Shown here one piece after another: positions 1-64,000 of a DNA stretch of 64,000 nucleotides. The DNA comes from Sphaerisporangium album (GTDB lineage: Bacteria > Actinomycetota > Actinomycetes > Streptosporangiales > Streptosporangiaceae): contig NZ_QOIL01000003.1 of NCBI RefSeq assembly GCF_003323745.1, positions 1-64,000 on the forward strand, read 5' to 3'. The translations under genes and the position numbers were made by a program. Below the pieces are notes generated by a model that did no database searches, was not told the origin of the DNA, and saw only the letters and a list, made by a program, of their open reading frames with translations. Each line of letters starts with the position of its first letter. Position 1 is the first letter of the stretch.

Positions 1-129
1 TGCCCTTCGTCGGCGAGGTGCCGCCGCCGACGAACTCCCCGGTCACCCGGAACATGCATCCGATCTTGTCGGCAGACAGGATGCCGCATTCCGCCCACTA
101 CATCGGCATCTTCAAAGTCGTTCAACAAC

Positions 130-351
130 ATGTCCTGCGTGCCCGGGTTCGACATCGACCAGGTACCCGCCGACGCCCTGCCGGGGCTGGCCGAGCGATG
201 CGGGGCCCTCCTTGACCAGATCGCCCTCCACCTCGCCTTTAACCACCAGGAGCTGAAGGGCGCCCGCCCGGTGATCCGGATCGGCACATCCGTCGGCGAC
301 ACCTGGTCGATCTGGCATCCGCCCACTCCGGAGCCTCCCGTCCCTCGCTGA
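130..351 (+). CDS. Small hypothetical protein
   Basis: This 73-residue acidic protein has no recognised domain. The segment around residues 6-40 (DIDQVPADALPGLAERCGAL) reads as an amphipathic helix, and the C-terminus is proline-rich. The ATG at 130 has no convincing ribosome site, so the start is uncertain and the gene could begin upstream. Bases 1-130 hold only an unsupported open frame that may be the tail of a gene outside the window. It precedes the HTH gene at 402 and probably belongs to the same transcript. Confidence 0.45.
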   Translation: MSCVPGFDIDQVPADALPGLAERCGALLDQIALHLAFNHQELKGARPVIRIGTSVGDTWSIWHPPTPEPPVPR

Positions 352-401
352 ACCAGACCCGCTTCCCCTCGCACGCAGACTCACCCAGGAGCACGCCGTA
401 C

Positions 402-962
402 ATGGCCCGCAACCCCAACCAGCGGTTCATCCCGACCGCAGAGACGATCGAGAAGGAACGCCGGGCGTTGGAACTCCGCCGCGCCGGCGTCACCTTCGAC
501 GTCATCGCCGAGAAGGTCGGGTACGCCGACCGCTCGGTCGCGAAGAAAGCGATCGATCGAGCGCTGAGGCGGACGCTGCAGCCCGCAGCCGACGGACTGC
601 GCGAACTCCAGGGGGACCGCTATGACCGGCTCCTAACCGCCTTCTGGCCCAAGGCGCTGGGCGGCGACTACCACGCCGCGGATCGGGTGCTCAAGACCAT
701 GGCCGCCATCAACGAACTGTTCGGGCTCCGCCACTCCGACGGCATCGCTGAACGGCAAACCCGCATGGCGGAGGAGCAGGCCGCGCAGGTCCTCGGCGTG
801 CTCGGGCGCGTCTTCGACCGGCTGAACCTGACGCCAGAGCAGCGCGCGCTGCTGGGCCGCGTGGTGCCGGAGGAACTCGCCGCGGTGGCGGCCCTCGAGG
901 CGGATGCGGTCCTGGACGTCGAGGTCCTCGACGAGGGCCAAGACGACGAGGGCGACTCATGA
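402..962 (+). CDS. HTH protein resembling a phage terminase small subunit
   Basis: This 186-residue protein probably binds DNA. Residues 16-55 look like a helix-turn-helix (ELRRAGVTFDVIAEKVGYAD, then a basic recognition helix). A central helical stretch and a strongly acidic tail (residues 165-186) follow. Small terminase subunits share this build of N-terminal HTH, helical oligomerisation core and acidic C-terminus, but the large subunit lies 45 kb away, so the role is inferred and it could be another regulator. AGGAG at 387-391 supports the ATG at 402. No gene lies between 963 and 1117. Confidence 0.75.
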   Translation: MARNPNQRFIPTAETIEKERRALELRRAGVTFDVIAEKVGYADRSVAKKAIDRALRRTLQPAADGLRELQGDRYDRLLTAFWPKALGGDYHAADRVLKTMAAINELFGLRHSDGIAERQTRMAEEQAAQVLGVLGRVFDRLNLTPEQRALLGRVVPEELAAVAALEADAVLDVEVLDEGQDDEGDS

Positions 963-1117
963 TCATGCCTCAGCCCGGCCACCGCTGACCACTCATCTGG
1001 CACCGCGACCTGCACGAGGCCGGCCCCGCCAACGCCCTGAGGGTCGTGGCCGCCAAGGGCGCGAGCGGCCACCACGAGATCAACCGACCATCCCTATCGA
1101 CCAGGAAGAACAGTCCG

Positions 1118-2950
1118 ATGACCACGCCCCTCATGATCGACCGCGAAGGCACCCTCGACCGCGACGACGCCATCCACGTCCAACCCGACAGCCACGGCGG
1201 CTGGTACCTCACCGTGCACATCGCCAACGTCGCCGCCGCCCTCCAAGACGGCAGCACCTACGACACCCAGGCCCGTCACCGCGGCCACACCGTCTACGGC
1301 CCGACCTGGACTCGCAGCATGCTCCCCAAGGAGCTCGAACAGCAGCTCACCCTGCACGAGCACCGGCCCAATGCCACCCTCGCCATCACCCTGACCATCC
1401 GCGCCGACGGCACCGTCGAAGACACCTGGATCACCCGCGACACCCTGCGCGCCCCGGTCGCCATGTCCTACGACCTCGTCCCCGCTGCCCTGGCCGACTA
1501 CGCCCACCCACATCACACGACGCTCAGCCTCGCCGCACACCTCGCCACCACGCTGCTGAGCAAGCGCCGCGCCGACGGCGCGCTCGCCGTCTACGACCTC
1601 ATCCGGGGCTGGGCCACCAACGACGACGGACAGCTCATCAGGGTCGACGCCCCCGAACGCAACATCGGCTACATCATCGTCCAGGAGGCCATGATTGCTG
1701 CCAACGCGGCGCTCGCCGCCTGGGCCATTGAGCGCGACGTGCCGATCCTGTTCCGCAACCACACCGCCGCGGCCGCCACGCCACCCGTGCGCGATCTCGC
1801 CGCCGACCTCGACCACGTGATCGCCAGCGGCGTCACCAGCGCCTTCGAAGCGACACAGCGACGCCTGGCGCTGGTGATGCGGCCCGCCCTCTACGAATCG
1901 ACCGTGCGCGGCCACTACGCGCTCACCCTCCCCGCCTACAGCCACGCCACCTCGCCCCTGCGCCGCTACGCCGACCTCGTCACCCAACGGCAAATCATCG
2001 CCGCCCTCGACGGCCGCACCCCGCCGTACACCACAGGCGACCTCGACCAGATCGCCGACGAGCTCAACACCGCCGCCCGTGAACGACGTGAACGTCGCAG
2101 CCAGGCGCTCAAGGACCGCGCCCACACCGCGGCCCGCACGAAGGCCGCGACCGCCGACGACCTCGCCGACCTCACCCCCGCCCAGTTCGCCCCCGTCCTG
2201 AAACGCGCCTGCAAGGAGGGTGCCTACTCCGACGACCTCGCCGCCGAGGTCATCCGCCGCAGCCACGCCGACGAGCTCGCGCTGCTCGACCAGCACATGG
2301 TGCTGTCGGTGGCCACCGACCCGAGGTGGGCGCCCGCGCGGCGGGTACTGCTCGACCACGTCGCCGCCGACCCCCAGGACGCCGTCAGCCTCCTGAACAT
2401 GCGCTCCCAGCAGCACCGCTGCACGCCGGTCTCCTTCACCACCACCGTGCAGGAAGGCCCGCCGCCGCTGTTCACCGCGTTCGCCACGATGCAGCTCGAC
2501 AACGGCAGCGCCTGGGGAGCCGGCCGCCGTGCCCCGGTGAAGAAGCTCGCCCAGCAGCTTGCCGCCACCAGCCTCCTGGCGGCGCTCGCCGGCGTCGACG
2601 ACCCCACCGGGGACATCATCCCCTCCGAGTCGACCCCCGCCGAGGACCCCTTTCTATCCCCTGGCCTTCCGCCGGCACCGCCGCCCGGCCAGCATCCGGT
2701 GAGTTCCCTCACCGAGTACACGCACAAGGGGTACGCCTCTGACACCCAGTGGGACGTCAAGCGCACCGGGCCCGACCACGCGCCGAAGTTCACCGCGTGG
2801 GTCACCGCCACGATCCGCGGCCGCGGCGAGCTGACCGCGTCCGGACAGGCCGGGTCGAAGGCGGGGGCCCGCGAGCGCGCGGCCGCCGCGCTGCTTGAGC
2901 AGATCCACGCCGCTCCCCTTCCGCAGGTGGAGGTCTCCGATGTCGCCTAG
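1118..2950 (+). CDS. RNB-family 3'-5' exoribonuclease with C-terminal dsRBD
   Basis: This 610-residue protein has an RNase II/R catalytic domain in its first half and a double-stranded RNA binding domain at about residues 528-600. The metal-site motif is IDREGTLDRDDA, with Asp8, Asp14, Asp16 and Asp17 matching the four conserved aspartates of RNase II/R. The second signature, YSHATSPLRRYADLVTQRQ, lies at about residues 273-291. The family degrades RNA processively from the 3' end. The usual cold-shock and S1 domains are not seen; the dsRBD seems to supply RNA binding instead, which is unusual. AGGAAGAA at 1103-1110 supports the ATG at 1118, although an in-frame ATG exists at 1046. The gene overlaps the next by 11 bases. 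It may be the exonuclease partner of the Ro protein at 28.5 kb (inference). Confidence 0.93.
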   Translation: MTTPLMIDREGTLDRDDAIHVQPDSHGGWYLTVHIANVAAALQDGSTYDTQARHRGHTVYGPTWTRSMLPKELEQQLTLHEHRPNATLAITLTIRADGTVEDTWITRDTLRAPVAMSYDLVPAALADYAHPHHTTLSLAAHLATTLLSKRRADGALAVYDLIRGWATNDDGQLIRVDAPERNIGYIIVQEAMIAANAALAAWAIERDVPILFRNHTAAAATPPVRDLAADLDHVIASGVTSAFEATQRRLALVMRPALYESTVRGHYALTLPAYSHATSPLRRYADLVTQRQIIAALDGRTPPYTTGDLDQIADELNTAARERRERRSQALKDRAHTAARTKAATADDLADLTPAQFAPVLKRACKEGAYSDDLAAEVIRRSHADELALLDQHMVLSVATDPRWAPARRVLLDHVAADPQDAVSLLNMRSQQHRCTPVSFTTTVQEGPPPLFTAFATMQLDNGSAWGAGRRAPVKKLAQQLAATSLLAALAGVDDPTGDIIPSESTPAEDPFLSPGLPPAPPPGQHPVSSLTEYTHKGYASDTQWDVKRTGPDHAPKFTAWVTATIRGRGELTASGQAGSKAGARERAAAALLEQIHAAPLPQVEVSDVA

Positions 2951-3869
2951 CCGTGCCAAGATCCTCACTTCGCCGCTCCCGCTCGCTGTGCCCTGCGGCG
3001 CCTGCTCGGTCTGTGCAGGCCGCGTCCCCGGCACCACCGAGTGCCTCAACGCCGACCCCGCCCGCCACCAGGAAGCCGTCCAGGTCGCCCTCGCCAACAT
3101 TCAGCACCTCGCCCACGCCTGGCACGGCGACGCCGCCGAGCGCGCAGCTGCGGCCACCGATCCCGCCGAGCAGCAGTCTTGGCAGACCGCCGCCCAGACT
3201 TGCAGCAATATCCTCGCCGCGTACACCACGCCCGGCGCCGGCGCCACCGGATGCCCGCACTGCCCCGACGGCCACGCCCGCCCCCTGTCCCGCTCTTGGG
3301 GCGTCTACGTCGCGCCCACCCGCGACGGCGACGGCCAGCCCACCACCATCCACATCGCACGCTCCGACGGTTCCCATGTCGCCGCATCCGACGCCGAATG
3401 GATCCGCCGCCTGATCGACGGCGACCAGACCTCCGCCGCACAGATCATCGACGAGCTCCTCGCCCCGTTGAACGCGCAGATCACCGTCGCAGAGTACGAG
3501 CAGCGCCAGGCCGTCGAGCGAGCCAACGCCGCGTACGCCACACTCGCCCAGGCGCGGTACGCGGCGGGCCGCCTGACCGCCGTCCTGATCGCCGTGGCCG
3601 ACCGGCTCGACCAGCCATACACCAACGCGCCCGAGCAGACGCCATGGACCCGGTCCGTGAAGCCCGCGCTGAACGCGCTCAAGACCGCGCTCAGCGGGGC
3701 CGGCCTCGCGCCGGAAAGCGATGCGGAGGCCGCCGTCGCACGGGTCCGCGAGTGGGCCGAGGTCCTACGCACCCAGAGCCCTGACGGGCTCGGCGGACAC
3801 TTCCACGCCACCCTGCTGCAGCTCCTCGTCCAGCCGCCCGCCCAGCAGACCGGAGACAGCGATGACTGA
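2940..3869 (+). CDS. Hypothetical protein with Cys pairs and a recurring helical module
   Basis: This 309-residue protein of unknown function has two cysteine clusters suggesting structural zinc: CGACSVCAGR near the N-terminus and CPHCPDGH near residue 105. Between them lies a helix ending in a segment of the form AATDPAxQxxWxxxxxxCxNILAA. The same segment recurs at the C-terminus of the PadR-like protein at 4708, so the two genes share a module. The ATG at 2940 is preceded by GGTGGAGG and overlaps the end of the RNB gene. A longer upstream start at 2895 is less likely. Confidence 0.82.
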   Translation: MSPSRAKILTSPLPLAVPCGACSVCAGRVPGTTECLNADPARHQEAVQVALANIQHLAHAWHGDAAERAAAATDPAEQQSWQTAAQTCSNILAAYTTPGAGATGCPHCPDGHARPLSRSWGVYVAPTRDGDGQPTTIHIARSDGSHVAASDAEWIRRLIDGDQTSAAQIIDELLAPLNAQITVAEYEQRQAVERANAAYATLAQARYAAGRLTAVLIAVADRLDQPYTNAPEQTPWTRSVKPALNALKTALSGAGLAPESDAEAAVARVREWAEVLRTQSPDGLGGHFHATLLQLLVQPPAQQTGDSDD

Positions 3870-4338
3870 CCACCGAATCCTCGGTTTCCACGACGGCGGC
3901 GACGGCGAGTGGGGTGTCGTCTCGGTGGAGCGCGGTGACGGCGCCCGCGCCTTCCGCCGCCACCCCTGCGCCGGGATCACCCCCTGCCCTTGGCGGCGTG
4001 ACGCCCCAACCGGGACCTTCCCACCCGAAGTCTTCCGGCACAGCGCCCGCACCACCTACGACCTGGCGACACACACCTTCGGCTGCCACGCGAGCGGTCG
4101 AGACGCCCCCACCACCTGCGCCGGATTCCTGCTCCGCGGCGCCAGCGACAACCTCGCGGTCCGCATGAGCTACGCCAGGTACTTCGGAGTGCATACCACC
4201 GTCGAGCTGTACGACGGCTACCAGGAGATGGCCATCGCCAACGGCGTCCACCCCGACGACCCAGCCTTGGTCCTCTGCCGGGGCGATCGGCCGATGGAGT
4301 ACCCGCCCGCCGTGCAGGCCGGAGGCGGCGATGGCTGA
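3862..4338 (+). CDS. DUF6283-like cysteine-rich protein
   Basis: This 158-residue protein carries the pattern I recall for DUF6283: a PC-x5-CPWRRD motif, an FPPEVF segment, then FGCHASG and a TCAGFLL motif. The spaced cysteines and histidine suggest one metal site. The family is common in actinobacterial phages and its function is unknown. The ATG at 3862 lies inside the end of the preceding gene, consistent with translational coupling. The family assignment is from memory of the motif pattern. Confidence 0.82.
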   Translation: MTDHRILGFHDGGDGEWGVVSVERGDGARAFRRHPCAGITPCPWRRDAPTGTFPPEVFRHSARTTYDLATHTFGCHASGRDAPTTCAGFLLRGASDNLAVRMSYARYFGVHTTVELYDGYQEMAIANGVHPDDPALVLCRGDRPMEYPPAVQAGGGDG

Positions 4339-4711
4339 TCAGACGGCCCGCACCCCCAGCAGCCACCCCGAGACGCCCAGCCGCGGCCTAGCGGCGGTCG
4401 CCGTGATCGACGACCCCACGCGGCCCAAGGTCATCTGCCTTGACTGCGAACACCTGCGCGCCCACGACGGCCGAGGGCTCTGCCACTACTGCTACGGCGC
4501 CCACCAGTACGCGGGCACGCTCGACCAGTACCCCGTCCTGCGCACCTCGGTGAACCACCAGGCCCGTATGGAGTCCTTCGCCGAGATGTACCTCCGCCGC
4601 CCCCGGCCGACGCTCAAGGAGCTGGCAGCCGAACTGGGCGTGGGCGTGCGCTCCATCGAGCGCTACCGCGCGGCCTACCTCCGCCAGCACGCCCAGGCGG
4701 TGAAACCGTGA
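4331..4711 (+). CDS. Zinc-ribbon / helix-turn-helix protein
   Basis: This 126-residue protein has an N-terminal zinc knuckle (CLDCEHLRAHDGRGLCHYC, residues about 37-55) followed by a C-terminal helix-turn-helix (TLKELAAELGVGVRSIERYR, residues about 95-114). It is probably a small DNA-binding regulator. The ATG at 4331 overlaps the preceding stop, and its own stop overlaps the next GTG as GTGA. No particular target can be named. Confidence 0.82.
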   Translation: MADQTARTPSSHPETPSRGLAAVAVIDDPTRPKVICLDCEHLRAHDGRGLCHYCYGAHQYAGTLDQYPVLRTSVNHQARMESFAEMYLRRPRPTLKELAAELGVGVRSIERYRAAYLRQHAQAVKP

Positions 4712-5274
4712 ACCCCTCACGCGGCCTCCCACCCGCTCCCCGGCCTGAGGCTCCCATGGTCGATCGCACGAGCTCCCCCGCCCGCACCCTGCTGACCCGC
4801 GCCACAGCGAGCGTCCTATCCGCGCTGCTCGCTTCACCCGACAGGGCCCTCTACGGGCTGCAGCTCCTCCGCGCCACCGGCCTCAAGAGCGGCACTCTCT
4901 ACCCGATGCTCCACCGCCTGCAGGCCCGCGGCTGGCTGTCCTCCCACCTGGAGGACGCCGACCCCGAGGACGAAGGCCGGCTACGGCGCCGCTACTACCA
5001 GCTCACCCCCGCCGGCGCCGAGCTCGCCCGTACCCGCCTGGCAGACCTGCCCGCCCACCGGCACCCGGCCATCCCGGACCGCCAGGTATACCCGCGCCCA
5101 GACGCCAGCACAGCGGCCGAGCACGTGGCCACCGCCTGGCGCGACGCCGCCCTGCAACGCGGAGATGCCGCCACCGACCCGGCCGACCAGGCGAAGTGGC
5201 GCGCGGTCGGCCACGTCTGCGCCAACATCCTCGCCGCCCTCCAGGGCGCCGACCCCAAGGAACTGCTGCCATGA
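4708..5274 (+). CDS. PadR-like winged-helix regulator with an extra C-terminal module
   Basis: This 188-residue protein has a PadR/MarR-like winged helix at residues 25-105, visible as the fingerprint ALYGLQLLRATGLKSGTLYP, a LHRLQARGWL helix and an RYYQLTPAG wing. Such proteins are dimeric transcriptional regulators. The C-terminal 60 residues repeat the AATDPADQAKW...CANILAA module seen in the protein at 2940, which is not a normal PadR dimerisation helix. The GTG start at 4708 forms a GTGA overlap with the upstream gene. Confidence 0.85.
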   Translation: MNPSRGLPPAPRPEAPMVDRTSSPARTLLTRATASVLSALLASPDRALYGLQLLRATGLKSGTLYPMLHRLQARGWLSSHLEDADPEDEGRLRRRYYQLTPAGAELARTRLADLPAHRHPAIPDRQVYPRPDASTAAEHVATAWRDAALQRGDAATDPADQAKWRAVGHVCANILAALQGADPKELLP

Positions 5275-5504
5275 CCTTCCGCACGCCCCGCCGCCCCGAC
5301 CCCTTCCGCATGCTCGCGACCACGTTCACCCTGCTCGCGCTCTGCGCCGCCGTTCAGCTCGTGATCTGGCTCATCGGCGGGGCTGTGCTCCGAACCTACG
5401 CCGATCTCCATCTCGGCCTGGTGCTGCTCGTGCTGGCCGGCGTCGTCGGGTTCGCCGTGGACCACTGGCGCGCCCGGCGCCGGTTCAGGCGGGGGCGCCG
5501 ATGA
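5271..5504 (+). CDS. Small two-helix membrane protein
   Basis: This 77-residue protein has two hydrophobic segments, at about residues 13-36 and 45-63, and an arginine-rich C-terminus that should face the cytoplasm. Its function is unknown. The ATG at 5271 forms an ATGA overlap with the PadR-like gene, and the stop overlaps the next ATG in the same way. Confidence 0.72.
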   Translation: MTFRTPRRPDPFRMLATTFTLLALCAAVQLVIWLIGGAVLRTYADLHLGLVLLVLAGVVGFAVDHWRARRRFRRGRR

Positions 5505-5701
5505 AACGCCGGCACACCAAGGACCTCAGGCTGGACCAGCAGCAGCGGCCCGGCGAGAGCTGGGGCCAATGGATCCACCGTCTCTTCCCCAAGCAGTGCG
5601 CAGCCGCCGAGCTTCGCCTGACGCGCAGCGAGCTGCTCTATCGATGGCCCCGCGTGAACGTCGTGAAGGCCACCTACCGCCGTCGGAGGAGGGCCCGATG
5701 A
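5501..5701 (+). CDS. Small basic hypothetical protein
   Basis: This 66-residue, strongly basic protein contains LTRSELLYRWPRVNVVKATY, which could be a short nucleic-acid-binding helix pair. No family is recognised. It is coupled on both sides by ATGA overlaps, which is the main evidence that it is translated. Confidence 0.68.
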   Translation: MKRRHTKDLRLDQQQRPGESWGQWIHRLFPKQCAAAELRLTRSELLYRWPRVNVVKATYRRRRRAR

Positions 5702-5982
5702 CCTGGGTACGCCGCGCCACCCCACAGTCGCACCGCTGCAAGGCCCCCAACGACGGTCATCGCGGCAACCCCACCGGGCAAAGCGGCGACCTGTGGCGAT
5801 GCGACGAGTGCCACGCCCTATGGCGGATCGGCCACGCCTGTGACGCCTGCGACCGCTACAGCACGCCTCATCCCGGCGCCCACGCCGTCGGCCTCGCCTG
5901 GCGCCCCGCGCGGTGGTGGCAGCGGCTCCGATACCACCGAACGGGATACCCCCAGCTCAGGAAGGACAACACCGCCCCGTGA
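5698..5982 (+). CDS. Zinc-ribbon protein
   Basis: This 94-residue protein has a Cys4-type ribbon (CDECHALWRIGHACDACDRY, residues about 36-55), preceded by HRCKAP. This treble-clef-like pattern is frequent among small actinophage proteins of unknown function. It starts at an ATGA overlap at 5698 and ends at a GTGA overlap with the next gene. Confidence 0.78.
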   Translation: MTWVRRATPQSHRCKAPNDGHRGNPTGQSGDLWRCDECHALWRIGHACDACDRYSTPHPGAHAVGLAWRPARWWQRLRYHRTGYPQLRKDNTAP

Positions 5983-7571
5983 CCACCCCCACACGCACAC
6001 CGGCCGAGATCATCGCGTCAGTCTTCGCCCTCACAGACGATCCCCCTGGTCCCGTCGAGCTCGCCTGGCCCCGCGAAATTCTGCGCGCCCTGGCGGCCAG
6101 CGGCTACGCCGTCGTTCAACTGCACCCCGACGCCACGATCCCGGCCGAGGCGCTCGCAGCCGCCGCCGAGGCCCTCGGGGTCGAGGCCAGCAACGTCACC
6201 CACTCCTGGTCCGTTGTGGTCAAGGTCGCCGTGGCGGCCGCAGCGCCGTACATCACCGCGCAGGCCCGCGCCCAGCAGCATCGCTGCGACAACTGCGACG
6301 GCATCGACCCGGCCAGCTGCCTGAACGCCACGCCCGCGGAGCGCCCCGCAACCGCCCCAGAACTCGGCGCTCTCCGCGATCTCATCGCCCAGGCCATCCA
6401 GGCCGAGTGGAACGGGCACGCCGTCGTCTGCGAACACACCCAGCTGATCCCGTTCGGCGCGCTCGCCGACACCGTCATGGACACGCTGCGCACGCACGCC
6501 TCGATACCACTCCGCTGCCAGGAACTGAACCACGAGGCACGCCTGACCAACGCCGAAGAACGCCTCGCCGCCACCGCGGCCCTATGCCTCGGCCAGCCCG
6601 CGCGCGAGGCCGCACGGATCCGCGCCGCGCGCGCCGACGGCCCGGCCCGGCCGAACCTGGACGACGCCACCCCGTCCGGCCGGTGCCGGCACGACGTCGA
6701 ACACGGGCCCTGCGACGGCGACTCGGTCGAGTGCACCACTGACGCCGCTCGCGGCCAGATTGAACTCGCTCAGCAGCAGCGCCGCAGATGGTACGCCGAG
6801 GCGCTCGCCGCGAAGTTCACCGAGCCTACCTCCCGCTACGACCGGATGACGGACACCGAGACGGTTGAAGGCGCAACCCCGGCTGAGCGTGTTGATCGCC
6901 AGATGCGGGTCAGGTTCCTCGCGGGCGATGGACACCCGTCCTTCACGGGAGTCACCTGCACGGAGGCGGCCGAGGTGTGCGCCGCCGTACGCGACGACGC
7001 ACTCGCCGAACTCCGCGCCCAGGCCGCCTTCGAAAAGCACCGGGGCGACACCTTCGCCGGAGACCTGCAGTTCCTCGAACTCCAGCACCGAGGGTGGAAG
7101 GCCCTCGCCGAACAGGCCGAGGCCACCCTCAAGGGGACCACCCACGAGCGTGACCTCCTCCGTGCCGCGCTCGCCAGGGTCATCGCCCTGGCCAAGGACA
7201 TGCGCGACTGGTGTTCCCCGTACGGCGTTGTCCGCGCCTACTCCGACCGCATCGCCGAGGCCGTCCTCGGCGCGCCCTACCCGCACCGCCCAGGCGAAGC
7301 CATCGCCAAGCTCGAGGGAGACCTGGCGGCCGCGCTCCAGGGCTCCGCCGACGACTGGCGGCAGGAGGCGGCCGACACCAGCGACCGGCTCGTCCGCGCC
7401 TACGAGCTGCTTGCCGAGATCCTCGCCGTGTTTCCCCCGATCAACGGCCGGTTCAGCATCCCTGTCACGTACAGCGCATCGGTCGCTGGCAACGACCTCG
7501 AACGATGGCGCACGGAGCACCTCAAGCTCCTCGCCGCCAGCAACCGCACCCCGGAGGGGGGCCGATCATGA
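5979..7571 (+). CDS. Large hypothetical protein with Cys motif and coiled coil
   Basis: This 530-residue protein has no recognised family. An N-terminal helical region is followed by a CDNCDG...CLNA motif near residue 107 that resembles CLNA in the protein at 2940. A second cluster, CRHDVEHGPCDGDSVEC, lies near residue 235. The C-terminal half is charged and likely coiled-coil (about residues 330-480). The GTG at 5979 overlaps the preceding stop. It may be a scaffold or adaptor, but nothing in the sequence proves that. Confidence 0.8.
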   Translation: MTTPTRTPAEIIASVFALTDDPPGPVELAWPREILRALAASGYAVVQLHPDATIPAEALAAAAEALGVEASNVTHSWSVVVKVAVAAAAPYITAQARAQQHRCDNCDGIDPASCLNATPAERPATAPELGALRDLIAQAIQAEWNGHAVVCEHTQLIPFGALADTVMDTLRTHASIPLRCQELNHEARLTNAEERLAATAALCLGQPAREAARIRAARADGPARPNLDDATPSGRCRHDVEHGPCDGDSVECTTDAARGQIELAQQQRRRWYAEALAAKFTEPTSRYDRMTDTETVEGATPAERVDRQMRVRFLAGDGHPSFTGVTCTEAAEVCAAVRDDALAELRAQAAFEKHRGDTFAGDLQFLELQHRGWKALAEQAEATLKGTTHERDLLRAALARVIALAKDMRDWCSPYGVVRAYSDRIAEAVLGAPYPHRPGEAIAKLEGDLAAALQGSADDWRQEAADTSDRLVRAYELLAEILAVFPPINGRFSIPVTYSASVAGNDLERWRTEHLKLLAASNRTPEGGRS

Positions 7572-7804
7572 ATGACCTTCCCCGCGCCTTAGCGAGCATC
7601 GCCGCCGACCTCGCCGAGCACGACCAGCTCACCACCGACCTCGGCCAGGACCCCTCCGACTACGTCGAGGTCCGGCGCGAGGACCTGGCCACGATCGTCG
7701 CGGCCGCCGAGCGCCACCAGAACGGCCACCGCCGCGGCTGGATCAACCTCGGCCCCGGCGGGCTCGCCAAACTCCGCGACCACCTGGAGACAAACCATGG
7801 ATGA
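7568..7804 (+). CDS. Small helical hypothetical protein
   Basis: This 78-residue acidic protein is predicted to be helical (LASIAADLAEHDQL, VRREDLATIVAAAERH). No family is recognised. Its ATG at 7568 and its stop at 7804 both overlap neighbouring genes, and the compositional bias matches them, so it is likely translated. Confidence 0.7.
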   Translation: MNDLPRALASIAADLAEHDQLTTDLGQDPSDYVEVRREDLATIVAAAERHQNGHRRGWINLGPGGLAKLRDHLETNHG

Positions 7805-8366
7805 GGCGACCCACGAGTGCGCCGCCCGCAGCTGCAACGTGCGGATCCCGGCGAGCAAGCTCATGTGCGCGAAGGACTGGGCCCTGGTGCCTGAGCACGT
7901 CCAGCGCAGCGTCAACCGGACCTACCGCGCCCGCCCGAGGGACTGGGCCGCGTACGCGGTCGCCGTCCGCGACGCGCAGGACGCCGTCGACGCCACCACC
8001 TACCCTGCCACGCTCCTGCAAGCGGCCAAGATCCTCCGATCCCGGGCCGAAGCGGCCGGCGGCCAGCCGTGGGAAGCCGCCCACTTCCCCGAGGGCACCA
8101 TCGTCCGCCCCGCCGGGAGCATGGTCAGCCTCTTCCGCCTGCACGCCACCGGCCCGCAGCGCCCCTGGGGCACGCCGTACGTCACGCCAGAGATCGGCGA
8201 CTTCCTCGCCACCATGCATCCCGGACTGGCCAGCCTGTTCGCCGACCTCCTCGAGGAGGCCGCCGCGACCGCCACGGCCAACCTGCAGAACACGCGCCAC
8301 CACCCGCGCGACGTCACCAAGGCCGTGGCCGCGGCCCACCAGATCACCGGAGACGACCATGCGTAG
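7797..8366 (+). CDS. Zinc-knuckle hypothetical protein
   Basis: This 189-residue protein begins with a short Cys/His cluster (HECAARSCNVRIPASKLMC), likely a zinc knuckle. A helical domain follows, with conserved-looking DWALVPEHVQ and RDWAAYAVAV segments. The architecture is common in actinophage accessory regions, where its function is unknown. It overlaps both neighbours by 8 bases. Confidence 0.77.
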   Translation: MDEATHECAARSCNVRIPASKLMCAKDWALVPEHVQRSVNRTYRARPRDWAAYAVAVRDAQDAVDATTYPATLLQAAKILRSRAEAAGGQPWEAAHFPEGTIVRPAGSMVSLFRLHATGPQRPWGTPYVTPEIGDFLATMHPGLASLFADLLEEAAATATANLQNTRHHPRDVTKAVAAAHQITGDDHA

Positions 8367-8652
8367 GCACACCCTGGACGGAATCAGAGCGACGCGGGCC
8401 ATGCGCCGTGTCCTGCTGGTCCTCCTGACCGACGCCGCCAACCTCGGCGGCTTCACGATCACAAAAGCCGCCGGCGTCGGAGCGGGCTCCACTTACGTCT
8501 GCCTCGACCGACTGGAGGAACGCGCCTGGGTGACCGGCGAATTCGCCGACGGACCGTACCCCCGGCGCCGCTTCTACCGACTCACCCCCGCCGGCTGGAA
8601 GTACAGCCACCAGCTCCTCGGCCTCATCCCCTCAGAGGTGCGACGTGGCTGA
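8359..8652 (+). CDS. PadR/MarR-like winged-helix protein
   Basis: This 97-residue protein is essentially a bare winged helix: VLLVLLTDAANLGGF, the recognition region AGVGAGSTYVCLDRLEERAW and a wing RRRFYRLTPAG. It lacks the C-terminal dimerisation helix of full-length PadR proteins. It is the second such regulator in this gene run, after the one at 4708. The ATG at 8359 lies within the preceding gene. Confidence 0.8.
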   Translation: MRRHTLDGIRATRAMRRVLLVLLTDAANLGGFTITKAAGVGAGSTYVCLDRLEERAWVTGEFADGPYPRRRFYRLTPAGWKYSHQLLGLIPSEVRRG

Positions 8653-9088
8653 ACGCCTCCCGCCCATCGCGCGCCCCGCGATCCTCCTCCTAGGCGGCAA
8701 CGCCGTGATCGTCCACGGGATCCTCGCCCACTTCGCCATCCGCACCGACCACCCGATCATGGCCGCGTACTGCATCATCGCCGGCGCTGGCCTCGGCCTG
8801 ACAGCGGCGGCCGCTCTGCGCAGCCGACCGCGCGCATCATCACCCGAGCAGCCGACCGGCTCGCTGCCCGACGACCTGGACGTACTGGCCGAGTCCATCA
8901 TCCGTACCGCCGAGCGCAACGCCCTGGCCCTGCGCGAACCCGCCGCCGACCTGGCCTATGCCTACCACCGGCTCGGCAGCGCGCAACGCCACCGGCTGCG
9001 CGCCGATCACCCGGACCTGCACTCGGCCATGGCGCAGATCGCGACCCACTTCGAACCCCGAGGAAGGAAAGGCAACACCCAGCGATGA
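8645..9088 (+). CDS. Membrane-anchored hypothetical protein
   Basis: This 147-residue protein has two N-terminal transmembrane segments (about residues 10-30 and 39-60), then a hydrophilic helical domain of about 85 residues that would be cytoplasmic. No family is recognised. The GTG start at 8645 overlaps the preceding stop. Confidence 0.75.
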   Translation: MAERLPPIARPAILLLGGNAVIVHGILAHFAIRTDHPIMAAYCIIAGAGLGLTAAAALRSRPRASSPEQPTGSLPDDLDVLAESIIRTAERNALALREPAADLAYAYHRLGSAQRHRLRADHPDLHSAMAQIATHFEPRGRKGNTQR

Positions 9089-9381
9089 CCACCTCGTACA
9101 AGCAGATGTTCCGGTACGCCGTGCCGATCGACGACAACCCCCATCTCCTCCGGCTCGCCGCCGACCCGGTGAAGGTCGCCACGTGCACCATCGGCACGAT
9201 GACGCCGGGCGTGGAGTTCTGGGCCGAGTGGCGCCACGACGTCCAACTCGCCGAGCGCACCTTCCAGGTGTTCGGCACCGGACACCCCGTGCCCGTCAAC
9301 GCCATTCATCGCGGCACCGCCGAACGCGACATGCACGGTCTGGTCTGGCACCTCTACGAACTGGAGCCGAACCGTGGCTGA
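9085..9381 (+). CDS. Phage-type protein resembling DUF7352
   Basis: This 98-residue protein has the pattern MFRYAVPIDDNPHLL ... ERTFQVFGTGHPVP. It resembles a small beta-rich family that I recall as DUF7352 (a YKYxLPI start and a VGTGHP motif). The function is unknown, and the assignment is from memory. It starts at an ATGA overlap. Confidence 0.75.
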   Translation: MTTSYKQMFRYAVPIDDNPHLLRLAADPVKVATCTIGTMTPGVEFWAEWRHDVQLAERTFQVFGTGHPVPVNAIHRGTAERDMHGLVWHLYELEPNRG

Positions 9382-9769
9382 CCAGCCGTACACCAACCCC
9401 AAGCCGCTCCCTGCCACTGCTGCCGCCATGCGCCAGGTCGAGGAGATCCTCACCAAGGCCGGATACGACCCCGCCGACATTTACTACCGGGTCGACCACG
9501 ATCCCCTGCTCCTCAGAATGCCCACCAGAATGCCCCGCGACGAGGCCCACCAGCACCTCACGCGTTACGCCGCGGCCCTCATCGCCGCAGGCCTCGGCGT
9601 GGCCACCTGCGGCCGAGGGGAGCACACCGAGCGGCTCATCGTCGCCGGCGATCAAGCCACGGCCGACCAGCATGCACCTCACATCCAGGCCGACCTACGT
9701 CCGCTGGTCGCGCCCCTCGCGGCACCCCAACGAGAGAACAAGGGCCCTGAAGGAGCGCAGCATGGTTGA
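9374..9769 (+). CDS. Hypothetical protein
   Basis: This 131-residue protein of unknown function has an alpha/beta pattern with two helices (ATAAAMRQVEEILTKAGY and EAHQHLTRYAAALIAAGLGV). The GTG at 9374 overlaps the previous gene and the stop overlaps the next ATG at 9762. No catalytic motif is visible. Confidence 0.72.
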   Translation: MADQPYTNPKPLPATAAAMRQVEEILTKAGYDPADIYYRVDHDPLLLRMPTRMPRDEAHQHLTRYAAALIAAGLGVATCGRGEHTERLIVAGDQATADQHAPHIQADLRPLVAPLAAPQRENKGPEGAQHG

Positions 9770-10355
9770 CGTCTGGGGCCGGGAGGACCTCACCTGCCCC
9801 GCCACCCGCCAGCAGATCCGCCGCCTCGTCCGCATGGCCTACGCCCGCCCATGGCGCGGCGACACCACCGCGGACCGATCGCACTGCCTGGACACCACAG
9901 CGATCACCGAGCCAGGCAGGCTCACCAGGATCATGTACACCCTCGACTACGGCTACCACGCGTCCGGATGGTTCGCGAACTCCGACTACGAGCGGTGCCT
10001 GCACCTGTCCGTATCGCACCCCCGGCCCGACCTGCCAGTCGAAGTTCGCCAACTTCCCGCCGACCTCGGCCCGGGAGCGTATGCCGCCATGCGGACCGAG
10101 ACCCCCAACGACGACGAGGTCCGCGCCTGGGGTCTGGTGCTCTTCCGCGAGCACGCCACCAAGGCATGGTTCGAGCCGGCCGTCGGGCCGAACGATCCGT
10201 ACCGGGCGCCGAACGTGGTGCACCTGCGGCTGTACCTCGATCGCGAGAACCGGCCGATTCTGCCACGCGGCGAGGTGTACGACCTGCGGCCGTGGGACGA
10301 CGGCACCTCACCCGCGAAGATCACCGAAGGACGGGCGGGCGCCGATGTCCGTTGA
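9762..10355 (+). CDS. Hypothetical protein
   Basis: This 197-residue protein is rich in aromatic residues (YTLDYGYHASGWFANSDYER), suggesting a compact beta-rich fold. No family is recognised. AGGAGCG at 9751-9757 provides the ribosome site for the ATG at 9762, and it overlaps the following gene by 11 bases. Confidence 0.75.
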   Translation: MVDVWGREDLTCPATRQQIRRLVRMAYARPWRGDTTADRSHCLDTTAITEPGRLTRIMYTLDYGYHASGWFANSDYERCLHLSVSHPRPDLPVEVRQLPADLGPGAYAAMRTETPNDDEVRAWGLVLFREHATKAWFEPAVGPNDPYRAPNVVHLRLYLDRENRPILPRGEVYDLRPWDDGTSPAKITEGRAGADVR

Positions 10356-10986
10356 GCACCCCGACCAAGTCCGCCCAGAGGACATCCCCAAGGACCTGAT
10401 CGCCAAGGTCTATCCGGTCGCTCTCGCCCACGGAATCCCCTGGCACGACGAAGCCCTGCGTATCATCGCCGCCGCGGTGCTCACCGAGGCTCACGCGCGT
10501 ATCGCTCCGACGATCGAGCCCAACGGCGAGACAAAGGATCTCGACCTGGACGCTGCGGCCGCCATCGTCCAAGTCCTGCATAACCACGGCTTCCCCAATG
10601 CGGAGCACCGCGCCCGCACCGCCGCGCAAGCCAAGGGAGACATCACGGGATGCCCCGGTGTGGTCTGGAAGGTCCGGAGCGGCGGCACGGCCCGCAGCGC
10701 GTCGGACGCTCAGATCGAGGCATGGCTGACCGAGACCATCACGGAGAAGCTCGACGCGGGCGCTGGCGCAGGAATCCTGGTGGTGCAGCGCGCCGGAGCC
10801 GACCCGGCCGACGCACCCTGCTGGTGGGCGATCATGCGCGCCTATCAGCTCGAGTGCCTCATCAGCCCGAACGGCCTGTGGACGGTCGGACACAAGTTCC
10901 CCATCCGCATGCTCCTGACGGACGCGTGCACCCTGCTGCGCAGGGCTGGGTACGGCAGTCCGCTGCCTGACGAGGTGGTGGCGTGA
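10345..10986 (+). CDS. Hypothetical protein
   Basis: This 213-residue protein has an N-terminal helical half and a C-terminal alpha/beta half (GAGILVVQRAGADP, CWWAIMRAYQLECL). No domain is recognised. Translation is coupled on both sides, starting at ATG 10345 and ending at a GTGA junction at 10983. Confidence 0.73.
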   Translation: MSVEHPDQVRPEDIPKDLIAKVYPVALAHGIPWHDEALRIIAAAVLTEAHARIAPTIEPNGETKDLDLDAAAAIVQVLHNHGFPNAEHRARTAAQAKGDITGCPGVVWKVRSGGTARSASDAQIEAWLTETITEKLDAGAGAGILVVQRAGADPADAPCWWAIMRAYQLECLISPNGLWTVGHKFPIRMLLTDACTLLRRAGYGSPLPDEVVA

Positions 10987-11405
10987 TGGCCGCGCGCGCC
11001 CCGATGTCCAGGCTCGCGAAACTCGCGCGCATCCTCGCCCGCCCGGAGATGGAGCGCCGCTCGTACTGGCGGCTTCTCGCCGGCCGCGACCATTGGGCGG
11101 TCATCCTCATCACCCACGGCCGCCCCGGCGAGCCACCCGAGCGGCAGCCTCAGACCCCGAGGATCCGCCCTGAGTTCCTCCGCCGCACCGGCGCCGACCT
11201 CACGCCCGAGCAACTGCTCCACGAACGCATCGGCCAGTACCTACGCGCCGACGCCCAGGGCGCACACCAGATGGACGTCGCCGCCGCCGCGGCGATCGCC
11301 ACGACGGCCGCCGCAGTCACGCTCGCCGAACTCGGCATCGACCTCACCACCCTCGCCCGCCGGGCCGACCAGCGGCCCTCCACCCTCGAAAGGCGCCAGC
11401 CATGA
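10983..11405 (+). CDS. Basic helical hypothetical protein
   Basis: This 140-residue protein has a basic N-terminus (MSRLAKLARILARPEMERRS) and an Ala-rich hydrophobic stretch at about residues 98-118. That stretch may be one membrane helix or a buried helix. The start is either the GTG at 10983, which overlaps the previous stop, or the ATG at 10986. No family is recognised. Confidence 0.7.
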   Translation: MMAARAPMSRLAKLARILARPEMERRSYWRLLAGRDHWAVILITHGRPGEPPERQPQTPRIRPEFLRRTGADLTPEQLLHERIGQYLRADAQGAHQMDVAAAAAIATTAAAVTLAELGIDLTTLARRADQRPSTLERRQP

Positions 11406-11842
11406 GCGTTCCCCACGCTGTCCTCGCCTACGGCTACAACCTCGGCGGCTCAAGCTGGAACATCGCAGAGAAGGACGAGTACGGCAGCCCCGCCGTGCCC
11501 TGGTACAACCCAGACCATGGCGACTTCATCCGCCAGGCCGAAGCGGTGCTCCTCGCAGCGGCCGGCGTCGAGGCCGACCCCTGGGATCGTGACGAGCAGC
11601 TGAAGGCTCACTTCGGCCTCAAGTTCGAGAGGTACGTCTCCTGGGACGACGCCGAATACATGCTGGCCGCCCACGTCATCAGCACCGACTGGGAGAAGAC
11701 CGAGGAGCTCGACCTGGCGGCGCTGATCACACAGGCCGCCGGCGAGGGCTGGGACGACAAGCTCCGCGCCGCCGTTGGCGTGCTCGGCATCACCCCAGAG
11801 CAGGAGCAGCCCCAGTGGGTGCTGTGCGCGTATCAGTCGTGA
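11402..11842 (+). CDS. Hypothetical actinophage-type protein
   Basis: This 146-residue acidic protein begins HAVLAYGYNLGGSSWNIAE, a pattern I associate with small proteins of unknown function in actinobacteria and their phages. No catalytic residues can be assigned. It starts at an ATGA overlap and ends at a GTGA overlap. Confidence 0.75.
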   Translation: MSVPHAVLAYGYNLGGSSWNIAEKDEYGSPAVPWYNPDHGDFIRQAEAVLLAAAGVEADPWDRDEQLKAHFGLKFERYVSWDDAEYMLAAHVISTDWEKTEELDLAALITQAAGEGWDDKLRAAVGVLGITPEQEQPQWVLCAYQS

Positions 11843-12471
11843 GCGCCATGCCTGAGCAGTCACCTGGCGCCGAGGGCGAGCAGGAGCAGGGGAGCCAGGA
11901 CATCCCACAGCAGGCATTCGACGCAGCGGAGAAGGCGTTCCGCGGCGGGGTGCGCATCCGCCCGGGAGCGCGCGCTGCGGCCCAGCTCGCCGCTGGACAG
12001 TCGATCATCTCGTCCGGCACCGAGGCCGAACACGCCGCGCGCCTCGGCGTGGCGGCCGCCGCCCCGATCATCGCCGCGCACGCCCTGGAGACCGCGACGC
12101 GCGAGTACGCCACCGCCGCGATCGAGGGCGTCGTACGCCAGGCCGTCGCCGAGGCCCGGCCGCAACTGGAAGAACTGAACGAGAAGATCGTCGCTGAGAC
12201 CCTCCAGGCCCACGCCAAGAAGTTGTTCGACCAGTTCCGTGCTGAAGTCGTCGCCGGGCTGCCCAAGGCGCTGGCCGATCAGGGCCGTGTCATCGTCGCC
12301 GTCAGCGACCTCGAAGCCATCCGCGCCGAGCTCGTACCCGACGGGCGCATCGGCCGGACCCTGCTCACCGGCAGCCACCCCACCGCCGCCAACCTCGCCC
12401 GCGACGAGTGCCTCGACCGGCTCCGCGCCATGCTCGCCGGACTGCTCCCCAAGGAGGACCTGGGTGCCTGA
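11839..12471 (+). CDS. Helical coiled-coil hypothetical protein
   Basis: This protein of about 210 residues is almost entirely alpha-helical, with an acidic Gln/Glu-rich start and a long charged helix around residues 85-125. The GTG at 11839 overlaps the preceding stop; an ATG at 11848 is an alternative. No family is recognised. Confidence 0.7.
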   Translation: MSAMPEQSPGAEGEQEQGSQDIPQQAFDAAEKAFRGGVRIRPGARAAAQLAAGQSIISSGTEAEHAARLGVAAAAPIIAAHALETATREYATAAIEGVVRQAVAEARPQLEELNEKIVAETLQAHAKKLFDQFRAEVVAGLPKALADQGRVIVAVSDLEAIRAELVPDGRIGRTLLTGSHPTAANLARDECLDRLRAMLAGLLPKEDLGA

Positions 12472-12871
12472 GCAGCCCCCGCGACACACCGCCACCGGGG
12501 AGACCCGCGTCTACTGGATCCCCGACCTGCCCAACCCCGACGCGCCCACGGTCGCCGATCTCAACCGGCCGGACGCCGTTCTGCTCGGCACCGACCGCCC
12601 GCTGCTTACGATCATGATCGACGTCGGACCGTTCGTCCGAGCAGCCGATGGCGTCCAGCGTGCCCTGGCCGCGGCCGCGCGCACCCTGTTCCCGGGCCTT
12701 CTGGGCAAGACCTCCCGATGGCAGCACGAGATCGAGAACGGTCCCCAGTACGCCCGGCACCGGCGCCGCTGCCGCGCCTGCAACCCGGCCGGCAACCCGC
12801 GGCCGCTCCCGATCAACGGCCACGAGTACGCCCGCCGGCGCCGCGCCCGGGCCCGACGGAGGAACCGATGA
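12464..12871 (+). CDS. Hypothetical protein with arginine-rich tail
   Basis: This 135-residue protein has an alpha/beta N-terminal half, a HRRRCRACNP Cys pair and a very basic tail (RRRRARARRRNR). The tail suggests contact with nucleic acid. It sits immediately upstream of the Thg1-like gene, overlapping its ATG by 4 bases, so the two are co-translated and may work together; that is inference only. Confidence 0.7.
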   Translation: MPEQPPRHTATGETRVYWIPDLPNPDAPTVADLNRPDAVLLGTDRPLLTIMIDVGPFVRAADGVQRALAAAARTLFPGLLGKTSRWQHEIENGPQYARHRRRCRACNPAGNPRPLPINGHEYARRRRARARRRNR

Positions 12872-13665
12872 GCACAGACAAGACCGCCCTCGGGGACAGG
12901 ATGAAGGCCTACGAGGCCGTGACCCGGGCCCTGCTCCCGCGCCGTACCTACGCGATCATCCGCGTCGACATCCGCGCAGCGCACTCCTACCTACGCGGAG
13001 CCGACAAGCCGTTCGACAGCGACTTCATGACCGCCATGAACACCACCGCCCGGGCGCTGTGCGAAGAGGTCTCCGGCGCGGTGGTCGCCTACACCCAGTC
13101 CGACGAGATCAGCGTCTTGGCCACCGACTTCGGGTCCACACACACTCAGCCGTGGTTCGGCGGCGTCACAGCCAAGGTGGTGTCCATCTCCGCGTCGGCC
13201 GCGACCGCCGCGTTCAACACGGCCGAAGGCGGCCGCAACGGCGCCCTGGCCCTGTTCGACGCCCGGGTATTCACACTGCCGAACCCGGTCGAGGTGGCCA
13301 ACTACTTCGTCTGGCGGCAGCGGGACTGCATCCGCAACTCGATCTCCATGGCCGCGCAGGCCCGCTTCTCCGCTCGGCAGCTCCACGGGAAGAGCACCGG
13401 GGAGATGCAGGAGATGCTCTGGTCTGAGCACAACATCAACTGGAACGGCTACCCGGCCGACGCGAAACGGGGCCGCGTGTGCACCCGCACGACGGGGGAG
13501 CGGGAGGTCACCTTCGTCGACCGGCGCACCCACGAGGAGACCACGACCCTGGCGATCCGCTCGTGGTGGGAAACCGACGCGGCGCCGCACTTCACCGCAG
13601 AGCCGACCGGGTGGCTAGCCACCGTCATTCCGCCGCTGCCCGTGCTGCACCAGGAGCGATCGTGA
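12868..13665 (+). CDS. Thg1-like 3'-5' polymerase (tRNA-His guanylyltransferase family)
   Basis: This 265-residue protein is close to the usual length of bacterial and archaeal Thg1-like proteins, which add nucleotides to RNA in the 3'-5' direction and can repair truncated tRNA 5' ends. The motif RVDIRAAHSY corresponds to the family RxDGR metal site (Asp34), and YTQSDEIS gives Asp79 and Glu80 of the second metal site. A block near residues 188-200 (EHNINWNGYP, then KRGR) matches the family INxN / KRG region. The DGR glycine is replaced by isoleucine (DIR), a notable deviation. Known roles are 5'-end tRNA repair or G-1 addition; this protein's substrate is unknown. Confidence 0.92.
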   Translation: MSTDKTALGDRMKAYEAVTRALLPRRTYAIIRVDIRAAHSYLRGADKPFDSDFMTAMNTTARALCEEVSGAVVAYTQSDEISVLATDFGSTHTQPWFGGVTAKVVSISASAATAAFNTAEGGRNGALALFDARVFTLPNPVEVANYFVWRQRDCIRNSISMAAQARFSARQLHGKSTGEMQEMLWSEHNINWNGYPADAKRGRVCTRTTGEREVTFVDRRTHEETTTLAIRSWWETDAAPHFTAEPTGWLATVIPPLPVLHQERS

Positions 13666-14582
13666 GCCGCGTCTACTTCCACACCCCCACCGACGAGGCC
13701 GAGCTGCTCGGCGCCGAGCGCGCCCATGCCGGCGTCCTCACTCACGACCTCGCCGCTCAGCACATCACCCCCGTGCTCGACCCCCTGGGCGAGCTCACCG
13801 CCCACGGCCGACTCGTCGGCACCCCGCGCGCCCAGCTGGCCGACCGCTTCAACCTGTACGCGCGCACCGGTGGCACCCCGAACCTGCTCATCTGGCACGG
13901 CCGCGAACTCCGCGCGTCATCGCTGATGCTCAACACCGCGCTGGAACTCGGCGACGACGGCGTGAAGCTCATGGCCCGCCTGTACGGCCAATGCGAGATC
14001 CACGCCTACGTCGAGGGGCCGCACCGCGCGTGGCTCGCCGACATCATGGAACGCGGGCTGGCCACCGGCGTGCTCCGCCGCGGCATGGGCTGGGAAGGAA
14101 AACCCGACCACCCGCACGGCAAAGGCCGCGGCGTGATCCCGCTTCTGCGCTCCCGCGACGACGAACCGGTCGTCATGTCGTACTCGGTCTGCGACGGCTT
14201 CCCCAACCCGGTCGCCTGGGACTGGGAGCCGCCTGCGGAGTGGCGGCCGCCAAGCTGGACCGCCGAGGAATGGGCCGAACTCGACGGAGACGATCAGGAG
14301 GACTACCGGGCGAGCGCCGTCGACGAGGCCTTCGGAGCCCTACCATCCGACGAGCGGTGGCGCATCGCGATGGGCGCGCTCCGCGCCCGCTCGAAGGCCG
14401 GCCTCCTGGAACTGACCCCGGACGGCTGGGACGACTTCTGCTTCGGCCACGAGCTGTCGCTGTTCGACCTGCAGGCGGACGACTGGCGCGACCGCGTCGA
14501 GCGGGCATTGGACGCGCAGGCTCAAATCGAGGCTCTGTGGGCCGCGCGCAGCGACACAGCGGACTGGTTACGAGAAAGGTGA
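13662..14582 (+). CDS. Conserved hypothetical protein
   Basis: This 306-residue protein starts SRVYFHTPTDEAELLGAERA, a pattern I associate with a widespread actinobacterial/actinophage family of unknown function. The middle contains LYGQCEIHAYVEG and GFPNPVAWDWEPP, and the C-terminal third is helical and acidic. The GTG at 13662 overlaps the stop of the Thg1-like gene, suggesting co-translation. No function is proposed. Confidence 0.83.
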   Translation: MSRVYFHTPTDEAELLGAERAHAGVLTHDLAAQHITPVLDPLGELTAHGRLVGTPRAQLADRFNLYARTGGTPNLLIWHGRELRASSLMLNTALELGDDGVKLMARLYGQCEIHAYVEGPHRAWLADIMERGLATGVLRRGMGWEGKPDHPHGKGRGVIPLLRSRDDEPVVMSYSVCDGFPNPVAWDWEPPAEWRPPSWTAEEWAELDGDDQEDYRASAVDEAFGALPSDERWRIAMGALRARSKAGLLELTPDGWDDFCFGHELSLFDLQADDWRDRVERALDAQAQIEALWAARSDTADWLRER

Positions 14583-14587
14583 GGAAG

Positions 14588-14749
14588 ATGGGCGGCGACG
14601 ACTCCTCGAACGTGCTGATGAACATCCGCTTCTGGCACCAGGTCCTCGAGGACTCCAAACGCACCATCGCATGCTCCGCAGCCGACGCCCCCAGATGGCG
14701 CGCCGCCGTCGAAGCGGTCGCGCCGGGCACCTCATCAAAGTCATCGTGA
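14588..14749 (+). CDS. Small hypothetical protein
   Basis: This 53-residue protein (VLMNIRFWHQVLEDSKRTIA) is probably helical. GGTGAGGA just upstream supports the ATG at 14588, and the stop overlaps the next GTG as GTGA. The function is unknown. Confidence 0.6.
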   Translation: MGGDDSSNVLMNIRFWHQVLEDSKRTIACSAADAPRWRAAVEAVAPGTSSKSS

Positions 14750-14949
14750 GCCCGATCGTGCCGGACGGGGAGGCGTACGTGCTCGACGAGCAGGCCGTCG
14801 AGGCGGACTCGCGTGCGGAAGCTCAGCGGGGGGTGCACGACTGGTCGGGCGCTCTTCTGCGCCGCGGGGAGTTCATGGACCGGCCAGGCCGCGGTGGCTT
14901 CTCATGCCCCCGAGGACGTGGAAGGGAGGACTGTCATCTTGACCGCTGA
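14746..14949 (+). CDS. Small hypothetical protein
   Basis: This 67-residue protein starts at a GTG coupled to the previous stop. The first 35 residues (SPIVPDGEAYVLDEQAVEAD) look protein-like, while the C-terminus is Gly/Arg-rich. It is supported mainly by position in the operon. Confidence 0.55.
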   Translation: MSPIVPDGEAYVLDEQAVEADSRAEAQRGVHDWSGALLRRGEFMDRPGRGGFSCPRGRGREDCHLDR

Positions 14950-15022
14950 CCAGCAGGCCCGGGCGCTCCGCGTGCTCGCCGGCCTCTGCCGCGCCTGCGC
15001 CGCAGAGGCCGGCTCTACGTAG
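14939..15022 (+). CDS. Possible 27-residue peptide
   Basis: This short frame (TADQQARALRVLAGLCRACA) starts at a TTG at 14939, with GGGAGGA at 14924-14930 as a good ribosome site. It ends the long plus-strand run. The pattern of an amphipathic helix followed by a CRAC cysteine pair is plausible, but at this length the evidence is slight. Confidence 0.33.
   Translation: MTADQQARALRVLAGLCRACAAEAGST
14978..15013. terminator. 12-bp inverted repeat between convergent operons
   Basis: Arms GCCGGCCTCTGC and GCAGAGGCCGGC pair perfectly around a 12-base loop. The element lies exactly where the plus-strand run ends and the minus-strand pair (15.0-15.4 kb) ends. It probably acts as a bidirectional terminator without a T-tract, as is common in actinobacteria. 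Confidence 0.65.
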
Positions 15023-15194
15023 GGAAATGACGATCGAGCACCTCGGTGAACTCCGGCAGCGTCACGAAGCCCGTCCGTCCCTGCTGGAGAGTCACCAGCT
15101 CCACCAAGGCGGCGACGAACGGATTGCTCTGCTCGTGCAACGGCAGGGCGCCCATCGCAGCCTTGAGCCGGTCGCAGGCTGCCGGGAAAGCCAT
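15015..15194 (-). CDS. Small hypothetical protein
   Basis: This 59-residue protein (FPAACDRLKAAMGALPLHEQ ... LPEFTEVLDRHFP) is helical and has no recognised family. The ATG at 15194 lies 8 bases past the stop of the preceding minus-strand gene, so the two form a small operon. Confidence 0.55.
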   Translation of the reverse strand: MAFPAACDRLKAAMGALPLHEQSNPFVAALVELVTLQQGRTGFVTLPEFTEVLDRHFPT

Positions 15195-15204
15195 TGCCGC
15201 CCAT

Positions 15205-15405
15205 TCATCGCGCTTGCACCTTTTCGGCGTTGACCATGAGATCCCACTCCAGTTCCAGGTAGGAGGGGCATTCGGGCGTGTGCCAGTTCTCAATCACTGT
15301 GTCGCCGTCGGGCCACATGACCGCGACGTTCGTCTCCGCTGGCTCAGCCAGGCAGATGGGACAGAGGTTGAGTCGCCGAGCGGGATCTTCTGACGGAACG
15401 GACAT
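15205..15405 (-). CDS. Small zinc-binding hypothetical protein
   Basis: This 66-residue protein has CPICLAEPAE near the N-terminus and a later HTPECPSYLE, together forming a likely Cys/His zinc site. GAGGTGAG just upstream supports the ATG at 15405. The upstream 120 bases are AT-rich for this window and probably hold the promoter. The function is unknown. Confidence 0.65.
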   Translation of the reverse strand: MSVPSEDPARRLNLCPICLAEPAETNVAVMWPDGDTVIENWHTPECPSYLELEWDLMVNAEKVQAR

Positions 15406-15530
15406 GGAGCTCACCTCGCTGCGGAAGAGGCCCATTGTGGTCCGATAGATGGATTTATGCCATAAACGATGCCGAAACGGTAGGTCGTAAACTACATATC
15501 CCTCGTAGCCGTCCCGGCGCCCCGCAGCGC

Positions 15531-15811
15531 ATGGCATCCCACACCCATCTCGACGCCGGCAAGCAGGCCGCGACCATCCACCAGGAGCGCGGCCGCGTCG
15601 AAGCGATCCGTGACGCCCTCGCCGACATGGAGTGGAAAGCCTGCCGCGAAACCCAGCACACCCCGACGCCCGCGATCACGCCCGCGGCGCGATCCGTTCC
15701 CTGGCTGGCATCTGGGGCACCGTCGAGGAGCTCGAGCGAATCCCGGGGCGCCTGCCGAATCGACGGACGCCCCGGGATCGGCCTAGTCCCGATCGCCGCC
15801 AACTCCAGTGA
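15531..15811 (+). pseudogene. Possible frameshifted helical gene
   Basis: A plus-strand frame from ATG 15531 (HLDAGKQAATIHQERGRVEA, then IRDALADMEW) looks protein-like until about 15660. The continuation (GAIRSLAGIWGTVEELERIP) then lies one base out of frame and runs to a TGA at 15809-15811. This suggests a broken gene. It overlaps the 3' end of the RhuM gene on the other strand, which also suggests decay. The call rests on composition only. Confidence 0.3.
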
Positions 15812-16853
15812 TCTTGGAAATGCCGTCTTCGAGCTCGGCGAAAGCCTGTTCAGTGGCCCCTGCCTCCAGACGCTGCATCTCCTCGGTGTCCTCGCGGGCG
15901 GCCTCGATCGCCTCGCGCTCCCGGCGGGCCTGCTCGTAGATCTTGAAGCGTTCGGCGACCATGGCCTCCATGTCCTTGTGGGAGACACGGCCGGCATTGG
16001 TCAACACCGCGTACTCGTTGAACTGGATGAAGTCGTTGGTCTTCACGACCCACTCGGCCATGGTGATCTGCTGGCGGCGCTTGGCGCGCGTCTCGGCGTA
16101 GTCCAGGAATTGGGTCGTCAGCCGGTTGAGGTCGTCGATCTCGTCAGCGTTCAGGTAGTTCTTCGCGACGGTGGTGTCCGCCTTGCGGACCTTGGCTCCC
16201 TTCCAGGAGGTGAGTCCCATGTTCGCCTTGGAGGGATCGGCACGCTTCACGACCAGCTCGGCGGCGGTGTAACCGGTCACGGCGAAGACCAGCTTGTTCT
16301 GGATCGTGGCGAAGAACGTGCTGGCGATGTCGGACTTGCTGTCGTAGTCCACGCTCGTCTGGGCGAAGACGTCCCTGACCTTCTGGTAGAAGCGCGCCTC
16401 GGAAGCACGGATGTCCCGGATCCGCTCGAGCAGCTCGTCGAAGTAGTCCACGCCGCCCGGGTGCTTGAGGCGCTCGTCGTCCAGCACGAAACCCTTGATC
16501 AGGTACTCCCGCAGGACGGTGGTGGCCCACTGGCGGAACTGGATGCCCCGGGGCGATCGCACGCGGTAGGCAACGCCGAGGATCATGTCCAGGTTGTAGA
16601 CGTTGATCTGACGACCGACGAGCCGCGAACCCTCCTGTTGAACTATTTCCAATTTGGAAATAGTTGCCTCGGTCAGCTCGCCGTCCTCCAGGAGGTTCGC
16701 GATGTGCTTGTTGATCGCGGGAATGCCCGTGTCGAACAGGTGCGCCATCTCGGCCTGCGACAGCCAGACCGTGCCGTTGACGGGCCGCAGCTGCATCTGG
16801 ACGAGCCCGTCGTCGGTGGTGTAAAGGATCAGCTCCCCCGAGGACTCTGCCAC
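15783..16853 (-). CDS. rhuM: RhuM family protein
   Basis: This 356-residue protein matches the RhuM family closely. The N-terminal DNA-binding-like region has VWLSQAEMAHLFDTGIPAIN, and NLDMILGVAYRVRSPRGIQF, REYLIKGFVLDDERL and the C-terminal NMGLTSWKGAKVRK and NYLNADEIDDLNRL blocks follow. RhuM was described from a Salmonella pathogenicity island and is widespread in mobile islands; its biochemical role is not settled. The GTG at 16853 is preceded by AAGGGAG and is preferred to an upstream ATG at 16931. It is divergent from the Fic gene, sharing about 150 bases of control region, so the two are probably co-regulated. Confidence 0.88.
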   Translation of the reverse strand: MAESSGELILYTTDDGLVQMQLRPVNGTVWLSQAEMAHLFDTGIPAINKHIANLLEDGELTEATISKLEIVQQEGSRLVGRQINVYNLDMILGVAYRVRSPRGIQFRQWATTVLREYLIKGFVLDDERLKHPGGVDYFDELLERIRDIRASEARFYQKVRDVFAQTSVDYDSKSDIASTFFATIQNKLVFAVTGYTAAELVVKRADPSKANMGLTSWKGAKVRKADTTVAKNYLNADEIDDLNRLTTQFLDYAETRAKRRQQITMAEWVVKTNDFIQFNEYAVLTNAGRVSHKDMEAMVAERFKIYEQARREREAIEAAREDTEEMQRLEAGATEQAFAELEDGISKITGVGGDRD

Positions 16854-16927
16854 CTGGCCGCTCCCTTGATCTAGATGTGACCTTATCTTCCCCTTACGGG
16901 ACACCAGTATGGCACTCTTTGGGCACG

Positions 16928-17015
16928 GCATGGGACACTCTGACGGCCAGTGATGAGCATCTCATTCCATGATATGCACGTTGAGCTGGGCTTTTCTTGC
17001 CGATAGCATGGGACA
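16928..17015. promoter_or_regulatory. RhuM-Fic divergent control region
   Basis: A 10-base direct repeat, GCATGGGACA, occurs at 16928-16937 and 17006-17015. Between them lies a short palindrome, ATGAG-CAT-CTCAT (16953-16965). On the plus strand TTGAGC (16981) and TAGCAT (17004) are 17 bases apart and would start transcription near the GTG at 17017. The second direct repeat overlaps this -10 element, as expected for an operator. The assignment is inferred from layout. Confidence 0.45.
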
Positions 17016-18204
17016 TGTGAGCCGCCATCACCTTGAGACACACCCATGGATCAGCTTCAAGCTTGATCTAGAACGCCAGATCGACAGTCGGATGTGGATG
17101 CTCCTCGGCGAGGTGATCTCCAAGTCCGAGCACATCGCCGGCGCCCCCCTCAAGCCCGGACTGGCCGAGCACCTCAACGAGATCTACTTAAGCAAGGGCG
17201 CCCACGCCACGACATGGATCGAAGGCAACACCCTGACAGAGGAAGAGGTCCTGCAGCGCGTCCAGCGAAAGCTAGACCTCCCCCCCTCGCAGGAGTACCT
17301 CGGCCAAGAGATCGACAACATCGTCAAGGCGTACAACGTGATCATCGACGACATCGTGCACAGTCGATCCCTCGCGCTGACCCCAGAACGGATCGCCTTG
17401 TTCAACCAGTACGTCCTGGAAGGCGTGCCGATAGACGAAGGGGTAGAGCCCGGCCGGATACGCACCAAGGGTGTCGGCGTCGGGACCGACTACCGCGGAG
17501 CACCCGCCGAGGACTGCGAGCACCTGCTCGATCAGCTATGCATCTGGTTCGACGAGTTCCCCAACCAGCTTGGCGAGGAGTACCGCCAAGCCTTGACGGT
17601 CATCGCTGCACTGCTGGCCCACCTGTACATCGCGTGGATTCACCCATTCGGCGACGGCAATGGCCGGACCGCCCGCCTCGTGGAATTCCAGTTGCTCAAC
17701 CACGCCGGCGTCCCAACCCTGTCCGCCCATCTGCCCTCGGACTACTACATGCGAACCCGCACGCAGTACTACCGAGTGCTCCAGCAGACCAGCCGCCCGC
17801 CTTACCCGGTTGGCAAGTTCCTGCGATATGCCCTGGAAGGCTTCGTCGACGAACTACGCGATCAGGTGAAGATCATCCAAGCGCAACAGCTCGACGTATC
17901 ATGGGTCAACTTCGTCCACGAGATGGTCAGCGACGGTCACACACCAGCGAGCGTTCGCCAACGCTACTTGGTGCTAGACCTGCTTCCTTACCAATTCACG
18001 CAGATCAGCAAAATACCCGAGCTATCGCCCAGGCTAGCGGCCGCGTACGCGGGAAAAACTCGCCGGACGGTAAGCCGGGACATCAACGCCCTCGACGAAC
18101 TCGGGTTAATCGTTCGCGAGCGCGGTGCGGTACGACCGTTCATCGAGCAGATGCAGGCATTCCTACCCCTGCGGGCTCGTACAGATGAGCCCGACAAGGA
18201 GTAG
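17008..18204 (+). CDS. Fic-domain protein, class II, with C-terminal winged helix
   Basis: Fic enzymes usually transfer AMP from ATP to a target hydroxyl. The active-site motif HPFGDGNGR is intact (His212 to Arg220). The class II inhibitory motif (S/T)xxxE(G/N) appears N-terminal as T68TWIEG73, with the inhibitory glutamate at 72, so the protein is probably autoinhibited. A C-terminal winged helix (KTRRTVSRDINALDELGLIV) suggests DNA binding, possibly at its own promoter. The start is uncertain: ATG 17008 is used, GTG 17017 would fit a leaderless mRNA, and ATG 16969 is less likely. It is divergent from rhuM. Its target is unknown. Confidence 0.9.
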   Translation: MGHVSRHHLETHPWISFKLDLERQIDSRMWMLLGEVISKSEHIAGAPLKPGLAEHLNEIYLSKGAHATTWIEGNTLTEEEVLQRVQRKLDLPPSQEYLGQEIDNIVKAYNVIIDDIVHSRSLALTPERIALFNQYVLEGVPIDEGVEPGRIRTKGVGVGTDYRGAPAEDCEHLLDQLCIWFDEFPNQLGEEYRQALTVIAALLAHLYIAWIHPFGDGNGRTARLVEFQLLNHAGVPTLSAHLPSDYYMRTRTQYYRVLQQTSRPPYPVGKFLRYALEGFVDELRDQVKIIQAQQLDVSWVNFVHEMVSDGHTPASVRQRYLVLDLLPYQFTQISKIPELSPRLAAAYAGKTRRTVSRDINALDELGLIVRERGAVRPFIEQMQAFLPLRARTDEPDKE

Positions 18205-18212
18205 GCCGGTAT

Positions 18213-18449
18213 ATGCCGTGTGAGTCCCGTCCCTTTCAGCGCAACCGAGGCAGGCCACCAATTGCGCGCCGGCCCGGCCTCATACTCACCCCGGCGCTCG
18301 GCCGCGCGCCCTCCTGGCAACAGACCCCCCTCGAGCTCCTGGAGAACGGGCTGTATGACCGCTTCCAGCAGCTGCTCGTCGTGCCGTATGAGCCGCCCGA
18401 CATGGCGGCGGTCGCACGGATGCGCGCGGAGCGGGAGGCCTCGGAATGA
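18213..18449 (+). CDS. Hypothetical protein downstream of Fic
   Basis: This 78-residue protein is basic at the N-terminus, with a later helical part (TPLELLENGLYDRFQQLLVV). AAGGAG, 11 bases before the ATG at 18213, lies in the end of the Fic gene, so the two may be co-translated. No family is recognised. Confidence 0.55.
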   Translation: MPCESRPFQRNRGRPPIARRPGLILTPALGRAPSWQQTPLELLENGLYDRFQQLLVVPYEPPDMAAVARMRAEREASE

Positions 18450-18453
18450 AGGC

Positions 18454-19033
18454 GTGGCGGACGACGTGAACCAAGAACACGAAGAACTGATACGGCAGCT
18501 CCCCGCCCGCGCCTCGCGCTGCCCCCATCGGCCCGCCACGGCCGCCGCGGGCCCGTATCCGCCGCCACACCCGCAACAAGATCGGTGACCGTGAGGGGTG
18601 GATCTGCGGGTACTGCCGCACCCACGTCGACCGCGACCTGCGCTGGCCCCACCCGCTCTCGCCCAGCACCGGCCACATCCTGTGGGTCGGCTTCGGCGCC
18701 GGCGGGACGGAAGACCCGGCCAACCTGCGCATCGAGCACCTGGCCTGCAACATGAAGAACATCCCGCACACGCTGCTGACGACGCTCAGCCCGCGCGCCC
18801 TGGCCGAGCGGGAGCAGGCCGGCCTGCCGCCATACACCGATGACGAGCGGCGGGCCATCATCGCCGAAGTCCTCGACAACCCGGCGCCGCCAGTGCCCCG
18901 GGACGAGGCTGTCCGCCGGTACTGGTCGCCGCGCTACGTCTCATGGAAGCGGTGGCACGCCGAGAACCCCGGCGCCTGCGACTGCACACCCGACCAGCCG
19001 GGCGCGTTCTGCCTGCCACCGCCTCTGGCCTAA
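18454..19033 (+). pseudogene. HNH-like endonuclease gene split by a frameshift
   Basis: The N-terminus (DDVNQEHEELIRQLPARA, from GTG 18454) is in one frame. The rest, from about 18515, is in the next frame and lacks any start codon after the in-frame TGA near 18488. That second part contains ICGYCRTHVDRDLRWP, STGHILWVGF and NLRIEHLACN, the layout of a Cys-pair-plus-HNH nuclease of phage type. The aspartate usually preceding HI is glycine. A +1 shift around 18510-18530 would join the halves. This may be a true disruption, a programmed shift or a sequencing error. Confidence 0.6.
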
Positions 19034-19191
19034 GGGGGTGGTTCACCGCCCGGCTGTCGTGGACAAGGTGCGGGCGATGCCCTCCTCCCAGGTCCTGCCG
19101 TAGATGTCAGGCGCCAAGACGGCGGCGTCCTGCTGCCGCATGTTGGCCGTCTTGACCTTGTCATTGGCGTCATGGTCTGAACATTTCTCGC

Positions 19192-19944
19192 ATGGACAGC
19201 TCATTGCAGGACATGGTGGTCATCGTTACCGGGGCCGGCACAGGCATCGGCCGTGCGACGGCGCGGATGTTCGCGGGGAGAGGCGCGCAGGTAGTGGCGG
19301 TGGGCCGCAGGGCGGAGCCACTGGCGGAGGCCGCGACCGGCTACGACAGCATCCATCCGGTGATCGCTGACGTCACCGCCGAGGATGCCGCGCAGGAGAT
19401 CATGCGCGGCGTGATGGAGTCGCACGGCCGGTTGGACGTGCTGGTCAACAACGCGGCGATCGTCCGCAGCGCGGCGCTCGGGAAGTTGACCCGAGATTTG
19501 ATCGAAAAGCAGGTGACGACGAACCTGGTTGCGCCGATGCTGCTGGCGCAGGCCGCGTTGCCAGCGCTGGAGATTCGTGGCGGAGTGATCGTGAACGTGA
19601 GTACGTCGGTCGGGCAGCGTGCTTGGCCGGGCAACTCGGTGTATGCGGCCACGAAGGTCGCCCTGGAACTGCTGACCCGCAGCTGGGCGGTGGAGTTGGC
19701 GCCACGCGGGGTCCGGGTGGTCGCGGTGGCCCCCGGTGGGATTGATACCCCGATCGGTGAGCATCAAGGGCTGTCGCCTGAGCGGATGGCCGCGGTCAGG
19801 GAGTGGCAACTGGCCCACACGCCGCTGGGGCGGATCGGGCGCCCCGAGGAAGTGGCGTGGGCGATCACGCAACTCGCCTCGCCACAGGCCTCATTCGTCA
19901 CGGGGGCGGTGCTCCCGGTGGACGGTGGTGCGGTGGTCGCGTGA
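19192..19944 (+). CDS. Short-chain dehydrogenase/reductase
   Basis: This 250-residue protein is a classical SDR oxidoreductase. It has the cofactor motif TGAGTGIG (residues 13-20), NNAA, the catalytic serine in VNVSTSVG, the YAATK motif (Tyr-x3-Lys) and an APGGIDTPIGE segment. The arginine-bearing VGRR after the second strand suggests NADP(H). The substrate is unknown. The MerR-type regulator follows 26 bases downstream on the same strand. The pair looks like a bacterial metabolic cassette rather than a phage gene. Confidence 0.92.
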   Translation: MDSSLQDMVVIVTGAGTGIGRATARMFAGRGAQVVAVGRRAEPLAEAATGYDSIHPVIADVTAEDAAQEIMRGVMESHGRLDVLVNNAAIVRSAALGKLTRDLIEKQVTTNLVAPMLLAQAALPALEIRGGVIVNVSTSVGQRAWPGNSVYAATKVALELLTRSWAVELAPRGVRVVAVAPGGIDTPIGEHQGLSPERMAAVREWQLAHTPLGRIGRPEEVAWAITQLASPQASFVTGAVLPVDGGAVVA

Positions 19945-19970
19945 TAGGACTGGCGGCGGAGGTGCGATCG

Positions 19971-20342
19971 GTGCGTATCGGCGAGTTGGCGCAGGCCACG
20001 GGCACGACCCCGCGTGTGCTTCGGCACTACGAGGATGAGGGGTTGATCACCTCCAGGCGGGCGCCCAACGGTTACCGGATCTACGACGAGGGCGTGGTGG
20101 TACGGGTCCGTAACATCCGCCATTTGCTGGCCGCTGGTCTCACCCTGGCAGATGTCCGTGCGTTCGTGCCGTGCCTGGATGGTGACGTGGTGGCCGCGCC
20201 ACCATCAGGCAGGGGCATTCAGGTCGCGCTGGATCGCCTTGCGGTCCTCGAGGAGCGCATTGCTGTCCAGATCGAGGCACGCGACCGGCTGGCGGCGGCG
20301 TTGCGACAGGTGGTTGAAGGGAAGATTCGCTCGGTTGCGTGA
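19971..20342 (+). CDS. MerR family transcriptional regulator
   Basis: This 123-residue protein has the MerR winged helix at its N-terminus (RIGELAQATGTTPRVLRHYE, then GLITSRRAPNGYRIYDE) and a C-terminal coiled-coil dimerisation helix. GGAGG at 19958-19962 supports the GTG at 19971. It contains a single cysteine (PCLDGD), so metal sensing is unlikely. It probably controls the adjacent SDR gene. Confidence 0.88.
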   Translation: MRIGELAQATGTTPRVLRHYEDEGLITSRRAPNGYRIYDEGVVVRVRNIRHLLAAGLTLADVRAFVPCLDGDVVAAPPSGRGIQVALDRLAVLEERIAVQIEARDRLAAALRQVVEGKIRSVA

Positions 20343-20390
20343 TCTGTGGTCGACGGTCACAGCCGTACCGCTGCCGACCGCAGCACGCGT

Positions 20391-20954
20391 TCAGAACGCG
20401 CGCTGCCTCTGCCCCTCCCGCAGAGCAGCGAAGGCCGCGTTCACCGGGTCCCGCCTGCCGACGGCCACCTGCTGCTCAGGCTCTGGGGTCGCCTCTGGCC
20501 GGTCGACCCGGCGACGGCCATGGGCACGCCCACCGCCACGGGCGGCCGCCTGCTCGGCCTCGTACCTGGCAGCTGCACGGCGCGCAGACCGCCATCGAGC
20601 GCCGTGCCCGTCAGGGATCTCAGCCCCACTGCCCTCCCGGCAGAACTGGCCGGGCCGGGCCAAACACCGAGGGCACCTGACCCCATGCACCTCCGCGACC
20701 GTCACCCGCACCTGCACCCGTAGGCGCTTCACGCGCATCCCGGGCTGATGATACGGAGCCGCCTTACGGGTGCCGGCGCCGCGGCCCCCGCGCGCGGCAC
20801 CGGCCGACTCGGCGGTGCCGATCGCCTTCGGCAATTCGCCGGCCCTGCCCACGCCCAGCTGACGGCGGTACTCGGCGTCGTTGCGGGCGCGCTGCTTGGC
20901 CAGAGCGGCCTTGCGTTCCCTCTTGGTGGGCTTGCGCTTGCTCACGGCGATCAC
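20391..20954 (-). CDS. Zinc-binding basic protein
   Basis: This protein of up to 187 residues begins with a very basic region (KRKPTKRERKAALAKQRARN). It has a CPRCLARPGQFC zinc knuckle near residue 95, with a GHGARWRSARR histidine/arginine helix after it. This CPxC-AxPG-xxC pattern is recurrent in actinobacterial and actinophage proteins and probably binds nucleic acid. Either the GTG at 20954 or the one at 20942 is the start. Confidence 0.68.
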   Translation of the reverse strand: MIAVSKRKPTKRERKAALAKQRARNDAEYRRQLGVGRAGELPKAIGTAESAGAARGGRGAGTRKAAPYHQPGMRVKRLRVQVRVTVAEVHGVRCPRCLARPGQFCREGSGAEIPDGHGARWRSARRAAARYEAEQAAARGGGRAHGRRRVDRPEATPEPEQQVAVGRRDPVNAAFAALREGQRQRAF

Positions 20955-21023
20955 CGTAGGGGGAGGGGGCTGGTGTTCGATGCCGGTAGTCCGAGGGTTG
21001 ACCAGCGCATTGGAGACCGAAGA

Positions 21024-21051
21024 GCCCGCCGCTCCGTGGGGTGCGGCGGGC
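21024..21051 (-). terminator. Hairpin terminator
   Basis: A 9-bp perfect stem (GCCCGCCGC / GCGGCGGGC) lies just past the stop of the minus-strand gene at 21070-21333 and before the next minus-strand gene. This suits transcription termination. Confidence 0.65.
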
Positions 21052-21069
21052 TTCGTGGGACTGTCTGGC

Positions 21070-21333
21070 CTACGCCCTGTTGTCGCCGGTGCGAGCGAGC
21101 TGGGCGCGCAGGGCGCGGTCCTGGTTGGGCGTCGCGTTGATGTGCATGTTCTCCAGGCCGCCCCACCCGCGCCGGTACTCGATCAGCGCGCGGTAGTTGT
21201 CGGGGATGGTGACGGTGTAGAAGTAGCCGCCGACGCTGACTTCCACGCGGCCCCCCAGGTTGGTGCGGGTGATGTGCTGGGTGGCGGCCTTGGCGAAGGC
21301 CTCGTCGCTGTTGCTGTCGGTCGTGATGTTCAT
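21070..21333 (-). CDS. Hypothetical protein behind paired operator
   Basis: This 87-residue protein (GGRVEVSVGGYFYTVTIPDN) has a predicted beta core followed by a helical tail. No family is recognised. The operator half-site nearest to it ends 16 bases before the ATG at 21333, the same geometry as for the minus-strand gene at 45386. It is therefore probably part of the same regulon as the MoxR and vWA genes. Confidence 0.7.
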   Translation of the reverse strand: MNITTDSNSDEAFAKAATQHITRTNLGGRVEVSVGGYFYTVTIPDNYRALIEYRRGWGGLENMHINATPNQDRALRAQLARTGDNRA

Positions 21334-21340
21334 GCCCATT

Positions 21341-21409
21341 CCCTAACGTTGTCCCTATATACGGACAATGTTAGGGCGACCCCTTAACAATGTCCATACG
21401 TACGGACAA
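21341..21409. promoter_or_regulatory. Paired operator, copy 1
   Basis: Two palindromes, TTGTCC-CTATATAC-GGACAA (21349-21368) and ATGTCC-ATACGTAC-GGACAA (21390-21409), start exactly 41 bp apart. The first has extra outer arms, CCCTAAC and GTTAGGG, giving a 36-bp palindrome at 21341-21376. The AT-rich centre is suited to a promoter. It lies upstream of the minus-strand gene at 21333. The regulator is not identified. Confidence 0.8.
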
Positions 21410-21437
21410 AGAAAACCGTCGGCCGGGAACCCGCCAC

Positions 21438-22100
21438 CTACAGCCGCGGGTCATCGACCAGGACGAATCCATCGGCGTCATCCTGCGTGAGCCGCTCAAC
21501 CGCGAACCGCCGCCCGGGAAGCTCATTCGCCGGCAGCCCGGCCTGCTCGGCGATCCGCTCGGCCGACACCTGCAGCGGCGCGGCCGCCGGATGCAGCGCG
21601 GTGACGAGCTGGGCGACGTCGCCGACCACGAGCAGGACGAGCGCCCGCCCGGGCGGCACGCTGACGGAGCCGGTGCTGAACAGAGACTTCCGCGGGCGGC
21701 CACCGCCGACCCCTCGGCCGGGGCGTGCCGCGATCGCCACGTCCAGCGTCGCGCGGCGGATGTGGTCCACGCCCTCCACGTCGAACCACCCGGGCAGGCG
21801 TCCGAGCGACTTGTCGGCGCGCACGGTGGAGTAGTCCACCTCGAGGTACTCGGCCGCGTCCTGCTCGTCGAGCAGGTCGTCCGGGTGCTGCGTCGTGCCG
21901 ACCGGCAATGCGGGGAGCGGGCGGCCGTCGCGGGCAGCTTCGACCTGGGCGCGGTCGTACAGCAGGGTGCGCCGCCCCGGGTTGAGCGGCCGCAAGCCGT
22001 GCTTGTCCGCCAGCTTCTGGTTGCGCCAGGTCTGGAGCGACTTGCCGAGGATCTGCGCTGCGGTGCGGGCGTTGACCGCCTGGTGGTCGTGCGGGATCAC
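21438..22100 (-). CDS. Tandem helix-turn-helix DNA-binding protein
   Basis: This 220-residue protein has two excisionase/MerR-like helix-turn-helix units: NARTAAQILGKSLQTWRNQK with a following wing, and DEQDAAEYLEVDYSTVRADK. An AT-hook-like GRGVGGGRPRK follows, then an unrecognised C-terminal domain. The GTG at 22100 is preceded by GGGAGA and overlaps the upstream stop as GTGA. The same GRGxGGGRPxK tail ends the small HTH protein at 27056. Either is a candidate reader of the paired operators. Confidence 0.78.
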   Translation of the reverse strand: MIPHDHQAVNARTAAQILGKSLQTWRNQKLADKHGLRPLNPGRRTLLYDRAQVEAARDGRPLPALPVGTTQHPDDLLDEQDAAEYLEVDYSTVRADKSLGRLPGWFDVEGVDHIRRATLDVAIAARPGRGVGGGRPRKSLFSTGSVSVPPGRALVLLVVGDVAQLVTALHPAAAPLQVSAERIAEQAGLPANELPGRRFAVERLTQDDADGFVLVDDPRL

Positions 22101-22342
22101 AGGTTCTCCCTGTTGAGCGGGACGTACGGCTTGCCGGGGTCGGGGTTGTAGTAGCGGAACATCACGGTCTGGCCGTGGGCGTCGACGACGCGCAGGCGGA
22201 CCCACAGGTCGTCGGCGCCCTCGCCGTTGGCGACGGCCTGGGCGTGGGCCTGCGCGCATAGCTCCTCGAGGGCCTGCTCGGCGAGTGGCACCGTGGCCGG
22301 CGCGTCGAGCACGTTGCCGAGCTCGTCGCGGATCTCGTACAT
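22097..22342 (-). CDS. Small hypothetical protein
   Basis: This 81-residue protein (YEIRDELGNVLDAPATVPLA ... VMFRYYNPDPGKPYVP) appears to be a small alpha/beta domain of unknown function. GGAGAAG lies before its ATG at 22342. It is coupled by a GTGA overlap to the tandem-HTH gene. Confidence 0.72.
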   Translation of the reverse strand: MYEIRDELGNVLDAPATVPLAEQALEELCAQAHAQAVANGEGADDLWVRLRVVDAHGQTVMFRYYNPDPGKPYVPLNRENL

Positions 22343-22423
22343 GGTCTTCTCCTCTGGTGGATGTCTCAGGGTGTGCCGCGTTGCCGCGGCGAGGGGAGCC
22401 CGAATGGGGTTCTGTGGATAACC

Positions 22424-22460
22424 CCGGGAGGGGGCGGGCGTCGGGCCCGTCCCCTCCCGG
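22424..22460 (-). terminator. Hairpin terminator
   Basis: A 10-bp stem (CCGGGAGGGG / CCCCTCCCGG) begins 7 bases past the minus-strand stop at 22467. Its position supports reading the frameshifted gene upstream as ending at 22467. Confidence 0.65.
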
Positions 22461-22466
22461 TTGCGA

Positions 22467-22926
22467 TCACTCCGCTGAGAACACCTGCTTGGCGAGGTTG
22501 AACGCCTCGCCCCAGATCCCGACCTGGCGGTTGGCCGCGTCGTGGTCGTCCATGATGACGATCAGCGACCCGAGCCGTACCTTCATCTCCCCGCAGCCGC
22601 TGGGGCTGAGCGGCGGGGAGCCTGCCTTGGATGTCGCGGCCCTGGAGCCAGCCGTGCAGGGTCACCGAGGTCCAGACGCGGGACCCGTCCGGGGGCTGGT
22701 AGCCCGCCGCCTGGTCCTGGGTGGGGAAGATCTTCGGGATGGCCCGCTCGGCGTCGCGCCAGACCCGCTCGGCGGAGCGGGCGGCGTCGGCGTCCCCGAT
22801 GGTGATCGCCACGTTGGGGAGGTAGATGCGGACGGTGCCCTGGTGGATCTCGGTGCTCGCGTGGTGGTGGCCGGCGTACCGGAGGGTCACCATCGCGAAG
22901 TTGTCGATGTTCCGTGTCGTCCTCAT
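22467..22926 (-). pseudogene. Conserved-looking gene interrupted by a frameshift
   Basis: From ATG 22926 the frame reads RNIDNFAMVTLRYAGHHHAS through WTSVTLHGWLQGRDIQ. It then drifts into Arg/Gly/Pro-rich sequence typical of a wrong frame. The adjacent frame carries the natural-looking continuation PPLSPSGCGEMKVRLGSLIV and NRQVGIWGEAFNLAKQVFSA, ending at 22467 just before a terminator. The switch lies near 22620-22640. It may be a mutation, a sequencing error or two overlapping genes. No function is known. Confidence 0.6.
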
Positions 22927-22982
22927 TGAGGGCTCCTCTGTTGAGTTTTCAACCTGCTCGCCGCGTGGCTTCCGACTTCCTC

Positions 22983-23109
22983 CCGACACCTGAAACTATA
23001 CAGCACTTACGTACCTATCGCGAGCGAATGGGCGAACGAGATTACTGGAAAGAGAGCGCCCGAATCACTGGCACTAGGTATGTAACTGCTGTATAGTTTC
23101 AGGTGTCGG
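22983..23109. promoter_or_regulatory. Large inverted repeat carrying mirror-image promoters
   Basis: Two 22-bp arms, 22983-23004 and 23088-23109, are perfect inverted copies. With two mismatches the repeat extends to 34 bp, leaving a 59-base centre. Each arm contains TATAGT read outward, a good -10 hexamer. The element lies between the minus-strand gene at 22926 and the plus-strand gene at 23169. It is most simply a symmetric divergent promoter with its operator. The AT content is far above the surroundings. Confidence 0.65.
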
Positions 23110-23168
23110 CAAGGGGGATCGGAACCCCGAACCGGCAGGCAGGTTGACAAATCAAGAGAGGAGAAACG

Positions 23169-23564
23169 GTGGAAGACCACCACAAGCGCGAGTACTCGTT
23201 CGACGAGCTCTCCGCGATGCTCGTAGGGGGCTACATGCTCATCAGCAAGCTCCTCCTGCGACTCCCCATCCCGATCGCCCTCCCGGCGATCACCGAGGAC
23301 GGCCTCGACGGGGTCATCGCGGTCGCAGCCGTGGACAAGGCGCGGCGGGACATCAGCGCCCTCCCCATGGACGCCCTCACCGCCGCCATGATGCAGCAGG
23401 TCCTCCTGGAATGGCTCACCGCACATGACCAGGGCCTGGTCATCATCAACCTCGGCGAAGAGCCCCGCCGCCTGGCCGCCATGACCGCGACGCTCACAAG
23501 GCTGACACACCTCGGCGACCACGCGGAGATCCGGCTGGAGCTCGAGGAGGAAGACGAGGAGTGA
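23169..23564 (+). CDS. Hypothetical protein
   Basis: This 131-residue protein has a hydrophobic N-terminal helix (AMLVGGYMLISKLLLRLP), a helical middle and an acidic C-terminus (EIRLELEEEDEE). The GTG at 23169 has the strong ribosome site GAGGAGA upstream. It is transcribed away from the large inverted repeat. No family is recognised. Confidence 0.72.
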   Translation: MEDHHKREYSFDELSAMLVGGYMLISKLLLRLPIPIALPAITEDGLDGVIAVAAVDKARRDISALPMDALTAAMMQQVLLEWLTAHDQGLVIINLGEEPRRLAAMTATLTRLTHLGDHAEIRLELEEEDEE

Positions 23565-23571
23565 GTCACCC

Positions 23572-23600
23572 GCCGCCCCGGGCATCCAGCTCGGGGCGGC
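23572..23600 (+). terminator. Hairpin terminator
   Basis: A 9-bp stem (GCCGCCCCG / CGGGGCGGC) with an 11-base loop lies a few bases after the stop of the gene at 23169. No T-tract follows. Confidence 0.55.
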
Positions 23601-23650
23601 ACCCCCACCGGATCCCTCTCTGACACCTCAACCCTGCCCGGCAACCCAAA

Positions 23651-23786
23651 GGGACCGGCGAGGCGGCACTCGCCCGCGCAAGCGGGGGTGCTGAAATCGG
23701 AAGCCTCGCCGGTCCCTGCAGGTTGAACACTCCCAGAGGAGTACTCCCAGCGTACCCCGCGCGGCATTGCCCGGCGGGGTTGTTTC
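23651..23786 (+). ncRNA. Candidate structured RNA with terminator
   Basis: No gene occupies 23601-23929. A 14-bp perfect outer stem (23651-23664 with 23703-23716) encloses a second stem, GCAC/GTGC, topped by CCCGC-GCAA-GCGGG. It is followed by a small hairpin, ACTCC-CAGA-GGAGT. It ends in a GC stem (CCCCGC 23755-23760 with GCGGGG 23774-23779) plus the T-rich TTGTTT, which is a good intrinsic terminator. This could be a small RNA or a structured leader; the T-tract sets the strand. No known RNA family was matched. Confidence 0.45.
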
Positions 23787-23842
23787 GCGTTCGGGGCCGG
23801 CTTCCCCGGGGGCGACTTCCGGGCAGATCGCGCCGGACTTCT

Positions 23843-23903
23843 TTGTCCTGATGAGTGGACATTGTCCGGTTCGCTCGCTAACGTTGTCCGTATATAAGGA
23901 CAA
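23843..23903. promoter_or_regulatory. Paired operator, copy 2
   Basis: TTGTCC-TGATGAGT-GGACAT (23843-23862) and TTGTCC-GTATATAA-GGACAA (23884-23903) start exactly 41 bp apart. The second ends 26 bases before the ATG of the MoxR-type gene and overlaps a TATATAAGG promoter-like core. Confidence 0.8.
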
Positions 23904-23929
23904 AGTTTTCCACGAAGGAGGGCACCCGA

Positions 23930-25072
23930 ATGACCACTCCCGCGGCCCCCGCCACCCGGCTCCACAGTGGCGAGCTCCGCCGCCAGGTCGCCGCCTACCT
24001 CGCGGACAACCCCACCACCGACCACACCCCCACAGCCATAGCCCGCCACCTCAAGCGCTCCTCCGGAGCCGTCGGCAACGCCCTCAAGACCCTCGCCGCC
24101 GACGGCGCCGCCACCCAGACCTCGCCCAAGCCCCTGCGCTACAAGGCAACCGCCACCACCCGAGCCGCCGCCGCAGGCACCTCCGCCCCGGCCTCGGCCC
24201 CAGCCCCGGCACCCGCGCCCACCCCGGCCCCCGCCGCCGCGCCCCGCCCGGCCGCCCCCACCAGCGCCACGCCGGTCACCGGCCCCATCGCCCGGCCCAG
24301 CGGACTGCTCTACCACCCCCGCACCCTCTCGGGCATGCCCGACGTCACCGCCCTGCGCAAGCTCCGCGAGAACGGCGTCGCCGCCCTGCTGTACGGCCCG
24401 CCCGGCACCGGCAAGACCTCGGTGGTCGAGGCCGCCTTCGGCGACGTCATCACCGTCCAGGGCGACGGAGACACCACGGTCGCCGACCTGGTCGGCGAGT
24501 ACACGCTGACCGGCGACGGCAGGCCGGTGTTCATCCACGGCCCCCTCGTCCGGGCCATGCGCGAGGGCCGGGCCTTCTTCATCGACGACGCCACGCTGAT
24601 CCCACCGACGGTGCTCGCGGTGGTCTACCCCGCCATGGACGGCCGCCGCCAGATCATCATCAAGGCCAACGGCGGCGAGGTCGTCGACGCCGCCGAGGGG
24701 TTCTACGTGGTAGCCGGACACAACCCGGGCGTACACGGCGCGGTCCTCTCAGACGCCCTGGCCTCGAGGTTCGCCGCGCACATCAAAGTGACCAGCGACT
24801 ATCAGCTGGCGACCCAGCTCGGGGTGGACCGGCGGGCGGTGAAGGTCGCGCAGAACCTGGCCACGCGGATGGAGCAGGGGGAGTCGGGGTGGGCCCCGCA
24901 GCTGCGAGAGCTGCTCGCCTTCGCCAAGATCGCCGCCGCGCTGGGGGTGGACGCTGCGGCGGGGAACCTGATCACGATCGCGCCGGATGAGGACCGCGAG
25001 GTGGTGGCCACGGTGGTGCGCGAGGTGTTCGGCAAGCCGGTCGAGCCGCTGGCGCTGGGCGAGCGGATCTGA
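23930..25072 (+). CDS. MoxR/CobS-like AAA+ ATPase with N-terminal winged helix
   Basis: This 380-residue protein has an N-terminal winged-helix-like domain (LRRQVAAYLADN ... AIARHLKRSSGAVGNALKTL), an Ala/Pro-rich linker (about residues 83-117) and an AAA+ domain. Walker A is GPPGTGKTS (residues 156-164), Walker B is FFIDD (residues 216-220), and a GHNPG sensor-like motif lies near residue 262. MoxR-type ATPases remodel protein complexes with vWA-domain partners, and a vWA gene follows 145 bases downstream. The winged helix on a MoxR protein is unusual and may link it to DNA or RNA. It is controlled by a paired operator. Confidence 0.88.
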   Translation: MTTPAAPATRLHSGELRRQVAAYLADNPTTDHTPTAIARHLKRSSGAVGNALKTLAADGAATQTSPKPLRYKATATTRAAAAGTSAPASAPAPAPAPTPAPAAAPRPAAPTSATPVTGPIARPSGLLYHPRTLSGMPDVTALRKLRENGVAALLYGPPGTGKTSVVEAAFGDVITVQGDGDTTVADLVGEYTLTGDGRPVFIHGPLVRAMREGRAFFIDDATLIPPTVLAVVYPAMDGRRQIIIKANGGEVVDAAEGFYVVAGHNPGVHGAVLSDALASRFAAHIKVTSDYQLATQLGVDRRAVKVAQNLATRMEQGESGWAPQLRELLAFAKIAAALGVDAAAGNLITIAPDEDREVVATVVREVFGKPVEPLALGERI

Positions 25073-25138
25073 CCCCGGCCGCCCCGCCCCCGGACGGGCG
25101 GGGCGGCCGGGAGTCGCCGATGGCCAGCCTCAGATTCT

Positions 25139-25199
25139 TTGTCCGCACCTATGGACAATGTGCCGACCGACAACTACCTTTGTCCATACATAAGGACAA
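25139..25199. promoter_or_regulatory. Paired operator, copy 3
   Basis: TTGTCC-GCACCTAT-GGACAA (25139-25158) and TTGTCC-ATACATAA-GGACAA (25180-25199) again start 41 bp apart. The second ends 18 bases before the ATG of the vWA gene. The ATPase and vWA genes thus have separate but matching control regions. A G+C-rich hairpin just after the ATPase stop (around 25075-25110) may terminate the first transcript. Confidence 0.8.
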
Positions 25200-25217
25200 T
25201 GTTTTTGGAAGGCCCCC

Positions 25218-26948
25218 ATGACCAGCCACATCGCCCCCACCACCGCCACCCCTACCACGATCAGCGACCCCGCCTGGCTTCGCCTCTCCGCCGCCCTGAC
25301 CTGGGAAACCCCCGTCATCGCCGACCGCGATGACCTCATCGTCACCATCGCCCCCGGCGCAGGCCACGGCGCGCCCGCCTGCTTCCTCCCCACCCAGGCC
25401 CGGATCGAGCTCGACGGCGAACACCTCAAGATCCACCCCGGCAGCGCAACCCCCGACCGCGCCTCCGACCGCACCCGCTACCCCGCCGTCTGGGGAATGC
25501 TCACCCACGAATGCGCCCACGCCAAGCACTCGGTATGGGAGACCCCGACCGGCACCCCGGCCGACGTCGCCGCCGCCGCCGAGCTGCTCGAAGAGGCCCG
25601 CATCGAGGCCGCGCAGATCGGCCGCCGCCCCGACGACCGCCACTGGCTCCGCGCCAGCGCCCGCGAGATCGTCCTCGCCGACACCCACGCAGGCGACCCC
25701 ACCAAGGCCCCGGCCATGACCCCCCACGCCGCCGCCCACACCGCCGCGCTGCTCCTCGGCCGCGCCGACGGCGGCATCCTCACCCGCTCCGAGACCGCCC
25801 CCGTCGCCCGCGCCGTACGCGGCATCCTCGGCGACCGCACCCTGCGCAAGCTCCGCAAGATCTGGCGTGAGGCTCTCACGGTGGCCGACGGCGACGCCGC
25901 CGCCATGATCGAGCTCGGCCGCCGCTGGGTCGACATCCTCGGCCCCGACCCCGCCGCCAACCCTCCCGCCTCCGCCGCCGGCGCCAGCGGCGCACCGGCC
26001 GGGCCCTCCCCCCTCGCCGACGCCATCAACACCACCCTGGGCAAGGTCGACCGCGCCGTCGCCCGGCAGATGCCCTCCGCCTCCCCCGCCCAGAGGCCCA
26101 CCCCCGCCTCCGGCACCCCCTCGAGCGACCCCGCCGAGGAGGCCACCGCCCGCGTCGCCGACGCCGTGTTCGGCGGCGGCTCCACCACCGGCACGGCCGC
26201 CCCACTCGGCAACACCCGCGCCCCCGAGCCCGCCGAAGCCGCCGCAGCCCGCGCCCTGGCCCGCGCCCTCAGCACCGCCGGGATCCGCGACCGGGTCACC
26301 ACCAAGACCACCTCGCCCATCCCGCCCGGACGGCTCCGGATGCGCGGCGTCATCGCCCGCGAGGCCCAGCGCGCCGCCGGACGGATCCCGACCGCCGAGC
26401 CCTTCGCCCGCACCACCCGCAAGGTCGCCCCCGTGCCGCCGCTGCGCATCGGCATCGCCTGCGACGTCTCCGGCTCCATGTCCGCCTTCACCGGTCCCGT
26501 CGCCTCGGCCGCGTGGATCCTCGCCCAAGCCGCCCGCCACACCTCGGTGCCCACCGAGACCGCCACGGTGACCTTCGGCAACCAGGTACGGGCCATCACC
26601 CGCCCAGGGGTCGCCCCCGCCAAGGTGACCGAGTTCACCGCCCCCGACTCCTCCCACGCCATCGACACGGCGATCGACGCCCTGGACGGCGCGCTCGGCC
26701 TGGCCCGCCCGGGCGCGGCCCGGCTGCTGGTGATCGTGTCCGACGGGCGGTACGAGGCGGACCGCCGGATGGGCGGGCAGAAGCGGCTCGACCGGCTGCA
26801 GGCCTCCGGATGCGCGGTGCTGTGGCTGGCCACCGGAGGAAAGGACGAGCCGATGAAGGGCGCGACGGTGCACGTGCTGGCCGACCCGGCGGCGACGGCC
26901 ACCGCGATTGGGCGGGCAGCTACGGCCGCGCTGCGAGCGGCCCGGTGA
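25218..26948 (+). CDS. vWA-domain protein with HExxH metallopeptidase-like motif
   Basis: This 576-residue protein has LTHECAHAKHS near the N-terminus, in which His97-Glu98-x2-His101 is the HExxH zinc-protease pattern. A helical, Ala-rich middle follows. The C-terminal von Willebrand A domain has an intact MIDAS motif, DVSGSMS (Asp416, Ser418, Ser420), and the later residues expected of the fold. MoxR-linked vWA proteins are usual ATPase partners; similar 'predicted metallopeptidase plus vWA' arrangements exist, but activity is unproven. The ATG at 25218 has GGAAGG upstream. Confidence 0.88.
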   Translation: MTSHIAPTTATPTTISDPAWLRLSAALTWETPVIADRDDLIVTIAPGAGHGAPACFLPTQARIELDGEHLKIHPGSATPDRASDRTRYPAVWGMLTHECAHAKHSVWETPTGTPADVAAAAELLEEARIEAAQIGRRPDDRHWLRASAREIVLADTHAGDPTKAPAMTPHAAAHTAALLLGRADGGILTRSETAPVARAVRGILGDRTLRKLRKIWREALTVADGDAAAMIELGRRWVDILGPDPAANPPASAAGASGAPAGPSPLADAINTTLGKVDRAVARQMPSASPAQRPTPASGTPSSDPAEEATARVADAVFGGGSTTGTAAPLGNTRAPEPAEAAAARALARALSTAGIRDRVTTKTTSPIPPGRLRMRGVIAREAQRAAGRIPTAEPFARTTRKVAPVPPLRIGIACDVSGSMSAFTGPVASAAWILAQAARHTSVPTETATVTFGNQVRAITRPGVAPAKVTEFTAPDSSHAIDTAIDALDGALGLARPGAARLLVIVSDGRYEADRRMGGQKRLDRLQASGCAVLWLATGGKDEPMKGATVHVLADPAATATAIGRAATAALRAAR

Positions 26949-27022
26949 ACGGGCTCACCTCCCGGCCCTCGCCTGCGGGCGGGGGCCGGTCCTCTCTCGC
27001 CCGTGATCTCGTCCGCGATACA

Positions 27023-27042
27023 TTGTCGTCACGTGTGGACGA
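27023..27042. promoter_or_regulatory. Single divergent operator-like palindrome
   Basis: TTGTCG-TCACGTGT-GGACGA has the same 6-8-6 layout as the paired operators but with changed arms and no partner 41 bp away. It precedes the small HTH gene at 27056. It may be a weak or autoregulatory site. Confidence 0.45.
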
Positions 27043-27055
27043 GAGGGAGAGCATC

Positions 27056-27310
27056 ATGGCCCCGATCCGGTATGTGGGCGCCAAGCAGGTCGGCGCGTGG
27101 TTTGGCGTGCCCGCGGCGACGGTGTCCAAGTGGGTGAGCCGATACGCCCAGACCTACCCCACGCCCGAGCCGGACGCGCTCGTCGGCGATGAGGACGGGG
27201 CGGAGTTCCGGGCCTGGCTGCCGGCACGCGAAGCCGAGTGGCGCGAATGGGAGCGAGGCCGGCCGGGCCGCGGCGCCGGCGGCGGACGCCCCAAGAAGCA
27301 GCCGGCATAA
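27056..27310 (+). CDS. Small helix-turn-helix protein
   Basis: This 84-residue protein has an excisionase/AlpA-like HTH (YVGAKQVGAWFGVPAATVSK, residues 5-24) and ends in the basic GRGAGGGRPKK. The same tail occurs in the tandem-HTH protein at 21438. GAGGGAGAG before ATG 27056 is a good ribosome site. It is a candidate regulator of the element. Confidence 0.75.
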   Translation: MAPIRYVGAKQVGAWFGVPAATVSKWVSRYAQTYPTPEPDALVGDEDGAEFRAWLPAREAEWREWERGRPGRGAGGGRPKKQPA

Positions 27311-27417
27311 CCTCCGCGCACCCAAACCCCGTCGATGGTCACGACGAATAGCACTCCCGCACGGCGAACCGACTCCTGCGACGCAGCTCGCCGAGACGCT
27401 AACTCCAGTGAGGATTC

Positions 27418-27792
27418 ATGCACCGCAGCCCGTACGAGACATGGGTCGAGATCAAGTTCATCGACGAGTTCATCGTTCTTCCCGAGCACATCGCACTCCT
27501 GCGCCGGGGCTGCGCCTCTTGGGTCGGGGACGACTGGCGCGGAGCCCCAGGACTAGACCCCAAACGTCCGTTCCGTAACAGCGACGTGTACGGGGACATC
27601 GCGGCGATCGTGGACGGCCGTGAGGTCTACGGCCACGACGACGAGCAGGTCTCCGATGCGGACAGGGCACGCTACGACCGACTGTTCGCCGAATGCGTGC
27701 TCGCGCTACAGATCGTGTTGGAGACGGGCTCGTTCGAGCCTGGGCGCTACGTCCTGGCCGGCCTTCCGGGGCGATGGCAGCGCGCCAAGTAG
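27418..27792 (+). CDS. Hypothetical protein
   Basis: This 124-residue acidic protein (VEIKFIDEFIVLPEHIALLR ... DADRARYDRLFAECVLALQI) is alpha/beta and has no recognised family. GTGAGG precedes the ATG at 27418. It is the last protein gene before the Y RNA cluster. Confidence 0.65.
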   Translation: MHRSPYETWVEIKFIDEFIVLPEHIALLRRGCASWVGDDWRGAPGLDPKRPFRNSDVYGDIAAIVDGREVYGHDDEQVSDADRARYDRLFAECVLALQIVLETGSFEPGRYVLAGLPGRWQRAK

Positions 27793-27893
27793 CCCCATCC
27801 ACCATCATAACGATCTGATCTCGGCATGGCCGTGTGTCCGTGGTGTCCGAAATCAACGTGTGAAATCCACGTCCACTCGCTAACGTGGAAATC

Positions 27894-28003
27894 AGTTCAT
27901 CGGGCCCGGAGTGGGCACGGGTCGAATGGGCGTCGGTTATCTCTGGTATAGATTCTCCCGGCGCTGTCTTACACATCCGTACCGACTCCCGGCCTGATGA
28001 ACT
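27894..28003 (+). ncRNA. Y-RNA-like RNA, unit A (short form)
   Basis: The 5' and 3' ends form a long stem: bases 27894-27918 with 27979-28003 pair with only a few mismatches. Next to it on the 5' strand lies GGGTCGAA (27919-27926), followed after five bases by GTCGGTTAT (27932-27940). On the 3' strand lies ACATCC (27973-27978). Such terminal stems with conserved bulged sequence bind Ro proteins. This unit has only about 30 bases between the strands and no tRNA-like part. A possible promoter core, TAACGT (27881), would start transcription at about the stem's 5' end. Confidence 0.75.
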
Positions 28004-28169
28004 GGTCAGATCTGGTGCCAGCACGGGTCGAAAGCTCGTCGGTTACCACTTCTAATGGGGTTGTCGCGGGTTCAAATCCCGCCGCAGGTTCGCCTGTGTA
28101 GCTCAGTTCGGCTAGAGCGCCTAAAACCCGGTGAGCGGCACCATATCCGTGCCGGCTCCAGATCTGATC
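28004..28169 (+). ncRNA. Y-RNA-like RNA, unit B, with permuted tRNA module
   Basis: The terminal stem pairs 28004-28027 with 28148-28169 (TCAGATCTGG is a perfect block). GGGTCGAA (28025) and GTCGGTTAC (28038) stand at the same 13-base offset as in unit A, with ATATCC (28143) opposite. The middle is a circularly permuted tRNA mimic: a T arm (GCGGG-TTCAAAT-CCCGC), an acceptor-like stem closed by a TTCG loop, then a D arm (TAGCTCAGTTCGGCTAGAGC). The split point corresponds to the anticodon. This is the arrangement described for bacterial YrlA RNAs. Confidence 0.85.
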
Positions 28170-28313
28170 GTTCGTCATCCCGGCCGGTGGCACGGGTCGA
28201 ATCCATGTCGGTTATCGCAGGTTCGATTCCTGTCGGCCCCCCGCGCGGGGCCGACGCCCAGTTGGCGGGCACCCGGCCGGACCCCACATCCGTGCCATCG
28301 GCCGGGATGACGA
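28170..28313 (+). ncRNA. Y-RNA-like RNA, unit C, with permuted tRNA module
   Basis: The terminal stem is nearly perfect over about 24 bp (28171-28194 with 28290-28313). GGGTCGAA (28194), GTCGGTTAT (28207) and ACATCC (28286) are conserved. The core has a T arm (GCAGG-TTCGATT-CCTGT), an acceptor-like stem (CGGCCCC / GGGGCCG) closed by a short loop, and a compact D-arm-like hairpin (GCCC-AGTTGGC-GGGC). It follows unit B with almost no spacer. Confidence 0.85.
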
Positions 28314-28320
28314 GCCCCCA

Positions 28321-28465
28321 GGGGAGAGCGGGTCGAAGTCACGTCGGTTATCGGGAGCCGGGTACGCAGGTTCGAATCCTGCCGCCCTGCACTATGCGGG
28401 GCGTCGTCTAGTGGCCCAGGACACCGGCTTAAACACCGGCAGGCACCACCACATCCGCTCTCCCC
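28321..28465 (+). ncRNA. Y-RNA-like RNA, unit D, with permuted tRNA module
   Basis: An 11-bp perfect terminal stem (GGGGAGAGCGG 28321-28331 with CCGCTCTCCCC 28455-28465) brackets GGGTCGAA (28330), GTCGGTTAT (28343) and ACATCC (28451). The core is the clearest tRNA mimic: a T arm (GCAGG-TTCGAAT-CCTGC), an acceptor stem (CGCCCTGC / GCGGGGCG) closed by ACTAT, a D arm (GTCGTCTAGTGGCCCAGGAC), then CCGG strands in the anticodon-stem position. It ends 51 bases before the Ro gene. Confidence 0.87.
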
Positions 28466-28476
28466 CCATCCCTCCC

Positions 28477-28511
28477 ACATCCGCCACTCCGGCGGGTCGA
28501 ACACACGGAGG
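28477..28511 (+). promoter_or_regulatory. Ro-site mimic over the Ro gene ribosome site
   Basis: ACATCC (28477) and GGGTCGAA (28494) occur once more but in reverse order, joined by a 5-bp hairpin, CCGCC-ACTCC-GGCGG. The ribosome site GGAGG (28507-28511) falls where GTCGG occurs in the Y RNAs. A Ro protein binding here would cover the translation start at 28517, suggesting autoregulation. Confidence 0.5.
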
Positions 28512-28516
28512 CCGCC

Positions 28517-30223
28517 ATGCCGCGTGACCCCCTCGCGTCCATCACCACCCACGCCACCCCGCAGACCCAGCGCATCCCCGGCCGGACCGACCAGGTCCGC
28601 AACGCCGCCGGCGGCTACGTCTACCCCAAGGACACCTGGACCCGGCTCGAGGACTTTCTCATCCTGGGCACCACCGGCGGCACCTACTACGTCGGCGAGG
28701 ACAAGCTCACCGCCGAGAACGCGGGCCTGCTGTTTCAGGCCATCGCCGAGGACGGCCCGCGCGTCGTGCAGCTGCTCACCGACATCTCCACCGCGCGGCC
28801 GCCGCGCGCGCCGAAGAACCGGCCCGCGCTTTTCGCGCTGGCGGCATGTCACGCCAAGGGTGACGCGGCGACCAGGCAGGCCGCGAAGGACGCGCTGCGG
28901 AAGGTCGCCCGGACCACGGACCATCTCAGCACGTGGTTCGGCTACCTGAAGAACCTCGGGGGCAAGCAGACAAGCCGGGGTACGGCGCCCGTGGTTGGCT
29001 CCGCCCTGCGGAACGCGATCAGCGGCTGGTTCCTGGCGGCTGACGTCGACGACGTGGCGTTCCGGGCGTGCAAGGCGATGCAGCGGAAGACCCCGAACGG
29101 TGAGGCGTTCCACCTACGGGACGCCCTGCGTATCGCCCATCCCAACCGCCGTCGCGGCGCCGGGTCGCGACAGCTGCTGGACGCGCTGGACCGCCGTGTC
29201 CTGCTCGGCTGGATCACGGGCAACGTGCCTGACGACTTTGCCCGCGATGAGCTGCCTGTTGTGGACAAGTTCCTCACCGCCAAGGCCGTCACGACGCCCG
29301 AGCAGGCGGTCCGCATCGTGACCGAGGCCCGGGTGCCGTGGGAGTTCCTCCCCGACGCCATGCTGCGCGAGGCGATCGTGTGGGACGCCCTGGTGGACAC
29401 GATCGGCATGACCGCCCTGCTCCGCAACCTCGCGCGGATGACCCGGCTCGGCACGCTCAAGCCGCTCGGCGACGCCACCCGGCGCGCCGTCGCCCGGCTC
29501 ACCGACGCCGGCGCCGTCCACCGGGCGCGGATCCACCCCATGGACGCCTGGCTCGCCCTGCGCGTCTACGCCTCCGGCCGCTCTCAGCCCAACCCGCGTG
29601 CCGACGTCCACACCTGGAAGCCGGTCCCGGCGATCCTGGACGCCCTGGAGGAGACCTACGACCTGGCGTTCGGCACCGTCGAGCCATCCGGCAAGCGGCT
29701 GCTGGTCGCCGTCGACTCCTCCGGCTCCATGAGCGGTACCCACTACACCATCGGCCCGGTCATCGTGGGCGGTTCGCCGATCGGCAGCCCGTACGAGGTC
29801 GGCTGCGCGATGGCCGTCACGCTCGCCCGGATCGAGAAGGGCAACGTCCACGTCATCGACGTCGACACCACCGTGCACACCTCCAAGGTGACCCCGCGGA
29901 CCAACCTCCGCGAGATCGCATCCTGGCGGCCATCCGGCGGCGGCACGGACCTGTCCCTGCCCTTCGCCTACGCCCAGCGCGAGCGCCTCGAGGTCGACGG
30001 GTTCGTCGTCTTCACCGACAACGAGACCTGGGCCGGCCGTTCCCACCCCTCTCAGGCCCTGACCACCTACCGCGGCTCGATCAACGCGGGCGCCCGCACG
30101 ATCGTGGCGGCGATGACCGCGACCGGCCACAGCATCGGCGACCCGCACGACGACGGCGTGCTCAACATCGCCGGGATGGACGCCTCGCTGCCCTTGGTGG
30201 TGAACGGCTTCATCCGCGGATAG
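28517..30223 (+). CDS. Ro60-like TROVE-domain RNA-binding protein
   Basis: This 568-residue protein has the length and layout of bacterial Ro (Rsr) proteins: an N-terminal TROVE domain of helical repeats (about residues 20-370), beginning with NAAGGYVYP and continuing through LRNLARMTRLG, then a vWA-like domain with an intact MIDAS motif, DSSGSMS (Asp400). Ro proteins form a ring that holds misfolded RNA 3' ends and binds Y RNAs on its outer surface. In Deinococcus, Rsr and a Y RNA tether polynucleotide phosphorylase for RNA decay. Four Y-RNA-like genes lie immediately upstream. The ATG at 28517 has GGAGG upstream. Confidence 0.94.
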   Translation: MPRDPLASITTHATPQTQRIPGRTDQVRNAAGGYVYPKDTWTRLEDFLILGTTGGTYYVGEDKLTAENAGLLFQAIAEDGPRVVQLLTDISTARPPRAPKNRPALFALAACHAKGDAATRQAAKDALRKVARTTDHLSTWFGYLKNLGGKQTSRGTAPVVGSALRNAISGWFLAADVDDVAFRACKAMQRKTPNGEAFHLRDALRIAHPNRRRGAGSRQLLDALDRRVLLGWITGNVPDDFARDELPVVDKFLTAKAVTTPEQAVRIVTEARVPWEFLPDAMLREAIVWDALVDTIGMTALLRNLARMTRLGTLKPLGDATRRAVARLTDAGAVHRARIHPMDAWLALRVYASGRSQPNPRADVHTWKPVPAILDALEETYDLAFGTVEPSGKRLLVAVDSSGSMSGTHYTIGPVIVGGSPIGSPYEVGCAMAVTLARIEKGNVHVIDVDTTVHTSKVTPRTNLREIASWRPSGGGTDLSLPFAYAQRERLEVDGFVVFTDNETWAGRSHPSQALTTYRGSINAGARTIVAAMTATGHSIGDPHDDGVLNIAGMDASLPLVVNGFIRG

Positions 30224-30355
30224 GCTCGCCCGCAGACTCCCACTCAGGGACGACGCTCAGGGATGGGTAGACCAGCCCCGGCCCGTGGCCGCCGCGCTGG
30301 CCGGTCGCCACAACCGGGAAGTGGCTCCCTGTCGTCCCGCCCACAAAAGGTAGAC

Positions 30356-30385
30356 CCCGGCGCCGAACCACGGCTGGGCGCCGGG
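30356..30385. terminator. Hairpin between convergent genes
   Basis: A 9-bp stem (CCCGGCGCC / GGCGCCGGG) with a 12-base loop lies between the stops of the Ro gene and the minus-strand regulator at 30397. It is suited to terminate both. Confidence 0.6.
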
Positions 30386-30396
30386 CATACCCATCG

Positions 30397-31791
30397 TTAA
30401 GATGCCCGCTCCAGGACCTTCACCAGCTCCTGTACCCCGGACATGCGCGGCCGCGAGACCACGAGGTCGCCAGCGATCCGCCGAATCGTCGGCCGATCCC
30501 TTACCTCGCTCGGCGCGTGCCTGTAGGCGGACAACAGCGCACCGGCGGTCTGCTCCGGTTCGCCCTGCAACCACCACGCCACCGCGAGGTTGGTGTGCAG
30601 CCTGGCCCGACGCTCCGGTGTCGGGTACATCTCTTCCCGCAGAGGCCTCCCGGCGTGCAGTGCCGCGCCAGGGTCGCCGAGAGCGGTGTGCAGGGTGATG
30701 TGGAAACTCTTGACGAAGGGCAAGGCTCCGGCGAGCCGTCTCGCCGCCCGTTCAGCTTCCGCGATCTGCTCGAAGGCCCGTTCCCGGTCGCCGCCACTGC
30801 ACGTCGCGTACGCGGCTGCACACATCAGCCGCACGTACACGTCCGCCTCGCGGGCCGTGCGCAACCCGAGCGCGTCCAACCGGCCGGCGGCACGCATCAG
30901 GGTTTGCGCGGCGAGTTCGTTGCGTCCGAAGCCGCGGAGCATCATGCCCATGGCGCGAGCGGAGGCGGCCATCGCGACCGCGTCACCGGAACGCTGCGCG
31001 TAGATCACTCCCCGGTCTGCGGTGATCGTCGCGGAGTCCTTTTTGCCGACCTTGTTCAACACGTCCGTCGAAAGGTTGTAGCAGGAGGCCAGCACTGCCC
31101 ACCCTTCCTGCGTGTCGGCCTTTTCCGCGCACGCCTTGGCCATGGCGAGCAGACCGGGCAGCCCTGCCACAAGCGTGGGTAGGGCGCTCACGTCGTACTG
31201 GCGGCGCGCCTCCTGAAGCCGCTGGCGAACATCGGAGAGCCCTTCCGCCCGTTCGGGCTCGGCGGGCAGGGCGAGGGCGTCGTCGAACCGTTGAAGCAGG
31301 CTCCACGGGATGCTCAGCCCTGCCGCGGCGAGCAGTGTCCGTCGTCGCATCGGATCGTCCCCCTCGATCTCGCGGTCCCGGGTCACTGTAGTCGCGCGGC
31401 GACGCCCGGCAGAGGGTCTGCGCGCGGGTGTCGCCCACGGGTTGGATGGGAGCCCCAACTCCTTGGGGGACACGCCGTAGACCTTGGCCAGCGCCGCGGC
31501 GTGTTCGTCGTTAGGCGTCACCTCGCCGTGCTCCCACCGGCACAACTGCGCCGAGTTCACCCCAGGCGCCGGCAGCCCCTCGGCTTCGTACAGCCGGGCG
31601 ATCTCGGCGAGCACCTGGGGCCTGGACCAGCCGTTGGCCAGTCGGCGCACCTCCAACGGCAGCAGATCAGGAATCTCCCGGCGGATCGCCTCCGCCACCA
31701 GTGCGACGTCCTCACCGCGGCGTTGGCGAGCGATGCGGATCTCCTGGGCGCGGCGTTGCAACTCCGCGCGTCGTGCTCGGCTCATGGCCAT
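30397..31791 (-). CDS. HTH-TPR type transcriptional regulator
   Basis: This 464-residue protein has an N-terminal region with an Xre-like helix-turn-helix (VNSAQLCRWEHGEVTPNDEH, residues about 77-96). A linker follows, then a long helical part with TPR-like repeats (GWAVLASCYNLSTDVLNKVG, AAGRLDALGLRTAREADVYV). Proteins of this build often control specialised-metabolism genes in actinobacteria. GGAGG seven bases before the ATG at 31791 sets the start. It diverges from the sugar cluster beginning at 31960 and probably regulates it. Confidence 0.85.
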   Translation of the reverse strand: MAMSRARRAELQRRAQEIRIARQRRGEDVALVAEAIRREIPDLLPLEVRRLANGWSRPQVLAEIARLYEAEGLPAPGVNSAQLCRWEHGEVTPNDEHAAALAKVYGVSPKELGLPSNPWATPARRPSAGRRRATTVTRDREIEGDDPMRRRTLLAAAGLSIPWSLLQRFDDALALPAEPERAEGLSDVRQRLQEARRQYDVSALPTLVAGLPGLLAMAKACAEKADTQEGWAVLASCYNLSTDVLNKVGKKDSATITADRGVIYAQRSGDAVAMAASARAMGMMLRGFGRNELAAQTLMRAAGRLDALGLRTAREADVYVRLMCAAAYATCSGGDRERAFEQIAEAERAARRLAGALPFVKSFHITLHTALGDPGAALHAGRPLREEMYPTPERRARLHTNLAVAWWLQGEPEQTAGALLSAYRHAPSEVRDRPTIRRIAGDLVVSRPRMSGVQELVKVLERAS

Positions 31792-31959
31792 CGTGGACCT
31801 CCGGCGCGAACAACCCCTGTGCCGACAGTAGCGCCACCACCACCGCCCGCACATTGCCGTGGGCGGCAATGTCGGTGCGCGTGGCATTGATGGCCGCCCG
31901 GTCACCCGCGACCGTATGCGCACAAGCAGCCGTACGACCACCCGAAAGGGGAACCCATC

Positions 31960-33066
31960 GTGCACCGGATCGTGCTCACCTGGCTGTCCACCGCTCGCGG
32001 GGGCGCCGAGAAGTCCGTGGTCGAACTCGCCGACCATCTGGCCCGTTTCGGGCTCGGGGTCGACGTCATCTGGTGGCGTCAAGGCGGCCCGCCCTGCCCT
32101 GCGCCCGGCGACGGCGTCCGGGTCCTGGAGGCCTGCGACATCCACACCTACCGCCGACACCTGGCCACGGCGCTCGGTGACGGCGCGGGCGCCGTGCTGA
32201 TCTCCACCCAGCGCACCGTGACGGTCGACCTGCTGCACCGCGGGGCCGCGCCGGTGCTGTCGGTGGTGCACGGCATCATCCAGCCCGACCACCCGCTGCG
32301 CGCCACCGACCCGGCGAGCGGAGAGCTGGTGGAGTACCCGCCGGACGCGTGGATGAGCGCGGATCTGCGCGCGGTGGACTGCTGGGTCGGCATCAGCTCG
32401 GCCTCGGCCGCCTCGATCCGCGGCGTGCTGCCGGCGGCGCGGGTGGAGACCATCTTCAACGGCGTCACCGTGCCCGAGCGTCTCCCGCAGCGGCCGCCGC
32501 GCGGCAGCGTGCTACGGGTCGCCGCGGTGGCGCGTGCGGTGCCCTGGAAGCGGCTGGAGGACATCATCCGCGCGGCTGCGCACCCCAGCCTCACCGGAGG
32601 GGTCCACCTGGACCTCTACGGCCAGGTCGATGCGTCCACGCTGGAGGCTCTGGCCTGCGAGCAGGGCCTATCGGCCACCTTCCACGGCTGGGTGGAGGAC
32701 CTGCCGCACCGCCTGGCCGGCGCTGACATTCTGGTCGGCGCGGCCCTGGTGGAGGGGTTCGGCCGGTGCGCCATCGACGCCGCTGGGGTAGGTACCCCGG
32801 CCATCCTGCCGCGCGCCGGCGCGGGCCCGGAGGTGGTACTGGACGGGCTCACTGGCATCCTGTACGACCCGCACACCCCGGGCGCCCTGGTGGCCGCGCT
32901 GCGCCGCGCCGTGCAGGCCGATCCCGCCGAGCTGGATGCCATGGGCCGTGCCGCCCGTGCGCGGGCCCGCGCCTGGTTCAGCCCGCAGCGGTGCGCCGTC
33001 CAGTACCTGGACCTGGCCCACGAGCTGCTCGCCAGGCACCGGCACCTCACCGGGGCTGCCGCATGA
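31960..33066 (+). CDS. Glycosyltransferase, GT4-like (GT-B fold)
   Basis: This 368-residue protein is a GT-B glycosyltransferase. It has an N-terminal GGAEKSVVELADHLARFG helix typical of the family, an IFNGV hinge region, LRVAAVARAVPWKRLEDIIR, and a C-terminal EGFGRCAIDAAGVGTPAILP donor-binding block with the family's E-x-F-G pattern. It would transfer a sugar from a nucleotide-sugar donor. AAAGGGGAA precedes the GTG at 31960. It begins a run of four coupled genes. Confidence 0.9.
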   Translation: MHRIVLTWLSTARGGAEKSVVELADHLARFGLGVDVIWWRQGGPPCPAPGDGVRVLEACDIHTYRRHLATALGDGAGAVLISTQRTVTVDLLHRGAAPVLSVVHGIIQPDHPLRATDPASGELVEYPPDAWMSADLRAVDCWVGISSASAASIRGVLPAARVETIFNGVTVPERLPQRPPRGSVLRVAAVARAVPWKRLEDIIRAAAHPSLTGGVHLDLYGQVDASTLEALACEQGLSATFHGWVEDLPHRLAGADILVGAALVEGFGRCAIDAAGVGTPAILPRAGAGPEVVLDGLTGILYDPHTPGALVAALRRAVQADPAELDAMGRAARARARAWFSPQRCAVQYLDLAHELLARHRHLTGAAA

Positions 33067-33809
33067 CCCGGGTGCCTGTGCTCGGTGACATCGTCCCGCT
33101 GGCAGACGACGCTCTCCTCGCGGCCTGGGGTGTGGCCCGCGCGCTGGAGCGGCGGCCTCTGGACCGTCTGGGGGACTTCGTCGGTGAGGCGTTCGCCGCT
33201 GCCCGTGCCGTCGTCCCCGGCCCTTTGGTGCACCCGACCGCCGTGATCTCCCCGCTGGCCAACATCGGCCCAGACGTGGTGATCGGACCGGGCTGCGTGG
33301 TGCACGAGTTCTCCACCGTCCGCGGGCACAGTGTCCTGTCGGCCGGTGTGCACGTCGGCTTCGGCTGCGAGGTCACCAACGCGGTGATCGGCCGCGGTAC
33401 CCGGCTCGCCCATCAGGTCTGCCTCGGCTACAGCGTCGTCGGCCAGGACGTCCACTTCACCGCGGCGCTCACGGTGGCCTCCACCCACCTGTGGAACCCC
33501 GATATGGCCTGCCCCACCCGCCCGATCGTCATCCGCCTGACCGGTGGCGAGCTGTGCGTGACCGGGCTAGCGAAACTGGGCGCCCTCATCGGTGACCGGG
33601 CCCGTATCGGCATGCACGCCGCCCTGGGGCCCGGCCTGATCCTCGGCGCCGACACCGTGGTGTACCCCGGCGTGACGGCCGCCGCCACGAGCGTCCCTGC
33701 CGGGCACATCATCCGCCCCGCCTCCACCACCGTGGCGGTGCTCCCCCGCCACCAGCCCCTGACCTCCGCTCTGGCCTCGATCCCCTCCCAGGAAGGACCC
33801 CGACCATGA
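33063..33809 (+). CDS. Left-handed beta-helix acyl/acetyltransferase-like protein
   Basis: This 248-residue protein has hexapeptide-repeat runs (HPTAVISPLANIGPDVVIGP, AGVHVGFGCEVTNAVIGRGT and a later LGPGLILGADTVVYPGVTAA) that form a left-handed beta-helix. Related enzymes acetylate or acylate nucleotide sugars, as in GlmU or NeuD families. The ATG at 33063 overlaps the glycosyltransferase stop. The acyl donor and acceptor are unknown. Confidence 0.87.
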   Translation: MTRVPVLGDIVPLADDALLAAWGVARALERRPLDRLGDFVGEAFAAARAVVPGPLVHPTAVISPLANIGPDVVIGPGCVVHEFSTVRGHSVLSAGVHVGFGCEVTNAVIGRGTRLAHQVCLGYSVVGQDVHFTAALTVASTHLWNPDMACPTRPIVIRLTGGELCVTGLAKLGALIGDRARIGMHAALGPGLILGADTVVYPGVTAAATSVPAGHIIRPASTTVAVLPRHQPLTSALASIPSQEGPRP

Positions 33810-34543
33810 AGTACACCGCGCAGCGCCACCAGCTCCTCCACCTGGCCGAGCAGCTCCAGCGCTGGGACCTGCTCAACCCCTCCGGTGGCGCGCTCAGCAT
33901 GCGCCTGGACGACGGCAACATCCTCATGTCCACCGCCGGGTCGGCCTTCCACCGCTGGAACATCGGAGTACGCGACTTCATCGCCTTGACCCCCGGCGGA
34001 CAGATCGTCGACCGCACCGGCGGGCTGGGCGCCGCGGCGACCACCACACACCTGGCCATCTACCGGCGTTTCCCCGCCGCCGGGGCCTGCCTGCACGCCC
34101 ACACCCCCTACGCGCTGGCGTTCGCCTCGCTCGGCATCGCCGTACCGGCCGTCACCAACCGGCTGGACATCCTCGGCGAGGTCCCGTGCCTGGCCGCCGA
34201 CGACACCAGCGTCAAACGCGGCTTCATCGCCGACCCCGTGCCGCTGGACCTGCCCGAGGGCATGACACCGCGCGCCGAGGCGGCCGCGGTGAACCTTCTG
34301 CACATCGAACCCCAGATCGAACGGGTGTTGGGGGCGCGGGAGAGCGAGCTGGCCCACCACGGGCTGGCGTTCCTGCTCTACCGGCACGGGGTCTTCGTCT
34401 TCGCCCGCACCGGCGAGGAGGCGTTCGACAACCTCGCCCGCGTCGAGGAGGCCGCGCGCACCGCCCTGCTGCAGGCCGTGCTCGGCGGCGGCCGCGACGG
34501 CATCCACCTCAACCCGCTGTTCCCCGCCGCGCCGGCCGCCTGA
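33806..34543 (+). CDS. Class II aldolase/adducin family protein
   Basis: This 245-residue protein has the class II aldolase fold signature LLNPSGGALSMRLDDGNILM and the metal-ligand motif LHAHTPYALAFAS (His-x-His). A later LAHHGLAFLLYRHG block supplies the third histidine. Family members cleave or rearrange phosphorylated sugars such as fuculose or ribulose phosphates. It starts at an ATGA overlap. The substrate in this cluster is unknown. Confidence 0.88.
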   Translation: MKYTAQRHQLLHLAEQLQRWDLLNPSGGALSMRLDDGNILMSTAGSAFHRWNIGVRDFIALTPGGQIVDRTGGLGAAATTTHLAIYRRFPAAGACLHAHTPYALAFASLGIAVPAVTNRLDILGEVPCLAADDTSVKRGFIADPVPLDLPEGMTPRAEAAAVNLLHIEPQIERVLGARESELAHHGLAFLLYRHGVFVFARTGEEAFDNLARVEEAARTALLQAVLGGGRDGIHLNPLFPAAPAA

Positions 34544-34568
34544 ACCGCTATCCTCCGAAACTCCACCC

Positions 34569-34603
34569 GGTGGGGGCCGCACAGCATTCGTGCGGCCCCC
34601 ACC
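34569..34603 (+). terminator. Strong hairpin after the aldolase gene
   Basis: A 14-bp perfect stem (arms at 34569-34582 and 34590-34603) with a 7-base loop lies in the 146-base gap between the aldolase and MurA-like genes. It probably attenuates or ends the first transcript. Confidence 0.7.
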
Positions 34604-34689
34604 GCCGTGTCTCCCTCGACCCCAGGCACACCGAGGTAAGACAGTGCGCTCCTGCACCCGCACACTCCGACGATGGAAGTGAGACACGC

Positions 34690-36039
34690 GTGAATCTCCA
34701 AGGCGGCCCCCAGGTCATGTCCTCCGACCGCCACCGCTACGCCATCACGGGCCGCCGGCCCCTGTCCGGCGCGGTCGAGGTCGCCGGCGCCAAGAACGCC
34801 GTCACCAAACTGCTGGTCGCGACGCTGCTCACCGAGGACCCCTGCACCATCTCCGGCGTCCCCAAGATCGCCGAAGTCGGGATCGTGCTGGGCATGCTCG
34901 CCGACCTCGGCACCGGCATCGAATGGGTCGACGACCGCACCGTGCGCCTGACCACCCGCCACATCGCCACCGCATCGCTGTCGGAGGCCTACTCCGGGGT
35001 CAACCGCATCCCCATCTTGATGATGGGACCGCTGCTGCACCGCGCCGGGGAGACCACCATCCCGCTGCCCGGCGGGTGCCGCATCGGCAAACGCCCCATC
35101 GACTTCCACCTGGCCGGGCTGCGCGCCATGGGCGCACAGATCACCGAGCAGCCCCGCTCGGTGTCGGTCAAGGTCGCCGCCGACGGACTGCGCGCCGCGC
35201 ACATCACCCTGCCCTACCCCTCGGTCGGCGCCACCGAGAACCTCCTGTTGTCGGCGGTCCTGGCCCGCGGCACCACGATCATCGACAACGCCGCCGTCGA
35301 ACCGGAGATCATGGACCTGATCCTGATGCTCCAGCAGATGGGCGCCCTGGTGTCGGTCGAGGTCGACCGGCGCATCGTCATCGAAGGAGTACCACGCCTG
35401 CGCGGCGCGTCCCACCGGCCGCTGCCCGACCGGATCGAGGTCGCCTCCTTCGCCGCCGCCGCCGTCGCCACCGGCGGCCGGATCGAGGTCATCGGCGCCG
35501 TCCAGGAGCACGTGGCCACCTTCCTGAACTACCTGCGCAAAGTCGGCGGCGAGTTCGAGGTGACCAGCCGCGGCCTGGCGTTCTACCAGGCCCGGGAACT
35601 GACCCCCGTGCCCGTGCAGACCGACGTCCACCCCGGGTACATGACCGACTGGCAGCAACCCCTGGTCGTCCTGCTCACCCAGGCATCCGGCGCCTCGGTC
35701 ATCCACGAGACGGTGTATGAGAACCGGTTCGGCTACGCCGAGCAGCTCAACGCGATGGGCGCCGGCATCGCCCTCAGCACCGCCTGCCTTGGCGGCAAGG
35801 CCTGCCGTTTCGCACTGCGGGACTTCCAGCACTCCGCCGTCGTCATAGGCCCCACCCCGCTGCGCGCCGGCCCCTTGGAGATCCCGGACCTACGCGCCGG
35901 ATTCGCCTACATCATGGCCGCGCTGATCGCTGACGGCACCAGCGTGATCACCGGCACCCGCTACCTCGAACGTGGATATGAGGATCCCGCCGGTAAACTC
36001 CGATCTGTCGGCGCGGCCATCGAGACCATCCCGGTATGA
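34690..36039 (+). CDS. MurA-like enolpyruvyl transferase
   Basis: This 449-residue protein belongs to the EPSP synthase/MurA family. GAKNAVTKLLVATLLTE matches the UDP-GlcNAc-binding start. LPGGCRIGKRPIDFHLAGLR carries the MurA active-site cysteine in the GGCxIGxRPxD motif, so a fosfomycin-sensitive-type active site is predicted. VQTDVHPGYMTDWQQP is the conserved TDxxPGxxTDxQ-like block. A MurA paralogue beside a glycosyltransferase and aldolase suggests modified sugar-nucleotide or antibiotic chemistry, comparable in principle to enolpyruvyl transferases in nucleoside antibiotic pathways. The GTG at 34690 is chosen; ATG 34717 is an alternative. Confidence 0.9.
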   Translation: MNLQGGPQVMSSDRHRYAITGRRPLSGAVEVAGAKNAVTKLLVATLLTEDPCTISGVPKIAEVGIVLGMLADLGTGIEWVDDRTVRLTTRHIATASLSEAYSGVNRIPILMMGPLLHRAGETTIPLPGGCRIGKRPIDFHLAGLRAMGAQITEQPRSVSVKVAADGLRAAHITLPYPSVGATENLLLSAVLARGTTIIDNAAVEPEIMDLILMLQQMGALVSVEVDRRIVIEGVPRLRGASHRPLPDRIEVASFAAAAVATGGRIEVIGAVQEHVATFLNYLRKVGGEFEVTSRGLAFYQARELTPVPVQTDVHPGYMTDWQQPLVVLLTQASGASVIHETVYENRFGYAEQLNAMGAGIALSTACLGGKACRFALRDFQHSAVVIGPTPLRAGPLEIPDLRAGFAYIMAALIADGTSVITGTRYLERGYEDPAGKLRSVGAAIETIPV

Positions 36040-36046
36040 CCGCCGG

Positions 36047-36526
36047 TCACCCCGCCGGGTACCCGTCCTCCAGATAGCACGCGCCACCGGCCAGGCAGCG
36101 TAGAGACGCACGCACCCGCCGAGCCAACTCCGGCGGCAGCAGAACCTCGGCCTCCTCCGGCCCAGCGAACACGAACCGATCGAGCTCGCTGGGCTGAAGC
36201 CGAATCCCACCGGCCTCGCCCGCGGTGAGCACCCCGCCGTCGAAGACGAACATCAGCCCGCCGTCCCACGGCGGCCGCGGCGGAACCCAGTCCACGCACA
36301 GCATGTCCCCCAACTGCGCAACGATGCCCAGCTCCTCCTTGACCTCCCGCACGCACGCGGCCCGAGGCGACTCTCCGGCCTCCAGCATGCCGCCCGGGAT
36401 GTCCCAGCGGGGCTTGTAGGTCGGACGCACCAGGAGAACCCGACCCACCTCATCACGGATGAGCGCGCCCGCAGCGGCACGCACGCGCACCAGGTCAGCG
36501 ATGTACGACGGATCCGGGGTACCCAT
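36047..36526 (-). CDS. NUDIX hydrolase
   Basis: This 159-residue protein has a full NUDIX box, GGMLEAGESPRAACVREVKE-ELGI (Gx5Ex7REVxEELGI), at about residues 45-68. Such enzymes hydrolyse nucleoside diphosphate derivatives, possibly a nucleotide sugar here given the neighbours. It converges on the MurA-like gene, with 7 bases between the two stops. Confidence 0.92.
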   Translation of the reverse strand: MGTPDPSYIADLVRVRAAAGALIRDEVGRVLLVRPTYKPRWDIPGGMLEAGESPRAACVREVKEELGIVAQLGDMLCVDWVPPRPPWDGGLMFVFDGGVLTAGEAGGIRLQPSELDRFVFAGPEEAEVLLPPELARRVRASLRCLAGGACYLEDGYPAG

Positions 36527-36745
36527 GTGATCACCGTAGAGCCAGACCGGGGCGGCGCGTCACCGGCTCGCCACCAAGTCACCGCGAACGGCAGCCGCAT
36601 CATCACCGGGCAACCAGTAGCCGCTGCCCATGGGGGCAGTCGCAGCTCGGGCCAACAACCGCCAGACAGGGTTCGTGCCAGGAGACCGGACCGGAACTGA
36701 TCCAGCGACACTCCACAGCCGCGATTTCCTGGGACAATGGTCGTA

Positions 36746-36946
36746 ATGGAATCCCCACTCGCCCCGATCCTCGCCCACCCGCGGCTGCCCGTGCAGCTGT
36801 ACCGCGGGTGCCGCCCCGGCGAGCTTCACCTCCTGGCGCTCGCCGTGCCCATCACAGGCGACGATTGCGAAGATCTCGGCGCCTGGCTCGCCGAGCACGG
36901 CCGCGCGCTCACCCGCGCGCACCTCGCGCTGGCGGCCTCGGAATGA
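36746..36946 (+). CDS. Small hypothetical protein
   Basis: This 66-residue protein (LPVQLYRGCRPGELHLLALA, then a helical C-terminus) has no recognised family. No ribosome site is evident. GACAAT at 36731-36736 may be a -10 element leading to a leaderless mRNA at ATG 36746; ATG 36737 is the alternative. The gap 36527-36736 shows nothing else. Confidence 0.55.
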   Translation: MESPLAPILAHPRLPVQLYRGCRPGELHLLALAVPITGDDCEDLGAWLAEHGRALTRAHLALAASE

Positions 36947-37088
36947 CCGCCCTCCGCCGGCGACATCGCGCCCGCTGACCCTCCACATGGGTGCGGCTCC
37001 CCGCCGTCACACGAGGAGCCGCCCAACCCATCCGCCGCACGACAGCAAGATCACGGTCTCCCAGCATGCTACCCGGGGGGAGACCAAC

Positions 37089-38003
37089 ATGCCTTATGAC
37101 GTGCACAGCGACCCGAACGCCGACGACGGCCACTGGCGCACCGGAGACCTCGCCGAGTGCGCCCGCGGCGACCAATGCACCGCCCCCCGCCTCCTACCGG
37201 TCGCCGGCGGCACCGTGCGACTCGCGCCCGCCCTCGCTCCCCGCGCGTTCTGCGCCGCTGACGAAGCCGTCATCGCCACCGCGCTGGCCACCCTCCCCGC
37301 CCGCTGGCACGACGTCCACGCCGAGCTCGGCACCAAAGGCCGCGCCGCCGGGCCGAAGGTCGCCATCTCCAAGACCGCGCCGCTCCCGCTGTCCGAGACC
37401 GCCGACGAGCTGCTCCGCGACATCGTCACCATCCTCACCTCCTGGGAGGAACGCGTCGCCGCGGTGGCCCGCCTCGCCATCGATGCCACCGCCGCCCGCC
37501 GGCGCCGCGACCACGTCGCCGTCAAGGCCGCCGCCCGCACACTGACCGGCCACCTCGCCGTGCTCCTGGCGCTGCCCGCCGAGCCCATGACCCGCATCAT
37601 GTCCCTCGCCCACGCCGCGACCCTCCCGACCGGCACCACCGGAGTGGTCCGCGAAGCGGCCGGGTACGCCGAGGCCAACCTGGAGCTGTCCGGCGCCGAC
37701 GCCGGCCTCGAGGTCCTGACGCTGCACCGCCGCTGCCGCCGCCTGCTCGGCGAAACCGCGCCGGCCCCGCGCCTGCTCGACGGCGTGGCGTGCAGGACCT
37801 GCGACTTCACCGAGCTCCGCGAGGTCCTCGACGACGACGGCGTCTTCGCCGGCGCCCGCTGCTACGAGTGCGGCGCCGAGTACACCACCACCAGCTACAC
37901 CGAGCTCGTCGACGAGCGGAAGCGCGCCGCCGCGGAGGCGGGCTACCGGCGCCGCGGTGTCCACGGCGCCTCCAACGACGACGTGTCCGCGCGCCGGGCG
38001 TGA
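37089..38003 (+). CDS. Hypothetical phage-type protein with C-terminal zinc ribbon
   Basis: This 304-residue protein has an N-terminal ECARGDQC cysteine pair, a helical middle, and a C-terminal ribbon (CRTCDFTELREVLDDDGV ... CYECG). Similar proteins of unknown function are frequent in actinophage genomes. GGGGGGAG precedes the ATG at 37089. A coding start at 36987 is unlikely. Confidence 0.8.
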   Translation: MPYDVHSDPNADDGHWRTGDLAECARGDQCTAPRLLPVAGGTVRLAPALAPRAFCAADEAVIATALATLPARWHDVHAELGTKGRAAGPKVAISKTAPLPLSETADELLRDIVTILTSWEERVAAVARLAIDATAARRRRDHVAVKAAARTLTGHLAVLLALPAEPMTRIMSLAHAATLPTGTTGVVREAAGYAEANLELSGADAGLEVLTLHRRCRRLLGETAPAPRLLDGVACRTCDFTELREVLDDDGVFAGARCYECGAEYTTTSYTELVDERKRAAAEAGYRRRGVHGASNDDVSARRA

Positions 38004-38068
38004 CCTGGGCTCGCCCCCAGTTGATCAACGGGTGTGCAGTGTGCAACACTTCCCGCAGCGGACAAGCT

Positions 38069-38098
38069 ATGCCCTCCCACCACGTGGAGGGCATTTTG
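38069..38098 (+). terminator. Intrinsic terminator
   Basis: A 9-bp perfect stem (ATGCCCTCC / GGAGGGCAT) is followed by TTTTG. It follows the gene ending at 38003 and precedes the HTH gene at 38115. Confidence 0.75.
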
Positions 38099-38114
38099 CG
38101 TTCGGGGGGTGCCC

Positions 38115-38387
38115 ATGCCCCCAGTCCTCGACGAGCCCCCAGAGCCGGTCACCGTGAAGATCGCAGCGCAGCGGCTCAGGAAACGTCCCGGCACCATCCG
38201 CTCGTGGGGCACCCGATACGGCGCCCGCAAGCTCGCCCAGCACGAACGCTGCACGGTGTACGACTGGCACGACCTGAAGGTCATCGCCCGCCAGGTCGAC
38301 CTCGGCGAGCCGGTCCCGCAGACCCCCGAGGAGCGTGACGAGCTGCGCGCGCAGCTGCGCGCCGCCCGCCAGTCCGCCCTCCCCTAG
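38115..38387 (+). CDS. Small helix-turn-helix protein
   Basis: This 90-residue protein contains a likely HTH (VTVKIAAQRLRKRPGTIRSW, residues 12-31) and a DWHDLKVIARQVDLGE helix like those of excisionase-type proteins. GGGGGG lies before ATG 38115. It may regulate the following genes or act in DNA processing. Confidence 0.7.
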   Translation: MPPVLDEPPEPVTVKIAAQRLRKRPGTIRSWGTRYGARKLAQHERCTVYDWHDLKVIARQVDLGEPVPQTPEERDELRAQLRAARQSALP

Positions 38388-38466
38388 ACGGCGCGCCGCC
38401 CAGCCCCCGCGGTGACGCGCCTTCGCTGCGCCGGTCCATCCCCCCGGATCGCCGTGGCCCCACCCC

Positions 38467-38517
38467 GGTACGGCCCGGCTCGTTCTGCACTAGGGCCGCA
38501 GAGCGCCGGGCCGTACC
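38467..38517. repeat. 13-bp perfect inverted repeat
   Basis: GGTACGGCCCGGC (38467-38479) and its complement (38505-38517) enclose 25 bases, in the 155-base gap before the gene at 38543. It could be a terminator for the HTH gene or a protein-binding site. Confidence 0.55.
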
Positions 38518-38542
38518 ACCCTCCCGGCCCTGGAGAACGCGC

Positions 38543-38875
38543 GTGGAAGACAAGCTCAACGACATCGAACGCGACAACCTGCGGAAGGTCATCAGCAGGC
38601 TCGTGGACATCATCCTGTGCGTAGCCGCCGTGGCGGCAGCTTGCACTGCGGCTGCGATCTGGTTCGGCGAGTGGCGCGTCGCTGGACTCGCGGCCCTGAC
38701 GTGGCTCGGCGTCGTCGCGCTGTTCCTGCTGGCGTGTTACCTGGCCCATCCGGGCAGCGAGGCATCGCTGGCGAAGCACCTTCGAACCGCTGAGCGGGCG
38801 AAGAAGGCGAAGGAAGACCAGCGGCGGCGTCACGTTGAGACCCCGGAACGTGGCCTGTCTGGCACGCAGAGCTGA
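38543..38875 (+). CDS. Two-helix membrane protein
   Basis: This 110-residue protein has a charged N-terminal helix, two transmembrane segments (about residues 21-41 and 46-67) and a long basic cytoplasmic tail (RAKKAKEDQRRRH). GGAGAA precedes the GTG at 38543. The function is unknown. Confidence 0.73.
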   Translation: MEDKLNDIERDNLRKVISRLVDIILCVAAVAAACTAAAIWFGEWRVAGLAALTWLGVVALFLLACYLAHPGSEASLAKHLRTAERAKKAKEDQRRRHVETPERGLSGTQS

Positions 38876-38878
38876 CCG

Positions 38879-39073
38879 GTGGCCACGCGGTTGACCGCCC
38901 AAGCCGTCGGCGAGGTCGCCGAGTGGATCCGCCGGTGGCGCGGGCCGGACCTGCCGGTCACAGTCGACGCTGGGCCGACGATCGTGCTCCAGCAGCAGCA
39001 CGGGCAGTTCATGGTGTTCGAGGCTGACGCCGTACGTCGGCTCGTCCTGGAAAGGAGGCCGATCGGTGGCTGA
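38879..39073 (+). CDS. Small hypothetical protein
   Basis: This 64-residue protein (VGEVAEWIRRWRGPDLPVTV) is a small alpha/beta domain of unknown function. The GTG at 38879 lies directly after the preceding stop, and the stop overlaps the next GTG. Confidence 0.65.
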   Translation: MATRLTAQAVGEVAEWIRRWRGPDLPVTVDAGPTIVLQQQHGQFMVFEADAVRRLVLERRPIGG

Positions 39074-39350
39074 GGAGATTGGCGCCATGCCCCGCCCAGT
39101 CGGGCCCGCCCTGGTCTACGTCTCCGAAGGCGTCGGCTGGACGGCCACTGTGATCGACCGTGCCGACCTTACCGCCATGCCTCCCCGCGATCGCGCTCTC
39201 TGCCGGGCGCTGCTCAAGCACGCGCTCGGTGCCCTGGACGCCCTTGATGAGACCCGGCCGCGCCTGGTGCTCGACAACTACTACGAGGTGCCGAACGGCA
39301 GCAGCGCTCGGACGGCCGAGGAACTCAACTTCCTCACCCAGCGACGCTAA
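39066..39350 (+). CDS. Small hypothetical protein
   Basis: This 94-residue protein (PALVYVSEGVGWTATVIDRA ... LVLDNYYEVPNG) is alpha/beta with no recognised family. GGAAAGGAGG precedes the GTG at 39066, a strong ribosome site. Confidence 0.68.
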   Translation: MAEEIGAMPRPVGPALVYVSEGVGWTATVIDRADLTAMPPRDRALCRALLKHALGALDALDETRPRLVLDNYYEVPNGSSARTAEELNFLTQRR

Positions 39351-39366
39351 GACCTGGGAGGTCACA

Positions 39367-39567
39367 GTGTTTCGCCGTGGTCTGGCCCGGCTGCTTCGCG
39401 CGGCCGCCGACGCGCTCCACCCCAACCCGCCCGTGGCGCACTACGACCTCACCGGCAGACGGATGGACCTCCTGATCATCGACGACCTACCCTCGCAGGA
39501 CTTCGCTGCTGGCTGGCCTATCTTGGACCGCCTCTCCCGGCCGCCCGCCAAGGAGGAACCCCTGTGA
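39367..39567 (+). CDS. Small hypothetical protein
   Basis: This 66-residue protein has a basic helical start (FRRGLARLLRAAADALHP) and an acidic second half. GGGAGG precedes the GTG at 39367, and its stop overlaps the next GTG. The function is unknown. Confidence 0.62.
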   Translation: MFRRGLARLLRAAADALHPNPPVAHYDLTGRRMDLLIIDDLPSQDFAAGWPILDRLSRPPAKEEPL

Positions 39568-39884
39568 CGCGCTCCGGGCCGCCCACCACCGGCACCATCG
39601 TCCGATATACCGGTAAGCACGGTCTCAACGCCATTCGCGCCGCGATCGTCACCGCCGACGTGCGCACCCTCGACCCGCGCGGCGTCGAAGCCGGACAGGT
39701 CCCCGCACTGGACTCGGAGTGGCACTTGCACCTGTGGGTCTACACCCCGAGCGAGGCCCTCGGCGGCGGCTTCGCCGAGTTCAACGTCCCGTTCGGTGAC
39801 GAGCCAGGCATGTGGCACTGGATGCCCGAGGAGCCGGCGTACAAGGACTGGGACAACGAGCCCATGTCCAACCGGGACGTCTGA
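39564..39884 (+). CDS. Hypothetical actinophage-type protein
   Basis: This 106-residue protein (SEWHLHLWVYTPSEALGGGF, then PGMWHWMPEEPAY) is rich in tryptophan and histidine. Proteins with this WHLHLxVxTP pattern recur in actinophage genomes with no assigned role. It is coupled to the gene before it. Confidence 0.75.
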   Translation: MTRSGPPTTGTIVRYTGKHGLNAIRAAIVTADVRTLDPRGVEAGQVPALDSEWHLHLWVYTPSEALGGGFAEFNVPFGDEPGMWHWMPEEPAYKDWDNEPMSNRDV

Positions 39885-39895
39885 TAGACACCGCC

Positions 39896-40288
39896 ATGAA
39901 CCAGACGGACCCCCGAGTAGCGTTCATCGAGGCTCGCCTCGCTGAAGACGAGCAGGAAGCCCAGCAGGGGTACCTTCTCGTCCCGACGCTCCAGGATGTG
40001 AGCAGGCCGAAGAGCGAATGGCCTCGCGTGCCGGGCGCTCATCCAGATCAGCGCATGCTCCACGAGATCGAAACCAAGCGGCGGATGCTGGCCGAGATGA
40101 TCCCCATCCTGAACGATCTCGACGAGATCGCTTCCAGCCAGGGCCTGGCACCGAGCGATCCGAGGCGTCCTGGCGAGTACCTGAGAGAAGACAGCGACCC
40201 GGTCGCGTACCTGCTCATGTTGCTCGCCCAGTCGTGGTTCGGCCACGACGACTATGCCGCCCTGTTCCCGGGGAGCGTCCATGCCTGA
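39896..40288 (+). CDS. DUF6221-like protein
   Basis: This 130-residue protein begins with FIEARLAEDEQEAQQ and has a central HEIETKRRMLAEMI helix, the pattern I recall for DUF6221 (RLAEDE...VLxEIEAKRRIL). It is an actinobacterial and phage family of unknown function. The family name is from memory. The ATG at 39896 follows the previous gene by 11 bases. Confidence 0.78.
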   Translation: MNQTDPRVAFIEARLAEDEQEAQQGYLLVPTLQDVSRPKSEWPRVPGAHPDQRMLHEIETKRRMLAEMIPILNDLDEIASSQGLAPSDPRRPGEYLREDSDPVAYLLMLLAQSWFGHDDYAALFPGSVHA

Positions 40289-40456
40289 CAACCGCGCGCG
40301 CGTAAGCGTGAGATACGCGCCCTGATGGCCGAGACGGGCCTGAAGTACACGCAGGCGATGCGAGAGCTGGACCGGCGACGAGAAGCGGCGGCACGCGAGC
40401 AAGAGGCCGCAGGCCTGTCGTCGCCTCCTCCTCTCTCTGAGGAAACGCCCACCTGA
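40281..40456 (+). pseudogene. Small gene with a shift in a CG-dinucleotide run
   Basis: A frame from ATG 40281 (PDNRAR) meets a (CG)5 run at about 40294-40302. The natural continuation, KREIRALMAETGLKYTQAMR followed by a charged helix, is in another frame. RALMAETGxxYxxA is a motif of small actinobacterial proteins. Translation could instead begin at ATG 40325, giving 43 residues. The run is a plausible slippage or phase-variation site. Confidence 0.5.
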
Positions 40457-40547
40457 GGGTCCTTGCTGCTGTACGGTCTTCTCTCAGACGGCTGGCGGCG
40501 GAGTGTCCGGTCATGGTTCTTCGACCGCCAGGCCACAATGGTCCGCG

Positions 40548-40594
40548 CACGGCAGGTCAAGAGGCTTTCAACGCAGTCACACTCGCCTGCCGTG
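40548..40594. repeat. 9-bp inverted repeat with long loop
   Basis: CACGGCAGG (40548-40556) pairs with CCTGCCGTG (40586-40594) around a 29-base loop. It lies in the gap 40457-40634 between convergent genes, where no gene is seen. It may terminate one or both. Confidence 0.4.
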
Positions 40595-40634
40595 CCCGGC
40601 CAGGCTCCCCGCTACTCGCTCGCTCCCGGCCTGC

Positions 40635-40904
40635 TCAATCCGCGACACCCTCGACGAACCAGCCCCGGGCGCCGCGCTGGACGAGCTCGACCTCGGCGGC
40701 CCGCAGCCTGCGCGCCACTACCTGGTAGTGCCGGACTCGCAGCTCCTCCCAGGGCTTGCTGGCGTTCTCTGGTGTCCACCATGGTTCGCTCTCCTCCCAG
40801 TAGAAGAGCACCTCCTCCACCTGGTAGGGGCGGTTCCACGCGACGAACATCACCGGGACGCCCTCGGTGAGCCGTACCTTCGCGGGTTCTTGGTAGCGCC
40901 GCAT
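40635..40904 (-). CDS. DUF6504-like protein
   Basis: This 89-residue protein (RRYQEPAKVRLTEGVPVMFV, then YQVEEVLFYWEESEPWW and a C-terminal RRLRAAEVELVQRG) resembles DUF6504, a small actinobacterial domain of unknown function with a WxGxxYxVxEVLxxW core. It is the only minus-strand gene between 36.5 and 44.7 kb, so it has its own promoter. ATG 40904 is chosen; 40931 is possible. Confidence 0.72.
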   Translation of the reverse strand: MRRYQEPAKVRLTEGVPVMFVAWNRPYQVEEVLFYWEESEPWWTPENASKPWEELRVRHYQVVARRLRAAEVELVQRGARGWFVEGVAD

Positions 40905-41046
40905 ACTCGAACACTCTCGAACATCGCTCATGAATGCCAGCAGGCGCCCGGGCCGGGCTCCCACACGGTGCGTCCGCTGACGCCCGGACCCACCTCGACC
41001 CCGGACTGAGCCGGCCTCGCGGCCACCAACCCCCAGGGAGGCCGCC

Positions 41047-42225
41047 GTGACCGACTACAACCTCTTCACCGGGAACGGCCCCAACACCTCCGACGCCGAC
41101 GCCTCAGTAACCGCAGGCGTCGAATGGAAGACGACCCGATCCGACCTTTACCTCAAGGGCTATCGGGTCTACCGCGGCGCGACCGACGTCGACTGCTCCG
41201 ACGTCGCCACGTGGGCGCACGACGGCGGCACCATGCTGCCGAACTCCCAGACCGCATTCACCCCAAGCGGCACTGGCTGGCAGACCGTCACCCTAACCAC
41301 CCCCTACCCGGCGGTCGCGGCCAATACCCGATACGTCACCGGTGTGCTGTTCACGTCGCACTACACCTCCACCAGCGGCTACTGGTCCTCAGGTGCCGGG
41401 GCGAGCGGAATCGGGGACGCCAACCTGTCGGCGCCCGGCATCAACGACAGCGCCGGCGGACAAGGCAAGTACGTCGCGGGCGCGACCCTGGCCAGGCCCG
41501 TCACGAACGCGAACGGTCTCAATTTCTGGGTCGAGCCGATCTTGAGCGACAGCGACGGCTCCGGCGGCGGCGACCCCGGCCCAGACCCCGAAGAGGTCGG
41601 CACTGTCGCCGCGCAACTGGTCGGATCGGCGATCGTCGACGCGTTCTCCGGCAACATCGACTGGGAGAACGGCACCGTCGTCGCCACCCTCCACACCGCC
41701 GAGTGGACCCCGAACCTCGCCACCTTGTCCCGGGTCTCCGATCTGGCCGACGAGATCCCCAGCGGGCATGGCTACGTCCAGGGCGACGGCGAGCCTGTCG
41801 ACGGCCGCACCTCGACGTTCGTCCCAGCCGCCAACCTCACCGCGCGCGCCAACACCACGGCGTACGCAGTCGGGGACCTGCGTCGGCCGGCCAGCTCCAA
41901 CGGCCACGTCTACCGGTGCGTCACCTCCGGCACCTCGGGGTCCAGCGCGCCGACCTGGCCCACCACATCCCTGTCCACGGTGACCGACGGCACGGTCACC
42001 TGGATGGAGTGCGGCCGCGGCGTCGCGATCCTGGGCTGCGACCTCGTAGCGTTCGGTGGCATCTCCGGTGAGGCGCTGTACCTGGTGATGTCGGACCGCA
42101 CCGCGACCGACCCCGCCGACCAGCCGGTCATCCTCGTGGTCCAGTTCGAGAGCCCGCAGTCCGGGACGACGCAGTTCGATTTCGAGCCCGCCGGCGCCGG
42201 GCTGGTGCACTTCCCGGTGTTCTGA
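41047..42225 (+). CDS. DUF4082-containing tail or surface protein
   Basis: This 392-residue protein starts directly with a DUF4082-like beta-sandwich (YNLFTGNGPNTSDADASVTA, then DLYLKGYRVYRG ... PYPAVAANTRYVTGVLF), usually found in surface or fibre proteins. After a Gly/Asp/Pro linker (residues about 175-187) it continues with a beta-rich domain containing NGHVYRCVTSGTSGSSAPTW, a carbohydrate-binding-type repeat seen in phage fibres. It is likely a virion host-recognition protein. It has no signal peptide. A GGGAGG site precedes GTG 41047. Confidence 0.82.
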   Translation: MTDYNLFTGNGPNTSDADASVTAGVEWKTTRSDLYLKGYRVYRGATDVDCSDVATWAHDGGTMLPNSQTAFTPSGTGWQTVTLTTPYPAVAANTRYVTGVLFTSHYTSTSGYWSSGAGASGIGDANLSAPGINDSAGGQGKYVAGATLARPVTNANGLNFWVEPILSDSDGSGGGDPGPDPEEVGTVAAQLVGSAIVDAFSGNIDWENGTVVATLHTAEWTPNLATLSRVSDLADEIPSGHGYVQGDGEPVDGRTSTFVPAANLTARANTTAYAVGDLRRPASSNGHVYRCVTSGTSGSSAPTWPTTSLSTVTDGTVTWMECGRGVAILGCDLVAFGGISGEALYLVMSDRTATDPADQPVILVVQFESPQSGTTQFDFEPAGAGLVHFPVF

Positions 42226-43199
42226 TGCCACTCAAGCTGATCACCGGTTCGCGCCTCGGCCGACTACGGCCGCGATTCCCGACCTCGGCCACCACCGGCC
42301 CTGAGGCGTGGCCAGGCTGGACCGGGAGCTACTCGCAGACGATCGAGGGCGACGACCTGATCATCCACGAGGGCGGCACCGCGGAGAACCCCCGGGTGAT
42401 CTCCGGCATCCACATGATCGGCGGCACCATCCACACCGCCCCTGGGGTGCAGCACCTGCATATCGTGGGCTGCTGGGTGCAGGGCTGGCAGCCCGGCCTC
42501 GGCGGCGTCAACCTCTCCTACGGAGACAACTCCGACTGTCAGATCCGTTACTGCCGGATCTCGGCGCTGTCGAACGACGACAACACCCCCGAGTCCTACG
42601 ACAACACCCGGCTCAACTACGGCATCAGGGTGTTCGCCGACGACCTGCTCATCGAGCGGAACGAGGTCTTCTGGGTGCCCGACGGCATCCAGATCGCGGG
42701 ATCCCGCAACATCATCCGCGACAACTTCGTTCACGACGTGACGTTCTGGGACGACGGCCAGGGCGGCGTAGGGGCTTCGCCCGGTGGCGACCACAACAAC
42801 TGCCTGCTCCACAACGGCGGCACGGTCACCGACCTGACGATCACCGGCAACGCCTTCATCCTGAACCGCCGCGGCGCCGGCATGATCCAGACGGGCGCGC
42901 TGAGCCTCCAGCAGAGCGTGGAGTTCCCGGGCCAGTACGAACGCGTCGAGGTCTCCAACAACCTGATCGGCGGCGGCGGGTACGCCATGTACTCGGGTTA
43001 TGAGCCGGGCAAGGAAGGCAACAGCCCCGGGACCGAGTTCGTGGTCACCAACAACCGGTTCCTCACCACCTACTTCCCTGGCGCCGGGAACTTCGGGCCG
43101 GCCACGGCCGCGCAGCCCTGGGGCGTGAACGGCAACCTCTGGCAGGGCAACCGGTGGTCCGGCGGCCTCCGCGACGGCCAGCTGGTGGACGCCCCGTAG
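42225..43199 (+). CDS. Right-handed beta-helix (pectate-lyase-like) tail spike
   Basis: This 324-residue protein has the repeating pattern of a parallel right-handed beta-helix (IVGCWVQGWQPGLGGVNLSY, CQIRYCRISALSNDD, LLIERNEVFWVPDGIQIAGS, NIIRDNFVHDVTF). Phage tail spikes and carbohydrate lyases share this fold. A catalytic site cannot be assigned. It starts at a TGATG overlap with the DUF4082 gene, so the two are produced together and probably form a spike complex. Confidence 0.85.
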   Translation: MPLKLITGSRLGRLRPRFPTSATTGPEAWPGWTGSYSQTIEGDDLIIHEGGTAENPRVISGIHMIGGTIHTAPGVQHLHIVGCWVQGWQPGLGGVNLSYGDNSDCQIRYCRISALSNDDNTPESYDNTRLNYGIRVFADDLLIERNEVFWVPDGIQIAGSRNIIRDNFVHDVTFWDDGQGGVGASPGGDHNNCLLHNGGTVTDLTITGNAFILNRRGAGMIQTGALSLQQSVEFPGQYERVEVSNNLIGGGGYAMYSGYEPGKEGNSPGTEFVVTNNRFLTTYFPGAGNFGPATAAQPWGVNGNLWQGNRWSGGLRDGQLVDAP

Positions 43200-43212
43200 A
43201 GGGGAGCGCGTC

Positions 43213-43698
43213 GTGACCATCATCCGCCAGTCCTCGCCCGCCTTCGCCCTCACGATCACCCCGGACGCCGGGCTGGAGACCCAGTCCATCAGCGTCTTCG
43301 GCTGGCCCGCGCTGGTCCTGGCGATCGGCCCGCCCGGGTCGCTGACGACGGCCGGAAGCGACGAAGCCGTCGCCGCGATCATCCGCCAGACCGCGCCTGC
43401 GCTCGGCCTGGTGCTCGGCGAGCCCGGTGCCCTGCTGATCGCGGGCGCGCCCGCGGCCGCCGTCGTGATCCGGCAGAGCAGCCCCGCCTTCGCGCTGGCC
43501 CTCGGCGGAGCCGGCACCGTGCTGGCGATCGGCCAGCCGACTGCGCGGGTGGTCATCCGCCAGTCGACGCCAGCGTTCGCGCTCGCGCTGCCCGGCCCGG
43601 CCGGGACGCTCGAGACGGCGAGCCCGCCACCGCTGGACATCAGGATCGTCATCGGCGCGCCGCGCCGCCGGTGGGCCGCAGGCCGGGTGTGGGCGTGA
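43213..43698 (+). CDS. Internally repetitive protein
   Basis: This 161-residue protein consists of about five repeats of 26-29 residues. The clearest contain IRQSSPAFAL or variants at residues 4, 57, 86 and 115, followed by a short GPAGTLETAS-like turn. The pattern suggests a repeating beta structure such as a fibre shaft. A basic C-terminus follows. GGAGCG precedes GTG 43213. It lies in the tail-fibre-like gene group. Confidence 0.75.
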   Translation: MTIIRQSSPAFALTITPDAGLETQSISVFGWPALVLAIGPPGSLTTAGSDEAVAAIIRQTAPALGLVLGEPGALLIAGAPAAAVVIRQSSPAFALALGGAGTVLAIGQPTARVVIRQSTPAFALALPGPAGTLETASPPPLDIRIVIGAPRRRWAAGRVWA

Positions 43699-43717
43699 GT
43701 CGGGGCGGAGGTGCGCC

Positions 43718-44023
43718 GTGCTGCAGAAGCGCATCCCCGCCGGGTCCAAGGAGTTTCTGCATCTGGACTTCGACGTCGCACCGGGGAACATCACCTCGCT
43801 GCCGGTGGAGATGGCGATCACCGTGTACCCACGGGGCCCGGTCGACGCGGACTGGGCGGACGCCGAGTGGACGCCGAGTGCGGCTCCGCCGGCGTCGCGC
43901 CTGCTGATCGGTCCTGGGTCGTCACGGCCGCTGGGGCGCGCGACGTACTGCGTGTGGGGCCGGGTGACGGCGGCGCCGGAACTGCCGTTGGTCGAGGCGC
44001 CGTGGGTGCTCACGATCACCTAG
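43718..44023 (+). CDS. Small beta-rich structural-type protein
   Basis: This 101-residue protein (FLHLDFDVAPGNITSLPVEM ... YCVWGRVTAAPELPLVEAPW) resembles a small immunoglobulin-like beta domain found in phage virion proteins. GCGGAGG precedes GTG 43718. The role is inferred from position after the fibre genes. Confidence 0.7.
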   Translation: MLQKRIPAGSKEFLHLDFDVAPGNITSLPVEMAITVYPRGPVDADWADAEWTPSAAPPASRLLIGPGSSRPLGRATYCVWGRVTAAPELPLVEAPWVLTIT

Positions 44024-44114
44024 ACAGGCGGCAAGAACCTCGCGGGCAGCTAGCACAGGTAGGGAGCCGCGGCGCACCCCAGACAATGAAGCTCTCGTCT
44101 CTGAGGAGAAACCT

Positions 44115-44501
44115 GTGACCTATCCAGCCGAATCTCGGGTCGTCTTCGCCAGCTGGACGCCGCCCGATGTCACCACCCTTGTCAAGATGTACTGGGTGTG
44201 CGAGCAGGGACACGACGGCATCGATTATCCGGGCATGCGTACCGTTTGCGATGGCTGCAAACGGGCGATCGTCGTCCCCACGTCGCCGACCTCCACCGAC
44301 GTTCATGAGGTCAGCGACGGTGTAGATGCCCTAGATGCCCGACGAGAGCGAGACCGCGCCGAGGCGGCCATCAAGCTCGCCGAGCACATGCTCAGCAAGT
44401 TCACCGAGGAAGGCGTTCACAACGGAGTCACCTCGTATCCAGCAGGTGGGTCAGCGCGGGCGGAGTCGAGAACGGGTGGCGGGCGCAGCTCGCGGCGTTG
44501 A
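44115..44501 (+). CDS. Hypothetical zinc-binding protein
   Basis: This 128-residue protein has VCEQGHDG and VCDGCKRAI cysteine clusters near residues 28-55 and a charged helix after them. GAGGAGAAA precedes GTG 44115. No family is recognised. Confidence 0.68.
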   Translation: MTYPAESRVVFASWTPPDVTTLVKMYWVCEQGHDGIDYPGMRTVCDGCKRAIVVPTSPTSTDVHEVSDGVDALDARRERDRAEAAIKLAEHMLSKFTEEGVHNGVTSYPAGGSARAESRTGGGRSSRR

Positions 44502-44605
44502 AAGGCGCGCCGACGCATTGAGCGATGTCTTTACTTAGGGCGACCGCGGGCACTGGGCCCGGATTGCTCGCTCACGCGTGTACGAGTAGCCTCGAGGCCT
44601 CACGT

Positions 44606-44657
44606 TCGTCCTCTGGTGTGGACGAGAGCGGCTCCCTGTTGGCGCGGGGAGCCGTTC
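44606..44657 (+). terminator. Operator-like palindrome and intrinsic terminator
   Basis: TCGTCC-TCTGGTGT-GGACGA (44606-44625) has the 6-8-6 layout of the paired operators but with changed arms and no partner. It is followed by an 8-bp stem (CGGCTCCC 44629-44636 with GGGAGCCG 44647-44654) and a T-rich stretch, which would terminate plus-strand transcription. No gene is seen in 44502-44745. Confidence 0.5.
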
Positions 44658-44712
44658 GTTTTGAACGGCCCCGTCGGCTCGTTGTTCAACGGGCTGGCCA
44701 TGTGAATACGAA

Positions 44713-44732
44713 AGCCCCGCCGGGGCGGGGCT
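44713..44732 (-). terminator. Intrinsic terminator
   Basis: A tight GC hairpin (AGCCCCGCC / GGCGGGGCT) lies 14 bases past the stop of the minus-strand gene at 44746 and is followed, on that strand, by TTTCG. It terminates the two-gene minus operon. Confidence 0.7.
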
Positions 44733-44745
44733 GATCAGGGGCGGG

Positions 44746-45024
44746 TCAGTCCTGGCATTCGCGGCGGTATCCGTACTCGGCCTCGCGGCCGATCGGCGGG
44801 CCGCCTCCCCAGCACACCCCGCTGGGCAACATGGTCCCCCGCCCTTGTAGTGCACCCAGGACCCGATCGAGTGATGCGGCGAGCTGCAGCGCGGCCTGCT
44901 CCTCCAGGTCGAGCTCGGCGGCCGCGCGCCCGTCGGAGGGCGCGGTGCCGTCGACGTCGTCCCAGAGGGCCAGGAGCCGCCGGGCACCGGCGGGCGCCGG
45001 GAGGTCGCGGGTCGGGTTGTCCAT
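44746..45024 (-). CDS. Small hypothetical protein
   Basis: This 92-residue protein has an acidic helical core (ARRLLALWDDVDGTAPSD ... EEQAALQLAASLDRVLGAL) and ends in CWGGGPPIGREAEYGYRREC. GGAGAAG precedes the ATG at 45024, and the gene follows the DUF6011-like gene by 14 bases. The function is unknown. Confidence 0.7.
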   Translation of the reverse strand: MDNPTRDLPAPAGARRLLALWDDVDGTAPSDGRAAAELDLEEQAALQLAASLDRVLGALQGRGTMLPSGVCWGGGPPIGREAEYGYRRECQD

Positions 45025-45038
45025 GATCTTCTCCAGTC

Positions 45039-45386
45039 TCAGGCGGCCGCGAGGATGGTCAGGGCGGCGCGGTGGTAGCAGGCCCGGTTCTTGATCCCGG
45101 CGGGGCAGGTGCATGCCTGGCGGGCGACCAGGTAGGTGGTGTTCCCGTCGCCGCTCACCGCGGTGTAGAGGTTCGGGCGGCGGGTGCGCAGGATGCCGCC
45201 CTGCTCGATGAGCTCGGTGGCCTTGGCGATCTGGGCGGGCTTGAAGTCGGTGAGGTCGGCGGTCTTGGCGGCGCCGCGGATCTTGGCGGCGCAGCCGGGG
45301 CCGTAGCCGGTGGCGATGCTCTTGGCGCTGGTGAGAGCGCGGTGGCAGCGGCGGCACTTCGCGGGGTCTACGGCGGTGGTGGTCAT
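45039..45386 (-). CDS. DUF6011 / SWIM-type zinc finger protein
   Basis: This 115-residue protein combines CRRCHRALTSAKSIATGYGP-GC, the pattern of DUF6011 zinc knuckles, with a C-terminal SWIM-like finger (CTCPAGIKNRACYH, CxC...CxH). Both are small nucleic-acid or protein-binding modules. GGAAG precedes the ATG at 45386. A paired-operator half-site ends 16 bases upstream, placing it in the same regulon as the MoxR and vWA genes. Confidence 0.82.
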   Translation of the reverse strand: MTTTAVDPAKCRRCHRALTSAKSIATGYGPGCAAKIRGAAKTADLTDFKPAQIAKATELIEQGGILRTRRPNLYTAVSGDGNTTYLVARQACTCPAGIKNRACYHRAALTILAAA

Positions 45387-45402
45387 TCCCGACTTCCTAA
45401 CG

Positions 45403-45463
45403 TTGTCCTTACATATGGACGACGTTAGCTCAACCGATAAACATTGTCCATACATACGGACAA
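45403..45463. promoter_or_regulatory. Paired operator, copy 4
   Basis: TTGTCC-TTACATAT-GGACGA (45403-45422) and TTGTCC-ATACATAC-GGACAA (45444-45463) start 41 bp apart. The first also has CTAACG / CGTTAG outer arms, as in copy 1. It lies between the minus-strand DUF6011 gene and the terminase gene and may control both. Confidence 0.8.
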
Positions 45464-45509
45464 AGAAAAAAGAGGGGGGTCGGCCGGCCCAGACCCCGGC
45501 AGGGGGGCC

Positions 45510-48218
45510 ATGACCGCCACCATCTGGGACATCGCCGCCCGCAGGGCCGCCGCCATCTACGGCACCCCCACCCACCGCTGGACCACCCCCGGCCAGCTCG
45601 CCGCCGCGATCGACCCCAGCACGGTCCAGACCGAAGCGCTCGACCTCATCGACGAGGCGCTCGTCGACGTCGCCGAAGGCCGCTGCGACCGCCTGATCAT
45701 CACCGTCCCGCCGCAGGAAGGGAAGTCCACCCGGGTCACCACCGTCGGCCCGCTGTGGATGCTGACCCGCAACCCCGACCTGCGCATCGCGATCGCCTGC
45801 TACGCCCAGGACCTGGCCGATGAGTTCGGCCGCAACATCCGCAACCACATCACCAGCAACGACGGCACCGACGGCAGTCTCGACCTCGGCCTGCGCATCG
45901 CCCCCGACAACGGCGCCGCGCGCCGCTGGCGCATCGCCGGCCGCCGGGGCGGCGTCCGCGCCGTCGGCCTCACCGCCGGCCTCACCGGCAAAGCCGCCGA
46001 AGCGATCTTCATCGACGACCCGATCGCCGACCTCATCCAGGCCAACTCCACCGCCTGGCGCGAGGTCGTCTGGGGCTTCTGGACGGCCGTCGCCAACACC
46101 CGCCTGGCCCCCGGCGCGCCCGTGGTAGTGATCTTGACTCGCTGGCATGAGGACGACCTCGTCGGCCGCCTCCTGGCCGCCGAGGACGCCCACCGCTGGC
46201 GCGTGATCAACATCCCCGCGCAGGCCGACCACGACCCGGCCAAGGGCGAGACCGACCCGCTCGGCCGCGAACCCGGCGAGTACCTCAACTCCGCGCGCGG
46301 CCGCACCGTCGAGCAGTGGGAGCAGATCCGCGTCGCTGTCGGCTCCCGGGTCTGGAACGCCCTCTACCAGGGGCGGCCCACGGCACCCGAGGGCGATCTG
46401 TTCGAACGCGGCTGGTGGCGCGAGTACACCTCGCCGCGGTGGATCGTCCGCGACGACGGCTCCTACTGGGCGATCAACCCCGACGAGGTCATCCAGTCCT
46501 GGGACATGGCCTTCAAGGACACCGACAGCAGCGACTGGGTCGTCGGCCAGGTCTGGGCCCGGTGGGGCCTGCAGGTCTACCTGCTCGACCAGGTCCGCGA
46601 GCGCCTGTCGTTCGTCGAGACCCGCAAAGCCGTCCGCCGCCTGGCCGTCAAGTGGCCCCAGGCCACACTGAAGCTCGTCGAGGACAAGGCCAACGGCACC
46701 GCCGTCATCAACAGCCTGCAGCGCACCGTGGCCGGGCTTATCGCAGAAGAACCCCACGGCAGCAAGTACGCGCGCGCCGCCGCGATCTCCCCCTTCGTCG
46801 AGGCCGGGCAGGTTCTTCTTCCGGCTCCCGAGCTCGCCCCGTGGGTCGGCGAGTTCATCGACGAATGCGTCATAGGATCGACTGTGATCATTACACGACA
46901 CGGTCTGATTCCTGCCAGCGAAATCAAAGTCGGCGACGAGGTCCTCACACATCGCGGACGCTTCCGCCCTGTCACCGCCACGTCCGTACGGGAAGCACCC
47001 GAGCTCGTCACAATTCGGGCGAAGACCCTCGACCCGATCACCCTCACCCCGAATCACCCGGTATTCGCTATGACCGTGCGCCGTAACGTCGCCGGATTAC
47101 TGGCGCCCATAGGCAAGGAATGGGTGCCCGCTGGCGAGGTGTCGTGCCGGACAGCCGTGCTCTCAGCGCGCGGCGAGATCGAACCATCGCACAAGCCCCA
47201 CCACGCGATGACCTTTCCCGTCTTGGACCCGGACCAGGAGTTGCAGGAGATCGATCTACGCGCTTGGTTCGACATAAAGCTCCCCGAGGCCAAGACGGAG
47301 GGGCTCGGCAGGAAGACGTATGCCATCGTGGACGACGGCGAGACCATCCGCATCAACTCCGCCCGCGCCCAGTCGCTCCGGTATCGCCAAGTGCTTGACC
47401 GACGCTTCGGCCGGATCTGCGGTCTCTACCTCGCCGAAGGCAGTTACAGCACCGGCCGCGTCTTCTGGTCGCTTCACAAGGACGAGACCGAGTTTGCGGA
47501 GGAGATCACCTCATTCCTCCGAGAACGCTGGGGGATCAACAGCCACGTCGCCAGCCTAGGAAAGGCCAACCCGAACTGCATCAACGTGACCGCGAGCCTC
47601 AGGCGGATGGAGCGCTTCTTCGCTGAGTTCGGTCGAGGAGCGGCGAACAAGCGCATCCCGTGGTGGGCTTGGGAGGCACCTGCAGCGTTCATCGAAGGCT
47701 TGGTCTCCGGCTGGCTGGATGGCGACGGCCACAAGACGGCACAAGGCTGGAAGGGGACCACCACGTCCCCCCACCTGGCATGGGGCATCAGGCTCCTGGC
47801 AACCCGGCTGGACAAGTGGGCGCTGTTGTCCTGGTCAGAGCCCCGTAAGCCCTCGTTGATCGGCAAGCACACGGTCACGCCACGCCATGCCACGTTCAGC
47901 GTGGACTTACTCGACCGGGAAAAGGCGACTCACGTGTTCGACGGCGAACATGTCGGCTTGTGGGTGAAGGAGACCGGGCCTGCCGGCAACGGCACCGTCT
48001 ACAACTTCACCGTCGCCGAAGACGAGTCATACGTGACCACGGGCGGCGCCGTACACAACTGCGCGTCCTTCCCCAACGGCCGCCACGACGACCAGGTCGA
48101 CGGCACGTCTCAAGCGATCAACCGGCTCCTGCTCGCGCCGCTGCTCGCCGGCACCCTCATCGTCGGCGACGACGAGTTGGACGAGGAGCTGGACGACTAC
48201 GAGATCAGCCCGATCTGA
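45510..48218 (+). CDS. terL: Terminase large subunit with intein
   Basis: The precursor is 902 residues; after removal of a 398-residue intein the terminase would be 504. The ATPase part has the Walker A-like PPQEGKST (Lys72) and Walker B AIFIDDP (Asp169-Asp170). The nuclease part has SWDMAFKDTDSSDW near residue 330 and HDDQVDG after the intein. It packages phage DNA into proheads through the portal. A strong AGGGGGG precedes ATG 45510. The intein sits just before the conserved FPNGRHDDQVDG region, a typical insertion in an active site. A longer start would translate the operator. Confidence 0.95.
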   Translation: MTATIWDIAARRAAAIYGTPTHRWTTPGQLAAAIDPSTVQTEALDLIDEALVDVAEGRCDRLIITVPPQEGKSTRVTTVGPLWMLTRNPDLRIAIACYAQDLADEFGRNIRNHITSNDGTDGSLDLGLRIAPDNGAARRWRIAGRRGGVRAVGLTAGLTGKAAEAIFIDDPIADLIQANSTAWREVVWGFWTAVANTRLAPGAPVVVILTRWHEDDLVGRLLAAEDAHRWRVINIPAQADHDPAKGETDPLGREPGEYLNSARGRTVEQWEQIRVAVGSRVWNALYQGRPTAPEGDLFERGWWREYTSPRWIVRDDGSYWAINPDEVIQSWDMAFKDTDSSDWVVGQVWARWGLQVYLLDQVRERLSFVETRKAVRRLAVKWPQATLKLVEDKANGTAVINSLQRTVAGLIAEEPHGSKYARAAAISPFVEAGQVLLPAPELAPWVGEFIDECVIGSTVIITRHGLIPASEIKVGDEVLTHRGRFRPVTATSVREAPELVTIRAKTLDPITLTPNHPVFAMTVRRNVAGLLAPIGKEWVPAGEVSCRTAVLSARGEIEPSHKPHHAMTFPVLDPDQELQEIDLRAWFDIKLPEAKTEGLGRKTYAIVDDGETIRINSARAQSLRYRQVLDRRFGRICGLYLAEGSYSTGRVFWSLHKDETEFAEEITSFLRERWGINSHVASLGKANPNCINVTASLRRMERFFAEFGRGAANKRIPWWAWEAPAAFIEGLVSGWLDGDGHKTAQGWKGTTTSPHLAWGIRLLATRLDKWALLSWSEPRKPSLIGKHTVTPRHATFSVDLLDREKATHVFDGEHVGLWVKETGPAGNGTVYNFTVAEDESYVTTGGAVHNCASFPNGRHDDQVDGTSQAINRLLLAPLLAGTLIVGDDELDEELDDYEISPI
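46866..48059 (+). mobile_element. Intein with LAGLIDADG-type homing domain
   Basis: The intein begins at Cys453 (CVIGSTVIIT, block A) and ends with VHN before Cys851. The block B TLTPNHPVF histidine is present. Two LAGLIDADG-like helices (LYLAEGSYS, and GLVSGWLDGDGHK with the acidic catalytic position) lie in the middle. Block F/G reads VYNFTVAEDESYVTTGG. All splice residues appear intact: Cys1, His-Asn at the end and Cys+1. It should be removed by protein splicing and may still home into intein-free terminase genes. Confidence 0.93.
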
Positions 48219-48237
48219 CCCGTCGAGGGAGGCCTTC

Positions 48238-49944
48238 GTGGGGATCGCCTCCCGCCTGCAGGAAGCGTGGTATCGGTTCACAGGCAGAACCGAACTCGCC
48301 GAGGTCAAGCGCGCCTACCGGCTCAGCGTCCAGCACCTGGAAGAGTCCGTCGCCGGGCTCGAGGCCCGGATGTACGAGCCGGGCTGGCAGCTCATGACGG
48401 CCCAGGCCGAGCAGGAATTCACGCGCGAAGGCCTCCGGCAGATCACCTCGGTCAACCGCGTCATGGCCCTGAAGAATCCCCTGATCAAAAGGGGTATCGC
48501 GCTGCGCACCGCGTACGTGTGGGGCCAGGGCCTCCAGGTCACCGCGCGCTCGGCCGGCCAGAAGAGCGGGCCACGGCGCCGCGGCCAGCAGGACGTCAAC
48601 GCCGTCGTCCAGGCATTCATGGATGACGAGGGCAACCGGCGCGCGCTGTTCTCCCAGCAGGCCCACGAGGACCTCGAGCGGGCACTGGGCACCGACGGCA
48701 ACCTGTTCATCGCCGCCTTCACCAACCCGCGCACCGGCCGCGTCCAGGCACGCATCGTCCCCTGGGACGAGATCACCGAGGTCATCACCAACCCCGACGA
48801 CGCCTCCGAGCCCTGGTTCTACCGCCGGTGCTGGACGACCCCCCAGGGCGCCATGCAGGAGGCCTACTACCCGGCCATGGGGTACTGGCCCAAGGTCCGG
48901 CCCCGGGTGATCGGATTCCGGGGGATCGGCGACGGCGCGGTCCTCCCGGTCCGCTGGGACTCCCCGGTCAAGCACATCTCCGTCAACGGCCCCCTGCACT
49001 GGAAGTGGGGGCTCGGCGACGTCTACGCCGCGATCGACTGGGCCAACGCGTACCGGGAATTCCTCACCGACTGGTCCCGCCTGATCAAGGCGCTGTCCCG
49101 GTTCGCCTGGCGGCTCACCAGCAAGGGCTCCAAGCAGGCCGCCGCCAAGACCAAGATGGCGACCGCGCCGACCACCGACCCGCTGACCGGCGAGCCGCGC
49201 TTCGCCGGCGCCACCGCGTTCATGCCACCCGACATGGCGCTCGAGGCGATCCCCAAGTCGGGCGCGACGATCGACGCCGAATCGGGGCGGCCGCTCGCGG
49301 CGATGACCGCCGCGGCGCTGGACGTCCCGGTGACCATGCTGCTCGGCGACCCCGGCACGACCGGCGCACGCGCGGTGGCCGAGACCCTCGACCAGCCCAC
49401 CGAGCTGGCCATGAACATGCGGCGCGAGCTGTGGGCAGACGTCCTGCGGACGATCTTCAACTACGTGATCGACGCCGCCGTCAAGGCTCCCGACGGCCCG
49501 CTCAAGGGCATCGTCAAGCGCGACCCCGACGACCGGGAGATCATCGAGCTCGCCGGGAAGACCGACCGCACGATCGACATCACCTGGCCGTCCCTGGACT
49601 CGATCGATGCCGCGCAACTCGTCAAGGCGATCGTCGAAGCCGACAGCACGCAGTACGTGCCGCCGCTGGTCGTAGTCCGGCTGCTGCTGCAGGCGCTCGG
49701 TGTCCGCGACGTCGACGAGATCCTGGCCACGTTGATGGACGACCAGGGCAACTTCGTCCGCCCGGACGGCGCGGGCGGCGGCGCAGGCCAAGCGGCCATG
49801 GACGCCTTCCGGCAGGGCCGCGATCCCGCGGCCGCGTTCGGCGGCGGCCGCGACAATCCCCCAGACCCGGCCGGCCCGGGCGGCGGGGCGCCCGGTGACG
49901 CCGAGCAGGGCAAGCCGGCGGAGAGAGAACGGGTGGCCGCATGA
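48238..49944 (+). CDS. Phage portal protein
   Basis: This 568-residue protein fits a portal: an N-terminal wing/stem region (NRVMALKNPLIKRGIALRTA, GTDGNLFIAAFTNP), the long central helical part (DWANAYREFLTDWSRLIKAL) and TAAALDVPVTMLLGDPGTT. The C-terminus is Gly/Pro-rich (residues about 515-568). The portal forms the dodecameric DNA channel. GAGGGAGG precedes the GTG at 48238. It lies between terminase and MuF genes as expected. Confidence 0.92.
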   Translation: MGIASRLQEAWYRFTGRTELAEVKRAYRLSVQHLEESVAGLEARMYEPGWQLMTAQAEQEFTREGLRQITSVNRVMALKNPLIKRGIALRTAYVWGQGLQVTARSAGQKSGPRRRGQQDVNAVVQAFMDDEGNRRALFSQQAHEDLERALGTDGNLFIAAFTNPRTGRVQARIVPWDEITEVITNPDDASEPWFYRRCWTTPQGAMQEAYYPAMGYWPKVRPRVIGFRGIGDGAVLPVRWDSPVKHISVNGPLHWKWGLGDVYAAIDWANAYREFLTDWSRLIKALSRFAWRLTSKGSKQAAAKTKMATAPTTDPLTGEPRFAGATAFMPPDMALEAIPKSGATIDAESGRPLAAMTAAALDVPVTMLLGDPGTTGARAVAETLDQPTELAMNMRRELWADVLRTIFNYVIDAAVKAPDGPLKGIVKRDPDDREIIELAGKTDRTIDITWPSLDSIDAAQLVKAIVEADSTQYVPPLVVVRLLLQALGVRDVDEILATLMDDQGNFVRPDGAGGGAGQAAMDAFRQGRDPAAAFGGGRDNPPDPAGPGGGAPGDAEQGKPAERERVAA

Positions 49945-50159
49945 GCCTGCACCTGCTCCCCGCGGGCGAGGTCCTCGCCCACACCACCTCCACCTCCTGC
50001 CCGTGCCGGCCTCGCCAGACGCTGGTGACCCACGACGGCGCGCGCCGCCAGGCCGTGGTGCACGGCCACGTCCCCCCGGGCGGAGGCGGCGATGGCGATC
50101 ACCGAGCGGACCCTGGCCCTGGTCCGGGAGATGCGGGCGAGCCTCGACCGGATCGTTGA
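49941..50159 (+). CDS. Small phage protein between portal and MuF
   Basis: This 72-residue protein (SLHLLPAGEVLAHTTSTSCP-C, then VVHGHV) starts at an ATGA overlap with the portal gene and ends inside the MuF gene. Similar short proteins stand between portal and MuF in actinophages. The C-terminal third is low complexity, so the end may not be meaningful. Confidence 0.6.
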   Translation: MSLHLLPAGEVLAHTTSTSCPCRPRQTLVTHDGARRQAVVHGHVPPGGGGDGDHRADPGPGPGDAGEPRPDR

Positions 50160-51168
50160 CGACCAGACCCGGGCGACCACCAAGGCATGGGTCCGCGCGT
50201 GGGACGAGCTCATCCGCGTGTTCAACGAAGCCGCCGACGAGCTCATCGCCGCGGCGACCGGCGGCCGGTGGCCCTCCCGCCGGCAGGTCGCCCGCTCCCA
50301 GCGCGTCGAGCGCGCGCTGGATCTGGCCGCGCGCAGCCTCGGCGAGCTCGCCCTCAAGGCCTCCAACGACGTCGCCCAGGCCGCCTGGCAGGCCGTGCAC
50401 CTCGCCGTCGAGGCCACCCTGCCGATCCTGCGCTCCCAGATGCCGGCCAGCCCCCGCGCGCAAGCGGGCATCCGGTTCGACCGGATCGACGAGGCCGCCG
50501 TCGAGGCGATCGTGCGCCGGACCACCCAGCAGATCACCGCGCGGCACCGGCCGCTGTCGGCCGACGCCACCGAGGCCATGCGCCGCGAGCTGGTCCGCGG
50601 CGTCGTCGTCGGCGCCAACCCGCGCGAAGCCGCCCGGCGGATGGTCGACCGGTGCCAGGGCGCGTTCGCGGGCGGCCTGACCCGCGCGGTGACCATCGCC
50701 CGCACCGAGATCATCAGCGCACATCGGGAGGGCGCGCGCGCCGCCCAGGACGCCAGCTCCTCGACCCTCGCCGGGTGGGTGTGGACAGCGGAGCTCAAAG
50801 CGCGCACGTGCGCATCATGCTGGGCTCAGCACGGCCGGGTCCACCCGCTGAAGGAGCCGGGTCCGCTGGATCATCAGTCCGGCCGGTGCGCCCGCACGCC
50901 CAAGACGAAGACCTGGCGCGAGCTCGGCATCGATCTGGACGAGCCGGACGATGTGATCCCCGACGCCCGCGTGGTCTTCGCCGCGCTGCCGCGAGCGGAC
51001 CAGTTGAAGATCATGGGCCCTCGTCGGCTGCAACTGCTGGACGCCGGCGAGATCACGTGGGATGACATCTCCGAGCGGCGAGAGAACCCGGAGTGGCGGC
51101 CGTCCTACCATGTCCGCTCGGTTCGCGATCTGGAGCAGCTCGCGGCTGATCGCACCAGTTCGGCATGA
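50092..51168 (+). CDS. MuF-like minor head protein
   Basis: This 358-residue protein is a MuF/SPP1 gp7-type head morphogenesis protein. It has a helical N-terminal part and the conserved block TRAVTIARTEIISAHREGAR, then WVWTAELKARTCASCWAQHG and a DHQSGRC motif. Such proteins enter the prohead with the portal. The C-terminal 45 residues (RRLQLLDAGEITWDDISERR) are matched by a second, isolated copy at 52.5 kb, beyond the HNH gene, so this gene's tail appears to have been replaced. Confidence 0.9.
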   Translation: MAITERTLALVREMRASLDRIVDDQTRATTKAWVRAWDELIRVFNEAADELIAAATGGRWPSRRQVARSQRVERALDLAARSLGELALKASNDVAQAAWQAVHLAVEATLPILRSQMPASPRAQAGIRFDRIDEAAVEAIVRRTTQQITARHRPLSADATEAMRRELVRGVVVGANPREAARRMVDRCQGAFAGGLTRAVTIARTEIISAHREGARAAQDASSSTLAGWVWTAELKARTCASCWAQHGRVHPLKEPGPLDHQSGRCARTPKTKTWRELGIDLDEPDDVIPDARVVFAALPRADQLKIMGPRRLQLLDAGEITWDDISERRENPEWRPSYHVRSVRDLEQLAADRTSSA

Positions 51169-51226
51169 TCTGTGATCGACAAAACACGGGAAACCGGCGA
51201 TCTACCTGGGATAATAGAGGTAAAGG

Positions 51227-51259
51227 GGCCCTCGCGACGGCTGCAACCGTGCGAGGGCC
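51227..51259 (+). promoter_or_regulatory. 13-bp bulged hairpin before the HNH gene
   Basis: GGCCCTCGC (51227) and GCGAGGGCC (51251) form a 9-bp stem, continued after a bulged G by ACGG / CCGT around CTGCAA. It lies between the MuF stop and the ribosome site of the HNH gene (AGGAGG, 51280-51285). It may be a terminator of the head operon or control the nuclease. Confidence 0.5.
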
Positions 51260-51292
51260 GTGGCGAACACCTAATCCTCAGGAGGTGCTCGC

Positions 51293-52453
51293 GTGCGCGA
51301 GCGTACCTGCACGATCGACGGCTGCGTCAAGCCCGTCCTAGCAAAGGGCTGGTGCACGACCCACTACGGCCGGTGGCGCCGCAACGGCGATCCCGTCGTC
51401 TTGAAGCCCCGACACAAGATGGAGTCCTGCTCCATCGACGGCTGCGGCCAGCCTCACACCGCTCGGGGTTACTGCGTCCTGCACTACGGCAGGTGGAGCA
51501 AGTACGGCGATGCCCGTGCTGAACCGCCCACGTCCCTACGCCCCACGATGTGCACCGTCGAAGGCTGCGAACAGCCTGTGAGAGGTCACGGCTGGTGTGG
51601 CCTGCATTACGCCCGCTGGCGGAACACGGGGGATCCGCTCGGATTAAAGCGGAAGCAGGCAGGCCCCTGTCGCGCCGATGGGTGCGAGCGACAGGGTAAC
51701 GGGGGCTACGGCTGGTGCGAGAAGCACTACAGGCGTTTCCAGCGGCACGGCAACGCGATGGTCACGAGCCGTATCGTTGGTGATGACGTGGCTCGGTTCT
51801 GGTCGTACGTGGACAAAACCGGCCCGATCCCCGATACGCGCCCCGAACTCGGCCCCTGCTGGTTATGGACGGGCCTCCTTAACTCCGATGGCTATGCGGT
51901 CATGGGGATGACGTCCGGGACCCGGTACATGGCCCGTTGGGGCTATCAACAGTTCGTGGGGCCGATCCCAGAGGGGCACGAGCCGGACCACCTCTGCCGT
52001 AACCGCGCGTGCGTGAACTTTGAGCGCCATCTCGAACCGGTAACGCACCACGAGAACTGGCGGCGTGGTCAAAGCCCACAGGCGATCAACGCCCGCAAGA
52101 CGCATTGCCCCCAGGGCCATCCGTACGACGAGACGAACACCATGCGGGATGCCAGACGCGGGCGAGCCTGCCGTATCTGCATGGGCGAATCTGGCAGGCG
52201 CCGCGCTGCCTTGAAGAGTCGTGGGATTCCGGCCAATGACCTGACAGACGCTCAGTGGCGCGAGATCCAGGTGGCCTACCGCTTCCGGTGCGCGTACTGC
52301 GGCAGACGTTCCAAGAAGCTGACCAAGGACCATGTGATCGCGCTGTCTAAGGGCGGCCCGCATACGGCCAGCAACGTCGTCCCCGCCTGTGGTCCGTGTA
52401 ACTTCGGGAAACAAGACGGCCCCGCACCGGCCTACCAGCCACTGCTCTTGTAG
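51293..52453 (+). CDS. Homing-type endonuclease with four zinc repeats and two HNH motifs
   Basis: This 386-residue protein begins with four similar Cys/His repeats (C-x4-GC-x-P...GWC-x2-HYxRW, then a GDP turn) at about residues 6-35, 45-74, 82-112 and 120-148. These are likely DNA-binding zinc fingers. An HNH module of phage type follows ([20 protein letters not shown], Asp232-His233). A second HNH motif is at the C-terminus (CAYCGRRSK ... [11 protein letters not shown] and CGPCN, from residue 333). Two HNH motifs in one chain is unusual. The gene is freestanding, with its own strong ribosome site, and interrupts the MuF region. Confidence 0.9.
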
Positions 52454-52461
52454 GCACACCG

Positions 52462-52617
52462 AACCATCTCGCGTCTAGCAACTCACCGTCCCCGGCCCGG
52501 CTCCGGATGCTCGAGGACGGCGAGATCGCCTGGGAGGAGCTCTCCACCCGCCGGTCAACCGGCGGGTGGAGAGACTGCTACCACGTCACCCCGCTGGCCG
52601 CGTTGGCCAAGCGCTGA
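52462..52617 (+). pseudogene. Displaced 3' end of a MuF gene
   Basis: The frame ending at TGA 52615-52617 (LRMLEDGEIAWEELSTRR ... CYHVTPLAALAK) aligns with the C-terminus of the MuF protein (LQLLDAGEITWDDISERR ... SYHVRSVRDLEQLA). No start or upstream MuF part belongs to it. It contains a 15-bp perfect hairpin (52540-52554 with 52559-52573) with a TCAA loop. It is probably the original MuF end, cut off when the endonuclease gene arrived with a different end. Confidence 0.75.
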
Positions 52618-52893
52618 TCAGTTGGGCAGGGGAACGGCCACGTACGTGTCCTGCCCCTCCCACCGCAGCCGCAGCTCGCCCGGCATGTCGTTCTGCGCCG
52701 ACGGGACCAGCATGAACGTGATCGAGGCGTTCGTCTCGATCACCGCCTTCTCGGGCAGGCCGCGGGTCGGGATGCCCTCGAAAGGCACGGTGTCCGCTGT
52801 CACCTCCTGCGCGGTGACCGTACCGACGTTTCTCAGGACGTACTGCTGTCCGCGACCACGCGAGATACGCCAAGCGATCTTGCTGGTGTCCAT
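52618..52893 (-). CDS. Minus-strand gene inside the head operon
   Basis: This 91-residue protein (DTSKIAWRISRGRGQQYVLR, VIETNASITFMLVPSAQ, ELRLRWEGQDTYVAVPLP) has a beta-rich pattern and no recognised family. GGAGGTAGG precedes the ATG at 52893. Its opposite orientation to the structural genes suggests independent expression, perhaps during lysogeny. Confidence 0.72.
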   Translation of the reverse strand: MDTSKIAWRISRGRGQQYVLRNVGTVTAQEVTADTVPFEGIPTRGLPEKAVIETNASITFMLVPSAQNDMPGELRLRWEGQDTYVAVPLPN

Positions 52894-53231
52894 GATCCCT
52901 ACCTCCAGGGGTCGATGACGGGTCGTGTTGCGCCCCTTCGCGCGATGTCCGGATCATCGCGGTCGAGGTAGCAACGCGGCGGACTCTATAGATTTCCGCG
53001 CTTAGTGTCCCCGCCCGCCGATCTGACCGGGCCGCCCCGAGCTGAGGGCCTCCGGGGGCGCGCTTGACCTGCTGAAACTGCCCGGGGTGCCCTGCTCGCC
53101 GCCGCCGATGGCGTGCCCCGGCGCTCCGAAGAGCCGAACCGTGACGCTTGCCTGTCTCGGGTCCGCGCGCGTTCGGCTCACCGGGATCCCGCTGGTCCGC
53201 TCCTGAGCTGTCCGCGCCCGGAGGTGACCTC
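52894..53231. other. Intergenic region with no gene
   Basis: These 338 bases hold no supported gene. The locally AT-rich TCTATAGATTT (about 52984-52994) may be the -10 region of the minus-strand gene at 52618-52893. GGAGGTGA at 53220-53227 is the ribosome site of the next gene. Confidence 0.5.
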
Positions 53232-54005
53232 ATGTCCGATCGGCGCCTCTTGGCCGCGGCCGCCAGCGCACACCCACGCCCCGAGTATCCGCTGATCCTG
53301 GAGCACCTTCCCGGCCGCCATGACCAGAAGACCCATGGAAGGTCTGGTCGCGGCAACAGGCCGGAGTCGAAGGGAGACTCCAGCGCGGCGGAGCGCACGG
53401 CTGCGCCACCCCGCCGCGGATCGGCGTCCAGCGGCGGCTCCAAGGCGGGGGCCCGGGCCGCGCGTGCGGCGCCCGTGAAGGACAAGCGGTGGCTCGACGC
53501 CCACTACGGCGAATGGCGCAACAGCCTGTCGCCGACGCAGGACAAGGCGATGCGCTTCTACCAGTCTCCCGGGTTCGCCCTGGTGAACGGACAGCTCAGA
53601 GGTCTGAAGAAGGGCGAGATCAAGGCCGACGTCTCCTTCACCGACGCCGATCTCGAACGGGCACGGAAAGCCTCCACCGCGCTGAAGTCAGCGATCAAGA
53701 AGGCGCCGCCGCTGGTCGAGCCGATGACGGTGTATCGGGGGTTCGGCGCCAACCAGTTCGGCGACCTCGAGCCGGGCCAGGTGCTGTCGGACAAGGGCTT
53801 CGTGAGCACGAGCATCACCCCCGACGTCGGCGCCGTCGGCAAGGCCACCAAGCAGGCGACAGCCGAGATCACGCTGCCCGAGGGGACCAAGGCCGCCGCT
53901 GGGTCCGCGCGGGAGCTGGTGCTGCCGCCCGGCAGCAAGTTCCGCGTCCTCGACGTCTCCGACCGCAGCGGCGTCCCTCATGTCCGGATGGAGCTGATCT
54001 TGTGA
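53232..54005 (+). CDS. ADP-ribosyltransferase-like virion protein
   Basis: This 257-residue protein has an N-terminal LPGRHDQKTHGR motif, seen in phage head proteins, then a C-terminal ADP-ribosyltransferase exoenzyme fold. YRG (Arg169), STS (residues 192-194) and ARELVLPPGSKF give arginine, STS and the catalytic glutamate (Glu228). The first glutamate or glutamine of the usual ExE/QxE pair is Ala226, so transfer to arginine is doubtful. Phages often carry such enzymes next to MuF, probably injected with the DNA. GGAGGTGA precedes ATG 53232. Confidence 0.85.
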   Translation: MSDRRLLAAAASAHPRPEYPLILEHLPGRHDQKTHGRSGRGNRPESKGDSSAAERTAAPPRRGSASSGGSKAGARAARAAPVKDKRWLDAHYGEWRNSLSPTQDKAMRFYQSPGFALVNGQLRGLKKGEIKADVSFTDADLERARKASTALKSAIKKAPPLVEPMTVYRGFGANQFGDLEPGQVLSDKGFVSTSITPDVGAVGKATKQATAEITLPEGTKAAAGSARELVLPPGSKFRVLDVSDRSGVPHVRMELIL

Positions 54006-57000
54006 GTGACAGATTCGTCTGGCAGGCGGACGAACTTCTCCCCGCCGGCGGGGAGAAGGTGAACGAAGCCGGGTCGCAGGCGCTCGGCCGCCAGCTGCTG
54101 ACGGAGGCCACGGCCAGCCTCGGTGAGATCCGGGAGAGCCAGGCCGCCAAGGGCCGGTTCCGGGCCGTGCTCATCCGCGAGGGCTGGGGAAGCTCCGGGT
54201 ACTACAGCGCGGCCCTGCTCAAGCGGGACGGGCCCCGGGTATGGGGCGCCGGCACGCAGATGTTTCTAGATCACCCCTCGCTCACCGAGGCCGAGGACCG
54301 GCCCGAGCGGTCGGTGCGCGACCTGGCCTCGGTCACCGTGACCGACCCCGTGTGGGACGAGCGCCTCAAGGGCCTGGTGGCCGAAGTCCAGGTCTTCCCC
54401 CAGTGGCGTGATTTGCTGAACGAAGAGTTCGCACGCTCGATCGGTCTGTCGATCCGGGCCACGGGCACGGTCGAGTACGGCGAGGCCGAAGGCCGCCAGG
54501 GGCCCCTGGTGACGACCCTGGAAGAGGGCCTCGCGGTCGACTGGGTGACCAAGGCCGGGGCCGGCGGCCGGGTGCTGGAGCTGATCGAGTCGGCGCGCGG
54601 CGCGCTCACCGAGGGCCGCCACTCGGCGCCGAACTGGGATGAGGACAAGCATCCGCGGGCGTCCGACGGGCGGTTCGGGCACACGGCGGGCGACCACTCC
54701 GGTGGAGGCGACTCCGGCGGTGGGCACGCGCGTGGTGGCTCCTCCGGGGGGAGCGCCGGAGGGCATCAGGGGTCCAGAAGCGGGACGAGCAGTTCGGGCT
54801 CCACGGGGGGCCGCTCAAGCGGCGATGGTTCGTCGACCGACAGCAGGACCAGCGACCGCAAGACCGGGACACGCACCTCTGAGATCAAGGCCAAGGGCGG
54901 CCGAGTCAAGGTCGCCTACAACGAAGAGGACGGCAGTGCCACTGTTGACCTTGCAGGGTCTACAGCGCACTTCGATAACGCGGAATTCCGTTCATTCGCC
55001 CAGTCGATTGGGGCGCTCGAATACACCCCGCACGTTCCGAACTCTGACAACAGATTCCCGGTGGGCACCGACCGGCCCATATTGCCGTTCGGCATGGGGG
55101 ATCAGCCTCCGCTGGGCATGGTGACACGGACCAGTAAGACGGGTTTCGAGGTCCGCCTCCGCCCTCGCCCCAGCGCATCTGCCGATGAGTACTCCTCGCA
55201 GCCTCGTTTCTCCCTGGACAGCAAAGAGGCGACGGACATCGCCGCCGCCTTGAGTAAGCCGGAGAAAGACATTGAAGCGGAGAGGAAGCAGGCTGCTGCT
55301 GCCAAGCGGGCTGAGAACATTCGCGCGGGGCGCACCGATCCAGAAGCTGCCAAGCGCCGCGCTACTGGAAAGCAGCCCTCGGTCGGCGACTCCGACGAGC
55401 ACAGCATGCCCCACACGATCGCCTCCCGGGCATTCAAATCTCCCGGAGGGAAAATCACCGTCCACCGCGAGGAGGGCGACGATTACACCCATGTCTCCGC
55501 CGAGGGCGGGCGCTCCGTCGCTTTCACCGCCGATGAGTTACGGGCGCTGAACGTAGCTGTCGGTACCGAGGAAGACGATAGCGAAGGTGGTGTCCTCGTC
55601 GACGAGCGCGGATTCCTCTTCGGCCGCGTCACCCCGGCAGGACGGAATCGCTACAACGTCGAAATTGACGGACAACCGGCGTTCACGCTGAGTGGCGGTG
55701 ATGCTGAGCGTATCGACGACAACGCCCATCTTCTGTCCCAGGCGAGGCGGTTCGACACTACCGCCGGGAAGATCGACCTCTACCCGGTGGGAGACAACAA
55801 AGTCGGCGTCCGGCACTTAGGCAATGACGGCCGTCCTGTCGAGAAGGTCTTCAACGAACGCTCACAGCGCAACATCGCTCACGGGCTGAATGCCCTCAAC
55901 GAGGGCTTCGACGATGAGGATCCTGACCCGAACGCCCCAATGGAGGGTCTCACCCGGACCGTCGCCAAGACGAACAACGGCGACGTCGAGCTTGAGCTCA
56001 AGGGCCCCTGGGGCGAGAAGGACAGCCGCCTGTGGATGCTCCCTACCAAGGGCGATGACTGGGGCCTGGTCATCGACGGACCGCTCATGGACGACTTCGT
56101 GAGGTCTTGGAGTTCTGTGGTCAACGAGGCTCACATGATGCCTCGCCGTGCCGGGCTCGCGTCCCTGCAGGAGGGGGTCTCCGACAAAGCGTGGTCGGAG
56201 TTCTCACAGGCGGACTACACGATCGAGCAGTGGCGCAAGGCGTGCCTGATCGGCCCCGGCGAAGCCTCTGACAGCAAGGGCGACTATTCGCTGCCGGTCC
56301 GGGAGCCGGACGGCACGCTGAACCGGGCGGCCGCCCACGCGGCGGCCGGGCGGATCGGCCAGGTCAAGACCTCCCCGGAGGCTAAGAAGACCGCCGCGAA
56401 GAAGCTGGTCTCCCTGTACAAGGAGCTGGAGGAGGACCCGCCCGAGTCCCTGGCCACCCTGGCCGGCGACGAGAGTGATGGGGACGGCGGGAAGCCGGCG
56501 TTCCTGAAGGCCAAGGAAGCAGCGTCCGGGGCGACCATCGGCGCCTACCTGGAATCCCAGCTGCACCTGGCGTTCACCCAGCTCACCGACGGGATGTACG
56601 GGGATGGCCGTCTCACCCGGGACGAGCGCATCGCCCTGTCGTCCGCGATCGGCGATGCGCTGAAGGCGTTCACCGCTCGGGTGGAGGCCGACGCCCCGCA
56701 GGTGTTCAAGCGCGGCCGGTACGACCCGCCCAGCGACGTCGCCGCCACCGCCATGTCCGAGGCCGACGGCATGACCGCCGGTGACCTCGCCCAGGCCCTC
56801 ACCAAGGCCGTGAAGTCCGCCTACGGCGGCAAGGACATCTGGGTCTGGGTGCGCGACAACACCGACGAGTGGGTCGTGTTCTCCGTCGAGCCCGAGGGCA
56901 GCGATTCCGGGCTGTACCAGCAGACCTACACCGTCGACCCCGCAGCCCACGCAGTCACGCTCACCGGCGACCCGACCGAGGTGACCGCCACGACGACCTA

Positions 57001-57664
57001 CACGGCCGTCCCCAACCCCACCGCGCCGCCGCCCAAGGCGGTCGTGGAAACCGCTCCGGGCACCGAGCCCACCCCCACCAAGAAGATCAAGGAGAGCGAG
57101 ATGCCCGAGCTCACCGATGAGCAGGCGCAGCAGCTGGCCGAAGCCGCCACTCTGAGCACCAAGCTGGAAGAGGCCATGGGCCTGCTCGGCACGGCCACCA
57201 CCCAGATCCAGTCCCTGAACGGGCAGGTCCAGTCCCTCACCGAGCGGGCCGACGCCGCGGACGCGCGCGCGGACGCCTCCGACGCCGAGGCCCGGCGGCT
57301 GCGGAACGACAAGGCGGCGCGCGCTGCGGTGGCCGAGGCGCTGAAGGAGAGCACGCTGCCGGCGCGGTCCCACGCCCGGGTCACTGAGGCGGTGTGCCGC
57401 ACCCTTCCCACGCTCGAGGGCGGCGAGCTGGACACTGCGGCGCTGGCCGAGTCCATCACCGCGGCGACCGACGCCGAAGGCAGCTACGCGGCGGGGCTGC
57501 TGGAGGACAGCGGCGCCGGCCGGGTCTGGGGCCTGGGCGAGTCCCGCGAGCCCGAGCCTGTCTCGCAGATCGCCCCGGCGCAGCTCGACAAGCTGACGGC
57601 GCTCTACGAGGCGCGCGGCCTGACCCCCGAAGCGGCCCGCCTCGCAGCGGCCGGCCGCCCCTGA
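54002..57664 (+). CDS. Capsid maturation protease-scaffold fusion with repeat insert
   Basis: This 1220-residue protein begins with a likely prohead protease domain (residues 1-200: FRAVLIREGWG, MFLDHPS with histidine, ARSIGLSIRATG with serine). A NWDEDKHPRASDGRFG motif and a Gly/Ser-rich linker (residues about 222-290) follow. About four related beta-rich segments come next (residues 295-700), such as GGRVKVAYNEEDGSATVDLA, PGGKITVHREEGDDYTHVS and AGKIDLYPVGDNKVGVRHL. The C-terminus is a scaffold-like coiled coil (LTDEQAQQLAEAATLSTKLE onward). The insert is less GC-rich than its flanks. GTG 54002 overlaps the preceding stop. Confidence 0.82.
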   Translation: MSDRFVWQADELLPAGGEKVNEAGSQALGRQLLTEATASLGEIRESQAAKGRFRAVLIREGWGSSGYYSAALLKRDGPRVWGAGTQMFLDHPSLTEAEDRPERSVRDLASVTVTDPVWDERLKGLVAEVQVFPQWRDLLNEEFARSIGLSIRATGTVEYGEAEGRQGPLVTTLEEGLAVDWVTKAGAGGRVLELIESARGALTEGRHSAPNWDEDKHPRASDGRFGHTAGDHSGGGDSGGGHARGGSSGGSAGGHQGSRSGTSSSGSTGGRSSGDGSSTDSRTSDRKTGTRTSEIKAKGGRVKVAYNEEDGSATVDLAGSTAHFDNAEFRSFAQSIGALEYTPHVPNSDNRFPVGTDRPILPFGMGDQPPLGMVTRTSKTGFEVRLRPRPSASADEYSSQPRFSLDSKEATDIAAALSKPEKDIEAERKQAAAAKRAENIRAGRTDPEAAKRRATGKQPSVGDSDEHSMPHTIASRAFKSPGGKITVHREEGDDYTHVSAEGGRSVAFTADELRALNVAVGTEEDDSEGGVLVDERGFLFGRVTPAGRNRYNVEIDGQPAFTLSGGDAERIDDNAHLLSQARRFDTTAGKIDLYPVGDNKVGVRHLGNDGRPVEKVFNERSQRNIAHGLNALNEGFDDEDPDPNAPMEGLTRTVAKTNNGDVELELKGPWGEKDSRLWMLPTKGDDWGLVIDGPLMDDFVRSWSSVVNEAHMMPRRAGLASLQEGVSDKAWSEFSQADYTIEQWRKACLIGPGEASDSKGDYSLPVREPDGTLNRAAAHAAAGRIGQVKTSPEAKKTAAKKLVSLYKELEEDPPESLATLAGDESDGDGGKPAFLKAKEAASGATIGAYLESQLHLAFTQLTDGMYGDGRLTRDERIALSSAIGDALKAFTARVEADAPQVFKRGRYDPPSDVAATAMSEADGMTAGDLAQALTKAVKSAYGGKDIWVWVRDNTDEWVVFSVEPEGSDSGLYQQTYTVDPAAHAVTLTGDPTEVTATTTYTAVPNPTAPPPKAVVETAPGTEPTPTKKIKESEMPELTDEQAQQLAEAATLSTKLEEAMGLLGTATTQIQSLNGQVQSLTERADAADARADASDAEARRLRNDKAARAAVAEALKESTLPARSHARVTEAVCRTLPTLEGGELDTAALAESITAATDAEGSYAAGLLEDSGAGRVWGLGESREPEPVSQIAPAQLDKLTALYEARGLTPEAARLAAAGRP

Positions 57665-57686
57665 GCTCTGAAAGGAAACCACCTCG

Positions 57687-58031
57687 ATGGCGACCAACAT
57701 TCTGTTCGAGCAGGGCGACCAGCTCGATGTCGTCTGCTCCGCGCCGGCCACCCCCGAGTCCGGCCAGCCGGTCCTGGTGGGCCAGCTCCCCGGCGTCGCG
57801 CTCACCGACGAGCGCGCGGACGGCAAGACCACGGTCAAGTTCAACGGGGTCGCCGAGCTCGACGTCAAGGGCGAGACGACCACCAACGCCGCCGTCAGCG
57901 CCGGCGACATCCTCTACTACGACTCGGGTGTGATCAACCGCGACAGCACCAACGGCGTGCGGTTCGGCTACGCCCTGGCCCCTGTCAACAGCGGCGCCAC
58001 CAACAAGATCCCCGTGAAGATCGGCTATTGA
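57687..58031 (+). CDS. DUF2190-type capsid decoration protein
   Basis: This 114-residue protein (NILFEQGDQLDVVCSAPATP, GQPVLVGQLPGVAL, SAGDILYYDSGVI) matches DUF2190, a small beta protein that decorates Mu/Sf6-type capsids. GAAAGGAAA precedes ATG 57687. It stands directly before the capsid gene, as usual. Confidence 0.88.
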   Translation: MATNILFEQGDQLDVVCSAPATPESGQPVLVGQLPGVALTDERADGKTTVKFNGVAELDVKGETTTNAAVSAGDILYYDSGVINRDSTNGVRFGYALAPVNSGATNKIPVKIGY

Positions 58032-58098
58032 CCTCGCCGTTGATCAGCTAAGGCTGAGCACATTTCGGATTATCGCGCTGCATCAAGCGCATTTCCTA

Positions 58099-58113
58099 CC
58101 CGCCTGAGGCGGG
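58099..58113 (+). terminator. Short hairpin before the capsid gene
   Basis: CCCGCC-TGA-GGCGGG forms a 6-bp stem, 25 bases before the capsid start. It may attenuate or protect the abundant capsid mRNA. Confidence 0.45.
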
Positions 58114-58137
58114 GTTCTCCACGTTCAAGGAGATTTG

Positions 58138-59292
58138 ATGACCGCTACCCTGTTCGAATCCGGCGTCACTCGACTGGACGCCGAGAACGCCGCCATCCAG
58201 GAGATGTTCGGGGGGATGCGACGGGTTTCCACCGGTGCCCGGCGCAACACCGATCAGTTCACCGAGCGTCTGGTGCAGTTCGAGACGTTCATGGACGGTA
58301 TCCGGACCGGCCGTCGCCGGCTGGCGCACTTCGCCGAGGCGATGTCCAGCTCGGACTTCCCGCTGCTGTTCGACGTCTCCCTCGACCGCCAGCTCTACGC
58401 CGCGTACGCGGCGATCACGCCGACCTGGCAGAACTACGCCCGGGCCTCGACCGTGAACAACTTCCTGAAGGTCCAGCGGTACGCGACCAGCGGTATCCGC
58501 GGCCTGCTGCAGAAGGTCGGCGAGCTCGCCGAGTTCGAGCGACGCTCCCAGACCGAGACCATGTACGAGTACAGCGTGCACAAGTACGAGGCCGGGTTCG
58601 CGGTCTCGTGGGAAACCATGATGAACGACGACCTGGGGGCGTTCCTGCGGCTGCCCCAGGACCTGGCGCAGTCCGCCGTCGACAGCGAAGAGGCGTTCGT
58701 CACCCAGTTGTTCTGCGACGCCAGCGGCCCGCACGCCTCGCACTACACCGTCGGCAACGCCAACATCATCACCGGGAACCCCGGGCTGGACCGCGACAGC
58801 CTGCAGGCGGCCATCACCCAGCTGATGCAGCGGAAGGACGAGAGGGGTAACCCGATCGTCGTCAAGGGCGTGCGCCTGGTCGTGGGCACCGGCCTGGCGC
58901 TGACCGCGCAGGAGATCATCAACACGACCGAGTACCGCGTGGTGGACGCGAATGGCAACGTCCGGGTGATCCAGGGCAACGGCGTCGCGTCGAACCTCGG
59001 CATCGACGTCAACTACTGGATCGACAGCATCGCTACCACGGCCAACGCCAGCACCTCCTGGTGGATCTTCGCCGACCCCAACGGTGTGCGGCCAGCGCTG
59101 GAGTTCGGCCGGCTCAGGGGCCACGAGGCGCCGGCCTTGTACGAGAAGATCCCGGACATGCGGCGCATCGGCGGCGGCGAGGAGCCCTACAGCTTCGACA
59201 CCGAGTCGGCGGAAAAGAAGGTCAGGCACGTTTACGGCGGAACTTTCGTCGACGCGCGCATGACCCTGGCGAGCAACGGCACGGGCTCCTGA
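58138..59292 (+). CDS. Major capsid protein, Mu gpT-like
   Basis: This 384-residue protein has features of the Mu gpT/HK97-fold capsid family: SLDRQLYAAYAAITPTWQNY, a TSGIRGLLQKVGELAEFERR segment, MYEYSVHKYEAGFAVSWETM and a C-terminal PALEFGRLRGHEAPALYEKI. No N-terminal scaffold domain is present, in keeping with the separate scaffold upstream. AAGGAGA precedes ATG 58138. Confidence 0.92.
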   Translation: MTATLFESGVTRLDAENAAIQEMFGGMRRVSTGARRNTDQFTERLVQFETFMDGIRTGRRRLAHFAEAMSSSDFPLLFDVSLDRQLYAAYAAITPTWQNYARASTVNNFLKVQRYATSGIRGLLQKVGELAEFERRSQTETMYEYSVHKYEAGFAVSWETMMNDDLGAFLRLPQDLAQSAVDSEEAFVTQLFCDASGPHASHYTVGNANIITGNPGLDRDSLQAAITQLMQRKDERGNPIVVKGVRLVVGTGLALTAQEIINTTEYRVVDANGNVRVIQGNGVASNLGIDVNYWIDSIATTANASTSWWIFADPNGVRPALEFGRLRGHEAPALYEKIPDMRRIGGGEEPYSFDTESAEKKVRHVYGGTFVDARMTLASNGTGS

Positions 59293-59295
59293 CCG

Positions 59296-59631
59296 GTGGC
59301 TCTCCCTCCGGATCTCGACCTCGACGGACGCGACAAACCGATCCAGCGCGAGCAGAGGCTCATGGCGGCCATGTGCCGCATGCTCGGCGAGATCGGCGAC
59401 CAGCTCACCCTGATCCTGGACCGGCTCCCGGCGGCCCCTCAGCAGCCGGGAGCCGACTGCCGCGCGGTGGAGCTCCGGGAGCCGGTCATTCCGCCAGCCG
59501 CCCCCGCCCCCGCTCCGACGGCGGCCGCCGAGCCGCAGCCCGCGGCCAGGGCACGGCCGCGTAAGACCCCCGCCAAGGCCACCCGCGCCCGGGCGGCCGT
59601 CAAGAAGGAGGAGCCCGATGCCAACGGGTAG
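59296..59631 (+). CDS. Small protein after the capsid gene
   Basis: This 111-residue protein has a short helical start (QREQRLMAAMCRMLGEIGDQ) and a long Ala/Pro/Lys-rich tail. It is perhaps a flexible virion or DNA-contacting tail. It follows the capsid stop by 3 bases. No family is recognised. Confidence 0.7.
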   Translation: MALPPDLDLDGRDKPIQREQRLMAAMCRMLGEIGDQLTLILDRLPAAPQQPGADCRAVELREPVIPPAAPAPAPTAAAEPQPAARARPRKTPAKATRARAAVKKEEPDANG

Positions 59632-59929
59632 GAGGAGGGCCGCCTACTACGGCGACAAGCCTCAGGAGATCACCATCCTGACCGGCACCGCGACACTCGA
59701 TTTCCCCTCCATCGCCGCTGGGACCACCGCCGAGCTGACCATCACGGTGACCGGCGCCGTGGTGGGCAACCCGGTGGCGCTCGCCCCGCCGGCGACGCTC
59801 ACCGCCGGGCTGATCGCCTCGGGCCGAGTGACCGCCGCCAACACCGTGACCGTGCGGATGGCCAACGTCACCTCCGGCGCGATCGACCCCGCCTCGGCCA
59901 CGTGGGGCGCCGCAGTCATCCAGACCTGA
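59618..59929 (+). CDS. Beta-rich virion protein
   Basis: This 103-residue protein (TATLDFPSIAAGTTAELTIT, TAANTVTVRMANVTSG) has a small beta-sandwich pattern, typical of minor virion proteins in this position. The ATG at 59618 overlaps the preceding gene. Confidence 0.75.
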   Translation: MPTGRRRAAYYGDKPQEITILTGTATLDFPSIAAGTTAELTITVTGAVVGNPVALAPPATLTAGLIASGRVTAANTVTVRMANVTSGAIDPASATWGAAVIQT

Positions 59930-59942
59930 CCCGGGGCCCGCC

Positions 59943-60308
59943 ATGGCGATCGATTTCGAGACCGACGTCGGCGCCGTCCGGCTGCTCATCCCCGACGTCG
60001 ACACCGAGAACATGTTCTTCATCGACCCGGCGATCGAGGCGTTCCTCCGGATGAGCGGCGGCAACGTCCGCCTGGCCACCGCCCAAGCCCTGGACGTCAT
60101 CGCCTCATCCGAGGCGATGATCTCCAAGAAGCTCACGATCGACGGCCGCTCCACCGATGGCCCGGCCGTGGCCGCCGAACTGCGCGCCCGCGCGACCGAG
60201 CTGCGCCGCCAGGTCGACGCCGGCGAGGGCGACGACACGATCGGGTTCGACGTGCTCGACTTCGACCCCTGGCGTGGCTACCGCGGCTACAACCCCGATC
60301 TGTTCTAG
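59943..60308 (+). CDS. Head-tail connector protein
   Basis: This 121-residue protein (DVGAVRLLIPDVDTENMFFI, AIEAFLRMSGGNVRLATAQA) has the helical layout of a gp6/gp15-type head completion protein. It probably binds under the portal. GGGGCCCGCC precedes ATG 59943. The order (capsid, adaptor, stopper, gp10-like, terminator) supports the role. Confidence 0.8.
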   Translation: MAIDFETDVGAVRLLIPDVDTENMFFIDPAIEAFLRMSGGNVRLATAQALDVIASSEAMISKKLTIDGRSTDGPAVAAELRARATELRRQVDAGEGDDTIGFDVLDFDPWRGYRGYNPDLF

Positions 60309-60317
60309 CCGGGGGAG

Positions 60318-60764
60318 GTGGCCCAGGTGCCGCTCGGAGGGCACACCCCGATCCATCCCCGCTGGTCGCAGCACCACCGGCCGGTGGCCATCGGCACTCA
60401 GACCGGACGGTGCCGTATCACTCGGCGCACCGGCAGCACCGGCACCCTGGACGATAACCTGGTCTGGCACCCCGGGACGACCCGCATCACGATCTACGCC
60501 GGGACCTGCCACATCGCGCCGCCCGCACCCGTCACGTACACGACCCCCGGCGAGCGCCGCACCGGCACCACCGACTACCAGGTTGCGATCGCCTGGGACG
60601 CCCCCGAGATCCTCGACGGCGACGACGTCGAGGTCCTGGACGCCGAAGACCCCGAACTGGTCGGCCGGCACCTGCGGGTGACCGGCCCGCTCGGCGACGG
60701 CGGCACCCAGCAGTGGGAGCGGCTGCTGACCTGCGTGCAGGACACAACCAGCCGGGAGCGGTGA
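60318..60764 (+). CDS. Head-tail stopper (DUF6093-like)
   Basis: This 148-residue protein (CRITRRTGSTGTLDDNLVWH, then DYQVAIAWDAPEILDGDDVE) resembles the DUF6093 family of actinophage head-tail joining proteins. The family name is from memory. GGGGGAGG precedes GTG 60318. Confidence 0.78.
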   Translation: MAQVPLGGHTPIHPRWSQHHRPVAIGTQTGRCRITRRTGSTGTLDDNLVWHPGTTRITIYAGTCHIAPPAPVTYTTPGERRTGTTDYQVAIAWDAPEILDGDDVEVLDAEDPELVGRHLRVTGPLGDGGTQQWERLLTCVQDTTSRER

Positions 60765-61195
60765 TGGCGGAGTTCGAGTACGACGAGGTCATCCTCCACA
60801 TCAAGCGGATCGAGAAGGCCACCGCCGAGGTGCTGGTCAAGAGCCACCTGACCGTGGAGAAGACCGGGCACAACACCGTCGCCTACGCCCAGAACCTGGC
60901 GCCCGTCGACACCGGCAACCTACGCGCCTCGATCGGCGTGGACTTCGACGACGACGGCCTGGGGTTCGAGGCCGGCCCGACAGCCGAGTACGGCGATACG
61001 GTCGAGTACGGCGGGCGGCCGCACGTGATCAGGCCCCGGGAGAAGAAGGCCTTGTCCTGGCCGGATGCCGAGCACCCGGTGAAGAAGGTCAACCACCCGG
61101 GGACGGCGCCGCAGCCGTACATGCGGCCCGGGTTCGACCGAGCGACGCGCGAGTTCGACACGGCGATCGACGCGATCGTGCGGGACGCGTTCTGA
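60764..61195 (+). CDS. HK97 gp10-like tail completion protein
   Basis: This 143-residue protein shows the gp10 pattern: AYAQNLAPVDTGNLRASIGV, then EYGGRPHVIRPREKK and PYMRPGFDRA. The family joins the tail to the head. The ATG at 60764 overlaps the previous stop, and its stop overlaps the next ATG. Confidence 0.85.
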   Translation: MAEFEYDEVILHIKRIEKATAEVLVKSHLTVEKTGHNTVAYAQNLAPVDTGNLRASIGVDFDDDGLGFEAGPTAEYGDTVEYGGRPHVIRPREKKALSWPDAEHPVKKVNHPGTAPQPYMRPGFDRATREFDTAIDAIVRDAF

Positions 61196-61635
61196 TGGCG
61201 GTCAGCGCCGCGGCGCCGGCCGCGCCGCACACCGCTGCCTTCACTACCGCGCTGGTCGCCGAGGATCTCGCCGTCGACGTCGGCGTCGCCCCTGAGGGGG
61301 CTGGCTGGCAGGGCGAGCCCGGCCAATCGGCCTTCGTGCCGTACATCGTCCTGTTTCCCTCGCCGGGCAGCACCGACGGCGACCTCGGCGACCCCAACGC
61401 CTATCTCGACTATGAGACGCAGGCCACGGTCGTCGGTGCGACCGCCGGCCAGGTCGAGCAGGTCATGGACAAGGTCAAGGCCGCGCTGGTCGGCCGACAG
61501 CTCGCGGTGGCCGGCCGCAATTCCTACCGCGTGCAGCTCGGCGAGGGCGGCCGGCCGATCACGCGCGACGACACCGTGCAGCCGCCGGAGTACTACGCCA
61601 GCGCGCTGTTCAGGCTGCGCACCGGCCCCGCCTGA
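61195..61635 (+). CDS. Tail terminator protein
   Basis: This 146-residue protein (AFVPYIVLFPSPGSTDGDLG, YETQATVVGATAGQVEQVMD) fits the tail-terminator fold by its pattern and position between the gp10-like protein and the tail tube. It begins at an ATGATG-type overlap. Confidence 0.78.
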   Translation: MAVSAAAPAAPHTAAFTTALVAEDLAVDVGVAPEGAGWQGEPGQSAFVPYIVLFPSPGSTDGDLGDPNAYLDYETQATVVGATAGQVEQVMDKVKAALVGRQLAVAGRNSYRVQLGEGGRPITRDDTVQPPEYYASALFRLRTGPA

Positions 61636-61704
61636 TCCCCAACCTCTACTCAGCCCGGCACCCGTTCGTGCACGGGCTCTGACGCATGCCTGGAGGAGCC
61701 CCTC

Positions 61705-62034
61705 GTGGCGACATACGCCATCCAGAGTCCGAGCCCGAATGGAGTGGCGCTCAGCTTCCGCTCCGCGGCCTCGGGCGACAAGATCAGCGGCCTTCGCGCC
61801 AAGCCCGGCCGCATCCTCGTCAACAACGCCTCGGGCGGGTCGGTGAACCTCACCTTTTCGCCGCCCGGCAGCACCGGCTACGGCGTCACCAACCCGACCA
61901 AGGTCGTGCCCTGCGCCGCCGGCGCGATCACCGAGATCACGCTGCTGCTGGAGTACCGGGACGCCACCGACGGGTACAACATCGCGCTCGCCTGGTCGGC
62001 GACGAGCAGCGTGACCTGGGCGGCGGTCCGCTGA
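61705..62034 (+). CDS. Small beta-rich virion protein
   Basis: This 109-residue protein (RILVNNASGGSVNLTFSPPG, EITLLLEYRDATDGYNIALA) has a beta-sandwich pattern and was probably duplicated from, or is analogous to, the one at 59618. GGAGGAG precedes GTG 61705. Confidence 0.75.
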   Translation: MATYAIQSPSPNGVALSFRSAASGDKISGLRAKPGRILVNNASGGSVNLTFSPPGSTGYGVTNPTKVVPCAAGAITEITLLLEYRDATDGYNIALAWSATSSVTWAAVR

Positions 62035-62270
62035 TGGCGCGCCGCATGATCCCGGTCCGCAACAAGGAGACCGGCGTCACCGCGCTGGTGTCCGAGCGTG
62101 CCTGGCCGCTGTTCGCCGCATCCCACGAGCGGCTCGACCAGGACAACTCCGCCGACGCGGCCCCGGATGACCCCGGCGCGCCGCCGGCCTCGGAGGCGTC
62201 TTCGCCTGCTCCGCAGGCCACCACCCACAAGCCCCAGCGCCGCGGTGCGGCCTCTGACAGCAAGGAGTAG
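62034..62270 (+). CDS. Small hypothetical protein before the tail tube
   Basis: This 78-residue protein (MIPVRNKETGVTALVSERAW, PLFAASHERL) has a disordered, Ala/Pro-rich second half. It is short, coupled to the preceding gene and of unknown function. Confidence 0.7.
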   Translation: MARRMIPVRNKETGVTALVSERAWPLFAASHERLDQDNSADAAPDDPGAPPASEASSPAPQATTHKPQRRGAASDSKE

Positions 62271-62272
62271 CC

Positions 62273-62764
62273 ATGCCGGTCGGTGCAGACCTTCTCGGCG
62301 ACGGCAACGTCAAGGTGACCTTCGTCCTGACGATCGCCGACATCGACAACCCCACCGCCGGTGAGCTGAACGCCGGTGTGGACCTGCAGGAGCACATCAC
62401 CAAGCAGGGCCTGGACATCCAGCCCGACCAGGCGTCGGTGGACAACACCGCGCTCGCGTCGCGTACCGAGACCGAGGACGCCGGCACGGTGTCCTACAAG
62501 ATCGAGGTCACCGCCAAGCGGAAGCAGGTCGCGCTCCAGGACATCGCCTGGAACACCCTGACCGACGGCCAGCTGGGTTACCTCGCGGTGCGACGGAATC
62601 TGCCGCACGAGACGGCCTGGGCCGCCGGGCAGGACGCCGAGGTGCACCCGGTGCGCTGCGGCCGCCCGAACATGCAGCCGCCTGAGCTGAACACCGCCCA
62701 GCAGTTCAAGAGCAAGCTGTTCAACCACTCAGAGTCCGCGCCGGCGGCTGTGGTGGCAGCCTGA
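62273..62764 (+). CDS. Major tail tube protein
   Basis: This 163-residue protein (LGDGNVKVTFVLTIADIDNP, RTETEDAGTVSYKIEVTAKR) matches the beta-rich tail tube subunits of actinophages. Its place directly before the tail chaperone gene supports this. AAGGAG precedes ATG 62273. Confidence 0.85.
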   Translation: MPVGADLLGDGNVKVTFVLTIADIDNPTAGELNAGVDLQEHITKQGLDIQPDQASVDNTALASRTETEDAGTVSYKIEVTAKRKQVALQDIAWNTLTDGQLGYLAVRRNLPHETAWAAGQDAEVHPVRCGRPNMQPPELNTAQQFKSKLFNHSESAPAAVVAA

Positions 62765-63300
62765 TGGAACTGAAGATCGACGACATTCTCGGGCAGATTC
62801 AGCTGCCGCAGAAGTCCGTTCCCTTGTGCCTGCGCGCCGACCTGCAGGCCCGTTTCGACAGCCTCGAGCGGGAGCTGCGCGCGGCCCAGCGCGCTCCTGA
62901 GCAGGACTCCCTGGCCGGTATGGGCGCGGCCGCGCGGGAGATCGCCACCCAGATCGAGGCGACCCGCGCGGAGATGCAGCGGCACACCGTGGAGTTCCGG
63001 CTCCAGGCTCTGCCGCAGAAGCAGTGGTCGGACCTGCTGAAGAAGCACCCGCCGCGTAAGGGCAACAAGGACGACGACATGGCCGATTACAACGTCGGGA
63101 CCTTTCCGGTCGCGGCGCTGGCGGCGTGCTCGGTGTCGCCCGAGATGACCGAGGAGGACGCCGGGCGGCTGGTTGACGCGATCACCAACGGCCAGTGGGC
63201 CCGGCTGAACATGGCGCTCGGCGAGCTGAACAACGGCGGTGCGGAGGTCCCTTTCTCCGCCGCCGCATCCGCGCTGGCGGGCGGCACGCAGACGAGTTAG
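62764..63300 (+). CDS. Tail assembly chaperone, short form
   Basis: This 178-residue protein (RFDSLERELRAAQRAPEQDS ... EFRLQALPQKQWSDLLKKHP) resembles the gpG-like chaperone that coats the tape measure protein before tail assembly. It overlaps the tail-tube stop. A slippery site near its end allows a longer product. Confidence 0.87.
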   Translation: MELKIDDILGQIQLPQKSVPLCLRADLQARFDSLERELRAAQRAPEQDSLAGMGAAAREIATQIEATRAEMQRHTVEFRLQALPQKQWSDLLKKHPPRKGNKDDDMADYNVGTFPVAALAACSVSPEMTEEDAGRLVDAITNGQWARLNMALGELNNGGAEVPFSAAASALAGGTQTS

Positions 63301-63671
63301 CGCTGGCTGCCTACTACCGGGTCCCGCGCTCGCGGCTGCTGGGCCGGGAGCCGGTAGAGACGACTACCTATCACTACGACCGGAGCGGGCGTCTCACCCA
63401 CACGGTGACCGTCCGCGAGCCGGAGTGGCTGGAGGACGACCTGGCCTGGGCCCTGGCTTGGAAGCATGAGCAGGACTGCAAGTGCCCCGGGTGCAAGCTG
63501 CCGCTGGATGAGACGACCGACCCGGCCAACAACGGCCTGTATGAGGTTCCGCTGCCAGTGCGGTGCTTCGCGTGCACGCCGCTGGCCAAGGCGCACGCCG
63601 ACTATGCCGAGTCCGACCCGGGGCTGCTGCTCCATGCCGAGCGCGTCGACGATGACCCGCCCGTTATCTGA
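62764..63671 (+). CDS. Tail assembly chaperone, -1 frameshift product
   Basis: A -1 shift at C CCT TTC (63249-63255) joins the first 164 codons to a second frame (RIRAGGRHADELALAAYYRV ... WALAWKHEQDCKCPGC), which has no start codon of its own. The combined product is about 302 residues. This mirrors the lambda gpG/gpGT arrangement, conserved in long-tailed phages. The heptamer fits the X XXY YYZ rule in the correct frame. Confidence 0.85.
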
Positions 63672-63998
63672 TCTTCCACTCCATGGGGTCGCCGTCGTCC
63701 ACCAGGTAGGTGACCGAGGTGGGGCGGGTGCCCTTGCGTACCTCGTAGGGGATCCATCCGCGGACGCACTGGCCGGGCCGGACGCGCCGGTCTCGCGGGT
63801 AGAGGGGGACGGAGAAGTGGTCGGCGGACCAGGAGGTCGCTGACTCGACCACGGTGCCGTTTTTGTAGGTGAGCGTCCAGGGGCCCCATCCGATGCTGAT
63901 GGGGGTGGCTGTGACGATGGTCTTAAAGCAGCGGCGGACTTCAAGGCCGGCGTACTCGTAGCCCGCCCGGTCCGGTGGTACGAGTGCGGGAAGTGGCT
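63664..63998 (-). CDS. C-terminal part of a minus-strand gene
   Basis: This open frame enters from the right edge and ends at TAA 63664-63666. The visible part (CFKTIVTATPISIGWGPWTL, SVPLYPRDRRVRPGQCVRGW, TSVTYLVDDGDPMEWKIR) has the beta-strand pattern of DUF4352-like extracellular domains of lipoproteins. A minus-strand gene between tail genes may be a lysogenic-conversion or superinfection-exclusion gene. The N-terminus, where a signal peptide would be, is outside the window. Confidence 0.6.
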   Translation of the reverse strand, partial: PLPALVPPDRAGYEYAGLEVRRCFKTIVTATPISIGWGPWTLTYKNGTVVESATSWSADHFSVPLYPRDRRVRPGQCVRGWIPYEVRKGTRPTSVTYLVDDGDPMEWKIR

Positions 63999-64000
63999 GT

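Follow-up and report, generated by a model that had tools for sequence, protein, structure and literature searches.

Ro ribonucleoproteins (RNPs), such as those of D. radiodurans Rsr and vertebrate Ro60, are built on a protein with TROVE and vWA domains that is encoded beside Y RNAs. Bacterial Y RNAs of the YrlA type (Rfam RF02553), on which Chen et al. 2014 is reportedly the main paper, are characterized by a basal stem, linkage to Ro genes, and a tRNA-like domain. Outside the Ro field, the autogenous operators of ribosomal proteins mimic rRNA sites. The locus described here has something in common with each. It encodes a TROVE and vWA protein next to Y RNAs, but in contrast to the Rsr and Ro60 RNPs its Ro is prophage-encoded and the messenger leader contains a Y-like hairpin. 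Basal stem, Ro-linked genes, and tRNA-like domain (in units B–D) are as in YrlA, whereas the four-unit array, the scores under 69, and a unit (A) that lacks the tRNA-like domain are not. As with ribosomal-protein operators, an RNA-binding protein would recognize, near the Shine-Dalgarno (SD) sequence of its own messenger, a copy of the site present in its partner RNA, the differences being that the partner is a Y RNA, that the site is small and order-reversed, and that repression is predicted. We consider it likely that the prophage carries a Ro RNP module, comprising four Y RNA genes and ro, in which an order-reversed hairpin of Y RNA motifs before the SD would act as the operator for self-repression by Ro.

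The stretch of DNA analyzed (the window) is the first 64 kb of a 590-kb contig (C23) in a 9.3-Mb actinomycete genome, the nearest named relatives of which, judged by Ro, are Sphaerisporangium and Nonomuraea. The features at the locus are as follows.

27881-27886, plus strand: possible -10 box TAACGT, separated by 6 nt from the 5' end of unit A, read from the sequence
27893-28004, plus strand: Y RNA unit A, with a 28-nt terminal stem and without a tRNA-like domain (arms, motifs, fold z -7.6)
28004-28169, plus strand: Y RNA unit B, in which T arm, closed acceptor-like stem, and D arm follow one another in permuted order (YrlA 41.2 bits, z -5.9)
28172-28313, plus strand: Y RNA unit C, in which T arm and closed acceptor-like stem are present and the D arm is weak (YrlA 25.8 bits, z -5.9)
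28321-28465, plus strand: Y RNA unit D, with a D arm resembling tRNA-Glu and a T arm resembling tRNA-Arg (z -4.2, folded from 28318)
28479-28501, plus strand: Ro leader hairpin, an order-reversed Y motif pair (motif scan, predicted fold, covariance model 41 bits)
28507-28511, plus strand: Shine-Dalgarno GGAGG, 5 nt past CGAA, with the AUG 5 nt further on
28517-30223, plus strand: Ro60/Rsr homolog ro, 568 aa, with TROVE and Ro60 vWA domains (domain search, PDB sequence match)

The protein encoded by ro matched PF25045 (vWA_Ro60) with 137.8 bits (cut-off 27.7) and PF05731 (TROVE) with 74.4 bits (cut-off 23), and its best PDB sequence match was D. radiodurans Rsr (2nvo, E 3.4e-79), aligned nearly end to end. 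Residue H208 aligned to H187 of Ro60 and was invariant among 13 aligned Ro proteins; according to passages of PMC11277228, the H187S substitution in Ro60 abolishes Y RNA binding. No Ro gene other than ro at 28517-30223 was found in the 9.3-Mb host genome.

The original prediction that the Ro locus is mobile was borne out by terminase, portal, head protease, and capsid genes located 17–30 kb downstream, and by a viral genome of 93.7 kb in IMG/VR (L202), the Ro gene and leader of which are identical to those of the window. The phage structural genes are the following.

45444-48218, plus strand: large terminase subunit containing an intein-like Hint insert (prophage context)
48238-49944, plus strand: portal protein (phrog_10963, E 9.7e-123)
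50092-51168: head protein (prophage context)
58135-59292, plus strand: major head / head maturation protease protein (phrog_133, phrog_4523)

A relative of the portal gene lay near ro (13 kb) in 1/22 other genomes (G212), which indicates that a related prophage also carries Ro; at that locus (G212:C1:3916120-3932835), the portal gene is 62% identical to that of the window.

Several other genes and repeats of the prophage were recorded. The terminase (45444-48218, plus strand) may carry an intein, as suggested by a weak Hint_2 match at residues 475-537 that is below the Pfam cut-off. An RNB (RNase II/R-type) exonuclease that carries a fused dsRNA-binding motif at its C-terminus is encoded at 1046-2950 (plus strand), and a chaperone-like pair, consisting of a MoxR-like AAA ATPase and, after it, a CoxE-type vWA protein, lies upstream of ro at 23930-26948 (plus strand). 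The RNB-dsRBD exonuclease was rejected as a fixed Ro partner, with weak matches in 12/22 other Ro genomes and none near ro (0/22). The MoxR-like/CoxE-type pair had no match in 53 related loci, MoxR being beyond the 3-kb flank of most. More generally, tblastn with twelve window proteins gave no match in the 53 loci for the genes flanking ro as a system, within flanks of at most 3 kb (45 loci), 1.5 kb (five), or up to ~17 kb (three), shorter at contig ends, so that window genes at a greater distance from ro (MoxR, aldolase, prophage genes) were scarcely covered. Palindrome-like repeats around TTGTCCNTANNTANGGACAA occur at 21340-21413, 23875-23907, and 25130-25203, as well as at 27020 and 45441; these sites lie between phage genes, are twice paired 41 bp apart, and are possibly repressor operators.

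The four tandem Y RNA units span 27893-28465, ahead of the prophage Ro gene. The motif set previously claimed for each unit, namely GGGTCGAA, GTCGGTTAY at a 13-base offset, and A(C/T)ATCC, was found again in full: a motif scan placed GGGTCGAA at 27919, 28025, 28194, and 28330 and A(C/T)ATCCG at 27973, 28143, 28286, and 28451, with GTCGGTTA 13 bases after GGGTCGAA in 4/4 units. The terminal arms are 28 nt and 86% complementary in unit A (27893-27920/27977-28004), 21 nt and 90% complementary in B (28006-28026/28147-28167), 24 nt and 96% complementary in C (28172-28195/28290-28313), and 11 nt and 100% complementary in D (28321-28331/28455-28465). In folding predictions, every unit outperformed 200/200 dinucleotide shuffles by a wide margin (z of -7.6 for A, -5.9 for B and C, and -4.2 for D; 0/200 shuffles as good for each). 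The possible -10 box ahead of unit A is of the form TANNNT, the actinobacterial -10 consensus; a sigma-70 scan found no promoter.

It had also been proposed that complementarity of the stems is kept despite sequence change and that this reflects selection on RNA structure. In a set of 149 distinct Y units drawn from 71 loci, 57-87% of units were paired at arm positions 3-10, outside the conserved core, compared with 40-70% when 3' arms were swapped among the 149 units; the former range is an underestimate caused by a script that assigned the wrong 3' arm to some last units, including unit D of the window. Since pairing exceeds the shuffled-arm level, selection on the Y stem is supported. Among Y units, the first two pairs beyond the core hardly vary.

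Rfam covariance models agreed with the original prediction in part. Unit B (41.2 bits, E 1.6e-7, 901 bases searched) and unit C (25.8 bits, E 0.0044) matched YrlA (RF02553) but below its gathering score of 69, and units A and D gave no YrlA match; unit A weakly matched the Deinococcus Y RNA RF01053 (22.3 bits, E 0.25, below the gathering score of 80), and the Rfam search gave no Y RNA match for unit D. At gathering thresholds an Rfam search of the whole window returned no matches, and ARAGORN called no tRNA on the window DNA. We therefore refer to the units as YrlA-like rather than as members of RF02553, their scores being under the gathering threshold. The permuted order of T arm, closed acceptor stem, and D arm predicted for units B to D is clear in B and D and partial in C, where the D arm is weak, and the architecture seen in B and D is that given for YrlA in passages of PMC8394870; unit A is without a tRNA-like domain. 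Features by which bacterial (YrlA-like) Y RNAs are recognized are thus found here, as the array adjoins a Ro60/Rsr gene and its units have a long basal stem with a common motif and a tRNA-like domain (B and D, partially C). These results support the identification of the four units as Y RNA-type genes linked to a genuine Ro homolog, the RNAs themselves being predicted. The array is of an already known type.

Two further expectations were not upheld. A cluster of four Y RNAs on one replicon had appeared striking, yet in a count with a strict motif finder over 52 related loci, including the window, there were no units at 2 loci, one at 11, two at 15, three at 15, and four at 9; arrays of several units are thus usual and the cluster of four is nothing special. 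The suggestion that different mimics recruit different tRNA enzymes was unsupported, and a single tRNA identity per mimic was rejected, as the D and T arms within one unit resemble different host tRNAs and the mimics look mosaic: the best host tRNA was Glu for the D arm and Arg for the T arm of unit D, and His and Gly, respectively, for unit B. These matches, which are suggestive only, come from locally aligning the arms with the 5' ends and the 3' ends of 71 tRNAs that ARAGORN predicted at 58 tRNA loci. A phage-encoded Thg1-type tRNA-His guanylyltransferase is located at 12718-13665 (plus strand) of the window, and it is the D arm of unit B that is most like host tRNA-His. In phage Moab, a possible Y RNA (L187:14380) lies ~2 kb upstream of ro, within a tRNA array.

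The motif scan recovered five copies of each motif strand, not four, the fifth pair being located between unit D and the start codon. This copy, which is absent from the original prediction and which we regard as the main finding, has A(C/T)ATCC at 28477 and GGGTCGAA at 28494, in the opposite order, in the Ro leader. The element at 28479-28501 reads ACATCCGCC-actcc-GGCGGGTCGAA, within a wider span (28475-28503) of CCACATCCGCC-ACTCC-GGCGGGTCGAACA. Its predicted fold is a 7-bp stem, AUCCGCC/GGCGGGU (28479-28485/28491-28497), with a 5-nt loop (28486-28490), CAC directly 5', and unpaired CGAA (28498-28501) directly 3'. The motif pair ACAUCC // GGGUCGAA is common to all four Y RNAs and the leader. 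In the Y RNAs GGGUCGAA comes first and ACAUCC last, whereas the leader has ACAUCC ahead of its partner strand and a loop capping the far end of the stem; the reversed order with a closing loop therefore gives the same paired core, flanked by CGAA 3' and by CAC 5'. The Y RNAs have a second helix beyond CGAA, which the leader may not. In isolation the window leader folded only slightly better than shuffles (z -1.35, 19/200 shuffles as good).

The hairpin is not confined to the window. A generalized finder detected it in 75/179 non-redundant Ro leaders against 3.4 expected from shuffles, and the first finder in 65/147 against 1.05, in leader sets that consist of the best matches listed for a few Ro queries and do not sample Ro genes evenly. 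Neither finder made use of the two bases preceding the stem, yet these were AC, AU, or UU in 71/75 hairpins compared with 6/68 shuffle hits, and they are the bases at the equivalent place in Y RNAs. The outer 5-bp stem took 17 forms among the 75 hairpins (for example, AUCCG/CGGGU, GCCCA/UGGGC, GCUCG/CGAGC, and GUUCA/UGAAC), full pairing being no independent proof since pairing was itself a selection criterion. Bacterial leaders commonly contain short hairpins, and nucleases would have to excise the Y RNAs if these are on the ro transcript, so the element might be a general 5' stabilizer, processing site, or standby structure that resembles the Y motif by chance. We regard this as very unlikely, given that the first finder detected the hairpin at only 1/172 other putative SD+ATG sites of the same loci and that both CGAA and the AC/AU/UU flank belong to the Y motif. 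The hairpin is a conserved Y-like element before the SD, specific to Ro leaders among the sites examined.

These counts depend on how the leader sets were composed. For the 179-leader set, 70/249 leaders were removed as redundant, three more were without a usable start, and L677, L679, L703, L705, L719, L731, L740, L775, and L779 were removed by hand as partial, of which L679 is in fact nearly full length. The leader set of the first motif script dropped eight duplicates (L025, L037-L043) and one leader without a recognized start, and the 80-locus set dropped six loci without a start and one that was too short. Flagged hairpins in L099 and L127 were judged false; in L029, L103, L125, L044, and L135 a hairpin is present but fails the 3' rule of the generalized finder; and two leaders were left out of the count, L116 with a mismatch at its first pair and L122 with a loop of 16 nt. 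The leader of L099 (Spongiactinospora), one paralogous copy, seemingly has a Y RNA T arm fused to the leader motif (CCCGCCTGGGCGGATCGAAC), as if by deletion.

Phages carry the hairpin as well, among them the Streptomyces phages Faust, Beuffert, Phredrick, StarPlatinum, and Riptide, and, by eye only, Samisti12 (L191); mycobacteriophage Alice is without it and Rhodococcus phage Trina is doubtful. In a group of metagenomic phages, the leader reads ACCUU-GCUCGUGG-guu-UCACGAGC-CGAA-AAGGAG-AUG, with the stem changed on both sides. Y RNAs with GAGCCGAA were present upstream of Ro in other phages (L550, L551, L582, and L602). Two leader-pattern scans of viral contigs gave mostly chance matches, with 9/120 and 1/120 of the matches listed falling within 60 nt before a Ro gene. 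The last 25 nt before the AUG in L274 and L276 read ACCCU-GAAAGG-AGGGU-CGAA-AUG, with a probable SD in the hairpin loop or stem.

An alternative origin for the element is that it is a vestige with no role in the messenger, in which the 3' end of a lost Y unit has been joined to the 5' start of another. Junctions of neighboring units likewise put the 3' motif before the 5' motif (28141-28203, 27971-28034, and 28284-28339, scoring 17.5-19.3 bits), and the first two pairs beyond the core hardly vary among Y units in any case. However, loops were short, at 3–7 nt in 75/75 hairpins (the finder allowed 3–9), the stem ended 14–25 nt before the AUG in 65/75, the hairpin was kept in 31/50 non-redundant leaders of the family under the strict rule of the generalized finder, and it recurs in phages without a Y unit directly before ro (Moab, Faust). 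We accordingly judge a vestige to be unlikely.

Within the family, an alignment of 35 leaders showed TCCGC, GCGGG, and CGA to be invariant, with variable loops of 3–6 nt and A-U, G-U, or G-C at stem pair 1. Although 99.2% of cells were paired, 124/500 shuffles equaled the leader covariation, and covariation within the family is weak since five of the seven pairs never vary. With R1, a covariance model of these leaders, the 9.3-Mb host genome contained one match at E<=0.05, the Ro leader of the window (41 bits), and over 297 family genomes the 27 best matches were all Ro leaders, the first exception scoring 33.2 bits. As R1 was trained on the 35 family leaders, mostly the same ones recovered, high scores follow by construction and the useful result is that there were no equally good sites elsewhere. 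A held-out Polyangiaceae leader scored 19.1 bits in the right place, with several Y-unit junctions equally high in that search, and R1 missed leaders of another actinomycete family (L046) and of Streptomyces phage Moab (L089), both of which the motif script found. Control of other messengers by the same element was considered and rejected, as an SD and start codon followed none of the eight lower-scoring non-Ro R1 matches inspected by eye. The string ATCCGC-N3..16-GCGGGTCGAA by itself was also set aside, being too loose as a signature (matches in 128/297 genomes).

Leaders and Y RNAs of the same locus tend to agree in sequence. The leader hexamer was common to, on average, 76.5% of the Y units at its own locus compared with 59.6% after permutation (0/5000; 49 loci), a difference inflated by relatedness among the 49 loci. 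The informative loci are L201 and L208, in which nine Y-unit matches and both leaders all carry the variant GGUUGA, and the leader of L248 has AGCCGG, as does one of two Y units there. The hexamer differs between leader and Y units in Stanwilliamsviridae phages, L044, and L120.

The compact hairpin was absent from 104/179 leaders under the generalized rule, including those of Herbidospora and four mycobacteriophages examined. Of these 104, 22 have a complete Y RNA whose 3' arm begins no more than 60 nt from the AUG, compared with none at a control site 300 nt inside the gene; three of the 22 (L029, L103, and L203) have a hairpin missed by the rule, leaving 19. The two arrangements are not exclusive, as such proximity of a Y RNA 3' arm was also seen in 25/75 hairpin leaders, and closeness of a Y RNA alone therefore cannot explain absence of the hairpin. 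According to the scripts, 78 leaders have neither arrangement; L044 and L135 are among them despite having been counted by the first finder. One might speculate that, at starts abutted by a Y RNA only, a Y RNA still joined to the messenger could act as operator.

We infer that the motif pair ACAUCC // GGGUCGAA is a Ro-binding site because it is the part common to all units and because H208, the counterpart of Ro60 H187, is conserved. A copy of this Y RNA element is conserved near the SD in Ro leaders, as an operator would be, provided that the element serves as a Ro site. In the proposed mechanism, Y RNA would compete with the leader for Ro: with Y RNA in excess over Ro, the protein would be occupied and the ro messenger translated, whereas with Ro in excess, free Ro would bind the leader, its ring would cover the SD, and initiation would be blocked. 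Ro output would thereby follow the supply of Y RNA, in the way that the output of ribosomal proteins is adjusted to rRNA. We favor occlusion by the bound ring over intrinsic SD sequestration, which was predicted for the window but rejected as a general feature, because pairing between SD and flank was no better than with shuffled flanks (0.63 vs 0.61 over 61 leaders) and the window leader folds with a z of only -1.35.

Ro could alternatively bind the leader and alter the fate of the messenger, through decay by a tethered exonuclease such as PNPase, or through protection. In passages of PMC8058203 and PMC8394870, D. radiodurans Y RNA links Rsr to PNPase and directs decay of structured RNA, and the prophage encodes an RNB exonuclease with a dsRNA-binding domain. 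The leader, however, copies the stem motif and not the tRNA-like domain, which is the PNPase-binding part according to passages of PMC8394870; the nearness of the hairpin to the SD suggests an effect on initiation; and a relative of the RNB gene was near ro in 0/22 other genomes. An effect on messenger fate thus appears rather unlikely. Returning to repression of initiation by Ro, we are inclined, if only somewhat, to extend it beyond this prophage: Ro of bacteria and phages may be widely controlled by a Y RNA decoy built into the messenger, either as a strand-reversed hairpin or as an abutting complete Y RNA, such that Ro synthesis would depend on free Y RNA, an arrangement kept across distant lineages.

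A literature search of titles and the beginnings of abstracts returned no account in which a Y-like leader controls a bacterial Ro gene, and papers outside that search may describe such control. As far as the literature was searched, the leader element is new: Ro is predicted to regulate its own synthesis through a strand-reversed copy of the site on its RNA partner. An operator of this Y-like kind on the ro messenger would provide a direct and testable answer to why the partnership between Ro and Y RNA is fixed and how Ro levels are set. If the prediction is true, the element defines a very small natural Ro ligand of ~25 nt, useful for structural work, and the hairpin would be a signature for finding Ro systems in unannotated phages.
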